This document shows positions 1 through 64,000 of a stretch of DNA of 64,000 nt, piece by piece. Below the pieces are notes generated by a model. The model searched no databases, had not been told where the DNA came from, and saw only the letters and a list, made by a program, of their open reading frames with translations. Made by a program: the position numbers and the translations under genes. The DNA is from Ptychodera flava (Eukaryota > Hemichordata > Enteropneusta > Ptychoderidae). The stretch is taken from the NCBI RefSeq assembly GCF_041260155.1, contig NC_091942.1:10926001-10990000 (forward strand). Direction: 5' to 3'. Positions within the stretch are counted from its first letter, which is position 1, and each line of letters starts with the position of its first letter.

Positions 1-120
1 TCCTGCGCATCAGTCAAAATAAGTGAACCCCCCCCTACCCATTGTACCAAAAAATTGATGACCCCCTTTCAAGATGACAAAAATTTCATGACCCCCCCCC
101 CCCATTGCTTGAGTAAATTA
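1..120. repeat. C-rich dispersed repeat fragment
   Basis: Several runs of 6-10 C separated by A/T-rich text of the type TGACCCCC. The same module recurs at 1620-1740, and on the other strand (GGGGGAGGGTCAC) at 6055-6180 and 10300-10465. It is a noncoding dispersed family. Its full length and class cannot be fixed here. Confidence 0.55.
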
Positions 121-349
121 GCTGCACACACAAACACCTCAGGGGTATGGAGCGATATCTTCCCCAAAAAAAGCTTAGATTTTTTCAAATGACCTTCCTT
201 ACAGACTCAAAAGGTGTTAATGCTCAGATTTCCCATTCTGACTTGTTATAATTTTGAAATTACCCCTCAAAGGGGTTAGACAGAAATTACTGGTGGATCG
301 CAATATTTTTGCGCAAGCGTGTGTGTACATATTTTGATATTTGGATTTA

Positions 350-1400
350 ATTAAAAATCAGCTGTTGATAATGTTGATTCACTATACATGGTACACATAT
401 ATTTTCTCATACATGTATGAGGAATCTATGTAATACTTTTTCAATGCAAAACTATATCTATGCATTTATAGATATTTGATAATTTACATAAAATGTACTA
501 AATGAAATAGGGTTGTTACAACTGGCATGTGGACAAAAAGTTTGACCTTAGAATTTCACCAAAAATGTTCATCCATTATACATGGGAGTCAATGATAAAA
601 TTGTGAATAATTTTTTTTCCAATGAAAAACTTGGTATACTTGTGCATATTCAGACGTTCAACAATTAACATAATTGTACTTGATTAGAATACATGTATGA
701 TGGTTAAAGGTGCATATTATGTGTACAAGAAATCTGATTATGGAATTTCACTGAAAATGTTCATCCACTATACATGAGAGTCTATGAGGAAAGTATGAAT
801 AATTTTTTTCCAATACAAAAATAGGTAAATCCATGTATTTATGTACTCTCGATTATTGATATCAATGTACTTGATTAGATTAGGGTGGTAACAAATATGG
901 CTGTGTTCGCCAGAAATTGGATTTTGGAATTATACCAAAATGTAGATTCACTGTACATGGGAGTCTCAGAGGAAAATATGAATAATTTTTTTCCAATACA
1001 AAACTATCAAAATCTGTGTATTTATAGACATTTGATAATTCATTTAAAGTACTTAGTTAGCCTAGAATGGTTAAAGGTTGATATGTGCAAGAAATGAGAT
1101 TTTGGAATTTCACCGAAATGCTGATTCACTATACACTGGAGTCTATGAGAAAACTAAGACTAATTTTTTACAATGCTAAACTAAATTAATTTGTGCTTTT
1201 ATAGGTGTTTGATAATTGATACAAATGTACTTGATTCAAATAGGTTATTTAAAAGTTCAGATGTGGACAACAGTTATGATATTGGTCATTGGAATTTCAC
1301 CTAAAAGTATTATTTAACTTTTCATGGTACTAGTAGTCTCAGTACAGGTAACTGTTAAATAATTTTCCTGACAAAACTTGCTATATCTCTGATATGTAAG
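350..1400 (+). repeat. Tandem array of about 180-190 bp units (forward)
   Basis: Anchor words close to ATTCACTATACATGGGAG recur near 378, 572, 765, 946, 1125 and 1311, giving about six diverged copies spaced 179-194 bp. Each copy also carries GGAATTTCACC upstream and AATAATTTTTTTCCAAT downstream of the anchor. Copies are imperfect and contain no sustained reading frame. The same repeat lies in reverse orientation at about 6390-7560. Confidence 0.8.
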
Positions 1401-1619
1401 TAATAGGAATTGTTCATTGCCCTCAGTGCAGTGAGCTTGATTTACAATAAGACAAGCCTCAGAGTTGTCAAGTCAAGATGTTCATGTGACAGATAATTAC
1501 ACTTTTGTTCAGATTTACAGGTGAATAACTTCAGAGAATGAAATCATGCAACAAATCATTTTTATCTCCCAGAATATTTCTGAACACTGAAACTGCTTTT
1601 TGACGGGACGGATACTTAT

Positions 1620-1745
1620 GAAAATTAAGTGACCCCCCCTGAGCTGTTTGAAAAATACATGACACCCCCTTTGCAGTTTTCAAATTTGAGGTGCCCACCC
1701 CCCAACCCCGGCCATAATAACTGAACGCCCCCTAATCAGCTGCAC
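1620..1745. repeat. C-rich dispersed repeat, longer copy
   Basis: Contains TGACCCCCCCTGAGC, TGACACCCCCTTTGC and an end reading GGCCATAATAACTGAACG followed by CCCCCTAA. A comparable end (GGCGTAAATCATGACGGC then CCCCTAA) closes the repeat upstream of SULT genes 2-4, so this is one family seen in several places. Confidence 0.5.
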
Positions 1746-2960
1746 CGTGATATGCGCGTCGATCGGAGGGATTAGACTCTTTGTAAATGTAAAAAGTCGC
1801 AATATGTTGCGACATTGTCATCCCCCCCGGTCTGGCGTACCATAGAGATCGAATTCCCCACTACCAGAACACGAAGTGTTATAAATATCCCCGTTGCCCC
1901 GCACTTCCACGGTTGAAAACATTGATAGGTGCATAACATTCAAGTCTGAATCACATGATTCAGAGTCAGTCATCATCTGCATCTGCTACAGGTCTTAACG
2001 GAGAAATTTTCATCATTTATTCCGAATTCCAGTCGGTCATAAGGACCGACATGTTGCTAAAAACTTTGGCCCGACGAGAAATCTGTTGGTCTCGGACCGT
2101 CGGACCGACGTTAATTTCGCACACTGTTTGGAATTTGTTCAAACACCTGAAACACGTCGATCGTGTTCCGAAAACATTTCTGGGAGCCGCCATTACCAAC
2201 TTCCGGTAGTGGCGGCTCCCTGCAACACAGATGCCCCACGCTCAATGTTTATGGAACGCGATCGACGTGATTGAACAATTTCCAAACCCCATAAACGATA
2301 AGGTTAGTGTACTATAGTTTTTAGTCTTCAGTAGTGATAAATCGGTACGACCAAATGCAGTAAATATGTAGCATTTCACATCAACACGCCTAGTCCAGTG
2401 GGATGCGCTTATTTTATACTCCAGGGCCATCGGCTTTGTGTAGCGCTACTGGTGGGCGAAGTCGCAAAAACCAAACATCACCGACCGTCGACTCACCGTA
2501 GCGCTACAATTTTGCAGCTACCATGACGCATGTACATGACCTTTGTAAATTACTTCTGTGATCTTGTCTAAACTGGTTCTGGAGTCCAGCGCCGGGGGTC
2601 CAGCGACTGCTAGTCGTACTCTCTGGTTGTACACTGAGGGAATCAGGTAATTGTTGTAGTATCATGTTTGTTAGTCTCCAGTATGACTTCCATTTCGCAT
2701 GTGTTGACCGTGAGGTTGCTGCGAATCCGTAGCCTTTGCCACTCGGGTAGCCACTCCCAAAAGAACATGTCAAGGAGGGGCAGGGCTCGTTTTCGCAGCT
2801 AACCGTGAGGAATACAATGGTAGGCTGATAATGGCCACCCAATACTATAAACTGTTGTCAACATGCATCACAATATTGACACGCCATCGCACGTACAGAA
2901 CGTCCCATTCTCGCGAAACAGATCGTTATTTCCGCTTCGTGCACGAACCTACACAATCCA
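1745..2960. other. CpG-rich non-repetitive stretch, possible promoter region
   Basis: No gene is recognised. CpG density is visibly higher than in the AT-rich flanks. An 11-bp perfect inverted repeat (GGGAGCCGCCA at 2182-2192, TGGCGGCTCCC at 2210-2220) could form a hairpin, and GCCGCCATT within it resembles a YY1 site. It could be a CpG-island-like promoter or 5' exon of a gene lying to the left, or an old GC-rich insertion. No splice-consistent coding exon was found on either strand. Confidence 0.25.
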
Positions 2961-3029
2961 ACTAGGCTTCTTCAATGTAACACTTTGAGCTGTTGCCGTA
3001 AAGAGGCTAGGTCTGTGGTTTCGGCTGCG

Positions 3030-3150
3030 TTCACGAAAAAAGGTGAGAGCGAAGGGGGCTTGAGGAATTCAGGGGGATTCGAAAATCTTGGGAGTAGTAG
3101 AGGGGGACCTGTTAGTTTTTCTCTACCCATAGGGGGACCTGAAAAGTTTT
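3030..3150. repeat. G-rich dispersed repeat fragment
   Basis: Runs of five G alternate with A/T text (AGGGGGACCTG occurs twice). It is similar in style to the C/G-rich modules at 1620-1745 and 6055-6180. No coding signal. Confidence 0.4.
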
Positions 3151-3199
3151 TGGTTCCCTTTTACTTTTTACATTTTCCGATTTCAAAGTTTGGTAGGTA

Positions 3200-3265
3200 A
3201 TCAATGAAAAATTAATAATTAATTAATTAATAAAATTAAATAATTAAATAATTAAATAATTAATT
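3200..3265. repeat. AT-rich simple repeat (AATT/AAATAATT)n
   Basis: Iterated AATTAATT and AAATAATT words with no G or C for most of the tract. Confidence 0.8.
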
Positions 3266-3494
3266 GTTCCAATTAAACGAAATCTAGAGCAATTTTGTCA
3301 CATTGCATGATTTTTATCTCGAAAAAATCTAAAAATGTATGATTTTTCGTAAAAAATACCAAACATTTTGGCCAAGTAACGGACAGAAGCTGTTGCTGTT
3401 GCTAATTTTTTTCAATAGTTCTTTGCAATATGTGTCAAATACAGTTTCTTGCTGTTTTCCTATAGCATGCTAATACGTAGAATATTCAGTTTGT

Positions 3495-3890
3495 AGTCAT
3501 GTCCGTGTGTGCGTCCATCCGTGCGTGCGTGCGTGCGGCGTCCGTCCGTCCGTCCGTTCACGCAGATATCTCAGAGATGCCTGGAGCGATTTCATTCAAA
3601 CTTGGTCGATTTGTTTTTTGATACGATCCAATATGGCCGCCATGCGGCCATTTTATTTCGATTTTTTCATGAACAGAGCCATAACTCAGACATGTTTCAA
3701 CCGATTTTATTCAAAATTCGTACAAGGACATTAATCTGTGTCATTCATATGCACGTCAATTTGTTTCATGATATGATCCAATATGGCTGCATGGCAGCCA
3801 TTTTATTACAATTTTTTCATGTCCTTAGCCAAAACTCGGGCACGTCTCGACTGATTTTATTCAAACTTGGTACAAGGACGTTGACAGTGG
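3495..3890 (+). repeat. Dispersed repeat with CCGTCCGTCC head and internal dimer
   Basis: Starts with a GTGCGTGCGTGCG / CCGTCCGTCCGTCC microsatellite. Two related blocks of about 151 bp follow: GATCCAATATGGCCGCCATG near 3627 and GATCCAATATGGCTGCATGG near 3777. Each is followed by CATTTTATT and TTTTTTCATG, and then by ATTCAAACTTGGTACAAGGA type text. Its layout resembles a nonautonomous interspersed repeat. No protein is encoded. Confidence 0.6.
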
Positions 3891-3899
3891 CAGTGACAG

Positions 3900-5740
3900 A
3901 GATAGCTCTGACTCTGATGTAGTTGAAGAAAAGTTTCAGTCAAATGACGCTCATGACAGTGAAATACACTTGTACACAAGGTCGGGCCAGAGAGCAACAC
4001 GTGATATGGAAGACCACCAGGAAACTTGAAAGCCTCAGGAATTTTTGAATTCTTGCATATGAGGATGGTCAAATATTAAAGAAAAAAGATTGGGTCACCA
4101 TGCTTGATTTTCTAAATTTTCACTCGCTCATCATATTTAACACAAAAGTAAAAAAAAATTGACCATATAGATTGGGGGGGGGGTGGACGTGAAATTTTCT
4201 GAGGATATCACGGGGGATCGGAAAAAATAAGATTTCAATCGATTCCTCCAGCATACGGAGGATCGTGTGGAAGCCTGAAAAGCAGTGCAATTCCAGCATA
4301 ATTTCAAGATATATACACCTCTGTTGCGTTTCAATTGAACGTCTGTCTCACGTTAAAAGTATGGGCCTATGGCAAACACTGAGTGCACGAAACCCTCATG
4401 CCGAGCAAATGGCTGCTCGACAACGTCTCTATTGTTGTTGTCTATAGTGCATCCGGGATAGTGCACGACCCGAGGTATACGTAAATATTCTCGTTTGATA
4501 ATAACTCCTTATCTCTGGATATGTGACGAAAAAACACCCATTAACACACTTTCCATAAATAATATTACCCAGCCATACTTCGATCATCAGATACAGAGAT
4601 GGATACATACAGGTACAATATTGCTCCCACGGAAAAGGCCGGGAACACTCGGAAGGGGATGGGGTGGACTGTCAGTCCTGCATTGACCTTGTGAACAGCT
4701 CAAAGTACAAAGAACAAAGTCTGCAGTTTTCCGGTCAGTGGGTGGACAAAAGCCTGTGATGTTCGGCCATACGCTGACATCAACAATCTACATTATCTAT
4801 CAAATGATGGGTAGTGCCAGAGTGGAATCAAAGAGAAGTCGGAGTTTATAGATTTTATCGACATTCTCGGTTGAAAGTATAAATGCAGAAAATAAGGGGG
4901 GGGGGTGTCAAAATTACATTACTCAAAGTAAGACTGTCATGGCCCATGTCATATGGTTGTGATGATAAAAACAATACAATATAATCGAAACAGATTTTTT
5001 TCTGCAACTTCACCAGTCCATTGCACCTCAGATATCAAATATGGAAATGACTGAAATAGGTATATCGTTACTTTGTTCACAAAAAAAAACAAAAACAAAA
5101 GACACTATTGTGCAAATTTCATCATCATTTGCACAAAACACAAAGCCGACAGGCCTAGAAACCTGTAAACTAAATTTGAAAAGCTGTTGGACCAGAATAT
5201 TAAAAATCTATGATGTTCTGACAAAAGAAAGACTAAACTGTTCTAAAACTTTGCATGTGCAAATGACATATATCAATACCTTTGAAAGCTATTACTTCAG
5301 CAGTTCTGAAAAATATGATGTTTTGACAAAAAAATTAAATAATCCGCCCAATGTTTACATATTTGAATTTCTTCATCATCCGTGTTAATACATGTTAATC
5401 ACGTCATCTTTTTAAAAACCCTGAAATCCAAATCAAGACCTGTCGGACAAGTCATTCCCGACGAAAAGACTTTTGACAAAAACTACAAAAATTCTCAGAA
5501 ATAAAATTACGCAAATTTATGCTACTTTGAAGAAATATTAAATGAATTGTACCTACCGGCATACATACCAATTATGATAGAAATTACTCTGCCATAAATG
5601 GACATTTTTGAAATTTATGAGAAAACATTATTTAATCTTTTCATAATTCTGAAAGCCACATCTATAAGTGTCCACTCATTTCAAGATAATCACCAAAACT
5701 TTCGTCATACTTAAGCTTGTCACATTTAGTGCAGTTGTGA
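3900..5740. other. Intergenic, no supported feature
   Basis: AT-rich unique-looking sequence with short G runs near 4178-4190 and 4897-4907. Reading frames up to 115 codons are low in information and have no recognisable domain. No RNA gene was seen. Confidence 0.5.
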
Positions 5741-5942
5741 TTTAGTTATGAGCTTCACAATTTTGGTCTTCCGACAGATGGACGCATGGACAGATAGACT
5801 GACACGCACAGACAGCGTCATGATATTGGTCCCCTTAGTGTGTGCAGTGTCCGGCACAGGGGATGTGTATGTCGTTCTTGTGGCAATACTCCGGGTAGGA
5901 AAACTGCGCCTCGGTTTCACTTACTTCCGACATGTGACACGA

Positions 5943-6000
5943 CACTGACCAGGGAAAATTAAGCCAGAACCATATTGTTCCTCGGATTTTCTGGTGAAGC
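5943..6000 (+). repeat. Short copy of the unit-junction repeat
   Basis: TAAGCCAGAACCATATTGTT followed by CCTCGGATTTTCTGGTGA matches text found next to the TA tracts between SULT units (about 25373-25430, 39230-39288, 49999-50056). The unit-junction sequence is therefore a dispersed repeat and not specific to the array. Confidence 0.6.
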
Positions 6001-6054
6001 AACAAAGACGCGAGTATTTATGTTTCGAATTATAACCTCTAAGGTAGCCTTCAG

Positions 6055-6180
6055 TAACTACAATGACTACAGGGGGTAGGCCCAAGGGAATTGGGGGAGG
6101 GTCACTTTTTAGAAAACAGTTCAAGGGGGAATGTCACTTTTTATAACTTATCTTGGGGGAGGGTCACTTTTGACAGAAGC
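6055..6180 (-). repeat. G-rich dispersed repeat, reverse orientation
   Basis: Repeats GGGGGAGGGTCAC three times with A/T-rich spacers. It corresponds in reverse complement to the C-rich module at 1620-1745 and, like that copy, abuts an array of the 180-bp repeat. Confidence 0.5.
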
Positions 6181-6389
6181 TAATTTTATGGCCAAAACTT
6201 TGATTGTCCGTGTGATATTTCCTGAATAGGAAATCACCAACAAAACACGTACACATTATCCACAAGTTTCACAAGCAAAGAAGATGCAGTGGTATACTAC
6301 ATTAAACACCTTGAACAGTTAAAACTTATGAAAGACAAGCGACAAAAACATATGCAACAAGTGGAAAAGTGTATATCAATTATCAAATG

Positions 6390-7560
6390 TACATAAATGC
6401 AAAGATATTGTCAGTTTTATATTGGAAAAAATTGTGCATAGTTCTCTCATAGACTACCATGTACAGTAAATGAACTTTTCAGTGAAATTCCAAAATCAAA
6501 TTTCTTGCACAACCATGGACTTATAACAACTCTAGTTTAATCAAAAACATTAATATAAATAATCAAGCGCACATACTCGCACAGATTTACCTAGTTTTGT
6601 ATTGGAAAAAAATTTTTCATAGTTTCATCATTGACTGCCATGCATAGTGAATCAACATTTCGATGAAATTCCAAAATCAAATTTCTTGCACAACCATGGA
6701 CTTATAACCACTCTAGTCTAATCAAAAACAATAATGTAAATAGTCCAGCATACAGAAATGCACAGATTTATCTAATCTTGTACTCAAAAAATTTTTTTCA
6801 CAGTTTCATCATAGACCACCATGCATAGTGAATCGACATTTCGGTGAAATTCCAAAATCAAATTTCTTGCACAACCATGGACTTGTAACCACTCTAGTCT
6901 AATCAAGAACAATAATGTAAATAATCAAGCATACATAAATGCACAGATTTATCAAATTTTGAACTGAAAAAAAATTATTCATAGTTTCATCATAGACCGC
7001 CATGCATAGTGAATCAACATTTTGGTGAAATTCTAAAATCAAATGTCTTACACAACCATAGACTTGTAACCACTCTTGTCTAATCAAGAACAATAATGTA
7101 AATAATCAAGCATACATAAATGCACAGATCTATCTAATTTTGAACTGAAAAAAAATTATTCATAGTTTCATCATAGACCGCCATGCATAGTGAATCGACA
7201 TTTTGGTAAAATTCTAAAATCAAATTTCTTACACAACCATAGACTTGTGACCACTCTAGTCTAATCAAGAACATTAATATCAATTATCAAGAGTACACAA
7301 ATGCAAAGATTTACCTATTTTTGTATTGGAAAAAACTATTCATAGTTTCATCATAGGCACCATGGATAGTGAACCAACTTTTTAGATGAAGTTTAGAAAT
7401 CAATTTCTTGTACACAAATGCACCATTGTACATATCAATTTCCTAAATTAATTATGCTTCCCAATTCAAGCAAAGTACATTTAAATACATTATCAAACAT
7501 ATATAATGTACAGATATAGCATGTTTTGTGGGAGAAAATTGTCAATAATTTGCCTGATAG
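6390..7560 (-). repeat. Tandem array of about 180 bp units (reverse)
   Basis: Anchor words of the type GCCATGCATAGTGAATC recur near 6454, 6639, 6820, 7001, 7181 and 7366, with CACAACCATGGACTTATAAC in between. These are the reverse complement of the unit at 350-1400. About six to seven copies are present, and the central ones are more alike than the outer ones, as expected of unequal exchange. Confidence 0.8.
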
Positions 7561-7599
7561 ACTCCATTGTATTATGATTTAGTCCAGTCAATCTATGAG

Positions 7600-8800
7600 A
7601 TTTTGGCACCTAACCCACCACAAATAGCAACAGAATTGTTTTCTTCAGAATGCATTTTAGAGAGGTACCCAAAACAACATATTAAAAGTTTACTCGAATC
7701 CACCTTGTGGAAATATGTCCAATTTGCATAAATCAAATATGGCTGCCAGCCATCCGACAAAATAACATAATTTGCCATATATCACATGTTAAACAAGCTA
7801 TTTCAGTGATTTCAAAGTCTGACACTAGTTATTTGATTCTGGGAATCATTTTGGAGGTATAAGGTTTTATATAGGCACTTCATTAATTTGCATAATTCCA
7901 ATATGGCGGCCAACATTCCTACAAAAGACATTTTCGGCCATAAACCACGTATTAAACAAGCTATTTCAGTGATTTTAAAGTAAAAAGTATATTTCTTTGG
8001 CATGAACAAATGATTTATGAGATACAATGATTTGCATAGGTACTTCGTGAATTTGCATAAATCCAATATGGTGGCCAACATACCTACAATAGACATTTTC
8101 TGTCATATACCACCTATTAACGCTTTGAGCGTAAAAGTCTATTTTTGTCAACGTTTATAATATGTACCACAGTCAATTTTTCTGCTTTTTGCCAAAATTT
8201 TGATAAAATCTGTAGCTGATGAAATATGATATCCGTTTGGTCCAAAATTATGAAAAAAACGTACAGGAAAATTCACTTTGATTTGTATAATAAGCTTATT
8301 GCATTAAAATTTTGGTGGGAAAAATTACAGCAGTCAAAGGGTAAAACAAGCCATTTATGTGATTTCAAAGTTAAAATTATATTTCTTTGGCATGGACAAA
8401 CGATTTTCGAGGTGCAATGATTTGCGTTGGTACTTTGTTAATTTACATAAATCAAATATGGCGGCCGATATACCTACAAAAGATATATTCTGTCATATAT
8501 CACGTATTAAACAATCTATTTCCGCGATTTTAAAATTAAAAGTATATTTCTTTGGCATGGACAAACGATTTTGGAAGCGCAATGATTAGCGTAGGCTCTT
8601 TGTTAATTTGCATAAATCCAATAGGGCGGCCAACATACCTATAAAAGACATTTTCTATCATATACCACGTATTAAACAATCTATTTCAGCCAGTTTGAAG
8701 TTTAAAATATTTCTTGAGCATGAAAAAACACCTTTGATGGTTCGATGATTTTAAAAGACACTTGATAATTTTCATAAATTAAATATGGCTGCTAAATTAA
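7600..8800. repeat. Tandem array of about 165 bp units
   Basis: AATCCAATATGGCGGCCAAC-like words recur near 7898, 8067, 8455 and 8620, with TATATTTCTTTGGCATG near 7988, 8383 and 8543. The blocks are degenerate and interrupted (8125-8340 matches poorly). Distinct from the neighbouring 180-bp family. No coding content. Confidence 0.65.
7611..7785 (+). repeat. Left arm of a separated inverted repeat
   Basis: Highly similar in reverse complement to 9880-10050. Shared words include TTTTAGAGAGGTACCCA, CATATTAAAAGTTTACTCGA and GGCTGCCAGCCATCCGAC. The arms are about 2.1 kb apart. Confidence 0.75.
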
Positions 8801-8869
8801 TGCCCAAATAGTTTCTAATATATATAAGAATGTGGTAGAGTTTTTAGCACTAGGAATATCAATAAGAAA

Positions 8870-9480
8870 CTGTTAAGGAAGGTCTGCACCCAACACAGCG
8901 TATTTTGTTCAAAATATATTTTTTGCAAATATTTCTTCAATTTTGATTGATTTGTTAACCCAAGATTGAACATTGGTTAGGTTCACCTTTTAGCTTGGCA
9001 AGTCGCAAGTAGTAAGTTTAACATTTGCGTACATAAACTAGTGTTTTTGTATGCAAATGTATGCAAATTACCCGATTTCCTGCTTCCCTTTTATCCCAAT
9101 TTCAAGATTTCCAAAGAATTTAACTCCAGTCTGGCTGGGTCAAATTTTCTGAAATTTTCACATTGTGTTCTTTAAATGTTATATATAACAAAAAAAACTA
9201 TTTTGTTTTGCAATAAAATTCTTATATTTTGAATAAGAAGCATTTTTGTTTAATTTGTTAATCATGATTTTAAGCACTTTTTGAGTGTCAGTCTTTCATC
9301 CCATGCCATTTCAGAATGAGGATAGATAATGCAAAATACAATTATCGATTTTTTCTATATAAACTCTTGTTTCACTCAAGTGAAATATTATATTTCACTC
9401 AAGTGAAATATTATATTTCAGAAAATAGTTTCAATGGGTTTCCTTGTCATCTAAGATGAGAAATATTCCGTTGAAAAAAC
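8870..9480. other. Intergenic, with a short direct repeat at 9369-9425
   Basis: No gene was found. At 9369-9425 the word TTTCACTCAAGTGAAA, itself a near-palindrome with 7-bp arms, is repeated about 23 bp apart. The text starting GGTCTGCACCCAACAC near 8880 looks like a repeat end but has no partner in the window. Confidence 0.35.
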
Positions 9481-9879
9481 TGTGTTGGCAACGTGAAGAA
9501 AAATGACTCAAGATGTACTTGTTTGTATTGTATAATAGTTGGATTCTGTGTTTGGATTAATTGTAAGCCTTTGCTAAAGCATGCAGTTTTCAGTTTTTTT
9601 GTTAGTTTGTGTGTTCATAAAGTTTTTATGAATCTGACATTGTTTGCAATAGTGCAAAGTTTTAATTTGAGTCTATTATGGCATTTTTTACTTTGGTCAT
9701 ATCATTTTTTCGTTTTTTTAAAGCTTTGTTGTGTCTATTGTATTTTTGCTGTTACGTGTGATGACTTCTTGCCTATCATCTAGGGACATCTTATAAAGAT
9801 GCACTCATCCGTACGAAGGGGGGTTCAGTCTAAATAAAAAACTAAAGATTTTGTACACTAAAGATTTTGTATGTGGCAA

Positions 9880-10050
9880 ATTATGTTATTTTGTCGGATG
9901 GCTGGCAGCCATATTTGATTTATGCAAATTAGACATATTTCCCCATGGTGGATTCGAGTAAACTTTTAATATGTTGTTCTGGGTACCTCTCTAAAATGCT
10001 TTCTGAAGAAAAAAATTCTGTTGCAATTTGTGGTGGGTGTAACCCTATTT
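9880..10050 (-). repeat. Right arm of a separated inverted repeat
   Basis: Reverse-complement partner of 7611-7785, differing at a few positions by eye. Confidence 0.75.
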
Positions 10051-10299
10051 TGACTGGACTAATTTGATATTTTTGGATGAAGCACTAAATCAGCCACATC
10101 TTACCTTCTTGTAGTTGCACAAAATATGGTGACCCTCCCTCAAATGTATGAAATAGCATATCTCTTCAAACATTCTTGCGTGATAAATTGCGACTCCCTC
10201 CAAAAACACCAGCCCTCCCCTCTGTAATTTGTCCCTAACATAACAATTGAACTAATTGTTATGTAAATTAGCTGATACTGTTTCAGTTATTCCTGGTGA

Positions 10300-10465
10300 A
10301 AATACCGCAGTTGTGGGGGGGGGGGGAGGGTTAAGTTTTAGAATGTCGGACAAGGGGGAGGGTCACATTTTAGACAGGAGGATAGGGGGGAGGGTAACAT
10401 TTTACGGTACAAGTGTGCGCAAAATTCCCCCGGCCCATCCCCCTGTAATTACTGAAGGCTCCCTA
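10300..10465. repeat. G-rich dispersed repeat
   Basis: Begins with a run of about twelve G. It then has GGGGGAGGGTCACATTTT and GGGGGGAGGGTAACATTTT, and ends with CCCCCTGTAATTACTGAAGG then CTCCCTAA. Dense G runs make it a candidate G-quadruplex-forming stretch. Same family as 6055-6180. Confidence 0.5.
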
Positions 10466-10505
10466 ACTAGATGGCAATGAATGCTGAGTATATGCTGAGT
10501 GTTTT

Positions 10506-10520
10506 TTATATATATATAAG

Positions 10521-10582
<62 letters not shown>

Positions 10583-10590
10583 ATATAATA
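10506..10590. repeat. (TA)n microsatellite
   Basis: Nearly pure TA dinucleotides just left of the conserved start of unit 1. Confidence 0.95.
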
Positions 10591-10601
10591 TATATGTAAG
10601 C

Positions 10602-10958
10602 TTTTTTTAGCATTTTTGTTCTTTATCTGGTTTCATGGTCTGTTCCATTATTCCACATTCACAAACATAGTCTGGATCAAGCTTCATTTATTACGTATCT
10701 AACTTTACGATCCCTATGTTGAGGCAACGGTCTGGTATCGTAATGCTTTCAGTAACTGAAGCTGACACACAATCCATCAAGTTGTCGGGTGTAAGATCCC
10801 CTTTAGATATCTTTAAACAACAACGGCGTGGACTCAACTTCCCTAACTCCAACTCTTGCCGCTGCTCCACTCTTTGTATAGTAGAGAGTGTAAATAGTTT
10901 CCAAATCTATTAAAAGATTCACTCAGCATACAGCTTTGATTCAACACACATTATATAG
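10602..10958 (+). promoter_or_regulatory. Conserved upstream module of SULT gene 1, possible 5' noncoding exon
   Basis: This block recurs at 26322-26660, 40511-40848 and 53300-53642. It ends at the same potential splice donor in each copy (here ATATAG|GTAACG). A strong polypyrimidine-AG acceptor lies just before coding exon 1 in every unit, so a spliced 5' untranslated exon is needed somewhere upstream, and this donor is the best conserved candidate. No TATA box is convincing. Inference only. Confidence 0.35.
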
Positions 10959-12132
10959 GTAACGTTGGAAAATATTAAAGGACAGGAAATATTGTCTAAA
11001 CAGGATGAGGTGATCTTTCAACTGGAAGCGTTCGTCAACGTCAACCTCCGGTCATTTCTAACACAGACAGGGAAATCTACTGTCTATGTATAGTTAATTG
11101 CACTAGTAGGTGTTCCGGCCGAGTGATGTTTACAAGTTCCTTACCATAAGTGTGGTGATTACAACTGTAACAGCTCACTTGCGAGGTGCGATTAACGACT
11201 TATACCACGAAAAACAGGCCAATCTTCTCTAAAATTTGAAAATTACTGTCAATAAATCGTCTACTTTTGATTTGAATACCCACAATGGAATGGAGTGACG
11301 CATTGTACGTCGAAAGGTTCACAGAGGTCATTATGCACCTGGCATGCGAGTTTGGGAGAATGACCTATCCCAGACAAGTGGGACAAGGCCTCTGGTCAAC
11401 TGCAAATCTGTATTTGAATAAGGGCTACACAGTGGTATAATGCACCTGTGTAGAAGGAAACTATTTTAGTCTTATTGGTTAAATAAATGGCTTGCCTTCT
11501 CTATCTTGTTGGCTATTGGCTAGCGAGAAGGAATTCAATCTGTACATGCATGTGATTGCCTCGTGGATGCACCAGGCTTTCAATACCATTTTCGTGTTTT
11601 CGACTTGTCAAGATGGACCTTGTCAACTTGTCTGATCTGATGACCCAAGTTTCCTAGGGTTCCATGGACGCCCATGTAAAACAACCAAAGTGGATTTTAT
11701 ACGGGCAAACTGCCCTATAAGAGCAGCCGCTACTACGGAGCGCATAAAATCCACGATGTGTACTTCAACTTATAAAAAAGTACTTGGCGATGATTACACC
11801 GGACGGGATTGTACTATCGATGACCCTTGCCAAGGGATAATCAAGTTCTCCTGCCAGAAAATATACGTCTTTACACAAAGCAAATGTGCAAGATGGCTTG
11901 GCCAGACTGCCAGCACACTGGATATTCTGGCAAGGTAATTTATTCTTTTACTAAAATATTTATACACAAACGAATTCTGTAAAGTTATAAAATTAAATTC
12001 ATTGACCAAAACACTTTGTTGTGTGTGCGGCAGTATCACAGAATTTCTTTCGACTATTCCACAAACGTTACAAAAAGGCTGTACTTATTTCCATTATATT
12101 TGTCACATATGTCTTGTGTTTGATAATTCCAG

Positions 12133-12470
12133 GTGAATGCGGCAACATCTCTGTACCATCACGGATTCGATGAGCAGCTTATCAAAGAACAAACAGGTCA
12201 CAGATCAGATGACGGTTTACGCGCCTCAAATGTATGTCTACTGCACAACAAAAGCATGTGTCGAATATATTACTACCACCTCCATCTAGTGTTAAATCAG
12301 AGGAATCTGTAAGTAAACCAGTTTCTCAAGTTACGACAAAACAATGTAACAAAACAGACAAGATTGGTCCAACCCAAGAAGACGCCGAATCTAAAGATGG
12401 ACAGTCTTCATCAACAAATCATGTTGCTTACATTGAGCATGGTCCAAAGAAAGTTAAAATTGAATTATAA
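12133..12470 (+). pseudogene. Crypton-type tyrosine recombinase, C-terminal remnant
   Basis: The frame from 12133 reads VNAATSLYHHGFDEQLIKEQ then TGHRSDDGLRAS. The xAATxLxxxGxxxQxIxxxTGHRSxxxLR pattern is the C-terminal catalytic part of Crypton tyrosine recombinases and their DUF3504-like host relatives, with His and Arg of the catalytic set in TGHRS. The following text continues the usual tail, MSTAQQKHVSNILLPPP, in another frame (12234-12470), so one base has been lost close to 12226-12232, in the position of the expected Tyr codon. The terminal part is acidic and Lys-rich and ends at a stop at 12468-12470. The N-terminal part of the recombinase was not found. A dead DNA-transposon gene. 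A decayed host domain of the same origin is possible but less likely, because the insertion is absent from the other three units. Confidence 0.6.
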
Positions 12471-12556
12471 AATGTGATGCTATAACATATCAGTTGAACA
12501 AATTGTCTTCATTTTGTTATTGAATGTGTGTGAATGCTTTAGACATCTCGACTTGA

Positions 12557-12730
12557 CCTATTGTTCTCTTGCAAATTAGTAATCAGTCATACTTTTTTTC
12601 ATATTTAAATAAGTAATCACTACACTTTTATTGATATGATAATGATTTTCTTTCATTAAAGTGTGGTGATTACTTATTTACATATGAATAAAAGTATGAC
12701 TGATTATTTATTTTGCATAAGAACAATAGG
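12557..12730. mobile_element. Hairpin MITE, 174 bp
   Basis: The ends are inverted repeats (CCTATTGTTCTCTTGCAAA at left, the complement of GCATAAGAACAATAGG at right). Long matched internal arms include AATCAGTCATACTTTT and AAGTAATCACTACACTTT. The loop is near 12635-12660. Arms are about 75 bp with a few mismatches. Noncoding. Family unknown. Confidence 0.65.
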
Positions 12731-12798
12731 TGTCAGTCGTGTTTTCAGGGATAAATGGATGGCAAGAACAATAGGTCACATGACCTGGAGTGGTATAA

Positions 12799-13440
12799 GT
12801 ATCTAGTAACTTTAGGGAGCCGTCATTATTTACAGCCTTGGGGGGTAGGAGGAATTTCATCGGAAACTCTAAATTGTCGAGTAACACCCACCCCCTGCCA
12901 ACCCTGATGTATTTGAGTAACCCCCTCTCTAACACAGAAATTTTGACGACCCCCCCCCAGTTGGAAAAGTTAAATATCGAGACATGTAACTGTAAACTTT
13001 ACAAAAATACAGCAATATTAAAGCCATTTCATATCCTGGTGTGTCCTGCTAGATAATCATCGGTTATCTCATGACGGTTGAAAAAGGTGAACCAACAAAA
13101 TGACAACAAAATACAGACATAAAGCTCACGCTATGACCAGTATCCAACCATGCAGTATTGTTTGCTTTGGATGGGTATCATGACAGGGCTTTCACTAAGA
13201 TATCTGACAGGGCAGAATATGAAAGTACCGGGGGAGAGAACTTGCGGGAGGCTGAAGGAGAAACTGTCAGAGGAGGTTGTACCCTCTTCAGCCTCTCTTG
13301 CGTGGAATTTTTTAGGAAATTGATGTGTACAATGGTGCAATATAACAGGTGTTTTCAATTTGTATTTTTACTAAGTAAAACTGTTAGAACACCCCAAGGG
13401 GGAGAGCGCGAGAGGGGGTAATCTCTCTGTCACATCGGAA
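12799..13440. repeat. C/G-rich dispersed repeat upstream of SULT gene 1
   Basis: Holds GAGTAACCCCC and TTGACGACCCCCCCCC words, then a block starting at TTCACTAAGATATCTGACAG (about 13188) and ending near AAGGGGGAGAGCGCGAG (13400). The second block recurs at about 27090-27320, 41278-41495 and 54072-54298, each upstream of a SULT gene. Noncoding. Confidence 0.55.
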
Positions 13441-13918
13441 CAGGTTTTGTGAATCACATGAAGCTACGTTTGCTGGCAATTGTTAATATTGGTCAAGTAA
13501 ATTACTATTAAACACCCGAAATCACCGGAGAGGGGATGGAGAAGGCGTTACACACTGTTTTCTGTGGTACACTTTACCTATACACACGAAAATGGCGATG
13601 GAGGATGTAGCGTTTTTAGACTAGCATTCACCTTGCGGCGCTGTAATGACAACGTGCATATATGGCCATGTTGATAATAAGTATTTTGATAAACCTTGAC
13701 CTTGATTGAATTTTTAACACTAGGAATAATAAACTGTGCTATTAAGTGAAGTCCTATTCAAATACATTGTGATTTCTGTTCCTAGAAAACTCCAAAAACC
13801 TAAGCGCACGTGGACTCAAAGCAAAAGAAATGATTATTCAATTACTTCGGAAAAATGTCTCAAAGGCATATATATCGATATTCTTATTTTCTCCTCTCCC
13901 ATCTTTGTTTACTTTCAG

Positions 13919-16900
13919 AGGGTAGTCTGCTTTCAAGAAAGTTGATGCTAGTGGAACGATGAGTTTTAGACCTCCATCAGAAAAAGTTGTCAACTTTGAA
14001 GTTCGTCCAGATGACGTATACCTTATCACATTCCCCAAGTCTGGTAAGAGATTGGTTTTCCTGGCTTTTTACTTAACTTTACGATTAATTGGTGCTACGC
14101 TAGAGTATGAGGTCATTGGAATGAATCTAATGCACTTTATTTCTTTTTTCAGAAATCAGACAGCTATAGTAGCAGTTACCTTGTTTACTCTTTCTTGTTG
14201 TTGATAGATTTTACACTTCCAAAGCTATAGCGTCCAAAGCTATCTAACATGCCCCTAAAACATGATCGTTTGCCGAAAACAAACTGCATATATTTTTCAT
14301 TACAACCGACAACTTGAAAGCGCATTAAAGGTATACTGTCACCTGTTCCAATTTTGCCACAGTTACCATGGAAAGAGAAAATCTAACCAATCACAGATTT
14401 TAAGCGGGTGGCCGCTTTTTAAAAACAGCGCCCTCACATGGGCATTTTGAATACCAAGGAATGCCCCTTTGACCATATATGGACATTTTTAGATTACAGG
14501 TGACTGTATACCTTTAACATACCGAAGTGATCTCACCTGCCAGGCCCAAAATCAAAAGACAATCCTCAAAAGAGTTTCACAGTTCAATTTTTCTCTTTGG
14601 TCAATGAAAGTGTTCATGTCTAACCACTTTTTGGTTGGAAAAAATACTGAATGGATATGTAATCCAGACGTGACCTCCTGAGCGATGTATCTATGCTTAG
14701 TGATGACGTATTCTTATTGACAACAAATTCAATTCGACAGGAACCACATGGATGAAAGAGATTCTCTCCCTTATTCGAAATGGTGGTGATGTTGACGCTT
14801 TGAAGGGAACATCCATAGATGTGTCTATCCCTCAGCTGGAGTTCGTAGTCACCGACTTCCCCCGGAGAGATAAATTCTTCGAGGGGCTGGATATAACCCC
14901 TGATATCAGTTTGACAGGCATGGAATCACCGAGATTGCTTTGCACACATCTCGACTACACATCACTACCGACGCAACTCCAGGGCAATAAGAAAGCCAAG
15001 GTGCCATTAGAAGTGTTTTATCTTTGCATGTTACATTTTGAATTTATATTTGAGAATACATAACGACTGGCAAAGTCGTTCTTTTGCAGCTTTCGATAGT
15101 CAACTTTTAAAGATGCGGTTTTTTTTCTCGTCAGAAGATCAAGTAGGTAGAGTAGGCTCTGTAATCCTGGGGTTGCGGACTCTTGAAACATGATATTAAT
15201 TGCGCCAAAGGTCAGATGAATTGCACCGACCCCATCACCCCCACCCCGACACGTTGGTCAGACTTACCTGGCAGGGAATTAACTATGGCTAGCCAACAAT
15301 ATTCGTGTGTCACACATTTTCATGTGTCATACATTTCAGTCTATTATACGTCTATTTAAGCCAAGTTCTGTCAATAAGTGAAATTGTAAAGTGCGTATAC
15401 TTGGATAGACCGACGTTTCTCAGCGCAAGTACACGGAATTGACGAGTTATATTATCAGTTGTGATGAATTTCTTCCTTCCAACTCATCTTCTGTAGTTTC
15501 TTTTCACTTTACAGATAATCTACCTTGCTCGAAACCCAAAAGATGTGGCGGTGTCTAATTATTACTTCGAAAAGCTTCTCGCCCAACAGAAGATAATAAA
15601 ATCCGGGAAGGTCTACGACTGTTTCAGCGATTATGTTGTAGACTTTGTCAATGATTTAGAATATTCATTCGGATCATGTATGTAGAATCAACACCCGCTC
15701 TTTTTTTTTGAGTTTCGCTTATTTAATTTTTGCTGAGTCATCACACTCAAAGTTCGATTTAGAATAAAAATATATTGCAGCACGGATACTCCTACAAATA
15801 AGTCAAGAAAATATACCGTTAAAGCGTTATTTACATTATTTTTCTTTTTTTATCAAACTTCAACATTAAGGTAGCTACATACCTTTTAGACACTTTCAGA
15901 TTTTTATTTTTTTCTCAATTGAACACGTCCCAAACCCCAATAAAGTATACATTTTCTGAAAGCCCTGATATAGAGCTATCCGACCAAGTACAGTACACGG
16001 TCATTATTTGCATAAGAGTCACGTGACAAGCGTTTTGCTGAACCTTCCAAAAACCGGTTTTTCCCGCCTTATGCGAACACGCTGTAAGATTTCCGGTTGG
16101 AATTTCTTCATTGACAAGCCTTGACAATATCCTTCAAAACCGTGTCTGGGATTTTCTTTATATGCCTTTGTTTTTTTTTAATGCGCTCTTAAAGGTGTTA
16201 GATGAAGGTGCTTTTCAAGGAATTTTAATTATCACGCCATATAATTTGAATGGAGCCTCCGGGAAAAAATCGCAGACACGGTTTTGAAGGATATTGTCAA
16301 GGCTTGTCAATGAAGAAATTCTAACCGGAAATCTTGCAGCGTGTTTGCATAAGGCGGGAAAAACCGGTTTTTGGAAGGTTCAGCAAAACGCTTGTCACGT
16401 GACTCTTATGCAAATAATGACCGTGTACTGTACTTGGTCGGATAGCTCTATATCAGGGCTTTCAGAAAATGTATACTTTATTGGGGTTTGGGATGTGTTC
16501 AATTGAGAAAAAAATAAAAATCTGAAAGTGTCTAAAAGGTATGTAGCTACCTTAAATGACTCCGCAAAAAGTAAATTAGCGGAACCCAAAATACATGAGC
16601 GAGTTTTAATCATATACTTCAATTACTTGATAATCCCAAAGTGGCGTGAGCTTGCAGGACTTTTTTGTCAATTCTAGAATCGCCTCAATTAGACTGCGTA
16701 GTTGCCTGGCGCTCGTTGCGACACATTCCGTTCCCGGTTCATCTCTAATCATAATTTTCGATGTCGTAATTCGCAATTTAGGCATCCCTCGTTATGAGGC
16801 TGTCCACAGATTAAAGAGTGTGATGGAACTACAGAATGTAAGCAAAAGCTATAAACGGCCAATTACCACCAAGCTACCATCTACAGAACCAAGTTAAATG

Positions 16901-19322
16901 GCTCCGAAAATACAAGATGATGTCAAGAATTGTCAACTCTCAGAGAGTTCACCACCTCCGATGAAATACGATCAATTTTGACATTCTGATTGATATTACC
17001 CGGAGTTGTCATATTGAAACTAATCTTTTTGTCATCTCACGGAGCAAAAGAGAAAATAATTCATGTTTCCTGAGAAAAATTAGTATGAGAGTGCTATTAA
17101 CCTCATTTCTTTATTTATTTGTTTGCTTGTTTTTTTGTTTACTATTATTCATTCACATTTATACTGGCTTGCTACCTCAGTCAAATGGACTGATTTCCAG
17201 GGGAAGACCAGTGTAAAATGAAATAAATAAAATATAATACTAGATAAAAACTCAAAATACATTAAATGGAATAAAGAGCAAAATACAAAACATGATTGAA
17301 AAATGAAAGTCGCGAGGCAAACAAAAGGTGAGACATATACAATAACACTGCAAAAATCCAAAACAAAAAATAAAGCTGCTCGATTTCTGTTTCTTACCAG
17401 ACAGCGGAATGCATTGGCACGACCATGTACCGGAGTTTTGGAGAAGACGCCATGACGAGAATGTACTTTTTCTGAAATATGAAGATATGCACAAGGTAAA
17501 GTTCATGCCTTTGTGTGTCGTACATTTTATGCTTTGGTGTTACTCTTGAATCACCATTTGACTAAATGAAGCATTGTCATTGTAATGACCTCTCATCAAA
17601 TATACAATGTTCTACGATCAATTGCAATTCAAGCTATTTTGCTTTTCAGAAGATATAAAAAATTCTCACCTTCATTTTCCTTATTTGCTATATGAGGTTC
17701 AAATGTAACGTGCTCTATCATAGGCTGAAATTGTCGTTTGTAAAAGTAGAATGCCCCTCGGCCTGAGGGACGTATATTCTGACCCCCAAAACTTACAGAA
17801 TATGTATTTTGGTCTATCACGTGTTAGGGCTCATTTAGAAGCTCTTGAAGTAAGTTATAGTTTCACAGCGTTGCAATTATCAAGATAGAAAAAAATCCCC
17901 CATAGATTTAATGCAGGGATTGCGGCCATTTTGAATTTCAAGTGTCGGTAAATATTAGGTAATTTGTTTTTCTTGTGCCAAATCTTGCAGGGTGACCCCG
18001 GGAAACGATAACTAAATCTTCTGATCATTAACTCATCAGATGATCTAATTCATGTGTCGGTCAGATAACTAAATAAAAAGCAAAGCAATTTCTAGAGCCC
18101 TTTTGAAATATTTTTTGTGGAACTTGAATCATGTGTAAACATCAATGTTTCTATAGGACATACGTTCCACCATAAGTGCCATCGCAACATTCTTGGACGT
18201 GATTCTGGAGGAAAAATCGCTGGACGCCATCGTTGCAAACACCAGTTTTGAGGCTTCGAAAAAGAATCCTAGGATGCTGCGGGCAAAGTATTGCAAAACT
18301 CGCCTCGGAGTGGACCCAGAAACACAGTCACCATTTGTGAGAAAAGGTATTTACATGGTTATCTGAAGAAAGGGTAAAAATCTCTCACAATTGAAAATGG
18401 GCTTTGAAATCTTTGCTTAATCACGTGGGGTTTTGTGCGAGTGAATTTTGGGGTCAGCAGGTCAAGATAAAGCCGATGGGCCAAAATGTAGACAATGTCA
18501 GTTCGGAGAGGTCTTTTTGGTCTGGACGTGTTTTCTATTAAACCTTGTACTGATTTCCTCAATCCGTAATAATGCCATAGATACTTCTGACAATACATTG
18601 TTCTTAGTGAGCGGTACTCGCACGTACGCAGTCGAAGTGGTTCCATCGGGCCTAATGTCGATACATCTTTTCTTTTAGACTGAAAGATTCTGTTATGCAT
18701 GGGTCTCCTCCATCTTGGGGATGGAGTTGGCGAAGACGCATACACGATTGATTCTTTCAGTATCTCTTGTCTGTTTGCTTTCTTCGTTTAGAGCCGAACT
18801 TTGTAAGTTTGAGCACAAACACTTTATATCAGTGCGTCTGACGTCTGACATTCAATGTGAGAAAAGTCCTACAGAGAAAGATACGAGACCAACATATCGC
18901 CATTCTGTTACTGATAGTACCCTTTTAGAATTTAACCTTCTCTGAAGATATGTTAATATTAAAGGGAGAACGACTGTAGCAGTTAGAAAAAAGGCTGAAG
19001 TATAACTGTTTTCATTTCTTGAGTTTTACTAAATTACCCTGTTAAAACGTCTGAAAATTTGAATTGTATTTATAACCACAACTTATTGAATCGCCCAGAA
19101 TATAGTTGGCACACTGCCTGTATCTTTTTTTTATTTTGGAGGGGGATATAGTTTGAGACAGGTCACACATTTTCCCTGAAATGACAAATTGCAACACTTT
19201 TGATTCCAGGCAAGGTCGGCGGCTGGAAAGAATACTTCACAGTTGCAGACAACGAGATGTTTGATGCAAAATACCAGGAATGGATGAAAGACAGCGAACT
19301 TGAATTTGACTTTGAACTTTGA
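13919..19322 (+). CDS. Cytosolic sulfotransferase, gene 1 of the array (six exons)
   Basis: Predicted to transfer sulfate from PAPS to a hydroxyl or amine acceptor in the cytosol; the acceptor is unknown. Coding exons: 13959-14043, 14741-15000, 15515-15677, 17401-17495, 18157-18346, 19210-19322, with phases that join to 301 residues, close to the usual 285-300. Exon 1 starts at 13919 after a pyrimidine-rich acceptor, leaving 40 nt of 5' UTR. Motifs: PAPS 5'-phosphosulfate loop TFPKSGTTW (24-32); catalytic His98 in CTHLD; 3'-phosphate site ARNPKDVAVS (120-129) with Arg121 and Ser129; FLKYEDM (193-199); RKG (263-265); and dimer motif K271-xxx-TV-xxx-E280. The usual Lys two residues before the catalytic His is Cys96. 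The exon 2 donor is the weak AAG|GTGCCA. ATGCTAGTGGAACGATGA just upstream is a six-codon reading frame overlapping the start. Intron 1 holds a 185-bp MITE and intron 3 a 682-bp foldback. A possible AATAAA lies at 20023. No signal peptide. Confidence 0.9.
14325..14517. mobile_element. TTAA-flanked MITE, 185 bp, in intron 1 of gene 1
   Basis: TTAA at 14325-14328 and 14514-14517 flank inverted ends AGGTATACTGTCACCTGT and its near-exact complement (one mismatch). The corresponding place in units 2-4 lacks it. TTAA duplication and TTAAAGG-type ends point to the Kolobok/T2 group over piggyBac, whose ends normally start CCC. Noncoding. Confidence 0.8.
15866..16555. mobile_element. TTAA-flanked foldback element, 682 bp, in intron 3 of gene 1
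   Basis: TTAA at 15866-15869 and 16552-16555 flank an element with inverted arms of about 280 bp (15870 to about 16150, and about 16272-16551) around a loop of about 120 bp. The arms are nearly identical, differing at only a few positions by eye, and end in GGTAGCTACATACC. Unit 4 has the empty site (AACGTTAAATGACTCC near 56667), and units 2 and 3 also lack it. The matched 70-codon frames in the two arms are mirror copies of each other and not genes. Kolobok-like by its TTAA target. Confidence 0.85.
17100..17225 (-). repeat. Short retroposed tail with (TTTA)n
   Basis: On the minus strand the text reads GACTGAGGTAGCAAGCCAGT then ATAAATGTGAATGAATA and runs into a (TAAA)n-like tail, as in the 3' end of a SINE or short LINE copy. 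The same block sits in intron 3 of genes 2, 3 and 4. Family not identified. Confidence 0.4.
17749..18022. repeat. Dispersed repeat 'GCCCCTCGG...GGTGACCCC' in intron 4 of gene 1
   Basis: Same order of words as the fuller copy at 63413-63770: GCCCCTCGG, TATTCTGAC, GAAGCTCTTG, GGCCATTTTGAATTTCAAGT, GGTAAATATTAGG, GGTGACCCC. Repeated in intron 4 of the other genes at 31199-31450, 45388-45636 and 57848-58107. Noncoding. Confidence 0.6.
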
Positions 19323-20507
19323 TGGAATTGGTAGTATTCTGTACTACTGCTCTTTGCTTCAGTCAGCCAAACAAAAGGCACCACCTGTCTATAATATTGA
19401 ACAGGTTCCTATGGAACACTGAAAACTCAAAGTAACAATGCTAAGCCGTTTTTTGTTGATTTCTTAGTACAAATAGTTCACATGCATAGAACACCCAACC
19501 AGCGACTGTAATGTCATGTTGATCAATATGATGCCATATTTTCTACAGGAAATTAAAACTGCATTGAAATACAAATGTCTGTTCCTTTAAATTAATGGTG
19601 TGTTCCCTGTAAGTGAGAAAACTTTCAAAAAAATGTAAAACAGAAATTATTTTCTAGTGATTCTCAGAATCTGTGAACGTTATTTTAGAGGCGAGACTTT
19701 TACTCCGCACAAAGAAAAATCAAGGAACGTTTGTTGCAGTCCATCATGAGTTTTTCGAAACACGAAGAGTGGCAAGCAGTACTCGTTGGGGTTTCTTTTA
19801 GTTGCACTGTAATTTACCGAGGTTGATAAATATCGTGTCCTTACACTTCAAAACTACAGTTACGTGAAATGATGGGAACTAAAGTGTCAAAACAACAAAT
19901 ATGGATAGAAAGTTATACATAGCTAACAAAGTTCTTAGTCATAAAGCAAATAACAAACACCAAGTACATCAAGTCTCCCGGGTTACCCAGAGCCGATGGA
20001 CCTTGGTTCGTCTACTTTTTGAAATAAAATTGACAATTTAAGATATGGACTCTGTTATGAGCAGCCAATGTAGTCATATATTATGTCGGGATGAAATCCT
20101 CTACTGAGGTGAATAACTACAATATATCCTTATCAACACTCCCCTTCTCCCCAATTCATAAAAATTGTCCGAGAACTGGGCATAAACGATATATTACCCT
20201 CTTATAGAGCCACGTATAATTATTGTTTTATAAAATTCATTACATTGATTACATTTCGAGAGGATGTGAAAACTTTATAAACAGAGCTATTTCTTTTCAA
20301 AGTTTCTTGTCTGTAATTATGTAAGACAGTTGCTCGAATGAGAGCTGTGGTAAATCGTGGCTCAGCATAAGTTTCAAATTTTCGTGAAAGTTAGCATTCA
20401 AAGCCATATACAATTCAAATTTGCAGAAATACACAATATTGTTGGAGTCGTTGAAATCAGTAAATCTTTAAGACTTAAGTGTTATCATAAAGAAATGTTG
20501 TTCAATC

Positions 20508-20716
20508 TTCAGGGGAAACAAGTTGTCCACTTCATAGAGTTAACACAGAGAAGGCGGCCATTTGAATTACAAATATCGATAAATGTTGGGCAATTTGTTT
20601 TTCTAATACCACAAATTACGGTGACCCCGAGGTTTAATCTTGACTTGGCAAGAGAATGGTGGAAATTGTCCAGATGGAATGTTTGAAAAAAATTTTAGTC
20701 TTTCATTTGCGAGACG
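20508..20716. repeat. Second copy of the GGTGACCCC dispersed repeat, 3' half
   Basis: Carries TTAACACAGAGAAGGCGGCC, TATCGATAAATGTTGG, GGTGACCCCGAGG, AGAGAATGG and TTTAGTCTTTCATTTGCGAG, which matches the downstream half of 63413-63770. It lies in the 3' flank of gene 1. Equivalent copies are at 34648-34856, 48125-48345 and 60650-60880. Confidence 0.6.
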
Positions 20717-21742
20717 CAGCGGTGATACATTCAACATTGAGGTAATTGAAGGGTAGAGCGACAGATAAAATTTGATAAAATAATGACTTTTTGCATTTTA
20801 AATTAATAAAATCTAAATTCATGAAAAGGTTACTAAACATTAAGAATATATGAAAACTGCACAGACATCGATACCTTGTTTTCGCTTTTGCCTGGGAATC
20901 TAAGTGTGCACTCTGTAAGCCACTAAAAGTCATAGTAGCCCACTATATATATCAAGAACAAAATCAGTCGCTCAATTCACTTCTCTGTATGAACTATTTT
21001 TTAGAATGTTGTGTTACTCCCTAAGCTCAATCGCTTTGATCGTTGCTCCAAATACTCAGATATCGACAAAGGCTCGTGATCTACTGCGTTCACTCTACTG
21101 ACATTTCGAAACCAAGAATGATTTGGTGGATATTTCTTCGTTCTACTTTTTCCTTTTAATATATGTCCACTGACTTGGGTAAGGTGAAACCGTTTAATGT
21201 AATGTACATGCCACTTTCTAAACCTCGGATCATTTTGAGCTCATCATCAAATCCACCTATCCGACATGAAAACAACAAAACAAGAAATCAAGAAGCCGCA
21301 TTTCTTAAAGCCAGCAAGACGACGATGGAGTATTCCATTCACAAATATATAGATGGCGTGCTTGACTCGAGTGTGTAGGTTCATGGGTCAAGAGGTCTTA
21401 CAACCTTTGAGCTCCATGACCCAATGAAGAATCACGCTCGAGGTTAGAGGGGCAAGCATACACCCGATGGGAGGCCATGCATCGCTGACAAAGACGTTCC
21501 GATAGCACTTTTAGTCAGACTGACTGAGCTCATCACATAGCTGCTGAGGGAATTTCTTCGCAAGAAACAAGGAGCTGGTAATAAGTTTCCGACCATAGGA
21601 AAGTTTTGACGAGGTAGGAAGGACCCTTTGTATAGCAACATTCTGAACATGGTTGGTCGAGGGGTTAAGTGTTCCATTCTTACAGTGATTAAATGGATTC
21701 TGACTTGGTGCATTTATAAGAAGGTCAGATGTTCATGAGCAT

Positions 21743-21902
21743 GGCTTGTTCACAGGTTATCGTAATGTTGCTTGGATAGTCGTTCGAGGCGGGCGGCCGC
21801 AGGTCGCCGTTTACTTGGAATTTTTTCCAAGTAAACGGCGACCTGCGGCCGCCCGCCTCGAACGACTATCCAAGCAACATTACGATAACCTGTGGGCTTG
21901 TT
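21743..21902. mobile_element. Perfect palindromic MITE, 144 bp, with 8-bp target duplication (unit 1)
   Basis: Two 70-bp arms (21751-21820 and 21825-21894) are exact reverse complements around a TTTT loop. The ends read CACAGGTTATCGTAATG. GGCTTGTT occurs at 21743-21750 and again at 21895-21902 as a target duplication. Units 3 and 4 carry the uninterrupted site (near 49395 and 61590). It is GC-rich, unlike its surroundings. The 8-bp duplication suits hAT, P or related superfamilies, but the ends do not settle which. Confidence 0.9.
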
Positions 21903-22033
21903 TACAACGTTTTTCATACCAGGTTCAACTAACTGTATAGTCAATAGATCAAGATCTAGACAGTCCCACTATGGATTTTTTTTTTTTATAGCAGTTGCTG
22001 ACAGGCACGGCAAACGCGTTCACCCCACGATCT

Positions 22034-24460
22034 AAGCATTACGTCAAAGCATATGAGCGTGCTAGGGTAGCATTAAAAGAAAGCGCTGTGCGACAGAAAC
22101 GGAATTGTGATAGGAGGTTACTATGGAAACCACTAAAGCGAGGGGATTTCGTTTGGGTGTTGAATAATAAACGAAAGAAAGGTGTGTCAGTCAAGCTAAG
22201 ACCAGTATGGGAAGGTCCATACATAGTACTCAACAAACTTTCAGATGTGTTGTACAGAATTCAGAAAGGTCCACGAGCAATGCCAAAAGTAGTTCATTAT
22301 GATAGGCTGAAGTTGTACACAGGTGATAGAATGAGAAACTGGCTTGCAGTAGAAAATAATGTAGAGGTAACAGTAGACCTTAATGATGATGAAATGTCAA
22401 TGACCGGGGAAGTGAATGATGAAGTAGTGAACGAGGGCTGTGTAGAGACAGAAGCTGGTGTAGAAGGTAGGTTAAATGAAACATTGAGCAATGGACAGAA
22501 TAGCGCTGTTCACGGTTACAGGTTTGTTACTAAATATAGCTGAACGCGCGCGACATCGGACACGCAGCTTGAAATGCGGACAAATTTTATCAATGTTGCA
22601 TGCCGTGGCTGTTTTTGCAGCTTGTACTCTGAGTCGTGAATATGTTTTTTAGTATTCACTCTTACACTAGCAGTCAGCCCACTGAGATGTATTTTCGTCG
22701 TTCTTGCATGCGTAATTTTCAAAAGCGTAATCTAAAAATGCGGACAAATATTTATTTTTGCATATTAATGAGAGAACAGTGACGTAAACTGTGAACGGCC
22801 CTATAGGAGACAGCAACACTGTGATGAGCCAGAGGCAGTAGAAACTAGGGTAGAAGAAGACATGGGGACACATCCAGTTAATGGCAAACCAAATGATAAC
22901 ACAGAACCAGTTAGGAGACGGTCAAAACGTACTATAAAGAGACCACAAAGATTCAGATTGAATGAGTTTGGATATTAAAACAAATGAATTGCATGCAGTG
23001 ACTAATATTGCATGTGCATGTCGATGGAATGTAAATTCAGCAATGGTTGGAATGTACTTAGTGAAGAGGTCTGTGAGCATAGAAAAGTACAGAGAAAGTT
23101 AAGGTGGAAGAATAAATTATGTAAAGTGTGTAGTTGCCATGGTATGCGAATGAATGCAGAAAATTATGCAGAGTGAGAGTTTGCAAATAGTATGAGAGTA
23201 GTATAGAGATAAGTTATGTAGTGTTAGTTAATAGTTTTATTGTTGTTTTTTCAAAGATAAACAGTAGATTTAATTTCATTTAATTTTCAATAGCTTTAAG
23301 TTTTATTTTAATGTCAATGTTTTATATGTCTGTATCTGACCTGTGCGAATCCCCCAGTACTTATCTGCCCTGTGCATTCCGAACCCCCCCCCCCCCAATT
23401 GACTGTGAACTGTACCGACCTTGTGCTGTATTATCTTTCACTTTAAGTAATACCCAGGAGGGCAATGACAATGTTCTTAGAAGGAGCTGTGTGAAACTTA
23501 TCAAAATTACCTTGAAATGTCGGCACCTTGGCCGCATTTCCACAAAGACATTTTATACATTTTAACCAGACAAGAGCATGGCTACATCCTGGATCAGATT
23601 CTAGGAGGAGGTCGCCAAAATATACACTTGGGGAATAGTTCCCCCTTCTCACAATTAAACCCTACTCAGTGCCTAAATATGATGGATTACAGACCATCTG
23701 TAGGTACATATGATCTGTACTTGCCGGACCATGACGCTGAGACCAGACTTTGCGTCCACTCCTTGACAATTTATCAAGGATCAAACCTTGAATGTCAAAT
23801 GCAATACATAGTGGATATAACTGTATGACTGAGCTTGGGTAGCTCACTCACGTCTCTGCACGCCTCCCTGCGGAGCCTGCTGTGTGTGCTGAAAGCCGAG
23901 ACTCTACGGTGTCAAGACTGTGGTCCCTCCATGGAGCAGAGTGACTGAACTACGAGAGAAGCACTTGGTGTGCATACACTTGGCCAGTTGTACCTGAACA
24001 GAGACAATCTCGACATCCTACGGAACCGCCGTACAGAACTTGAATTGCGGGACCTCTGATGCTAGGACAAACAACTGTGCACATGTGCTACGGGAAAGGA
24101 CTTGAACGGGATCTGTGTTGAAGTACCGGATCAAGGGATTGTATGCTCGACTGGACAGTGAACACTGCAGACGGACGCTTTATTAACCCGGGCAACTGTA
24201 GAGCTCATAGACTGTACTACACGTTACTCCTCTACCCCCTCTCTTACGCACAGGAGTCAGATAAGTTTTTCTTATTATTGTAAAATAATATTTCTTTTAT
24301 ATTTAATTAGAATAAATAGGAGAATTACTAAATTTTGTGTGTGTGTCTGGATTACTGTTGCATGGACAACAGCTGGTAACATTGATCACATGAAGAGTTC
24401 TGTCTCCCCACGTACCCACGGCCAGTAGAAACCAAGGCCTTCCAAATTAATTAACTCGTC
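22034..24460 (+). mobile_element. Ty3/Gypsy LTR-retrotransposon fossil (unit 1 copy)
   Basis: A broken partial element. The recognisable part is the C-terminal end of a Gypsy-type integrase, with the GPY/F module (PVWEGPYIVLNKLSDVLYRI) and KVVHYDRLKLY. It is followed by noncoding, LTR-like sequence with an AATAAA near 24309. A 301-bp MITE is inserted in it. The left edge is set by comparison with unit 3, where the flanking text (CCACGATCTAAGCA) runs on without the element. The right edge is uncertain and could reach about 25130, where unit 3 homology resumes. It is shared with unit 2, so it predates the recent 14-kb duplication. Confidence 0.75.
22501..22805. mobile_element. MITE, 301 bp, nested in the unit 1 Gypsy fossil
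   Basis: The unit 2 copy reads CAGAATAGGAGACAG without interruption. In unit 1 the same text is split at TA, with the element at 22503-22803 and TA repeated on both sides (ATA or TAG are also possible). The ends are imperfect inverted repeats: GCGCTGTTCACGGTTAC at left and the complement of GTAAACTGTGAACGGCC at right. The ends recall PIF/Harbinger MITEs, but the target duplication could equally be Tc1/mariner. Noncoding. Confidence 0.75.
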
Positions 24461-24552
24461 CCGAAAACAAATAAAATAAGTGTCACGGTTCCGCCCTTAC
24501 ATGGATACACAGCACTCCATCAATGGCATTGAAACAGCCAACTTTTATTATG

Positions 24553-24891
24553 CTGAAATATACAGAAACGCAGTTTTACATGTTGCCGTTCTGGCTACAG
24601 GCTTGAACTGAAACAATACAAAACACTTTCATTAGAAAATACACTGTTTGCTGAAGAAAATACACGTACATACATATATAATCCCGACAGAAGAACTATT
24701 TTGACAAAAGACTAATTACAACGCTTTCACATCAAACATTAAACAGAAACTAACTGAATTATTCCAGTACTGAGTTACAAAAGTACATTAAAATTGTGAA
24801 AATATAACTGGCTGTGAAGAATATAACTAACCTGAAATATACAGAAACACAGTTTTACATGTTGCCGTTCTGGCTACAGGCTTGAACTGAA
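24553..24891. repeat. 60-bp direct repeat pair, 279 bp apart (unit 1)
   Basis: CTGAAATATACAGAAAC and the text through GGCTTGAACTGAA occurs at 24553-24612 and 24832-24891 with one difference. The unit 2 counterparts are at 38412-38471 and 38691-38750. Probably short terminal direct repeats or a local duplication. Absent from units 3 and 4. Confidence 0.7.
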
Positions 24892-25342
24892 GCACGTTTC
24901 CTCGCACTTTTGCTTTTAACGGACTGAAACGTGGCAAAAGGTGCGAGTACTGCTATGTCTGTATTACTATTGGTGGATAAAAATGCAAATGAGACATACA
25001 GATGTCATTGAACCAACATATAAAAAACAAAACGACCAATCACGATAAGACAATTATCCTTGTATCCAATCAAATTAAAGTATATTGCGCACTTGTAAAA
25101 CCACACACTGCGACATAAGATCATTACAAATTGTAATATTTGTTCACTTCACCTGTAAGGCAACCTGTCTGATGAAAACTAGTGTGATGAAATGTGTAAC
25201 CGTACAGTGACTTTGCTTGATAGACTAGAAAGGGTCTATAAAACCAATTATTAATAGTTGTGCCCTAGAGCTGCATATACCCTATGTTATGTGAAATTTT
25301 CGCTGCGTTAACTGCGTTAACTTGTTCCTCACTTGCTTGCGA

Positions 25343-25735
<393 letters not shown>

Positions 25736-25824
25736 TGAGAGAAACAAACTTTGCTGTTTTCTCTTTTAATTAAAAAAAATCAACACTTGCATGGTGAAGT
25801 ATTTCATTTAGAAGAATAATTGGA

Positions 25825-26312
25825 TATTATTCCCTAATATTTTTCTTCGTTCAGCGAAGGAAAATACGAGTGACGTAATGACCGTGTCACCACGAGTCGA
25901 AGACGAGTGGTGACACGGTCATTACGTCACGAGTATTTTCAGAGCTGAACGAAGAAAAATATTAGGGAATAATATACTTATCACATGCACAAGCCAAGAA
26001 TTCGTTATTTTTTGCAAAATAAAATAAGTTTTCCATGACGATTCCGCGTTCAAACTTTGAACTACTTTAGGAATAAATATCAGTACGCCGTGCACAAGTT
26101 GTCAATCATTTCCAGTCGTCCGTCGTGTGCGTTAGCGCTCACGTTCGTCGTGTGTGGAGCAAATGACAGCTCTCGGTCTACACATAGGCTATCTTCCGCA
26201 AAGTTATAATCTATTTCAAAGATAGCATAGTCCTAGAAATTTATCACAGACGAAGATACGCTATTTTTCGGGAACAAATATCGACTGAATCTGAATCTTG
26301 TGCATGTGATAA
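25825..26312. mobile_element. Hairpin-capped TTATCACATG element, shortened copy (unit 1/2 junction)
   Basis: A 150-bp near-perfect hairpin (25825-25974, outer arm TATTATTCCCTAATATTTTT) is followed three bases on by an element with inverted ends TTATCACATGCACAAG (25978) and its complement ending at 26312. The hairpin core reads CGAGTCGAAGACGAG. The inner element is 335 bp here but 707 bp in the unit 2/3 copy, which retains an internal part absent here. The matching site after the unit 3 repeats (near 53275) is empty. Noncoding. Superfamily unknown. Confidence 0.7.
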
Positions 26313-26321
26313 TAGATGTTT

Positions 26322-26660
26322 CAGTATTTTTGTTCTGTATCTGTTTCCATAGTCTGTTCCATTAATCCATAATCACAAACATAGTCTAGATTAAACTTGA
26401 ATTGTTACGTATCTAACTTAACGATCTCTGAGTTGGGGCAACGGTCTGGTATCGTAATGCTTTTAGTGACTGAAGCTGAAGCAATAAGTCGTCGGTTGTA
26501 AGATCCACTTTATATATTTAAACAGCAGCGGTGTGGACTCCCTTCCCTATTACCAACTCTTACCGCTGATCCACGCTTTGTCTAGAAAGTGTAAATAGTT
26601 TCCAAATCTATATTGAATGATTCACTCAGTTACAGCTTTAATTCAATACACATGATACAG
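26322..26660 (+). promoter_or_regulatory. Conserved upstream module of SULT gene 2
   Basis: Counterpart of 10602-10958, ending at the candidate donor GATACAG|GTAACG. It lies about 1.3 kb before coding exon 1. Possible first noncoding exon and promoter; unproven. Confidence 0.35.
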
Positions 26661-27923
26661 GTAACGTCAGAAAATATTAAAGGACAGGAAATATTGCCAA
26701 AACAGGATGAGATGATCTTTCAACTGGAAGCGTTGGTCAACGTCAACCTCCGGTCATTTCTAACACAGGCAGGGCAATCTACTATCTATGTATCAGGTAA
26801 CTTTAGGGAGCCGTCTAAAATAGAAATTTTGACGACCGCCACCCCATTTAGAAAAGTTAAATATCAAGACATGTAATTGTAAAATTTAACAAAAATACAG
26901 TAATGGTAAAGACCTTTTATATCCTGGTGTGTCCTGCTAGATTATTATCGGTTATCTCATAACGGTTGAAAAAGGAAACAAACAAAATAATATTCAAAGT
27001 TACAACAAAATGTAGACATGAAAGCTCAGGCTATAACCAGTATCAAACCATACAGTATTGTTTACTTTGGATGGGTATCATGACAGGGTTTTCACTAAGA
27101 TATCTGACAGGGCAGAATTTGAAAGTACAGAGGGCTGAGAACACCGGGGAGGCTGAGGGAGAAAGTGTCAGAGGAGGTTGTACACTCTCTCGCGTGGAAA
27201 AAATTGAGAAATTGATCCGTGCAATGGTGCAGTCTGGTGCAATATCAGAGGTGTTTTCAATTTATATTTTTACTACGTAAAACTGTTAGAACACACCAAG
27301 GGGGAGAGCGCGAGAGGGGCTGTCTCATCGAAAATTTTTAGAAATTAATGTGTGAAATTGTGCAATCTGAGAGGTGTTTCAAGTCATTTTGCACCAAAAA
27401 TTGAGTAAACCCCTTCTTTCTCTCCACATTTTCAGCAACCCCCTTGTAACTTTCGATTATTTGAGTGACCTTCCTCACATTCCTCCAATCCTCCTGGGCG
27501 TAAATCATGACGGCCCCCTAAGCATACGTCAAAACCATGGATGTAAATTTGTTTACATCCATAAGTTCATTACTATTAAACATCCGAAATCACCGGGGCG
27601 GGAGGGGAAGGGGTTACACACTGTTTTCTGTGGTACGTTTTACCTATAAAGACGAAAATGACATGGAAAATGTGGCATTTTCAGACTAGTATTCAGTTGT
27701 TGATAAAGTGCATGTATGGCCATGTTGATAATAAGTACTTTGATAAATTTTGACTTTGATTGAATTTGATTTGTTAACACTAAGAATAGTAAACTGTGCT
27801 ATGCAGTGAAGTCTTATGGTGGACGCAAAACAAAAGAATTATTATTCAATTACTTCGGGCAAATGTCTTAAAGGCATATCGATATTCTAATCTCCCCTCT
27901 CGCTCGTCTTTGTTTACTTTCAG

Positions 27924-30900
27924 AGGGTAGTCTGCTTTCAAGAAAGTTGATGCAAGTGGAACGATGGGTTTTAGACCTCCATCAGAAAAATTTGTCAACT
28001 TTGAAGTTCGTCCAGATGACGCATACCTTATCACATTCCCCAAGTCTGGTAAGAGATTGGTTTTCCTGGCTTTTCACTGTACGATCAATTGGTGCCATGC
28101 TCGAGTATATAAGGTCTTGGGGTGAATCCATTGCACTTTATTCCTGTTTCAGAAGTTATTTAGCTATAATAGCAGTTACCTTGTTTCCTCCTTTTTGTTG
28201 TTGAAAGATTCTACATTACCGAAGCTATAGAGTCCAAAATTATCTTACACGCCCATAAAACATCTGATCGTTTGCCCGAAAACAAACTGCATATATTTTT
28301 CATCACAACCGACACAAAAGCTTTACGCTGGCATCCTGAAGTGATCTCACCTGCCAACCCCAAAGTCAAAAGACAATGCTCAAAAGAGTTTTACAGCTCA
28401 ATTTTCCCTTTTGGACAATTACATTGTTCAAGTAAAACCACTTTTTTGTTGGAAAAAATAATGAATGGATAATAATCCGAATAATCCGACGTGACTTCCT
28501 GAGCGATGTGTCTATGCCTAGTGCTGACTCTTATAATTTGACAATAAATTCAATTCGACAGGAACCACATGGATGAAGGAGATTCTCTCCCTTATTCGAA
28601 ATGGTGGTGATGTTGACGCTTTGAAGGGAACATCCATAGATATGTCTATTCCTCAGCTGGAGTTGGTAGTCACCGATTTCCCCGGGAAAGATAAAGTCTC
28701 CGAGATGCTGGATATAACCCCTGATATCAGTTTGACAAGCATGGAATCACCGAGATTGCTTTGCACGCATCTCGACTACACATCACTACCGACGCAACTC
28801 CAGGGCAATAAGAAAGCAAAGGTGCCATTAGAAGTCTTTTATCTTTGCATGTTACATTCTGAAGTGATATTTGAGAATACATGTTGGCTGTGAGATCATT
28901 CAAAGTCGTTCTTTTGAAGCTATCGATAGCCGAACTTTAAAGGTCCTTTTTTCTCGTCAGAAGATCAAGTAAGTCTAGAATAGGCTCTGTAATCCTGGGA
29001 TAGCAAATTCTTGAAACATATTAAATTCGTCAAAGGTCAGATGAATCGCACCGACTCTACCCCCATCCTCACCCCCGACACGTTGGTCAGACTTAGCTGG
29101 CAGGGAATTAACTGCATGTGGCTTGCCAACAATATATTCGTGTGTCACATATTTTCATGTGTCACCAATTTCAGTTAATCATACCCCTATTTTAGCCAAG
29201 TTCTGTCAATACGTGAAATTGTAAAGTATACATACTTGGACCAACTTACACTTTTCGTCACACATACACGTTTAATTGACGAGTTATGATCAGTTGTGAT
29301 GAATTTCTTCCTTCCAACTCAACGTCTGCAATTTCGTTTTACTTTACAGATAATCTACCTCGCACGAAACCCCAAAGATGTGGCGGTGTCTACTTATTAC
29401 TTCGAAAAGCTTCTCGCCCAACAGAAGTTAATAAAATCCGGGAAGACTTACGACTGTTTCAGTGATTATGTTGTGGACTTTGTCAATGATTTAGCAAATT
29501 CATGGGGAGCATGTAAGTAGAAATCAACACCCGCTCATTTATTTTGAGTTTCGCTTATTTACTTTTTGCTGAGTCATCACAGTCAAAATTCGATTTTTAG
29601 AGAAAAATATTACACCATGGGTTCACCTACAAATAAGTCAAGAAATTATACCGTTAAAGAGTTATTTACATTATTTTTCTTTTTTAATCAAATTTGAACG
29701 TAAATGACTCAGCAAAAAGTAAATTAGCGAATCCCAAAATACCTGAACGGATTTTAATCATATACTTCAATTACTGGATGATCCCAAAGTGGCGTGAGCT
29801 TGCAGAACTTTTTTGTCACTTCTGGAATCTCCTCACGAGGCTGTGTCAACTAGACCACGGTCATTTTAGAGAACAGTGATTACCAGTATATGCCAACCAC
29901 ATATGTTGCATGGCGTGCGGTGAGCGCAGAAGCGCCGGGCACGAGCAGGCGTGGAGCCGCCGCAGGTGCAGATCTTGGGTGGTAGCAAATATTCAAGTGA
30001 GAACCTTGAAGGTCGAAGCTGCGAAGTGGAGAAAGGTCCCATGTGAACAGCAGTTTAACATGGGTCAGTCGACCCTGAGAGACAGGAGAGCTCCGTTCTG
30101 ACGCAAGGGGACGCTTGTTGAGACAAAATCCCTCCCTGGTCCATCCCCAATCACAACTTTCGATGTCGTAAAAAACAGAACGTTCAGCTATTAAGGCATT
30201 TCTGTCTTTATGAGACTGTTCACAGTTGAAAGAGTGTGTTGGAACAACAGAATATAAGCAAAAGCTATAAATGGCCAATCACCACCAGGTTACCATCTAC
30301 AGAACAAAATTACAAATGGCTCCGAAAATAAAAGATGATGTCAAGAATTGTCAACTCTGTTTTAGAGAGTTCATTATAGTCCTCCAATGAAAGACAATCG
30401 ATATTGACATTCTGATTGATATTACCCGGAGTCGTCATATTGAAAACTGGTCTTTTTGTCATCTCACGGAGCAAAAGAGAAGAGAATTCATGTTTGCTGA
30501 GAAAAATCAGTATGAGAGTGCCATTAACTTCATTATTAATTTATTTATTTATTTATTTATTTGTTTATTTATTTATTTATTTGGTTTTTTTGTTTATTTA
30601 TTCATTCACATTTATACTGGTTTGCTACCTCAGTCAAATGCACTGATTTCAAGGGAGGACCAGTGTAAAATAAAAAAATAAACTATTATAATCAATGAAC
30701 TCAAAATACATTAAATTGCAAAATACAAAACATGGCTGAAAAATGAAAGTCACGTGGCAAACAAAAGGTTAGACATATAAAATAACACTGCAAAAAATCC
30801 AACACAAAAATAAATCTGCTCCATTTCTGTTTCTTACCAGACAGCGGAATGCATTGGCACGACCATGCAATGGAGTTTTGGAGAAGACGCCATGACGAGA

Positions 30901-33450
30901 ATGTTCTTTTTCTGAAATATGAAGATATGCACAAGGTAAAGTTCATGCCTTTGTGCGTCGTAAATTTTATGCTTTGGTTTTACTCTTGAATCACCATTTG
31001 ATTAAATCACGCATCGTCTCTGTAATTATCTCTCATCAAATATGCAGCGTTCTACAATCAATCGCAAGCTCTTTTTGCCTCTCAGAAGAAATAAAAAAAT
31101 TCCAACCTTCACTTTCTTTATTTGTTGATCAAGCATGCTATATGTGGTTCAAATGTAACGTGCTCTATTGCAGGCTGAAATTGTCGTTTGTAAATTTAGA
31201 ATGCGCCTTGGCCTCGGGGACAGATATTCTGACCCAATATATGTATTTTAATCTATCACGTGTTAGGATTCATTTTGAAGCTTTTTAAGTAAGTGATGGT
31301 TTCACAGGGTTACAATTGTGAAGGTAGAAAAAATCCTCTGTAGAATTGATACAGGGATGGGGACATTTTGATTTTCAATTGTCGGTAAATATTAGGTTGT
31401 TTGCTTCAGTCTTTAGTAAAGATAGCAGGGTGACCCCGGGGAAACGATAAGTAATTTTTTGACCATTAATTAATCAATGATCTGATTAATGTATCGCTCA
31501 GATAACTAAACAGAAAAGCAAAGCAATTTCTGGGACCCTCTTGAAATATTTTTGGGGTACTAACATCATGTGTAAATACCAATGATTTTACAGGACATAC
31601 GTTCTACCATAAGTGCCATCGCAACATTCTTGGACGTGGTTCTGGAGGAGAAATCGCTGGACGCCATCGTTGCAAACACCAGTTTTGAGGCTTCGAAAAA
31701 GAATCTTAGGACGCTGCGGGCAAAGTATTGCAAATACCGCCTCGGAGTGGACCCAGAAACACAGTCACCATTTGTGAGAAAAGGTAGTTACATGATTATC
31801 TGAAGAAAGTATAAAAATCTCTCACAATTGAAGACGGGCTTTGAAATCTTTGTCCGAGTGAATTTTGGGTCAGCAGGTCAAAATAAAGCCGATAGGCCTA
31901 AAGGTAGTCAAGGGCAGTTCGGAGAGGTCTTTTCGGTCTGGACGTGTTTTCTATTAAACCCTGTAATAATTTCCTCCATCCGTAATAATTCAACAGACCC
32001 TTCTGATGATACATTGTTCCACAGAGTAATATCATAGACAGAGTGGCAACAGCTATTGTTTAAGGCGTGAAGCGGTTACGTAAGCAATCCATGTTTGCCT
32101 CGCCTAACGAAGCTCTTGGCTCTCTTTTCCGAAGAGTGCCGACCATGCACCCTTCGGTAATTTTCGGATTTTCACCAATTGTTAAGCGAAAGTATGTTCG
32201 ACAAAGCGTGTGTTGTAGTTGTCGTGTGGTGCTAATCGGAATTGATGTGCTGGCGTAAACGCGAGTGTTTTGAGCTTCAGGAAAGTGGGTTTTACCGTTT
32301 TAAAAATTCCTCTCATATTTTCATGAATATATAATGAGTGTGTTTGAACCAAATTTGAAAGTCTTTTATCGATACTGTCTGGTTTTACTCAATGGTTTAC
32401 GGTCAGTCACACCGTCTTTTACACGTGCGCCAAGAAAGGACATGTTTATGAAACTGCTGGCGTGTTATGTTTTGATTGGCGTGAGGCAGTGTTTCTGGCC
32501 TGAGAGCTCACAAAGTAACTATGGTTGCTACACGACTGGCAGTACGATGCCATCTCGTCGTATGTTTCGCATAATCTCGTGTAATTATCAACCACAAACC
32601 AAGCCTCCAAAAAGGTTAACACCTTTAAAGCTCATTTTAATATGAAAAGCCAATAGTCTACCGAGACGACCATGGAACAAAAGGCATGCAAGTGTTGCCA
32701 CTCTGTCTATGATATTACTCTGTGATTGTTCTTAGTGAGCGGTACTCTCACGTACCCGGTCGAAGTGGTTACATCCGGCCTAATGTCGATACATCTTGTC
32801 TTTTAGACTGAAAGATTCTGTTATGCATTGGTCTCCTCCATCTTGGGGATGGAGTTGGCGAAGACGCATACACGATTCATTCTTTCAGTATCTCTTGTCT
32901 GTTTGCTTTCTTCGTTTAGAGCCGAACTTCGTAAGTTTGAGCAGAAACACTTTATATCAGTGCGTCTGACGTCTGACATTCAATGTGAGAAAAGTCCTAC
33001 AGAGAAAGATACGAGACCAACATATCGCCATTCTGTTACTGATAGTACCCTTTTAGAATTTAACCTTCTCTGAAGATATGTTAATATTAAAGGGAGAACG
33101 ACTGTAGCAGTTAGAAAAAAGGCTGAAGTATAACTGTTTTCATTTCTTGAGTTTTACTAAATTACCCTGTTAAAACGTCTGAAAATTTGAATTGTATTTA
33201 TAACCACAACTTATTGAATCGCCCAGAATATAGTTGGCACACTGCCTGTATCTTTTTTTTATTTTGGAGGGGGATATAGTTTGAGACAGGTCACATATTT
33301 TCCCTGAAATGACAAATTGCAACACTTTTGATTCCAGGCAAGGTCGGCGGCTGGAAAGAACACTTCACAGTTGCAGACAACGAGATGTTTGATGCAAAAT
33401 ACCAGGAATGGATGAAAGACAGCGAACTTGAATTTGACTTTGAACTTTGA
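27924..33450 (+). CDS. Cytosolic sulfotransferase, gene 2 of the array (six exons)
   Basis: Coding exons: 27964-28048, 28562-28821, 29350-29512, 30841-30935, 31594-31783 and 33338-33450, giving 301 residues with no interruption. PAPS loop TFPKSGTTW, catalytic His98, ARNPKDVAVS, FLKYEDM, RKGKVGGWK and the KxxxTVxxxE dimer motif are all present, and Cys96 again replaces the usual Lys. It differs from gene 1 mainly in exons 1-4 (STYYFEKLLAQQKLIKSG and ANSWGA against SNYYFEKLLAQQKIIKSG and EYSFGS) and has His at position 273 (KEHFT). The 3' part matches gene 1 almost exactly. An upstream ATG (27949) opens an overlapping frame in another phase. Intron 3 contains a 28S rRNA fragment and intron 5 a 705-bp transposon. 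A candidate AATAAA is at 34160. Acceptor substrate unknown. Confidence 0.9.
29905..30118 (+). rRNA. 28S rRNA fragment (pseudo-rRNA) in intron 3 of gene 2
   Basis: TGGAGCCGCCGCAGGTGCAG, TAGCAAATATTCAAGTGAGA, GGTCCCATGTGAACAGCAGT and AACATGGGTCAGTCGACCCT match the conserved large-subunit rRNA segment around GGTGGAGCCGCCGCAGGTGC...CATGTGAACAGCAGTTGAAC...GGGTCAGTCG. Only about 210 bp is present, sense to the SULT gene, with substitutions and a small duplication (CGAAGCTGCGAAGTGG), so it is a dead fragment. It is absent from genes 1 and 4 and present in gene 3 (44087-44295). Edges are approximate. Confidence 0.85.
30530..30680 (-). repeat. (TTTA)n tract plus short retroposed tail in intron 3 of gene 2
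   Basis: Counterpart of 17100-17225 with an expanded (TTTA)n of about 70 bp. Confidence 0.5.
31199..31450. repeat. GGTGACCCC dispersed repeat in intron 4 of gene 2
   Basis: Same word order as 17749-18022. Confidence 0.6.
32013..32731. mobile_element. 705-bp transposon with 31-bp perfect TIRs in intron 5 of gene 2
   Basis: Element 32020-32724. The first 31 bases (starting CACAGAGTAATATCATAG) are the exact complement of the last 31. ATTGTTC at 32013-32019 is repeated at 32725-32731 as a 7-bp target duplication. Genes 1, 3 and 4 carry the uninterrupted site (CATTGTTCTTAG at 18597 in gene 1). No transposase domain was found, so it is nonautonomous. A 7-bp duplication is unusual: hAT and P normally make 8 bp, Dada 6-7 bp. 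Perfect TIRs and absence from the duplicated partner show it is young. Confidence 0.9.
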
Positions 33451-34647
33451 TGGAATTGGTAGTATTCTGTACTACTGCTCTTTGCTTCAGTCAGCCAAAC
33501 AAAAGGCACACCTGTCTATAATATTGAACAGGTTCCTGAGGTTCCTATGGAACACTGAAAACTCAAAGTAACAATGCTAAGCCGCTTTTTGTTGATTTCT
33601 TAGTACAAATAGTTCACATGCATAGAACACCCAACCAGCGACTGTAATGTCATGTTGATCAATATGATGCCATATTTTCTACAGGAAATTAAAACTGCAT
33701 TGAAATACAAATGTCTGTTCCTTTAAATTAATGGTGTGTTCCCTGTAAGTGAGAAAACTTTCAAAAAAATGTAAAACAGAAATTATTTTCTAGTGATTCT
33801 CAGAATCTGTGAACGTTATTTTAGAGGCGAGACTTTTACTCCGCACAAAGAAAAATCAAGGAACGTTTGTTGCAGTCCATCATGAGTTTTTCGAAACACG
33901 AAGAGTGGCAAAGCAGTACTCGTTGGGGTTTCTTTTAGTTGCACTGTAATTTACCGAGGTTGATAAATATCGTGTCCTTACACTTCAAAACTACAGTTAC
34001 GTGAAATGATGGGAACTAAAGTGTCAAAACAACAAATATGGATAGAAAGTTATACATAGCTAACAAAGTTCTTAGTCATAAAGCAAATAACAAACACCAA
34101 GTACATCAAGTCTCCCGGGTTACCCAGAGCCGATCGAACTTGGTTTGTCTACTTTTTGAAATAAAATTGACAATTTAAAATATGGACTCTGTTATGAGCA
34201 GCCAATGTAGTCATATATTATGTCGGGATGAAATCCTCTACTGAGGTGAATAACTACAATATATCCTTATCAACACTCCCCTTCTCCCAAATTCATAAAA
34301 ATTGTCCGAGAACTGGGCATAAACGAAATATTACCCTCTTATAGAGCCACGTATAATTATTGTTTTATAAAATTCATTACATTGATTACATTTCGAGAGG
34401 ATGTGAAAACTTTATAAACAGAGCTATTTCTTTTCAAAGTTTCTTGTCTGTAATTATGTAAGACAGTTGCTCGAATGAGAGCTGTGGTAAATCGTGGCTC
34501 AGCATAAGTTTCAAATTTTCGTGAAAGTTAGCATTCAAAGCCATATACAATTCAAATTTGCAGAAATACACAATATTGTTGGAGTCGTTGAAATCAGTAA
34601 ATCTTTAAGACTTAAGTGTTATCATAAAGAAATGTTGTTCAATCTTC

Positions 34648-34856
34648 AGGGGAAACAAGTTGTCCACTTCATAGAGTTAACACAGAGAAGGCGGCCATTT
34701 GAATTACAAATATCGATAAATGTTGGGCAATTTGTTTTTCTAATACCACAAATTACGGTGACCCCGAGGTTTAATCTTGACTTGGCAAGAGAATGGTGGA
34801 AATTGTCCAGATGGAATGTTTGAAAAAAATTTTAGTCTTTCATTTGCGAGACGCAG
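34648..34856. repeat. GGTGACCCC dispersed repeat, 3' flank of gene 2
   Basis: Near-identical to 20508-20716. Confidence 0.6.
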
Positions 34857-35883
34857 CGGTGATACATTCAACATTGAGGTGGCTGGAAAGGGTAGAGCGA
34901 CAGATAAAATTTGATAAAATAATGACTTTTTGCATTTTAAATTAATAAAATCTAAATTCATGAAAAGGTTACTAAACATTAAGAATATATGAAAAACTGC
35001 ACATACATCGATACCTTGTTTTCGCTTTTGCCTGGGAATCTAAGTGTGCACTCTGTAAGCCACTAAAAGTCATTGTAGCCCACTATATATATCAAGAACA
35101 AAACTCATCGCTCAATTCACTTCTCTGTATGAACTATTTTTTAGAATGTTGTGTTACTCCCTAAGCTCAATCGCTTTGATCGTTGCTCCAAATACTCAGA
35201 TATCGACAAAGGCTCGTGATCTACTGCGTTCACTCTACTGACATTTCGAAACCAAGAATGATTTGGTGGATATTTCTTCGTTCTACTTTTTCCTTTTAAT
35301 ATATGTCCACTGACTTGGGTAAGGTGAAACCGTTTAATGTAATGTACATGCCACTTTCTAAACCTCGGATCATTTTGAGCTCATCATCAAATCCACCTAT
35401 CCGACATGAAAACAACAAAACAAGAAATCAAGAAGCCGCATTTCTTAAAGCCAGCAAGACGACAATGGAGTATTCCATTCACAAATATATAGATGGCGTG
35501 CTTGACTCGAGTGTGTAGGTTCATGGGTCAAGAGGTCTTACAACCTTTGAGCTCCATGACCCAAGTGAAGAATCACGCTCGAGGTTAGAGGGGCAAGCAT
35601 ACACCCGATGGGAGGCCATGCATCGCTGACAAAGACGTTCCGATAGCACTTTTAGTCAGACTGACTGAGCTCATCACATAGCTGCTGAGGGAATTTCTTC
35701 GCAAGAAACAAGGAGCTGGTAATAAGTTTCCGACCATAGGAAAGTTTTGACGAGGTAGGAAGGACCCTTTGTATAGCAACATTCTGAACATGGTTGGTCG
35801 AGGGGTTAAGTGTTCCATTCTTACAGTGATTAAATGGATTCTGACTTGGTGCATTTATAAGAAGGTCAGATGTTCATGAGCAT

Positions 35884-36043
35884 GGCTTGTTCACAGGTTA
35901 TCGTAATGTTGCTTGGATAGTCGTTCGAGGCGGGCGGCCGCAGGTCGCCGTTTACTTGGAATTTTTTCCAAGTAAACGGCGACCTGCGGCCGCCCGCCTC
36001 GAACGACTATCCAAGCAACATTACGATAACCTGTGGGCTTGTT
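35884..36043. mobile_element. Perfect palindromic MITE, 144 bp (unit 2)
   Basis: Second copy of the 70-bp-arm palindrome (35892-36035) with the same GGCTTGTT duplication at 35884-35891 and 36036-36043. It came with the 14-kb duplication, not from a second insertion. Confidence 0.9.
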
Positions 36044-36177
36044 TACAACGTTTTTCATACCAGGTTCAACTAACTGTATAGTCAATAGATCAAGATCTAG
36101 ACAATCCCACTATGGATTGTTTGTTTTTTTTGATAGCAGTTGCTGACAGGCACGGCAAACGCGTTCACCCCACGATC

Positions 36178-38330
36178 TAAGCATTACGTCACAATTTAAA
36201 GAAAGCATATGAGCGTGCTAGGGTAGCATTAAAAGAAAGCACTGTGCGACAGAAACGGAATTGTGATAGGAGGTTACTATGGAAACCACTAAAGCGAGGG
36301 GATTTCGTTTGGGTGTTGAATAATAAACGAAAGAAAGGTGTGTCAGTCAAGCTAAGACCAGTATGGGAAGGTCCATACATAGTACTCAACAAACTTTCAG
36401 ATGTGTTGTACAGAATTCAGAAAGGTCCACGAGCAATGCCAAAAGTAGTTCATTATGATAGGCTGAAGTTGTACACAGGTGATAGAATGAGAAACTGGCT
36501 TGCAGTAGAAAATAATGTAGAGGTAACAGTAGACCTTAATGATGATGAAATGTCAATGACCGGGGAAGTGAATGTTGAAGTAGTGAACGAGGGCTGTGTA
36601 GAGACAGAAGCTGGTGTAGAAGGTAGGTTAAATGAAACATTGAGCAATGGACAGAATAGGAGACAGCAACACTGTGATGAGCCAGAGGCAGTAGAAACTA
36701 GGGTAGAAGAAGACATGGGGACACATCCAGTTAATGGCAAACCAAATGATAACACAGAACCAGTTAGGAGACGGTCAAAACGTACTATAAAGAGACCACA
36801 AAGATTCAGATTAAATGAGTTTGGATATTAAAACAAATGAATTGCATGCAGTGACTAATATTGCATGTGCATGTCGATGGAATGTAAATTCAGCAATGGT
36901 TAGAATGTACTTAGTGAAGAGGTCTGTGAGCATAGAAAAGTACAGAGAAAGTTAAGGGTGGAAGAATAAATTATGTAAAGTGTGTAGTTGCCATGGTATG
37001 CGAATGAATGCAGAAAATTATGCAGAGTGAGAGTTTGCAAATAGTATGAGAGTAGTATAGAGATAAGTTATGTAGTGTTAGTTAATAGTTTTATTGTTGT
37101 TTTTTCAAAGATAAACAGTAGATTTAATTTCATTTAATTTTCAATAGCTTTAAGTTTTGTTTTAATGTCAATGTTTTATATGTCTGTATGTGACCTGTGC
37201 GAATCCCCCCAGTACTTATCTGCCCTGTGCATTCCGAACCCCCGCCCCCCCATTGACTGTGAACTATACCGACCTTGTGCTGTATTATCTTTCACTTTAA
37301 GTAATACCCAGGAGTGCAATGACAATGTTCTTAGAAGGGAGCTGTGTGAAACTTATCAAAATTACCTTGAAATGTCGGCACCTTGGCCGCATTTCCACAA
37401 AGACATTTTATACATTTTAACCAGACAAGAGCATGGCTACATCCTGGATCAGATTCTAGGAGGAGGTCGCCAAAATATACACTTGGGGAATAGTTCCCCC
37501 TTCTCACAATTAAACCCTACTCAGTGCCTAAATATGATGGATTACAGACCATCTGTAGGTACATATGATCTGAACTTGCCGGACCATGACGCTGAGACCA
37601 GACTTTGCGTCCACTCCTTGACAATTTATCAAGGATCAAACCTTGAATGTCAAATGCAATACATAGTGGATATAACTGTATGACTTAGCTTGGGAAGTTC
37701 ACTCCTCACGTCTCTGCACTCCTCCCTGCGGAGCCTGCTGTGTGTGCTGAAAGCCGGGACTCTACGGTGTCAAGACTGTGGTCCCTCCATGGAGCAGAGT
37801 GACTGAACTACGAGAGAAGCACTTGGTGTGCATACACTTGGCCAGTTGTACCTGAACAGAGACAATCTCGACATCCTACGGAACCGCCGTACAGAACTTG
37901 AATTGCGGGACCTCTGATGCTTGGACAAACAACTGTGCACATGTGCTACGGGAAAGGACTTGAACGGGATCTGTGTTGAAGTTACCGGATCAAGGGATTG
38001 TATGCTCGACTGGACAGTGAACACGGCAGACGGACGCTTTATTAACCCGGGCAACTGTAGAGCTCAAAGACTGTACTACACGTTACTCCTCTACCCCCTC
38101 TCTTACGCACAGGAGTCAGATAAGTTTTTCTTATTATTGTAACTTAATATTTCTTTTATATTTAATTAGAATAAATAGGAGAATTACTAAATTTTGTGTG
38201 TGTGTCTGGATTACTGTTGCATGGACAACAGCTGGTAACATTGATCACATGAAGAGTTCTGTCTCCCCACGTACCCACGGCCAGTAGAAACCAAGGCCTT
38301 TCAAATTAATTAACTCGTCCCGAAAACAAA
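36178..38330 (+). mobile_element. Ty3/Gypsy LTR-retrotransposon fossil (unit 2 copy)
   Basis: The same partial element as in unit 1 without the nested MITE. The end of a Gypsy integrase (PVWEGPYIVLNKLSDVLYRI, KVVHYDRLKLY) closes at 36831, followed by noncoding LTR-like sequence with AATAAA near 38171. The latter includes an open frame of 172 codons (37165-37683) of no recognised family, which may be chance. A broken copy. Confidence 0.75.
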
Positions 38331-38411
38331 TAAAATAAGTGTCACGGTTCCGCCCTTACATGGATACACAGCACTCCATCAATGGCATTGAAACAGCCAA
38401 CTTTTATTATG

Positions 38412-38750
38412 CTGAAATATACAGAAACGCAGTTTTACATGTTGCCGTTCTGGCTACAGGCTTGAACTGAAACAATACAAAACACTTTCATTAGAAAATA
38501 CACTGTTTGCTGAAGAAAATACACGTACATACATATATAATCCCGACAGAAGAACTATTTTGACAAAAGACTAATTACAACGCTTTCACATCAAACATTA
38601 AACAGAAACTAACTGAATTATTCCAGTACTGAGTTACAAAAGTACATTAAAATTGTGAAAATATAACTGGCTGTGAAGAATATAACTAACCTGAAATATA
38701 CAGAAACACAGTTTTACATGTTGCCGTTCTGGCTACAGGCTTGAACTGAA
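38412..38750. repeat. 60-bp direct repeat pair (unit 2)
   Basis: Duplicate of 24553-24891. Confidence 0.7.
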
Positions 38751-39198
38751 GCACGTTTCCTCGCACTTTTGCTTTTAACGGACTGAAACGTGGCAAAAGG
38801 TGCGAGTACTGCTATGTCTGTATTACTATTGGTGGATAAAAATGCAAATGAGACATACAGATGTCATTGAACCAACATATAAAAAACAAAACGACCAATC
38901 ACGATAAGACAATTATCCTTGTATCCAATCAAATTAAAGTATATTGCGCACTTGTAAAACCACACACTGCGATATAAGATCATTACAAATTGTAATTTTG
39001 TTCACTTCACCTGTAAGGCAACCTGTCTGATGAAAACTAGTGTGATGAAATGTGTAACCGTACAGTGACTTTGCTTGATAGACTAGAAAGGGTCTATAAA
39101 ACCAATTATTAATAGTTGTGCCCTGGAGCTGCATATACCCTATGTTATGTGAAATTTTCGCTGCGTTAACTGCGTTAACTTGTTCCTCACTTGCTTGC

Positions 39199-39541
<343 letters not shown>

Positions 39542-39640
39542 GTGTACAAGTTGAGAGAAACAAACTTTGCTGTTTTCTCTTTTAATTAAAAAAAATCAAC
39601 ACTTGCATGGTGAAGTATTTCATTTAGAAGAATAATTAGA

Positions 39641-40500
39641 TATTATTCCCTAATATTTTTCTTCGTTCAGCGAAGGAAAATACGAGTGACGTAATGACCG
39701 TGTCACCACGAGTCGAAGACGAGTGGTGACACGGTCATTACGTCACGAGTATTTTCAGAGCTGAACGAAGAAAAATATTAGGGAATAATATACTTATCAC
39801 ATGCACAAGCCAAGAATTCGTTATTTTTTGCAAAATAAAATGTTTTCCATGACGATTCCGCGTTCAAACTTTGAACTACTTTAGGAATAAATATCAGTAC
39901 GCCGTGCACAAGTTGTCAATCATTTCCAGTCGTCCGTCGTGTGCGTTAGCGCTCACGTTCGTTCGTGTGTGGAGCAAATGACAGCTCTCGGTCTACACGT
40001 AGGCTATCTTCCGCAAAGTTATAATCTATTTCAAAGATAGCATAGTCCTAGAAATTTATCACAGACGAAGATACGCTATTTTTCGGGAACAAATATCGAC
40101 TGAATCTCGACGGCGCGAACACTTTAAAGGTCGCGCCTATGCGTACGGAACCCACGGTAGGCTATACGCGACCACTTCGAGTTCGTTGTTTCCGCAAATT
40201 ATTCACGTAATTCCTTCGGAATATACAGGCGGTACACTCTTGTGTTTACATTGTTCGGATTAGTAATGTCGTAGTCTGTGAAAATATCGATTTCATTACA
40301 TGACTTTTGATCGTGGGAGAAACATCGGCCGCCATACTGTTTGTTTACATATTTACGAGCACACCGAAGATCGACAAAAAAAAGGGCCGACGCACCAAAA
40401 TTGATGACATAGACGCGGGTTGTCGTGACGTAGAACGACCAGAGAATAAATCCCGTATTTTTTGTTCGGAGACGACAAACTTGGCTTGTGCATGTGATAA
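39641..40500. mobile_element. Hairpin-capped TTATCACATG element, longer copy (unit 2/3 junction)
   Basis: Hairpin 39641-39790, then an inner element at 39794-40500 (707 bp) with perfect 21-bp inverted ends starting TTATCACATGCACAAGCC. The interior is CpG-rich and has no recognised protein. Just inside the right end lies CGTGACGTAGAACG, similar to GTGACGTAGAACAGG just inside the larger element at 50508, which links the two families. Confidence 0.75.
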
Positions 40501-40510
40501 TAGATGTTTC

Positions 40511-40848
40511 AGTATTTTTGTTCTGTATCTGTTTCCTTAGTCTGTTCCATTAATCCATAATCACAAACATAGTCTAGATTAAACTTGAATTGTTACGTAT
40601 CTAACTTTACGATCTCTGAGTTGGGGCAACGGTCTGGTATCGTAATGCTTTTAGTGACTGAAGCTGAAGCAATAAGTCGTCGGTTGTAAGATCTACTTTA
40701 GATATTTAAACAGCAGCGGTGTGGACTCCCTTCCCTATTACCAACTCTTACCGCTGATCCACGCTTTGTCTAGAAAGTGTAAATAGTTTCCAAATCTATA
40801 TTGAATGATTCACTCAGTTACAGCTTTAATTCAATACACATGATACAG
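40511..40848 (+). promoter_or_regulatory. Conserved upstream module of SULT gene 3
   Basis: Almost identical to 26322-26660, with the same candidate donor GATACAG|GTAACG. Confidence 0.35.
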
Positions 40849-42100
40849 GTAACGTCAGAAAATATTAAAGGACAGGAAATATTGCCAAAACAGGATGAGA
40901 TGATCTTTCAACTGGAAGCGTTGGTCAACGTCAACCTCCGGTCATTTCTAACACAGGCAGGGCAATCTACTATCTATGTATCAGGTAACTTTAGGGAGCC
41001 GTCTAAAATAGAAATTTTGACGACCGCCACCCCATTTAGAAAAGTTAAATATCAAGACATGTAATTGTAAAATTTAACAAAAATACAGTAATGGTAAAGA
41101 CCTTTTATATCCTGGTGTGTCCTGCTAGATTATTATCGGTTATCTCATAACGGTTGAAAAAGGAAACAAACAAAATAATATTCAAAGTTACAACAAAATG
41201 TAGACATGAAAGCTCAGGCTATAACCAGTATCAAACCATACAGTATTGTTTACTTTGGATGGGTATCATGACAGGGTTTTCACTAAGATATCTGACAGGG
41301 CAGAATTTGAAAGTACAGAGGGCTGAGAACACCGGGGAGGCTGAGGGAGAAAGTGTCAGAGGAGGTTGTACACTCTCTTGCGTGGAAAAAATTGAGAAAT
41401 TGATCCGTGCAATGGTGCAGTCTGGTGCAATATCAGAGGTGTTTTTACTACGTAAAACTGTTAGAACACACCAAGGGGGAGAGCGCGAGAGGGGCTGTCT
41501 CATCGAAAATTTTTAGAAATTAATGTGTGAAATTGTGCAATCTGAGAGGTGTTTCAAGTCATTTTGCACCAAAAATTGAGTAAACCCCTTCTTTCTCTCC
41601 ACATTTTCAGCAACCCCCTTGTAACTTTCGATTATTTGAGTGACCTTCCTCACATTCCTCCAATCCTCCTGGGCGTAAATCATGACGGCCCCCTAAGCAT
41701 ACGTCAAAACCATGGATGTAAATTTGTTTACATCCATAAGTTCATTACTATTAAACATCCGAAATCACCGGGGCGGGGAGGGGAAGGGGTTACACACTGT
41801 TTTCTGTGGTACGTTTTACCTATAAAGACGAAAATGACATGGAAAATGTGGCATTTTCAGACTAGTATTCAGCTTGTTGATAAAGTGCATGTATGGCCAT
41901 GTTGATAATAAGTACTTTGATAAATTTTGACTTTGATTGAATTTGATTTGTTAACACTAAGAATAGTAAACTGTGCTATGCAGTGAAGTCTTATGGTGGA
42001 CGCAAAACAAAAGAATTATTATTCAATTACTTCGGGCAAATGTCTTAAAGGCATATCGATATTCTAATCTCCCCTCTCGCTCGTCTTTGTTTACTTTCAG

Positions 42101-45100
42101 AGGGTAGTCTGCTTTCAAGAAAGTTGATGCAAGTGGAACGATGGGTTTTAGACCTCCATCAGAAAAATTTGTCAACTTTGAAGTTCGTCCAGATGACGCA
42201 TACCTTATCACATTCCCCAAGTCTGGTAAGAGATTGGTTTTCCTGGCTTTTCACTGTACGATCAATTGGTGCCATGCTCGAGTATATAAGGTCTTGGGGT
42301 GAATCCATTGCACTTTATTCCTGTTTCAGAAGTTATTTAGCTATAATAGCAGTTACCTTGTTTCCTCCTTTTTGTTGTTGAAACATTCTACATTACCGAA
42401 GCTATAGAGTCCAAAATTATCTTACACGCCCCTAAAACATCTGATCGTTTGCCCGAAAACAAACTGCATATATTTTTCATCACAACCGACACAAAAGCTT
42501 TACGCTGGCATCCTGAAGTGATCTCACCTGCCAACCCCAAAGTCAAAAGACAATGCTCAAAAGAGTTTTACAGCTCAATTTTCCCTTTTGGACAATTACA
42601 TTGTTCAAGTAAAACCACTTTTTTATTGGAAAAAATAATGAATGGATAATAATCCGAATAATCCGACGTGACTTCCTGAGCGATGTGTCTATGCCTAGTG
42701 CTGACTCTTATAATTTGACAATAAATTCAATTCGACAGGAACCACATGGATGAAGGAGATTCTCTCCCTTATTCGAAATGGTGGTGATGTTGACGCTTTG
42801 AAGGGAACATCCATAGATATGTCTATTCCTCAGCTGGAGTTCGTAGTCACCGATTTCCCCGGGAAAGATAAAGTCTCCGAGATGCTGGATATAACCCCTG
42901 ATATCAGTTTGACAAGCATGGAATCACCGAGATTGCTTTGCACGCATCTCGACTACACATCACTACCGACGCAACTCCAGGGCAATAAGAAAGCCAAGGT
43001 GCCATTAGAAGTGTTTTATCTTTGCATGTTATATTCTGAAGTGATATTTGAGAATACATGTTGGCTGTGAGATCATTCAAAGTCGTTCTTTTGAAGCTAT
43101 CGATAGCCGAATTTTAAAGGTCCTTTTTTCTCGTCAGAAGATCAAGTAAGTCTAGAATAGGCTCTGTAATCCTGGGATAGCGAACTCTTGAAACATATTA
43201 AATTCGTCAAAGGTCAGATGAATCGCACCGACTCTACCCCCATCCTCACCCCCGACACGTTGGTCAGACTTAGCTGGCAGGGAATTAACTGCATGTGGCT
43301 TGCCAACAATATATTCGTGTGTCACATATTTTCATGTGTCATCAATTTCAGTTAATCATACCCCTATTTTAGCCAAGTTCTGTCAATACGTGAAATTGTA
43401 AAGTATGCATACTTGGACCAACTTACACTTTTCGTCACACATACACGTTTAATTGACGAGTTATGATCAGTTGTGATGAATTTCTTCCTTTCAACTCAAC
43501 GTCTGCAATTTCGTTTTACTTTACAGATAATCTACCTCGCACGAAACCCCAAAGATGTGGCGGTGTCTACTTATTACTTCGAAAAGCTTCTCGCCCAACA
43601 GCAGTTAATAAAATCCGGGAAGACTTACGACTACTTCAGTGATTATGTTGTGGACTTTGTCAATGATTTAGCAAATTCATGGGGAGCATGTAAGTAGAAA
43701 TCAACACCCGCTCATTTATTTTGAGTTTCGCTTATTTACTTTTTGCTGAGTCATCACAGTCAAAATTCGATTTTTAGAGAAAAATATTACACCATGGGTT
43801 CACCTACAAATAAGTCAAGAAATTATACCGTTAAAGAGTTATTTACATTATTTTTCTTTTTTAATCAAATTTGAACGTAAATGACTCAGCAAAAAGTAAA
43901 TTAGCGAATCCCAAAATACCTGAACGGATTTTAATCATATACTTCAATTACTGGATGATCCCAAAGTGGCGTGAGCTTGCAGAACTTTTTTGTCACTTCT
44001 GGAATCTCCTCACGAGGCTGTGTCAACTAGACCACGGTCATTTTAGAGAACAGTGATTACCAGTATATGCCAACCACATATGTTGCATGGCGTGCGGTGA
44101 GCGCAGAAGCGCCGGGCACGAGCAGGCGTGGAGCCGCCGCAGGTGCAGATCTTGGTGGTGGTAGCAAATATTCAAGTGAGAACCTTGAAGGTCGAAGCTG
44201 CGAAGTGGAGAAAGGTCCCATGTGAACAGCAGTTTAACATGGGTCAGTCGACCCTGAGAGACAGGAGAGCTCCGTTCTGACGCAAGGGGACGCTTGTTGA
44301 GACAAAATCCCTCCCTGGTCCATCCCCAATCACAACTTTCGATGTCGTAAAAAACAGAACGTTCAGCTATTAAGGCATTTCTGTCTTTATGAGACTGTTC
44401 ACAGTTGAAAGAGTGTGTTGGAACAACAGAATATAAGCAAAAGCTATAAATGGCCAATCACCACCAGGTTACCATCTACAGAACAAAATTACAAATGGCT
44501 CCGAAAATAAAAGATGATGTCAAGAATTGTCAACTCTGTTTTAGAGAGTTCATTATAGTCCTCCAATGAAAGACAATCGATATTGACATTCTGATTGATA
44601 TTACCCGGAGTCGTCATATTGAAAACTGGTCTTTTTTGTCATCTCACGGAGCAAAAGAGAAGAGAATTCATGTTTGCTGAGAAAAATCAGTATGAGAGTG
44701 CCATTAACTTCATTTATTAATTTATTTATTTATTTATTTATTTGTTTATTTATTTATTTATTTGGTTTTTTTGTTTATTTATTCATTCACATTTATACTG
44801 GTTTGCTACCTCAGTCAAATGCACTGATTTCAAGGGAGGACCAGTGTAAAATAAAAAAATAAACTATTATAATCAATGAACTCAAAATACATTAAATTGC
44901 AAAATACAAAACATGGTTGAAAAATGAAAGTCACGTGGCAAACAAAAGGTTAGACATATAAAATAACACTGCAAAAAATCCAACACAAAAATAAATCTGC
45001 TCCATTTCTGTTTCTTACCAGACAGCGGAATGCATTGGCACGACCATGCAATGGAGTTTTGGAGAAGACGCCATGACGAGAATGTTCTTTTTCTGAAATA

Positions 45101-46934
45101 TGAAGATATGCACAAGGTAAAGTTCATGCCTTTGTGCGTCGTAAATTTTATGCTTTGGTTTTACTCTTGAATCACCATTTGATTAAATGACGCATCGTCT
45201 CTGTAATTATCTCTCATCAAATATGCAGCGTTCTACAATCAATCGCAATTCAAGCTCTTTTTGCCTCTCAGAAGAAATAAAAAAATTCCAACCTTCACTT
45301 TCTTTATTTGTTGATCAAGCATGCTATATGTGGTTCAAATGTAACGTGCTCTATTGCAGGCTGAAATTGTCGTTTGTAAATTTAGAATGCGCCTTGGCCT
45401 CGGGGACAGATATTCTGACCCAATATATGTATTTTAATCTATCACGTGTTAGGATTCATTTTGAAGCTTTTTAAGTAAGTGATGGTTTCACAGGGTTGCA
45501 ATTGTGAAGGTAGAAAAAATCCTCTGTAGAATTGATACAGGGATGGGGACATTTTGATTTTCAATTGTCGGTAAATATTAGGTTGTTTGCTTCAGTCTCT
45601 AGTAAAGATAGCAGGGTGACCCCGGGGAAACGATAAGTAATTTTTTGACCATTAATTAATCAGATGATCTGATTAATGTATCGCTCAGATAACTAAACAG
45701 AAAAGCAAAGCAATTTCTGGGACCCTCTTGAAATATTTTTGGGGTACTAACATCATGTGTAAATACCAATGATTTTACAGGACATACGTTCTACCATAAG
45801 TGCCATCGCAACATTCTTGGACGTGGTTCTGGAGGAGAAATCGCTGGACGCCATCGTTGCAAACACCAGTTTTGAGGCTTCGAAAAAGAATCTTAGGACG
45901 CTGCGGGCAAAGTATTGCAAATACCGCCTCGGAGTGGACCCAGAAACACAGTCACCATTTGTGAGAAAAGGTAGTTACATGATTATCTGAAGAAAGTATA
46001 AAAATCTCTCACAATTGAAGACGGGCTTTGAAATCTTTGTCCGAGTGAATTTTGGGTCAGCAGGTCAAAATAAAGCCGATAGGCCTAAAGGTAGTCAAGG
46101 GCAGTTCGGAGAGGTCTTTTCGGTCTGGACGTGTTTTCTATTAAACCCTGTAATAATTTCCTCCATCCGTAATAATTCAACAGACCCTTCTGATGATACA
46201 TTGATCTTAGCGAGCGTTACTCTCACGTACGCAGTCGAAGTGGTTACATCCGGCCTAATGTCGATACATCTTTTCTTTTAGACTGAAAGATTCTGTTATG
46301 CATTGGTCTCCTCCATCTTGGGGATGGAGTTGGCGAAGACGCATACACGATTGATTCTTTCAGTATCTCTTGTCTGTTTGCTTTCTTCGTTTAGAGCCGA
46401 ACTTCGTAAGTTTGAGCAGAAACACTTCATATCAGTGCGTCTGACGTCTGACATTCAATGTGAGAAAAGTCCCACAGAGAAAGATGCGATACCAACATAT
46501 CGCCATTATGTTACTGATAGTACCATTTTAGAATTTAACCTTCTCTGAAGATATGTTAATATTAGGCCTAAAGGGTGAACGACTGTAGCAGTTAGAAAGA
46601 AGGCTGAAGTATAACTGCTTTCATTTCTTGATTTTTACTAAATTACCCTGTTAAAACGTCTGAAAATTTGAATTGTATTTTATAAGCACAACTTATTGAA
46701 TCGTCAAGAATATAGTTGGCACACTGCATACCTGTATCTTTTTTTTATTTTGGAGGGATATAGTTTGAGACAGGTCACACATTTTCTCTGAAATGACAAA
46801 TTCCAACACTTTTGATTCCAGGCAAGGTCGGCGGCTGGAAAGAATACTTCACAGTTGCAGACAACGAGATGTTTGATGCAAAATACCGGGAATGGATGAA
46901 AGACAGCGAACTTGAATTTGACTTTGAACTTTGA
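42101..46934 (+). CDS. Cytosolic sulfotransferase, gene 3 of the array (six exons)
   Basis: Coding exons: 42141-42225, 42739-42998, 43527-43689, 45022-45116, 45781-45970 and 46822-46934, giving 301 uninterrupted residues. It carries all SULT motifs listed for gene 1, including Cys96 for Lys. Exons 1-5 and their introns are almost identical to gene 2. Small differences include QLEFVV for QLELVV, QQQLIKSG for QQKLIKSG and YDYFSDY for YDCFSDY. The last exon has YREWMKD where the others have YQEWMKD, and the 3' flank is more diverged. Intron 3 carries the 28S rRNA fragment; intron 5 lacks the 705-bp element of gene 2. A candidate AATAAA is at 47639. Confidence 0.9.
44087..44295 (+). rRNA. 28S rRNA fragment (pseudo-rRNA) in intron 3 of gene 3
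   Basis: Same fragment as in gene 2. Here it keeps GATCTTGGTGGTGGTAGCAA, nearer to functional 28S than the gene 2 copy, so the shorter form in gene 2 is secondary. Confidence 0.85.
44710..44850 (-). repeat. (TTTA)n tract plus short retroposed tail in intron 3 of gene 3
   Basis: Counterpart of 30530-30680. Confidence 0.5.
45388..45636. repeat. GGTGACCCC dispersed repeat in intron 4 of gene 3
   Basis: Same word order as 17749-18022. Confidence 0.6.
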
Positions 46935-48124
46935 TGGAATTGGTAGTATTCTGTACGACTGCTCTTTGCTTCAGTCAACCAAACAAAACGCACAACCTGT
47001 CAATATTGAACAGGTTCCTATGGAACACTGAAAACTCAAAGTAACAATGCTAAGCCGCTTTTTGTTGATTTCGAAACCTTAGTACAAATAGTTCACATGC
47101 ATAGAACACCCAACCAGCGACTGTAATGTCATGTTGATCAATATCATGCCATATTTTCAAGAGGAAATTAAAACTGCATTGAAATACAAATGTTTGTTCC
47201 TTCAAATTAATGGTGTGTTCCCTGTAAGTGAGAAAACTTTCAAAAAAATGTAAAACAGAAATTATTTTCCAGTGATTCTCAAAATCTGTGAACGTTTTTT
47301 TAGAGGCGCGACTTTTACTCCGCACAAAGAAAAATCAAGGAACGTTTGTTGCAGTCCATCATGAGTTGTTCGAAATACGAAGAGTGGCGACGCAGTATTC
47401 GTTAGGGTTTCTTTTAGTTGCACAGTAATTTACCGAGGTTGATAAATATCGTGTCCTTACACTTCAAAACTACAGTTACGTGAAATGATGGGAACTAAAG
47501 TGTCATAACAACAAATATGGATAGAAAGTTATACATAGCTAAGAAAGTTCTTAGTCATAAAGCAAATAACAAACACCAAGTACATCAAGTCTCCCGGGTT
47601 ACCCAGAGCCGATCGAACTTGGTTCGTCTACTTTTTGAAATAAAATTGACAGTTTAAAATATGGACTCCGTCATGAGCAGCCAATGTAGTCATATATTAT
47701 GTCGGGATGAAATCCTCTACTGAGGTGAATAACTACAATATACCCTTATCAACACTCCCCTTCTCCCCAATTCATAAAAAATGTCCGAGAACTGGGCATA
47801 AACGATATATTACACTCTTATAGAGCCACGTGTAATTATTGTTTTATAAAATTCATTACATTGATTACATTTCGAGAGGATATGAAAACTTTATAAACAG
47901 AGCTATTTCTCTTCAAAGTTTCTTGTCTGTAATTATGTAAGACAGTTGCTCGAATGAGAGCTGTGGTAAATCATGGCTCAGCATAAGTTTCAAATTTTCG
48001 TTAAAGTTAGCATTCAAAGCCATATACAATTCAAATTTGCAGAAATAGAAAATATTGTTGGAGTCGTTGAAATCAGTAAATATTTAAGACTTCACAGTGT
48101 TGTCATAAAGAAATATTGTTCAAT

Positions 48125-48345
48125 CTTGAGGGGAAACAAGTTGTCTGCGTCCACTTCATAGAGTTAACACAGAGAAGGCGGCCATTTGAATTACAAATAT
48201 CGATAAATGTTGGGCAATTTGTTTTTCTTATACCACAAATTACGGTGACCCCGAGGTTTAATCTTGACTTGGCAAGAGAATGGTGGAAATTGTCCAGATG
48301 GAATGTTTGAAAAAAATTTTAGTCTTTCATTTGCGAGACGCAGCG
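48125..48345. repeat. GGTGACCCC dispersed repeat, 3' flank of gene 3
   Basis: Counterpart of 20508-20716, with an extra CTGCGT before CCACTTCATAGAG. Confidence 0.6.
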
Positions 48346-49394
48346 GTGATACATTCAACATTGAGGTAATTGAAAAGGGTAGAGCGACAGATAAAATTTG
48401 ATAAAATAATGACTTTTTGCATTTTAAATTAATAAAATCTAAATTCATGAAAAGGTTACTAAACATTAAGAATATATGAAAAACTGCACAGACATCGATA
48501 CCTTGTTTTCGCTTTTGCCTGGGAATCTAAGTGTGCACTCTGTAAGCCACTAAAAGTCATAGTAGCCCACTATATATATCAAGAACAAAATCAGTCGCTC
48601 AATTCACTTCTCTGTATGAACTATTTTTTAGAATGTTGTGTTGCTCCCTAAGCTCAATCGCATTGATCGTTGCTCCAAGTACGCAGATATCGGCAAAAGC
48701 TCGTGATCTACTGCGTTCACTCTACTCACATTTCGAAACCAAGAAAGATTTGGTGGATATTTCTTCGTTCTACTTTTTCCTTTTAATATATGTCCACTGA
48801 CTTGGGTAAGGTGAAACCGTTTAATGTAATGTACATGCCACTTTCTAAACCTCGGATCATTTTGAGCTCATCATCAAATCCACCTATCCGACCTGAAAGC
48901 AACAAAACAAGAAATCAAGAAGCCGCATTTCTTAAAGCCAGCAAGACGACGATGGAGTATTCCATTCACAAATATATAGATGGCGTGCTTTACTCGAATG
49001 TGTAGGTTCATGGGTCAAGAGGTCTTACAAGCCTTTGAGCTCCATGACCCAAGTTAGTGAAGAATCACGCTCGAGGTTAGAGGGGCAAACATTCACCCGA
49101 TGGGAGGCCATGCATCGCTGACAAAGACGTTCCGATAGCACTTTTATTCAGACTGACTGAGCTCACATGGTAGGATAAAATAGCTGATGAGGGAATTTCT
49201 TCGCAAGAAACCAGGAGCTGGCGATAAGTTTCCGACCATAGGAAAGTTTGGACGAGGTAGGAAGGACCCTTTGTATAGCAACATTCTGAACATTGTTGGT
49301 CGAGGGGTGAAAGTGTTCCATTCTTACAGTGATTAAATGGATTCAGACTTGGTGCATATAAAAGAAGATCAGTTTTCAGATGTTCATGAGCATG

Positions 49395-49960
49395 ACTTGT
49401 TCACAAAGTTTTACATACCAGGTTCAGCTAACTGTATAGTCATTAGATCAAGATCTAGACAATCCCACTATGGATTGGCTTTTCTCGACAGCAGTTGCTG
49501 ACAGGCCAAGCAAACGCGTTCAACCCACGATCTAAGCAACAGCCTACCACTGACGCGCAGTCTGCTGAAGTTTATTCATTCGAGTTATTCTGTTTTGATA
49601 TTTATATGCCCACAGACTTGTAACAAGTGTAGTAAAGATCGATAAAACCAGTAAAGAGTAGCTTGGCCATTGGGAGACTCCTAACGCACTCTATAATAAG
49701 ATAAAAACGTATCGTACTAACTTTGACTGGTAGTGTTGCTTCGTAATGGAGGTACATTGTACATGTAATATTTGTTCACTTCGCCTGTAAGGCAACCAGT
49801 CTGATGAAAACTAGTGTGATGAAATGTGTAACCGTACAGTGACTTTGCTTGCTAGATTAGAAAGGGTTTATAAAACCAATTATTAATAGTTGTGCCCTGG
49901 AGCTGCATAAACCCTATGTTATGTCAAATTTACGCTGCGTTAACTGCGTTGTTCCCCACT
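49395..49960. other. Unit 3 tail: empty sites for the palindromic MITE and the Gypsy fossil
   Basis: No gene. GACTTGTTCACAAAGTTTTA near 49395 is the pre-insertion form of the 144-bp palindrome site. CCACGATCTAAGCAACAGCC near 49526 runs on into about 240 bp of host sequence that the Gypsy insertion replaced in units 1 and 2. Homology rejoins those units at ATATTTGTTCACTTC near 49770. Confidence 0.7.
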
Positions 49961-49968
49961 TGATTGCG

Positions 49969-50165
<197 letters not shown>

Positions 50166-50166
<1 letters not shown>

Positions 50167-50327
50167 ATATAATCCCATGGTATTTTTCTCTGTTTGACGT
50201 CATCGTATACGAGTGTTTTTCGCGGAGCCGTACAACTTCGAGCCGAAGGCGAGAAGTTGTGCAGCTCCGCGAAAAACACGAGTATACGATGACGTCAAAC
50301 AGAGAAAAATTCCATAGGATTATATAT
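50166..50327. repeat. Hairpin H1 next to a TTATCACATG end
   Basis: Near-perfect palindrome: ATAATCCCATGGTATTTTTC to a core CGAGCCGAAGGCGAG and back. The arms contain TGACGTCATCGTATAC, a CRE-like TGACGTCA. The core matches CGAGTCGAAGACGAG of the hairpin at 25825. Confidence 0.85.
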
Positions 50328-51804
50328 TTATCACATGAACAGTCTTCTTATTTTTCTTTGATGTGGATGGATCAAAATTATTGTAACAAATTGCATGATT
50401 TTTATCGCGATTTTGTGTTTTATTTACGCGGATTACTTACATTTAATGAGTAAAGCGGTCCGTCACCCAGGAGATGTGCAAATGTTTACAGGTATACTTT
50501 CATTCATTTATCACATGAACTGGCCCGAATTCCCACCTGTGTGACGTAGAACAGGACGGATAAGAAATCCGAATTACCCCTGTTGTACGTCATCAACCGG
50601 AACTTTTTTCTTTTGCATGGTACCGTTCATACATGCGGGTCGCGACGTGAACATAGACCGATTTGTCGTGATCGATGCCGTACTCTCATGACATTTTTAC
50701 AAAAAAGGTGACCCGATAAATCCACACATAGAAACATAGAAGGCATGTCCAGTGAAATTTTGAGTCGCTAAAACTATAGCTGTTCCCGAGAATCGAATGG
50801 GGATACCGCCGATCCAGTCGAGTCGCCTCGTAAGGCTCAATGTGGACGTCGTACCTGGCGATCCCGGTCGGCGATAAACCTGAAATCTACACCTCAACGG
50901 AAGTTGAACTGAATAAATGAGTACAGTATAATCTTCGGGAAAGCGACATACAGGCACAAGCAAAAAGTCATTCGACTAACAACGATAAATTTCCTTCGTC
51001 ATACAAAAAATTCCGTAAATTCTTGCTCGGGATCAAACCGGTAGCGCGGCGGCGTAAGGCTGTAGCGCTAGCGAGAAGACATCAGTATGCATTGCAGCGC
51101 TGCGCTGTGGAATCCAATGTACTTCGAAAGTTGACTCAGCAACACTCAAAACAGAGTTTCCGTCAAGTAAAATTAGGATGTATCTACGGGTGAGATATAT
51201 GTCACTGCAAACATCCGAAAACATTGACGACCGAGATCGGAATTAACGAGTTGACACCTGCATAGCAGAGACCGGTGACGGCAGCGTTGTGGGATCGTGA
51301 ATGAGGTATACTCTGTGTGTCATCGAACGGAATCTTTCGCGCTCGCCACGGTCGTAAACTTGTGTGATGTTTTGAAAAGCCACGGAATCTCTGAGAATGA
51401 GAATACTGTTTCGATCGTGTCGTTGCATTTACTTCATAAATCTATTTGTAAATATTCTGAATAACTCTGAATACTATGGCTATCCGTCGCTAGCACGATG
51501 AAAGTTATGTCCACCGTACCGATGGCCGACTTGCCTTGGCATCGGTACAGCGCGAGACAATGATTGACAGGTTCACGTGACAGAATCCGTATGTCTGGTT
51601 GGTGGAGATACCATTTCATGTAGTTAATTTCAGCTTGATGGGATTTATGAATGAAAGTATCTCCTGGGTGACGGGCCGCTTTACTCTTTAAATGAAAGTA
51701 ATCCGCGTAAGTAAAACAAATCGCGACGAAATTCATGCAATTTGTTACGATAATTTTGATCCATTCACGTCAAAAAAAAAATAAGAAGACTGTTCATGTG
51801 ATAA

Positions 51805-51969
51805 ATATATAATCCCATGGTATTTTTCTCTGTTTGACGTCATCGTATACTCGTGCTTTTCGCGGAGCCGCACAACTTCTCGCCTTCGGCTCGAAGTTGT
51901 ACGGCTCCGCGAAAATCACTCGTATACGATGACGTCAAACAGAGAAAAATACCATGGGATTATATATAT
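51805..51969. repeat. Hairpin H2, inverted partner of H1
   Basis: Same palindrome as H1 with the core reversed (CTCGCCTTCGGCTCG), so H1 and H2 are an inverted pair flanking the b-A-b element. Confidence 0.85.
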
Positions 51970-53131
51970 AAATCCATTAAGCTAACAAATTTATACATGG
52001 AATGGTACCTCCACCAATCAGACATACGGATTCGGTCACGTGCGCGTGTCAATCATTGTCTCGCGCTGGAGCGATGCCAAGGCAAGTCTGCCATCGGCGG
52101 ACATAGTTTTCACCGCGCTGGCGACGGATAACACTAGTATTTTGAGTTATTTAGAATATTTACAATTATATTTATAAAGCGAATGCAACGGCACGATCGA
52201 AACAGTAGTGATCATTCTTAGAGATGCTGTGGCTTTTAAAATATCACAAGTTTACGGCCTTGGCGAGCCCGAAAGTTTCAGATCGATGACACAGTACACA
52301 CACAGTGTACGCTTGTAGTTGTACAGTGGGCACTGCGCGTCACCGGTCTCCGCCGCTGGCCATCTCAGTCGTCAATGTTTTCGTCATACGGACTTTGATA
52401 TTTGCTGTGACACATATATCCCCCGTAGGTACTTCCCAATTTTGTTACTTGACGGGAACTCTGTTCTGTTGTGAGTGTTGTCCGAGACAACTTTCGAAAT
52501 GCATCGGATTCTACAGCGCTGCACTGCAGAGTTTACGCTACAGGTCGACAGCTCAGGTTTGATTACGATCGAGAAACAACGGAATAATTTGTGTGATGAA
52601 GGAAATTTATCGTTGTTCGTCGATATTTGTACCTTCTATGTCGCTTTCCCGAAGTTTATACGGAATTCATTTATTAAGTTGAACTTTCGTTGAGGTGTGT
52701 CTTTCGAGTTTATCGCCAACCGGGATCGCCAGGTACGACGTCGCTTGGCGATCGCCAGGTATAGTAAGACGCGACGACGTCCACGTCCACATTGAGCCTT
52801 GCGACTGGAGCCGTGACGTTACTGAGCCAAACGATCGACGGTATCCTCATTCGATTCTTTGGGATAGCTAAAGCTTTAGCGACTCGAAATTTCGTTGGGC
52901 ATGCCTTCTATGTTTCCGTATCTGGATTTGTCGGGTCACCTTTTTGTCAAAATGCCATGAGAGCACGGTATCGATCACGACAAATCCGTCTGTGTCGCGA
53001 CGTGCACGTACGAACGGTACCATTGCAGGAAAAAAGTTCCGGTTGATGACGTACAACAGCAGTAATATGGATTTCTTATCCGTGCTGGTGTACGTCACAC
53101 AGGTGGAGATACGGGCCAGTTCATGTGATAA

Positions 53132-53190
<59 letters not shown>
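53132..53190. repeat. (TA)n(TG)n microsatellite
   Basis: Follows directly on the CATGTGATAA end of block A. TACAAGTTGAGAGAAACAAA then resumes the junction text seen at 25730 and 39545. Confidence 0.95.
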
Positions 53191-53192
<2 letters not shown>

Positions 53193-53299
53193 CAAGTTGA
53201 GAGAAACAAACTTTGATGTTTTCACTTTTAATTCTAAAAAATCAACACTTGCCTGGTGAAGTATTTCATTTAGAAAAATAATAGATTTTTTTTAGTATT

Positions 53300-53642
53300 T
53301 TTGTTCTGTATGTATCTGGTCCCATAGTCTGTTCCATTAATCCATTATCACAAACATAGTCTGGATTAAACTTGAATTGTTACGTATCTAACTTTACGAT
53401 CTCTGTGTTGGGGTAACGGTTTGGTATCGTAATGCTTTTAGTAACTGAAGCTGGCACACAATGCACCAAGTTATCGGGTGTAAGATCCACTTTAGATATT
53501 TTTAAACAGCAACGGTACGAACTCAATTTCTCTATCACCAACTCTTACCGCTGCTCCACTCTTTGTCTAGAAAGTGTAAATATTTTCCAAATCTATTGAA
53601 TGATTGACAGCATACAGTTTTGATTCAACACACATAATACAG
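53300..53642 (+). promoter_or_regulatory. Conserved upstream module of SULT gene 4
   Basis: Diverged counterpart of 26322-26660, with the candidate donor AATACAG|GTAACG kept. Confidence 0.3.
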
Positions 53643-56600
53643 GTAACGTTGGAAAATATTAAAGGACAGGAAATATTGCCAAAACAAGATGAGATGATCT
53701 TTCAACTGGAAGCGTTTGTCAATAATGTCAACCTCCGGTCATTTCTAACACAGGCAGGGCAATCTACTATCTATGTATCAGGTAACTTTAGGGAACCGTC
53801 TAAAATAGAGATTTTGACGACCACCACCCCATTTAGAAAAGTTAAATATCAAGACATGTAATTGTAAAATTTACAAACAATACAGTAATGGTAAAGACCT
53901 TTCATATCCTGGTGTGTCCTGCTAGATTGTTATCGGTTATCTCATAACGGTTGAAAAAGGAAACAAACAAAATAATATTCAAAGTTACAACAAAATGTAG
54001 ACATGAAAGCTCAGGCTACAACCAGTATCAAACCATACAGTATTGTTTACTTTGGATGGGTATCATGACAGGGTTTTCACTAAGATATCTGACAGGGCAG
54101 AATTTGAAAGTACAGAGGGCTGAGAACACCGGGGAGGCTGAGGGAGAAAGTGTCAGAGGAGGTTGTACACTCTCTTGCGTGGAAAAAATTGAGAAATTGA
54201 TCCGTGCAATGGTGCAGTCTGGTGCAATATGAGAGGTGTTTTCAATTTATATTTTTACTACGTAAAACTGTTAGAACACACCAAGGGGGAGAGCGCGATA
54301 GGATTGTCTCCCCTGTCTCATCGAAAATTTTTAGAAATTAATGTGTGAAATTGTGCAATCTGAGAGGTGTTTCAAGTCATTTTGCACAAAAAATTGAGTA
54401 AACCCCTTCTTTCTCTCCACATTTTCAGCAACCCCCTTGTAACTTTTTTTGAGTGACCTTCCTCACATTCCCCCGATCCTCCTGGGCGTAAATCATGACG
54501 GCTCCCTAAGCATACGTCAAAACCATGGATGTAAATTTGTTTACATCCATAAGTTCATTACTATTAAACATCCGAAATCACCGGGGCGGGGAGGGGAAGG
54601 GGTTACACACTGTTTTCTGTGGTACATTTTACCCATAAAGACGAAAATGACATGATAAATGTGGCATTTTCAGACTAGTATTCAGCTTGTTGATAAAGTG
54701 CATGTATGGCCATGTTGATAATAAGTACTTTGATAAATTTTTGACTTTGATTGAATTTGATTTGTTAACACTAAGAATGATAAACTGTGCTATGCGGTGA
54801 AGTCCTATGGTGGACGCAAAACAAAAGAATGATTATTCAATTACTTCGGGCAAATGTCTTAAAGGCATATCGACATTCTAATCTCCCCTCTTGCTCGTCT
54901 TTGTTTACTTTCAGAGGGTAGTCTGCTTTCAAGAAAGTTGATGCAAGTGGAACGATGGGTTTTAGACCTCCATCAGAAAAATTTGTCAACTTTGAAGTTC
55001 GTCCAGATGACGTATACCTTATCACATTCCCCAAGTCTGGTAAGAGATTGGTTTTCCGGGCTTTTTACTTTACGATCAATTGATGCCACGCTTGAGTATA
55101 AGGTCGTTGGGGTGAATCCATTGTACTGTATTCCCTTTTCAGAAATCAGTCAGCTATAATAGCAGTTACCTTTTTCCTCTTTCTTGTTGTTGAAAGATAT
55201 TTACATTACCGAAGTTATAGCCTCCAAAATTATTTTACACGCCCCTAAAATATCTTATCGTTTGCCCGAAAACAAGCTGCTCATATTTTTCATTTCAACC
55301 ACACAAAATCTTTACATGGACATTTTGAAGTAATCGTCGCCTGCCAATCCCAAAATCAAAAGACAATCCTCAAAAAGTGTAAAGCTCGATTTTCCTTTTT
55401 GGTCACTTACTCTGTTCATGTATAACCACGTTTTTTGTTGGAAAAAAATAATGAATCAATATGTAATCCAGGCGTGACTTCCTGAGCGATGTGTTTATAC
55501 TTAGTGCTGACTTATTCTCATTGACAACAAATTCAATTCGACAGGAACCACATGGATGAAGGAGATTCTCTCCCTTATTCGAAATGGTGGTGATGTTGAC
55601 GCTTTGAAGGGGACATCCATAGATGTGTCTATCCCTCAGCTGGAGTTCGTAGTCACCGACTTCCCCGGGAAAGATAAAGTCTCCGAGATGCTGGATATAA
55701 CCCCTGATATCAGTTTGACAAGCATGGAATCACCGAGATTGCTTTGCACGCATCTCGACTACACATCACTACCGACGCAACTCCAGGGCAATGAGAAAGC
55801 CAAGGTGCCATTAGAAGTGTTTTATCTTTGCATGTTACATTCTGAAGTGATATTTGAGAATATAACGACTGTGAGATCATTCAAAGTCGTTCTTTTGAAG
55901 CTATCGATAGTCAACTTTTAAAGATGCGGTTTTTTTCTCGTCAGAAGATCAAGTAGGTGGAGTAGGCTCTGTAATCCTGGGGTAGCGGACTCTTGAAACA
56001 TATTAATTGCGCCAAAGGTCAGATGAATCGCACCGACTCCACCATCCCCACCCCGACACGTTGGTCAGACTTACCTGGCAGGGAATTAACTATGGCTAGC
56101 CAACAATATTCGTGTGTCACACATTTTCATGTGTCATACATTTCAGTCTATTATACGTCTTTTTAGCCAAGTTCTGTCAATACGTGAAATTGTAAAGTAT
56201 GTATACTTGGATAGACCGACATTTCTCAGCGCAAGTACACGGAATTGACGACTTATTATCAGTTGTGATGAATTTCTTCCTTCCAACTCATCGTCTGCAG
56301 TATCTTTTTACTTTACAGATAATCTACCTTGCTCGAAACCCCAAAGATGTGGCGGTGTCTAATTATTACTTCGAAAAGCTTCTCGCCCAAAAGAAAATAA
56401 TAAAATCCGGGAAGGCCTACGAATGTTTCAGTGATTATGTTGTAGACTTTTTCAATGATTTAGAACATTCATTCGGAGCATGTATGTAGAATCAACACCC
56501 GCTCATTTATTTTGAGTTTCGCTTATTTAATTTTTGCTGAGTCATCACACTCAAAGTTCGATTTAGAATAAAAATACATTGCAGCACGGATACTCCTACA

Positions 56601-57214
56601 AATAAGTCAAGAAAATATACCGTTAAAGCGTTATTTACATTATTTTTCTTTTTTTATCAAACTTCAACGTTAAATGACTCCGCAAAAAGTAAATTAGCGA
56701 AACCAAAACTACATGAGCGGGTTTTAATCACTTCCAATTACTTGATAATCCCAAAGTGGCGTGAGCTTGCAGGACTTTTTTGTCAATTCTAGAATCGCCT
56801 CAATTAGACCGCGTAGTTGCCTGGCGCTCGTTGCGACACATTCCGTTCCCGGTTCATCTCTAATCATAATTTTCGATGTCGTAATTCGCAATTTAGGCAT
56901 CCCTCGTTATGAGGCTGTCCACAGTTGAAAATGGAACTACAGAATATAAGAAAAAGCTATAAACGGCCAATTACCACCAAGGTACCATCTACAGAACCAA
57001 GTTACAAATGGCTCCGAAAATAAAAGATGATGTCAAGAATTGTCAACTCTCAGAGAGTTCACCAACTCCGATGAAATACGATCAATATTGACATTCTGAT
57101 TGATATTACCCGTCATATTGTCATATTGAAACTAATCATTTTGTCATCTCACGGAGCAAAAGAGTAAATAATTCATGTTTCCTGAGAAAAATTAGTATGA
57201 GAGTGCTATTAACC

Positions 57215-57350
57215 TCATTTATTTATTTATTTGTTTGCTTGTTTTTTTGTTTACTATTATTCATTCACATTTATACTTGCTTGCTACCTCAGTCAAATGG
57301 ACTGATTTCCAGGGGAAGACCAGTGTAAAATGAAATAAATAAAACTCAAA
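57215..57350 (-). repeat. Short retroposed tail in intron 3 of gene 4
   Basis: Counterpart of 17100-17225, with little (TTTA) expansion. Confidence 0.4.
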
Positions 57351-57847
57351 ATACATTAAATAGAATAAAGAGCAAAATACAAAACATGATTGAAAAATGA
57401 AAGTCGCGAGGCAAACAAAAGGTGAGACATAGACAATAACACTGCAAAAATCCAAAACAAAAAATAAAGCTGCTCGATTTCTGTTTCTTACCAGACATCG
57501 GAATGCATTGGCACGACCATGTACCGGAGTTTTGGAGAAGACGCCATGACGAGAATGTACTTTTTCTGAAATATGAAGATATGCACAAGGTAAAGTTCAT
57601 GCCTTTATGTGTCGTACATTTTATGCTTCGGTGTTACTCTTGAATCACCATTTGACTAAATGAAGCATTGTTATTGTAATGATCTCTCATCAAATATACA
57701 ACGTTCTACAATCAATTGCAGTTCAAGTTCTTTTGCCACTCAGAAGAAAGAAAAAAAAATTCCCACCTTCATTTTCTTTATTTGCTATATGTGGTTCAAA
57801 TGTAACGTGCTCTATCATAAGCTGAAATTGTCGTTTGTAAAAGTAGA

Positions 57848-58107
57848 ATGCCCCTCGGCCTAAGGGACGTATATTCTGACCCACAAACTTACAGAATATT
57901 TTTTTTGGTCTATCACGTGTTAGGGCTCATTTAGAAGCTCTTGAAGTAAGTTATAGTTTCACAGCGTTGCAATTATCAAGATAAGAAAAATCCCCCATAG
58001 ATTTAATGCAGGGATGGCGGCCATTTTGAATTTCAAGTGTTGGTAAATATTAGGTAATTTGTTTCTCTGTGCCATATTTTGCAGGGTGACCCCAGCGAAA
58101 CGATAAC
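57848..58107. repeat. GGTGACCCC dispersed repeat in intron 4 of gene 4
   Basis: Same word order as 17749-18022. Confidence 0.6.
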
Positions 58108-59389
58108 TAAATCTTTTGATAATTAACTCATCATATGACCCGATTCATGTGTCGATCAGGTAACTAAATAAAAAGCAAAGCAATTTCTAGGGCCCTTTTG
58201 AAATATTTTGGGATACTTGAATCATGTGTAAACACCAATGTTTCTACGGGACATACGTTCTACAATTAGTGCCATCGCTACATTCTTGGACGTGGTTCTG
58301 GAGGAGAAATCGCTGGACACAATCGTTGCAAACACCAGTTTTGAGGCTTCGAAAAAGAATCCTAGAACGCTGCGGGCAAAGTATTGCAAAACTCGCCTCG
58401 GAGCGGTCACCATTTGTGAGAAAAGGTATTTACATGGTTATCTGAAGAAAGGGTAAAATCTTTCACAATTGAAGACGGGCTTTGAAATCTTTATTTAATC
58501 ACGTGGGGTTTTGTGCGAGTGAATTTTGGGGTCAGCAGGTCAAGATAAAGCCGATGGGCCAAAATGTGGACAATGTCAGTTCGGAGAGGTCTTTTCGGTC
58601 TGGACGTGTTTTCTATTAAACCCTGTACTGATTTCCTCAATCCGTAATAATGCCATAGATACTTCTGACAATACATTGATCTTAGCGAGCGTTACTCTCA
58701 CGTACGCAGTCGAAGTGGTTACATCCGGCCTAATGTCGATCCATCTTTTCTTTTAGACTGAAAGATTTTGTTATGCATTGGTCTCCTCCATCTTGGGGAT
58801 GGAGTTGGCGAAGACGCATACACGATTGATTCTTTCAGTATCTCTTGTCTGTTTGCTTTCTTCGTTTAGAGCCGAACTTTGTAAGTTTGAGCAGAAACAC
58901 TTTATATCAGTGCGCCTGACGTCTGACATTCAATCTGAGAAAAGTCCCACAGAGAAAAATACGATACCAACATATGTTACTGATAGTACCCTTTTAGAAT
59001 TTAACCTTCTCTGAAGATATGCTAATATTAAAGGGAGAACGACTGCAGCAGTCAGAAAAAAGGCTGAAATATAACTGTTTCATTTCTTGGATTTTACTAA
59101 ATTACCCCGATAAAAACGTCTGAAAATTTGAATTGTATTTATAACCACAACTTACTGAATCGTCCAGGATATAGTTGGCACACTTCCTGTATCTTTTTTT
59201 TTATTTTGGAGGGATATAGTTTGAGACAGGTCCATATTTTCCCTGAAATGACAAATTCCAACATTTTTGATTTCAGGCAAGGTCGGCGGCTGGAAAGAAT
59301 ACTTCACAGTTGCAGACAACGAGATGTTTGATGCAAAATACCAGGAATGGATGAAAGACAGCGAACTTGAATTTGACTTTGAACTTTGA

Positions 59390-62300
59390 TGGAATGGGTA
59401 GTATTCTGCTCGTTGCTTCAGCCAGTCAAACAAAACGCACAACCTGTCTATAATATTGAACAGGTTCATACGGAACACTGAAAACTCCAAAACAATGCTA
59501 AGCCGCTTTTTGTTGATTTTGAAACCTTAGTACAAATAGTTCCCATGCATGGAAAACCTAACCAGCGACTGCAATGTCATGTTGATCAATATGATGTCAT
59601 TTTTCTATAGGAAAGTAAAACTGCATTGAAATACATTTGTTCCTTCAAATTACGGGTGTATGTCCTCTAAGTGAGAACACTTTCAAAAAAATGTAAAACA
59701 GAAATTATCTTCCAGTGATTCTCAGAATCTGTGAACGTTATTTTAGAGGCGCGACTTTTTACTGTACTCGGCAGAAAGGGAGGTCAAGTAACATGTAAAG
59801 CAGTACACAAAAAGTGGTTCGAAATACGAAGAAGATCCGTCACTCGAGGGGAGGAGAGCGGGAACGTAGATGGCGCCATCAAGCGACGGTCCTTTCAGTC
59901 TTGACGAGGAAGTACTCGTTAGTGTTTCTTTTAGTTGCACCGTAATTTACCAAGGTTGATAAACATCGTATTCTTGCACTTTAAAATTACGATTAAGTGA
60001 AATAATAGGCACTAAAGTGTCAAAACAATAAATATGGATAGAAAGTTACATACTTAAAACATTAGGGTTCTTAGTCATATACAAAATAACAAATGCCAAG
60101 TAGGCCTAAGCTTACATCAAGTCTCCTGGGTTAACCAGAGCCGATCGAACTTAGTTAGTCCATTTTGCGAAATAAAATTGATAATTTAAAATATGGACTT
60201 CGTCATAAGCAGCCATTTTAGTCACATATTATGTAGGGATGAAATCCTCTACTAAGGTGAATAATTACAATATATCCTTAACATCACTCCCCTCCTTCCC
60301 AAATTCATAAAAATATGTCCGAGAACCGCGCATAAACGAAATATTACCCTCGTAGAGCCACGTATAATTATTTTATGAAATTCATTACATTTCGAGAGGA
60401 TGTAAAAACTTTATAAACAGAGCTATTTCTTTTCAAATTTTCTTGTCTGTAATTACGTATGAAGATTGCTCTAATGAGAGCTCTCCTAAATAGTGGCTTA
60501 GCATAAGTTTCATATTTCCATGAAAGTTAGCATTCAAAGTCATATATAATTAAACTTTGCAGAAATACACAATATTGTCAGAGTATTTGAAATCAGTAAC
60601 TCTTCCAGAATAATTGTTTAAGACTTAACAGTGTCATTATAAAGAAATATTGTTCAATCTTCATGGGAAACAAGTTGTCTGCGTCCACTTAAAACAACAC
60701 AAAGAAGGCGGACATTTTGAATTACAAATATCGATAAATGTTAGGCAATTTGTTTTTCTAGTATCAGAAATTACGGTAACCCCGAGGTTTAATCTTGATT
60801 TGGCAAGAGAATGGTCGAAATTTTCCGAATGGAATGTTTGAAAAAATGTTTAGTCTTTCAGTTTCGAGGCGCAGCGGCGATACATTCAACATTGAGGTAG
60901 TTGGAAAGGGTAGAGCGACAGATAAAATTTGATAAAATAACGAAGTTTTGCATTTTAAATTAATACAAACCAAATTCATGAAAAAGTCACTAAAAAGTAA
61001 GAATACATTAGAACTGCACAGAAATATGTCAAGAAATACGTTGTTTTCGCTTTTGCCTTGGAATCTGAGTGTACACTTTGTCAGCCACTAAATAGCCCAC
61101 TATATCAAGAACCAATCGGTCCACTGGCTTGGATAAGTCTAACCGTTACATGTAACGTACATGGCTCTTTCTAAACCTCGGATCATTCAAGAGGTCTTAC
61201 AAGCCCTTGAGCTCCATGACTCAAGTGAAGAATCGTGCTCGAGGTCAGAGTGGCGAGCATTCATCGAATAGGAGGCCAAACATCGCGGAAGAAGACGTTC
61301 CGATGACACTTTATTCAGACTGACTGAGCTCACGTGATAGGATAAAATAGCGGCTGAGGGAATTTGGTCGCAAGGAGCCGGGATCTGGTAATCTATTCAG
61401 TATTAGTTTCCCTTTTTTCCGACCATACTATAGGAAAGTTTGGACGAGGTAGGAAGGACCCTGTAGATCTGTATAGCAACATCGTTGGTCGAGGGGTGAA
61501 AGTGTTCCACTCTTACACAGTGAGTTAATGGATTCAGACTTGATGCATAAGTAAGAAGGTCAGATTTCAGATGATCATGAGCAGGACAAGATTTACAACG
61601 TTTTTCAAACCAGGTTCAACAAATTGTATAGTCATTATATCAAGATCTAGACAAGCCCCCCCCCCCCTGTCGATTGGCTTTTTTCGGCAGCTTTCAGGCC
61701 AAACAAAAGCGTTCACCCCGTGTATCTATTAGGCAAAAGCCCACCATTAACGCGACAATCTGCTGAAGTTTATTCCTTCGAGTTATTCTGTTTTGATATT
61801 TATATGCCAACAGACTTGTAGCAAGTCTAATCAAGGTCGGTAAACCAGTAAAGAGTAGCTTGGCCATTCGGAGAAAAAGCACAGATTAAAACGTACATGA
61901 TGGTACTGACTTTGAGTGGTAGTGTTGCATCATGTAGCATGGAGGTACATGTCAAAGCGATCTTCTTGAAACCGGAATATTTGTTCACTTCGCCTGTTGG
62001 GATCAACTATAAGTTTTCGACTTTGTAATGAAAACATGTGACCGTACAGTGACTTTTCTCGCTAGATTGGAAAGGGTCTATAAAACTAGTTATTATTATC
62101 TGTACCCTGGAGCTGCATATACCGTATAGTAAGGGTCATGTCGAATCTAGGCTGCGTTAACTTGTTGCACTAAGCTCTGTCGTTGCATCCAGCTTTTGTA
62201 TTTGCTGCAATTATGATATGGTCAAAATATAGGTCATTTGGCACTTCTGTCGAAAAAAGCGGAAAACGATTCCTTATATAAATCATCCATAAAACTTTTC

Positions 62301-62760
62301 TACTTTTAACTCTTTAATGAAAAGTAACTTGAATTTTCCAATATAGCCTGTTTTAGCCACAATGGACACAATACATGCGGCGATAATAAATCTTCGGCCG
62401 ATTGTGTGACGTGATATCATCTCGGCAGCACGTGTATTGTCTTTTGCAGGAACACAGACCCGCAGAAGGGAAAGTTGGGCAAACGTTGAGTTGAACCACA
62501 TATGATCAACCATAGTTCCCGTCTTATCCCTTGGTGTTTTTACATAAACCCATAACATGTTACAGTAACTCAGGAACTGTAACGGCATTATTAACAGTTA
62601 CGGACTAAGTAACATTTGACGATAAGAAAACTGAAATGAAATGTCTTAGAATATGAGTACATGGGGTACGCGATTTGCTATAACAACAACAGAGTCCTTT
62701 TAATAATGGTTAACTTTTCTGGGCAACTATTCCTCACATCCCTGTACATATTATATCATT
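59390..62760. other. 3' flank of unit 4 and spacer to gene 5, no gene seen
   Basis: Follows the unit 1-3 flanks with more substitutions and indels. It keeps about 70 bp near 59825-59905 (CACTCGAGGGGAGGAGAGCG) that the other units lack. A candidate AATAAA of gene 4 is at 60171 and the GGTGACCCC repeat is at 60650-60880. Both the palindromic MITE site (about 61590) and the Gypsy site are empty. Homology to the unit ends fades after about 62160. 62160-62760 is unlike the upstream region of the other units. Confidence 0.6.
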
Positions 62761-62767
62761 TCCAGCC

Positions 62768-62852
62768 ATGTCCTTAAAACCAGACTTAGAATTGATGGCT
62801 AACTTTGAAGTCCGTTCGGATGACGTATACCTGCTCTCCTATCCGAAGTCCG
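62768..62852 (+). CDS. Sulfotransferase gene 5, first coding exon only
   Basis: ATG at 62768 opens MSLKPDLELMANFEVRSDDV then YLLSYPKSG and stops at a GTAAGT donor after 85 nt, the same length and phase as exon 1 of the other genes. YPKSG is the start of the PAPS-binding loop. About half the residues differ from genes 1-4, so this is an older paralogue at the edge of the recent array. No TTW-type exon 2 is found before the window ends at 64000, so the rest lies downstream. Confidence 0.8.
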
Positions 62853-63412
62853 GTAAGTGATCAATCGTCGTCCGATACGTCCCTCACACTGAGCTAACTG
62901 GACGCACAAACCAGAAAGGGGCAGGGATACTCTCTCAGAAATGTGGTACAGGCATGTGCCACTCGAAAAAGTAACCTTTTCACGAAAAACCCTAAAGATG
63001 GGTAGACATTTCATCTGAAAAACCCTAAGCATAGTATATGCAACAGAATAAATGTGAAATTTCTCCAAATTTGTCAGGCAAATCCCTGACAGTGAGTCAT
63101 ATTTTTGGAATATACATGGATAAATGTTTTCAACTTGGGCGGGACCAACTCCATCATGAAAACATTCAGAGTAACTCAACTCTATCCCGGGCATACCATG
63201 GACTCAAGAAAAGCCTTCAATATTAAATCATTTCTGACATATTACATTAACTGACACGGGAGTGGCACAATGGCTCTTTCAAGAAATTCTTAAATTGATT
63301 CAAAACGTTCAGAATGTCGTTCGTTAGCGGTTATATTGGTCATAACTTTATGCAAATGTAATGATGTTACTCAGAAGACGACCTAGGACTATCTCCCTTT
63401 ATTCACAGAACG

Positions 63413-63770
63413 CGCCCCGGGAACAGATATTCGGACACTCAGATTTCTACAATTGTTTTCTGATCTACTTCTTGTGGGAGGGAGGGGTCATTTTAAAGCT
63501 CTTGGAGAAAGAAAAACTTTAATTAACCGTCTTAGTTTTTTGAAAATCGAAAATTTATTTTCCCCCCATTGAGTTAACACAGGGGATTGGCAGCTATTTT
63601 GAATTTCAAATATCGCAAAATCATTATGTTTGATAATTTGTTTCGCTAGATCCAAACTGTGCATGTCGACCCCGATTTTTATCGTTGATTTGGTAAGAGA
63701 ATGGTCAAAAGTTTCATTTAGGAAAGTTTGAGCAAAAGTTTTAAGTCTTTCACTTTCGAGGCGCATACTA
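63413..63770. repeat. GGTGACCCC dispersed repeat, fullest copy, in intron 1 of gene 5
   Basis: Runs from GCGCCCCGGGAACAGATATT to AAGTCTTTCACTTTCGAGGC and joins in one copy the two halves seen separately in intron 4 and in the 3' flank of genes 1-4. Noncoding. Confidence 0.6.
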
Positions 63771-64000
63771 ACTTAAGTAAGACATCTCTGAGATCTATGC
63801 ATCTTCATAGCTCATTTTGTGACCTTAGCATGTTTCTTGCAGTACCATTTTCACAGACATATTTTAAACATATTTGACCGGTCTGGTTAAAACTGTTTCA
63901 TTTTATTAGTTACAAACACGGCCCACACAGAAGGACCGTGTTATTAAACAAAGCTCCCTATTCATTCCCAGTTACGTAGTTCTTACCAGAGCATGGATCC

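Follow-up and report, generated by a model that had tools for sequence, protein, structure and literature searches.

Nested self-insertion as the source of an inverted-repeat composite in Ptychodera flava, in a transposon family with a giant hairpin at one end

The inverted-repeat composite at positions 50166–53131 of a 64,000-nucleotide stretch of Ptychodera flava DNA (the window) is almost certainly a nested self-insertion, laid out as H1-b-[U2 backwards]-A′, in which a non-autonomous transposon, U2, sits inside a member of its own family, U1. The overall layout of the composite is ordinary, and the interleaving of its repeats needs no new architecture. What is unusual, and is the point of interest rather than the composite, is a family in which just one end carries a hairpin, giant in size and conserved. 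It probably represents a new form of asymmetric rolling-circle-like transposon, distinguished by that one-sided hairpin, and a nested insertion together with a rolling-circle family is, in our judgment, the likely full explanation. The components of the nested pair are as follows.

~50163–53131, minus strand: U1, the outer element, in the pieces ~50163–50507 and 51970–53131, with its 5′ end at 53131 and the 3′ end of its hairpin near 50163
50508–51969, plus strand: U2, a complete family member inside U1 in reverse orientation, consisting of a 5′ TTATCACATG, a body, CATGTGATAA, and H2
50165–50327, minus strand: H1, a 163-nt hairpin at the 3′ end of U1; predicted energy of the DNA fold, short flanks included, −72.6 kcal/mol
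51805–51967, plus strand: H2, a 163-nt hairpin at the 3′ end of U2; predicted energy of the DNA fold, short flanks included, −82.2 kcal/mol
50328–50340, plus strand: inner inverted repeat of U1, abutting H1
50508–50520, plus strand: 5′ terminal inverted repeat of U2, at the insertion boundary
51792–51804, minus strand: inner inverted repeat of U2, abutting H2
53119–53131, minus strand: 5′ terminal inverted repeat of U1, at its outer boundary

The ends of U2 are ambiguous by at most 2 bp, and the 3′ limit of U1 (~50163), which falls in a TA microsatellite, is approximate to the base.

The original prediction read the composite as a candidate new transposon architecture built from the parts H, b, and A, with inverted pairs that overlap instead of nesting. 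The repeats are real, and the pairs (b,b′) and (A,A′) do overlap in a non-nested fashion. The inverted pair formed by H1-b (50164–50475) and b′-H2′ (51659–51968) is 93.6% identical over 313 columns (E ~1e-134), and that formed by A (50506–51648) and A′ (51968–53133) is 73% identical with gaps, with identity at 883 of 1086 ungapped positions. Likewise, H1 and H2 are, as described, hairpins; both are near-perfect palindromes with 80-nt arms. The prediction also had TTATCACATG common to all termini, which is where it fails. The composite contains four occurrences, at 50328 (+), 50508 (+), 51795 (−), and 53122 (−); the outer ends of A and A′ carry the sequence, and their inner ends, at 51648 and 51970, lack it. 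The absence at the inner ends is a clue that A runs on into b′-H2′ as a single element.

Read in this way, A, b′, and H2′ make up a complete element, U2, which opens with TTATCACATG at 50508 and closes at 51969, where hairpin H2 ends, and H1-b (to 50507) together with A′ (from 51970) makes up a second complete element, U1, running in the opposite direction. When 50508–51969 is removed, one complete family member is left, and its rejoined flanks read TTCAT|AAATCC, corresponding to an empty target TTCAT^AAATC. At the homologous place, the joint between b and A in U2 itself reads ACTTTCATTCATAAATCC without interruption, so that the rejoined flanks of U1 match uninterrupted U2 sequence; the proposal of a new interleaved architecture is not sustained. 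With U2 taken out, U1 aligns with U2 from end to end. The bodies are identical at 870 of 1067 ungapped positions (81.5%), the b parts at 138 of 149 (92.6%), and the inner repeats plus hairpins at 168 of 173 (97.1%), with gaps in 188 of the 1577 alignment columns. In inverted orientation, H2 is 97% identical to H1, and the hairpin end is far more alike than the body (Fisher p ~6e-9), a pattern that constraint on the end, or its homogenisation, would produce.

Given the full-length alignment of U1 with U2 and the empty site inside U1, only one insertion is needed. A single element with overlapping inverted pairs, moving as a unit, has the existence of those pairs in its favour, but we regard it as very improbable, since one insertion suffices, the inner ends of A and A′ lack the terminal sequence, and another member of the family, E3, displays the simple plan. 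An inversion between H1-b and b′-H2′ was also considered as the source of the overlap and was dropped because one insertion explains every joint. As for the very large cruciform foreseen for the composite, any two oppositely oriented copies of the family could give such a fold, and its formation or action here would be hypothetical.

Members of a related subfamily, E3, are found at two other places in the window.

25824–26312, minus strand: E3 copy 1, with hairpin H3 at 25824–25975, a 3′ end near 25820, and a 5′ TTATCACATGCAC ending at 26312
39640–40500, minus strand: E3 copy 2, with its hairpin at 39640–39791 and a 3′ end near 39636

The window is rich in segmental duplications, including a pair about 14.2 kb apart in which 26297–32019 matches 40485–46206 at 99%, and the two E3 copies are one insertion carried along by segmental duplication. 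Internally, copy 1 has less sequence than copy 2. The paralogous site, near 53.28 kb, lacks E3 altogether. E3 has the plan of U1 and U2, that is, TTATCACATGCAC at one boundary, a body, CATGTGATAA, and then the hairpin H3. The best local match of E3 with the U elements is the junction of repeat and hairpin, scoring 43 against U2 and 33 against U1; among 200 mononucleotide shuffles of E3 aligned to U2, the maximum was 30. The inverted repeats are about 13 bp in the U elements and about 21 bp in E3. That E3 repeats the plan of hairpin and TTATCACATG elsewhere in the window, using another hairpin sequence, bears out two further statements of the original prediction: H, b, and A belong together instead of being unrelated repeats that met by chance, and the composite is no fresh assembly artefact.

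Several segmental duplications extend across 14500–61100 around sulfotransferase-like exons and serve as built-in empty sites. Two paralogs, near 25.6 kb and 39.4 kb, have the sequences that flank U1 separated by 112 and 133 bp. In both paralogs, the TA microsatellite contains a short non-repetitive island (~25540–25600 and 39368–39420) that is missing where U1 sits.

The family plan is asymmetric: the 5′ boundary carries TTATCACATG, and after it come a body with no recognised coding, CATGTGATAA, and a hairpin of 152–163 nt that runs to the 3′ boundary. It is present at three insertions (U1, U2, and E3) representing two subfamilies. In all three, the inserted unit includes the hairpin, which follows immediately on the inner repeat and always at the same end, and the inner repeat lies 158–165 nt from the 3′ end. 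Allowing up to two mismatches, TTATCACATGMAC has 16 sites in the window against 5.46 expected; the eight exact sites all fall within U1, U2, and the two E3 copies, and the eight with two mismatches are not classed as family members. No hairpin using the 5′ repeat was found at the 5′ end, where the best complements are 5 bp in U1, 5 bp in U2, and 3 bp in E3, lengths equalled or bettered in 422, 445, and 1999 of 2000 shuffles, respectively; the predicted folds of the 5′ ends are weak. None of the six ORFs scanned in or across the elements had a Pfam match at E 0.01, the whole window gave no Rfam match at gathering thresholds, and a scan of the repeat–hairpin junction against viral contigs gave none.

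The hairpin stem has changed between the subfamilies while remaining paired. Comparison of the column pairs of H2 and H3, with gapped pairs excluded, yields 38 that are paired and unchanged, 26 in which both sides have changed and pairing is retained, and 17 that are unpaired in at least one hairpin; that is, 26 of the 64 pairs kept by both have changed on both sides. On the structure derived from H2, 94.9% of 294 cells are paired, vs. 33–47% when the structure is slid by one to three columns. Pairs with changes on both sides number 27, against a shuffle mean of 22.1 (2 of 500 shuffles as high), and the covariation score is 0.485 vs. 0.223 in shuffles (0 of 500 as high). Further pair types number 30, which is below most shuffles (36.5; 492 of 500 as high). 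The comparison spans two independent subfamilies, and the palindrome could also persist by arm-to-arm copying. The predicted DNA fold energies of the hairpins range from −70 to −82 kcal/mol.

Other parts of the hairpin have stayed fixed. The tip CTCGYCTTCGRCTCG is exact in all four hairpins, both E3 copies included, and a search of the window at up to three mismatches found no sites beyond these four; 3 of 100 shuffled windows also reached four such matches, mismatched ones counted. In addition, H1, H2, and H3 have in common two CTCG/CTCG sites with two mismatches each. The sharing of these four mismatch positions has a hypergeometric p of ~3e-4, in a test chosen after the data had been seen, and shared ancestry by itself could account for their retention. 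The opposite strand has CGAG facing CGAG, an arrangement that might form tandem sheared G-A pairs.

Two insertion sites, those of U2 and E3, are informative about the target. With exact matching of 5 + 5 bp at the empty site, a target duplication of 0, 1, or 2 bp is allowed at U2 and one of 0 or 1 bp at E3; a stricter 7 + 7 core has solutions at U2 and no exact one at E3. The only lengths that fit both sites exactly are 0 and 1, and insertion at A^T with zero duplication fits both. At U2, there is no exact solution with TT at the joint. At E3, the listed joint is A^TT, and a T^T joint shifted by a single base was lost solely to a mismatch in the flank, five bases off, so E3 taken alone would be compatible with a TT target. 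The 5-bp sequence ATCTA flanks E3 copy 2, and copy 1 has ATCCA on one side. ATCTA could be a target duplication if one indel relative to the empty paralog is allowed.

Zero-duplication insertion at A^T, which fits both sites, is also what an AT-specific inverted-repeat element, moved by an unspecified enzyme, would leave, as with the ATons of the mosquito Aedes aegypti. According to PMC3422177, ATons are non-autonomous elements with inverted repeats that insert at AT, some with subterminal palindromes, and our family is like them in having no recognised coding, in having inverted repeats, and in sites that fit insertion at AT. However, they are described there as being less than 500 bp in length with terminal inverted repeats at both boundaries, with no large one-sided hairpin among the features given, whereas one repeat of the present family lies 158–165 nt inside the boundary. 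We consider such an origin rather improbable.

A different view of the hairpin is that it is not part of the unit. In that case, a cut-and-paste (DDE) MITE would have TTATCACATG...CATGTGATAA as its true ends, H would be a separate palindromic MITE adjoining it, and U2 would still be nested in U1. The inverted repeats, roughly 13 and 21 bp long in U and E3, respectively, are of the sort this view calls for, a 2-bp AT duplication at U2 or the 5-bp ATCTA at E3 is possible, and a solo palindromic insertion does occur in the same window, at 21751–21894, duplicated at 35892–36035. But H abuts the inner repeat directly, at the same end, in three of three insertions, U2 and E3 match best, in local alignment, at the junction of the two, and no duplication of at least 2 bp exactly fits both empty sites. 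If H belongs to the unit, one repeat is 158–165 nt inside the boundary in every insertion, and a transposase cutting two terminal inverted repeats is a misfit unless H is a separate insertion. On this evidence, a DDE MITE with a neighbouring palindrome is unlikely, while deserving more weight than the ATon-like origin.

The solo palindrome just mentioned is 144 bp long and 97% self-complementary, starts with CACAGG, and is flanked by the 8-bp repeat GGCTTGTT; it is missing from the paralog at 49396–49405 and therefore looks like a solo palindromic MITE. Other repeats in the window include an insertion of about 705 bp at 32020–32724, with identical 32-bp inverted ends (CACAGAG...) and ATTGTTC on both sides, which is absent from the paralog near 46200; a 690-bp stretch at 15866–16555 that matches its own reverse complement at 88.7%; and a 169-bp inverted pair (7613–7781 and 9870–10038), 95% alike with tandem repeats between, in which TATCACATG at 7780 is probably a chance occurrence. 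The inverted repeats at 7613–7781/9870–10038, 12573–12713, and 21751–21894 were rejected as family members, having neither the tip nor an exact TTATCACATG. A gypsy-like integrase C-terminal fragment is found at 36181–36828 (Pfam Integrase_p58_C, E 1.9e-14), and 21992–22543 contains a similar ORF. This fragment, taken with a sulfotransferase-like exon, points to a eukaryotic and probably animal source for the window.

We return to the rolling-circle reading, which is favoured because the layout of the family is that of Helitron2 and the Helentron-associated elements. According to PMC3627910, Helitron2 elements have a 5′ repeat 0–2 bp from the end and a 3′ repeat immediately upstream of a hairpin and 20–30 nt from the 3′ end. 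Helitron-1N1_CRe makes no target duplication, the CRe-1,2,3 elements make duplications of ~7–19 bp, and compensatory changes at the ends of two related Helitron2 elements are reported in the same text (PMC3627910, Bao and Jurka 2013). The family shares with Helitron2, as there described, a 5′ T and asymmetric inverted repeats, of which the 5′ member sits at the boundary and the 3′ member directly upstream of a terminal hairpin. It differs in the size of the hairpin (152–163 nt) and in the distance of the 3′ repeat from the end (158–165 vs. 20–30 nt), and also in having no detectable 5′ hairpin and no Rep-helicase among the six ORFs scanned.

The Helentron-associated elements (HINE and DINE-1; PMC4067079, PMC7492417) are likewise non-autonomous, and they too have inverted repeats in subterminal positions, the 3′ one followed by a palindrome. 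They make no target duplication, and zero is among the lengths allowed at U2 and E3. They differ in their short 3′ palindromes, a preference for TT, and frequent internal tandem repeats or microsatellites; in mite HINEs, the 3′ repeat is 38–60 nt from the 3′ end and the 3′ palindromes are 5–10 bp. The U2 target, unlike that of Helentrons, is not TT. Among the matches listed from the open-licence PMC literature, as represented by titles and the starts of abstracts, no Helitron-type element with a hairpin this large was recognised. We file the family as neither Helitron2 nor Helentron; judging by analogy, it most likely works like one.

On balance, we lean towards movement by a rolling-circle mechanism. 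An HUH/Y2 Rep-helicase supplied from elsewhere would move the family by copying one strand as a rolling circle. The 5′ repeat would set the start, and the inner repeat and the hairpin would together set the stop, with insertion taking place between A and T without target duplication. In this scheme, the enzyme, the choice of strand, and the hairpin as stop signal are the parts that we infer. We propose that the hairpin is retained because the enzyme reads its shape and its tip.

It is tempting to go further and suggest a new rolling-circle-like lineage of eukaryotic DNA transposons, whose stop signal is a hairpin of 152–163 nt with a conserved TTC/GAA tip and two conserved mismatch sites and whose enzyme reads shape; we hold this to be doubtful. 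The terminal hairpins of parvoviruses are long, have a mismatch in the stem, and are read by an HUH Rep enzyme. They differ in being the ends of viral genomes, and the likeness to the hairpins of U1, U2, and E3 is one of description. If the new lineage is true, the enzyme would read hairpin shape as the Rep proteins of parvoviruses do.

Classing non-autonomous elements that have a hairpin on one side is difficult, and the family formed by U1, U2, and E3 offers a clean test. Its stem has been altered by paired substitutions between subfamilies, while the tip and the internal mismatches are fixed, so that the parts that would be read by an enzyme become predictable and can be assayed. The composite itself illustrates that a nested insertion within one family can pass for an interleaved composite.
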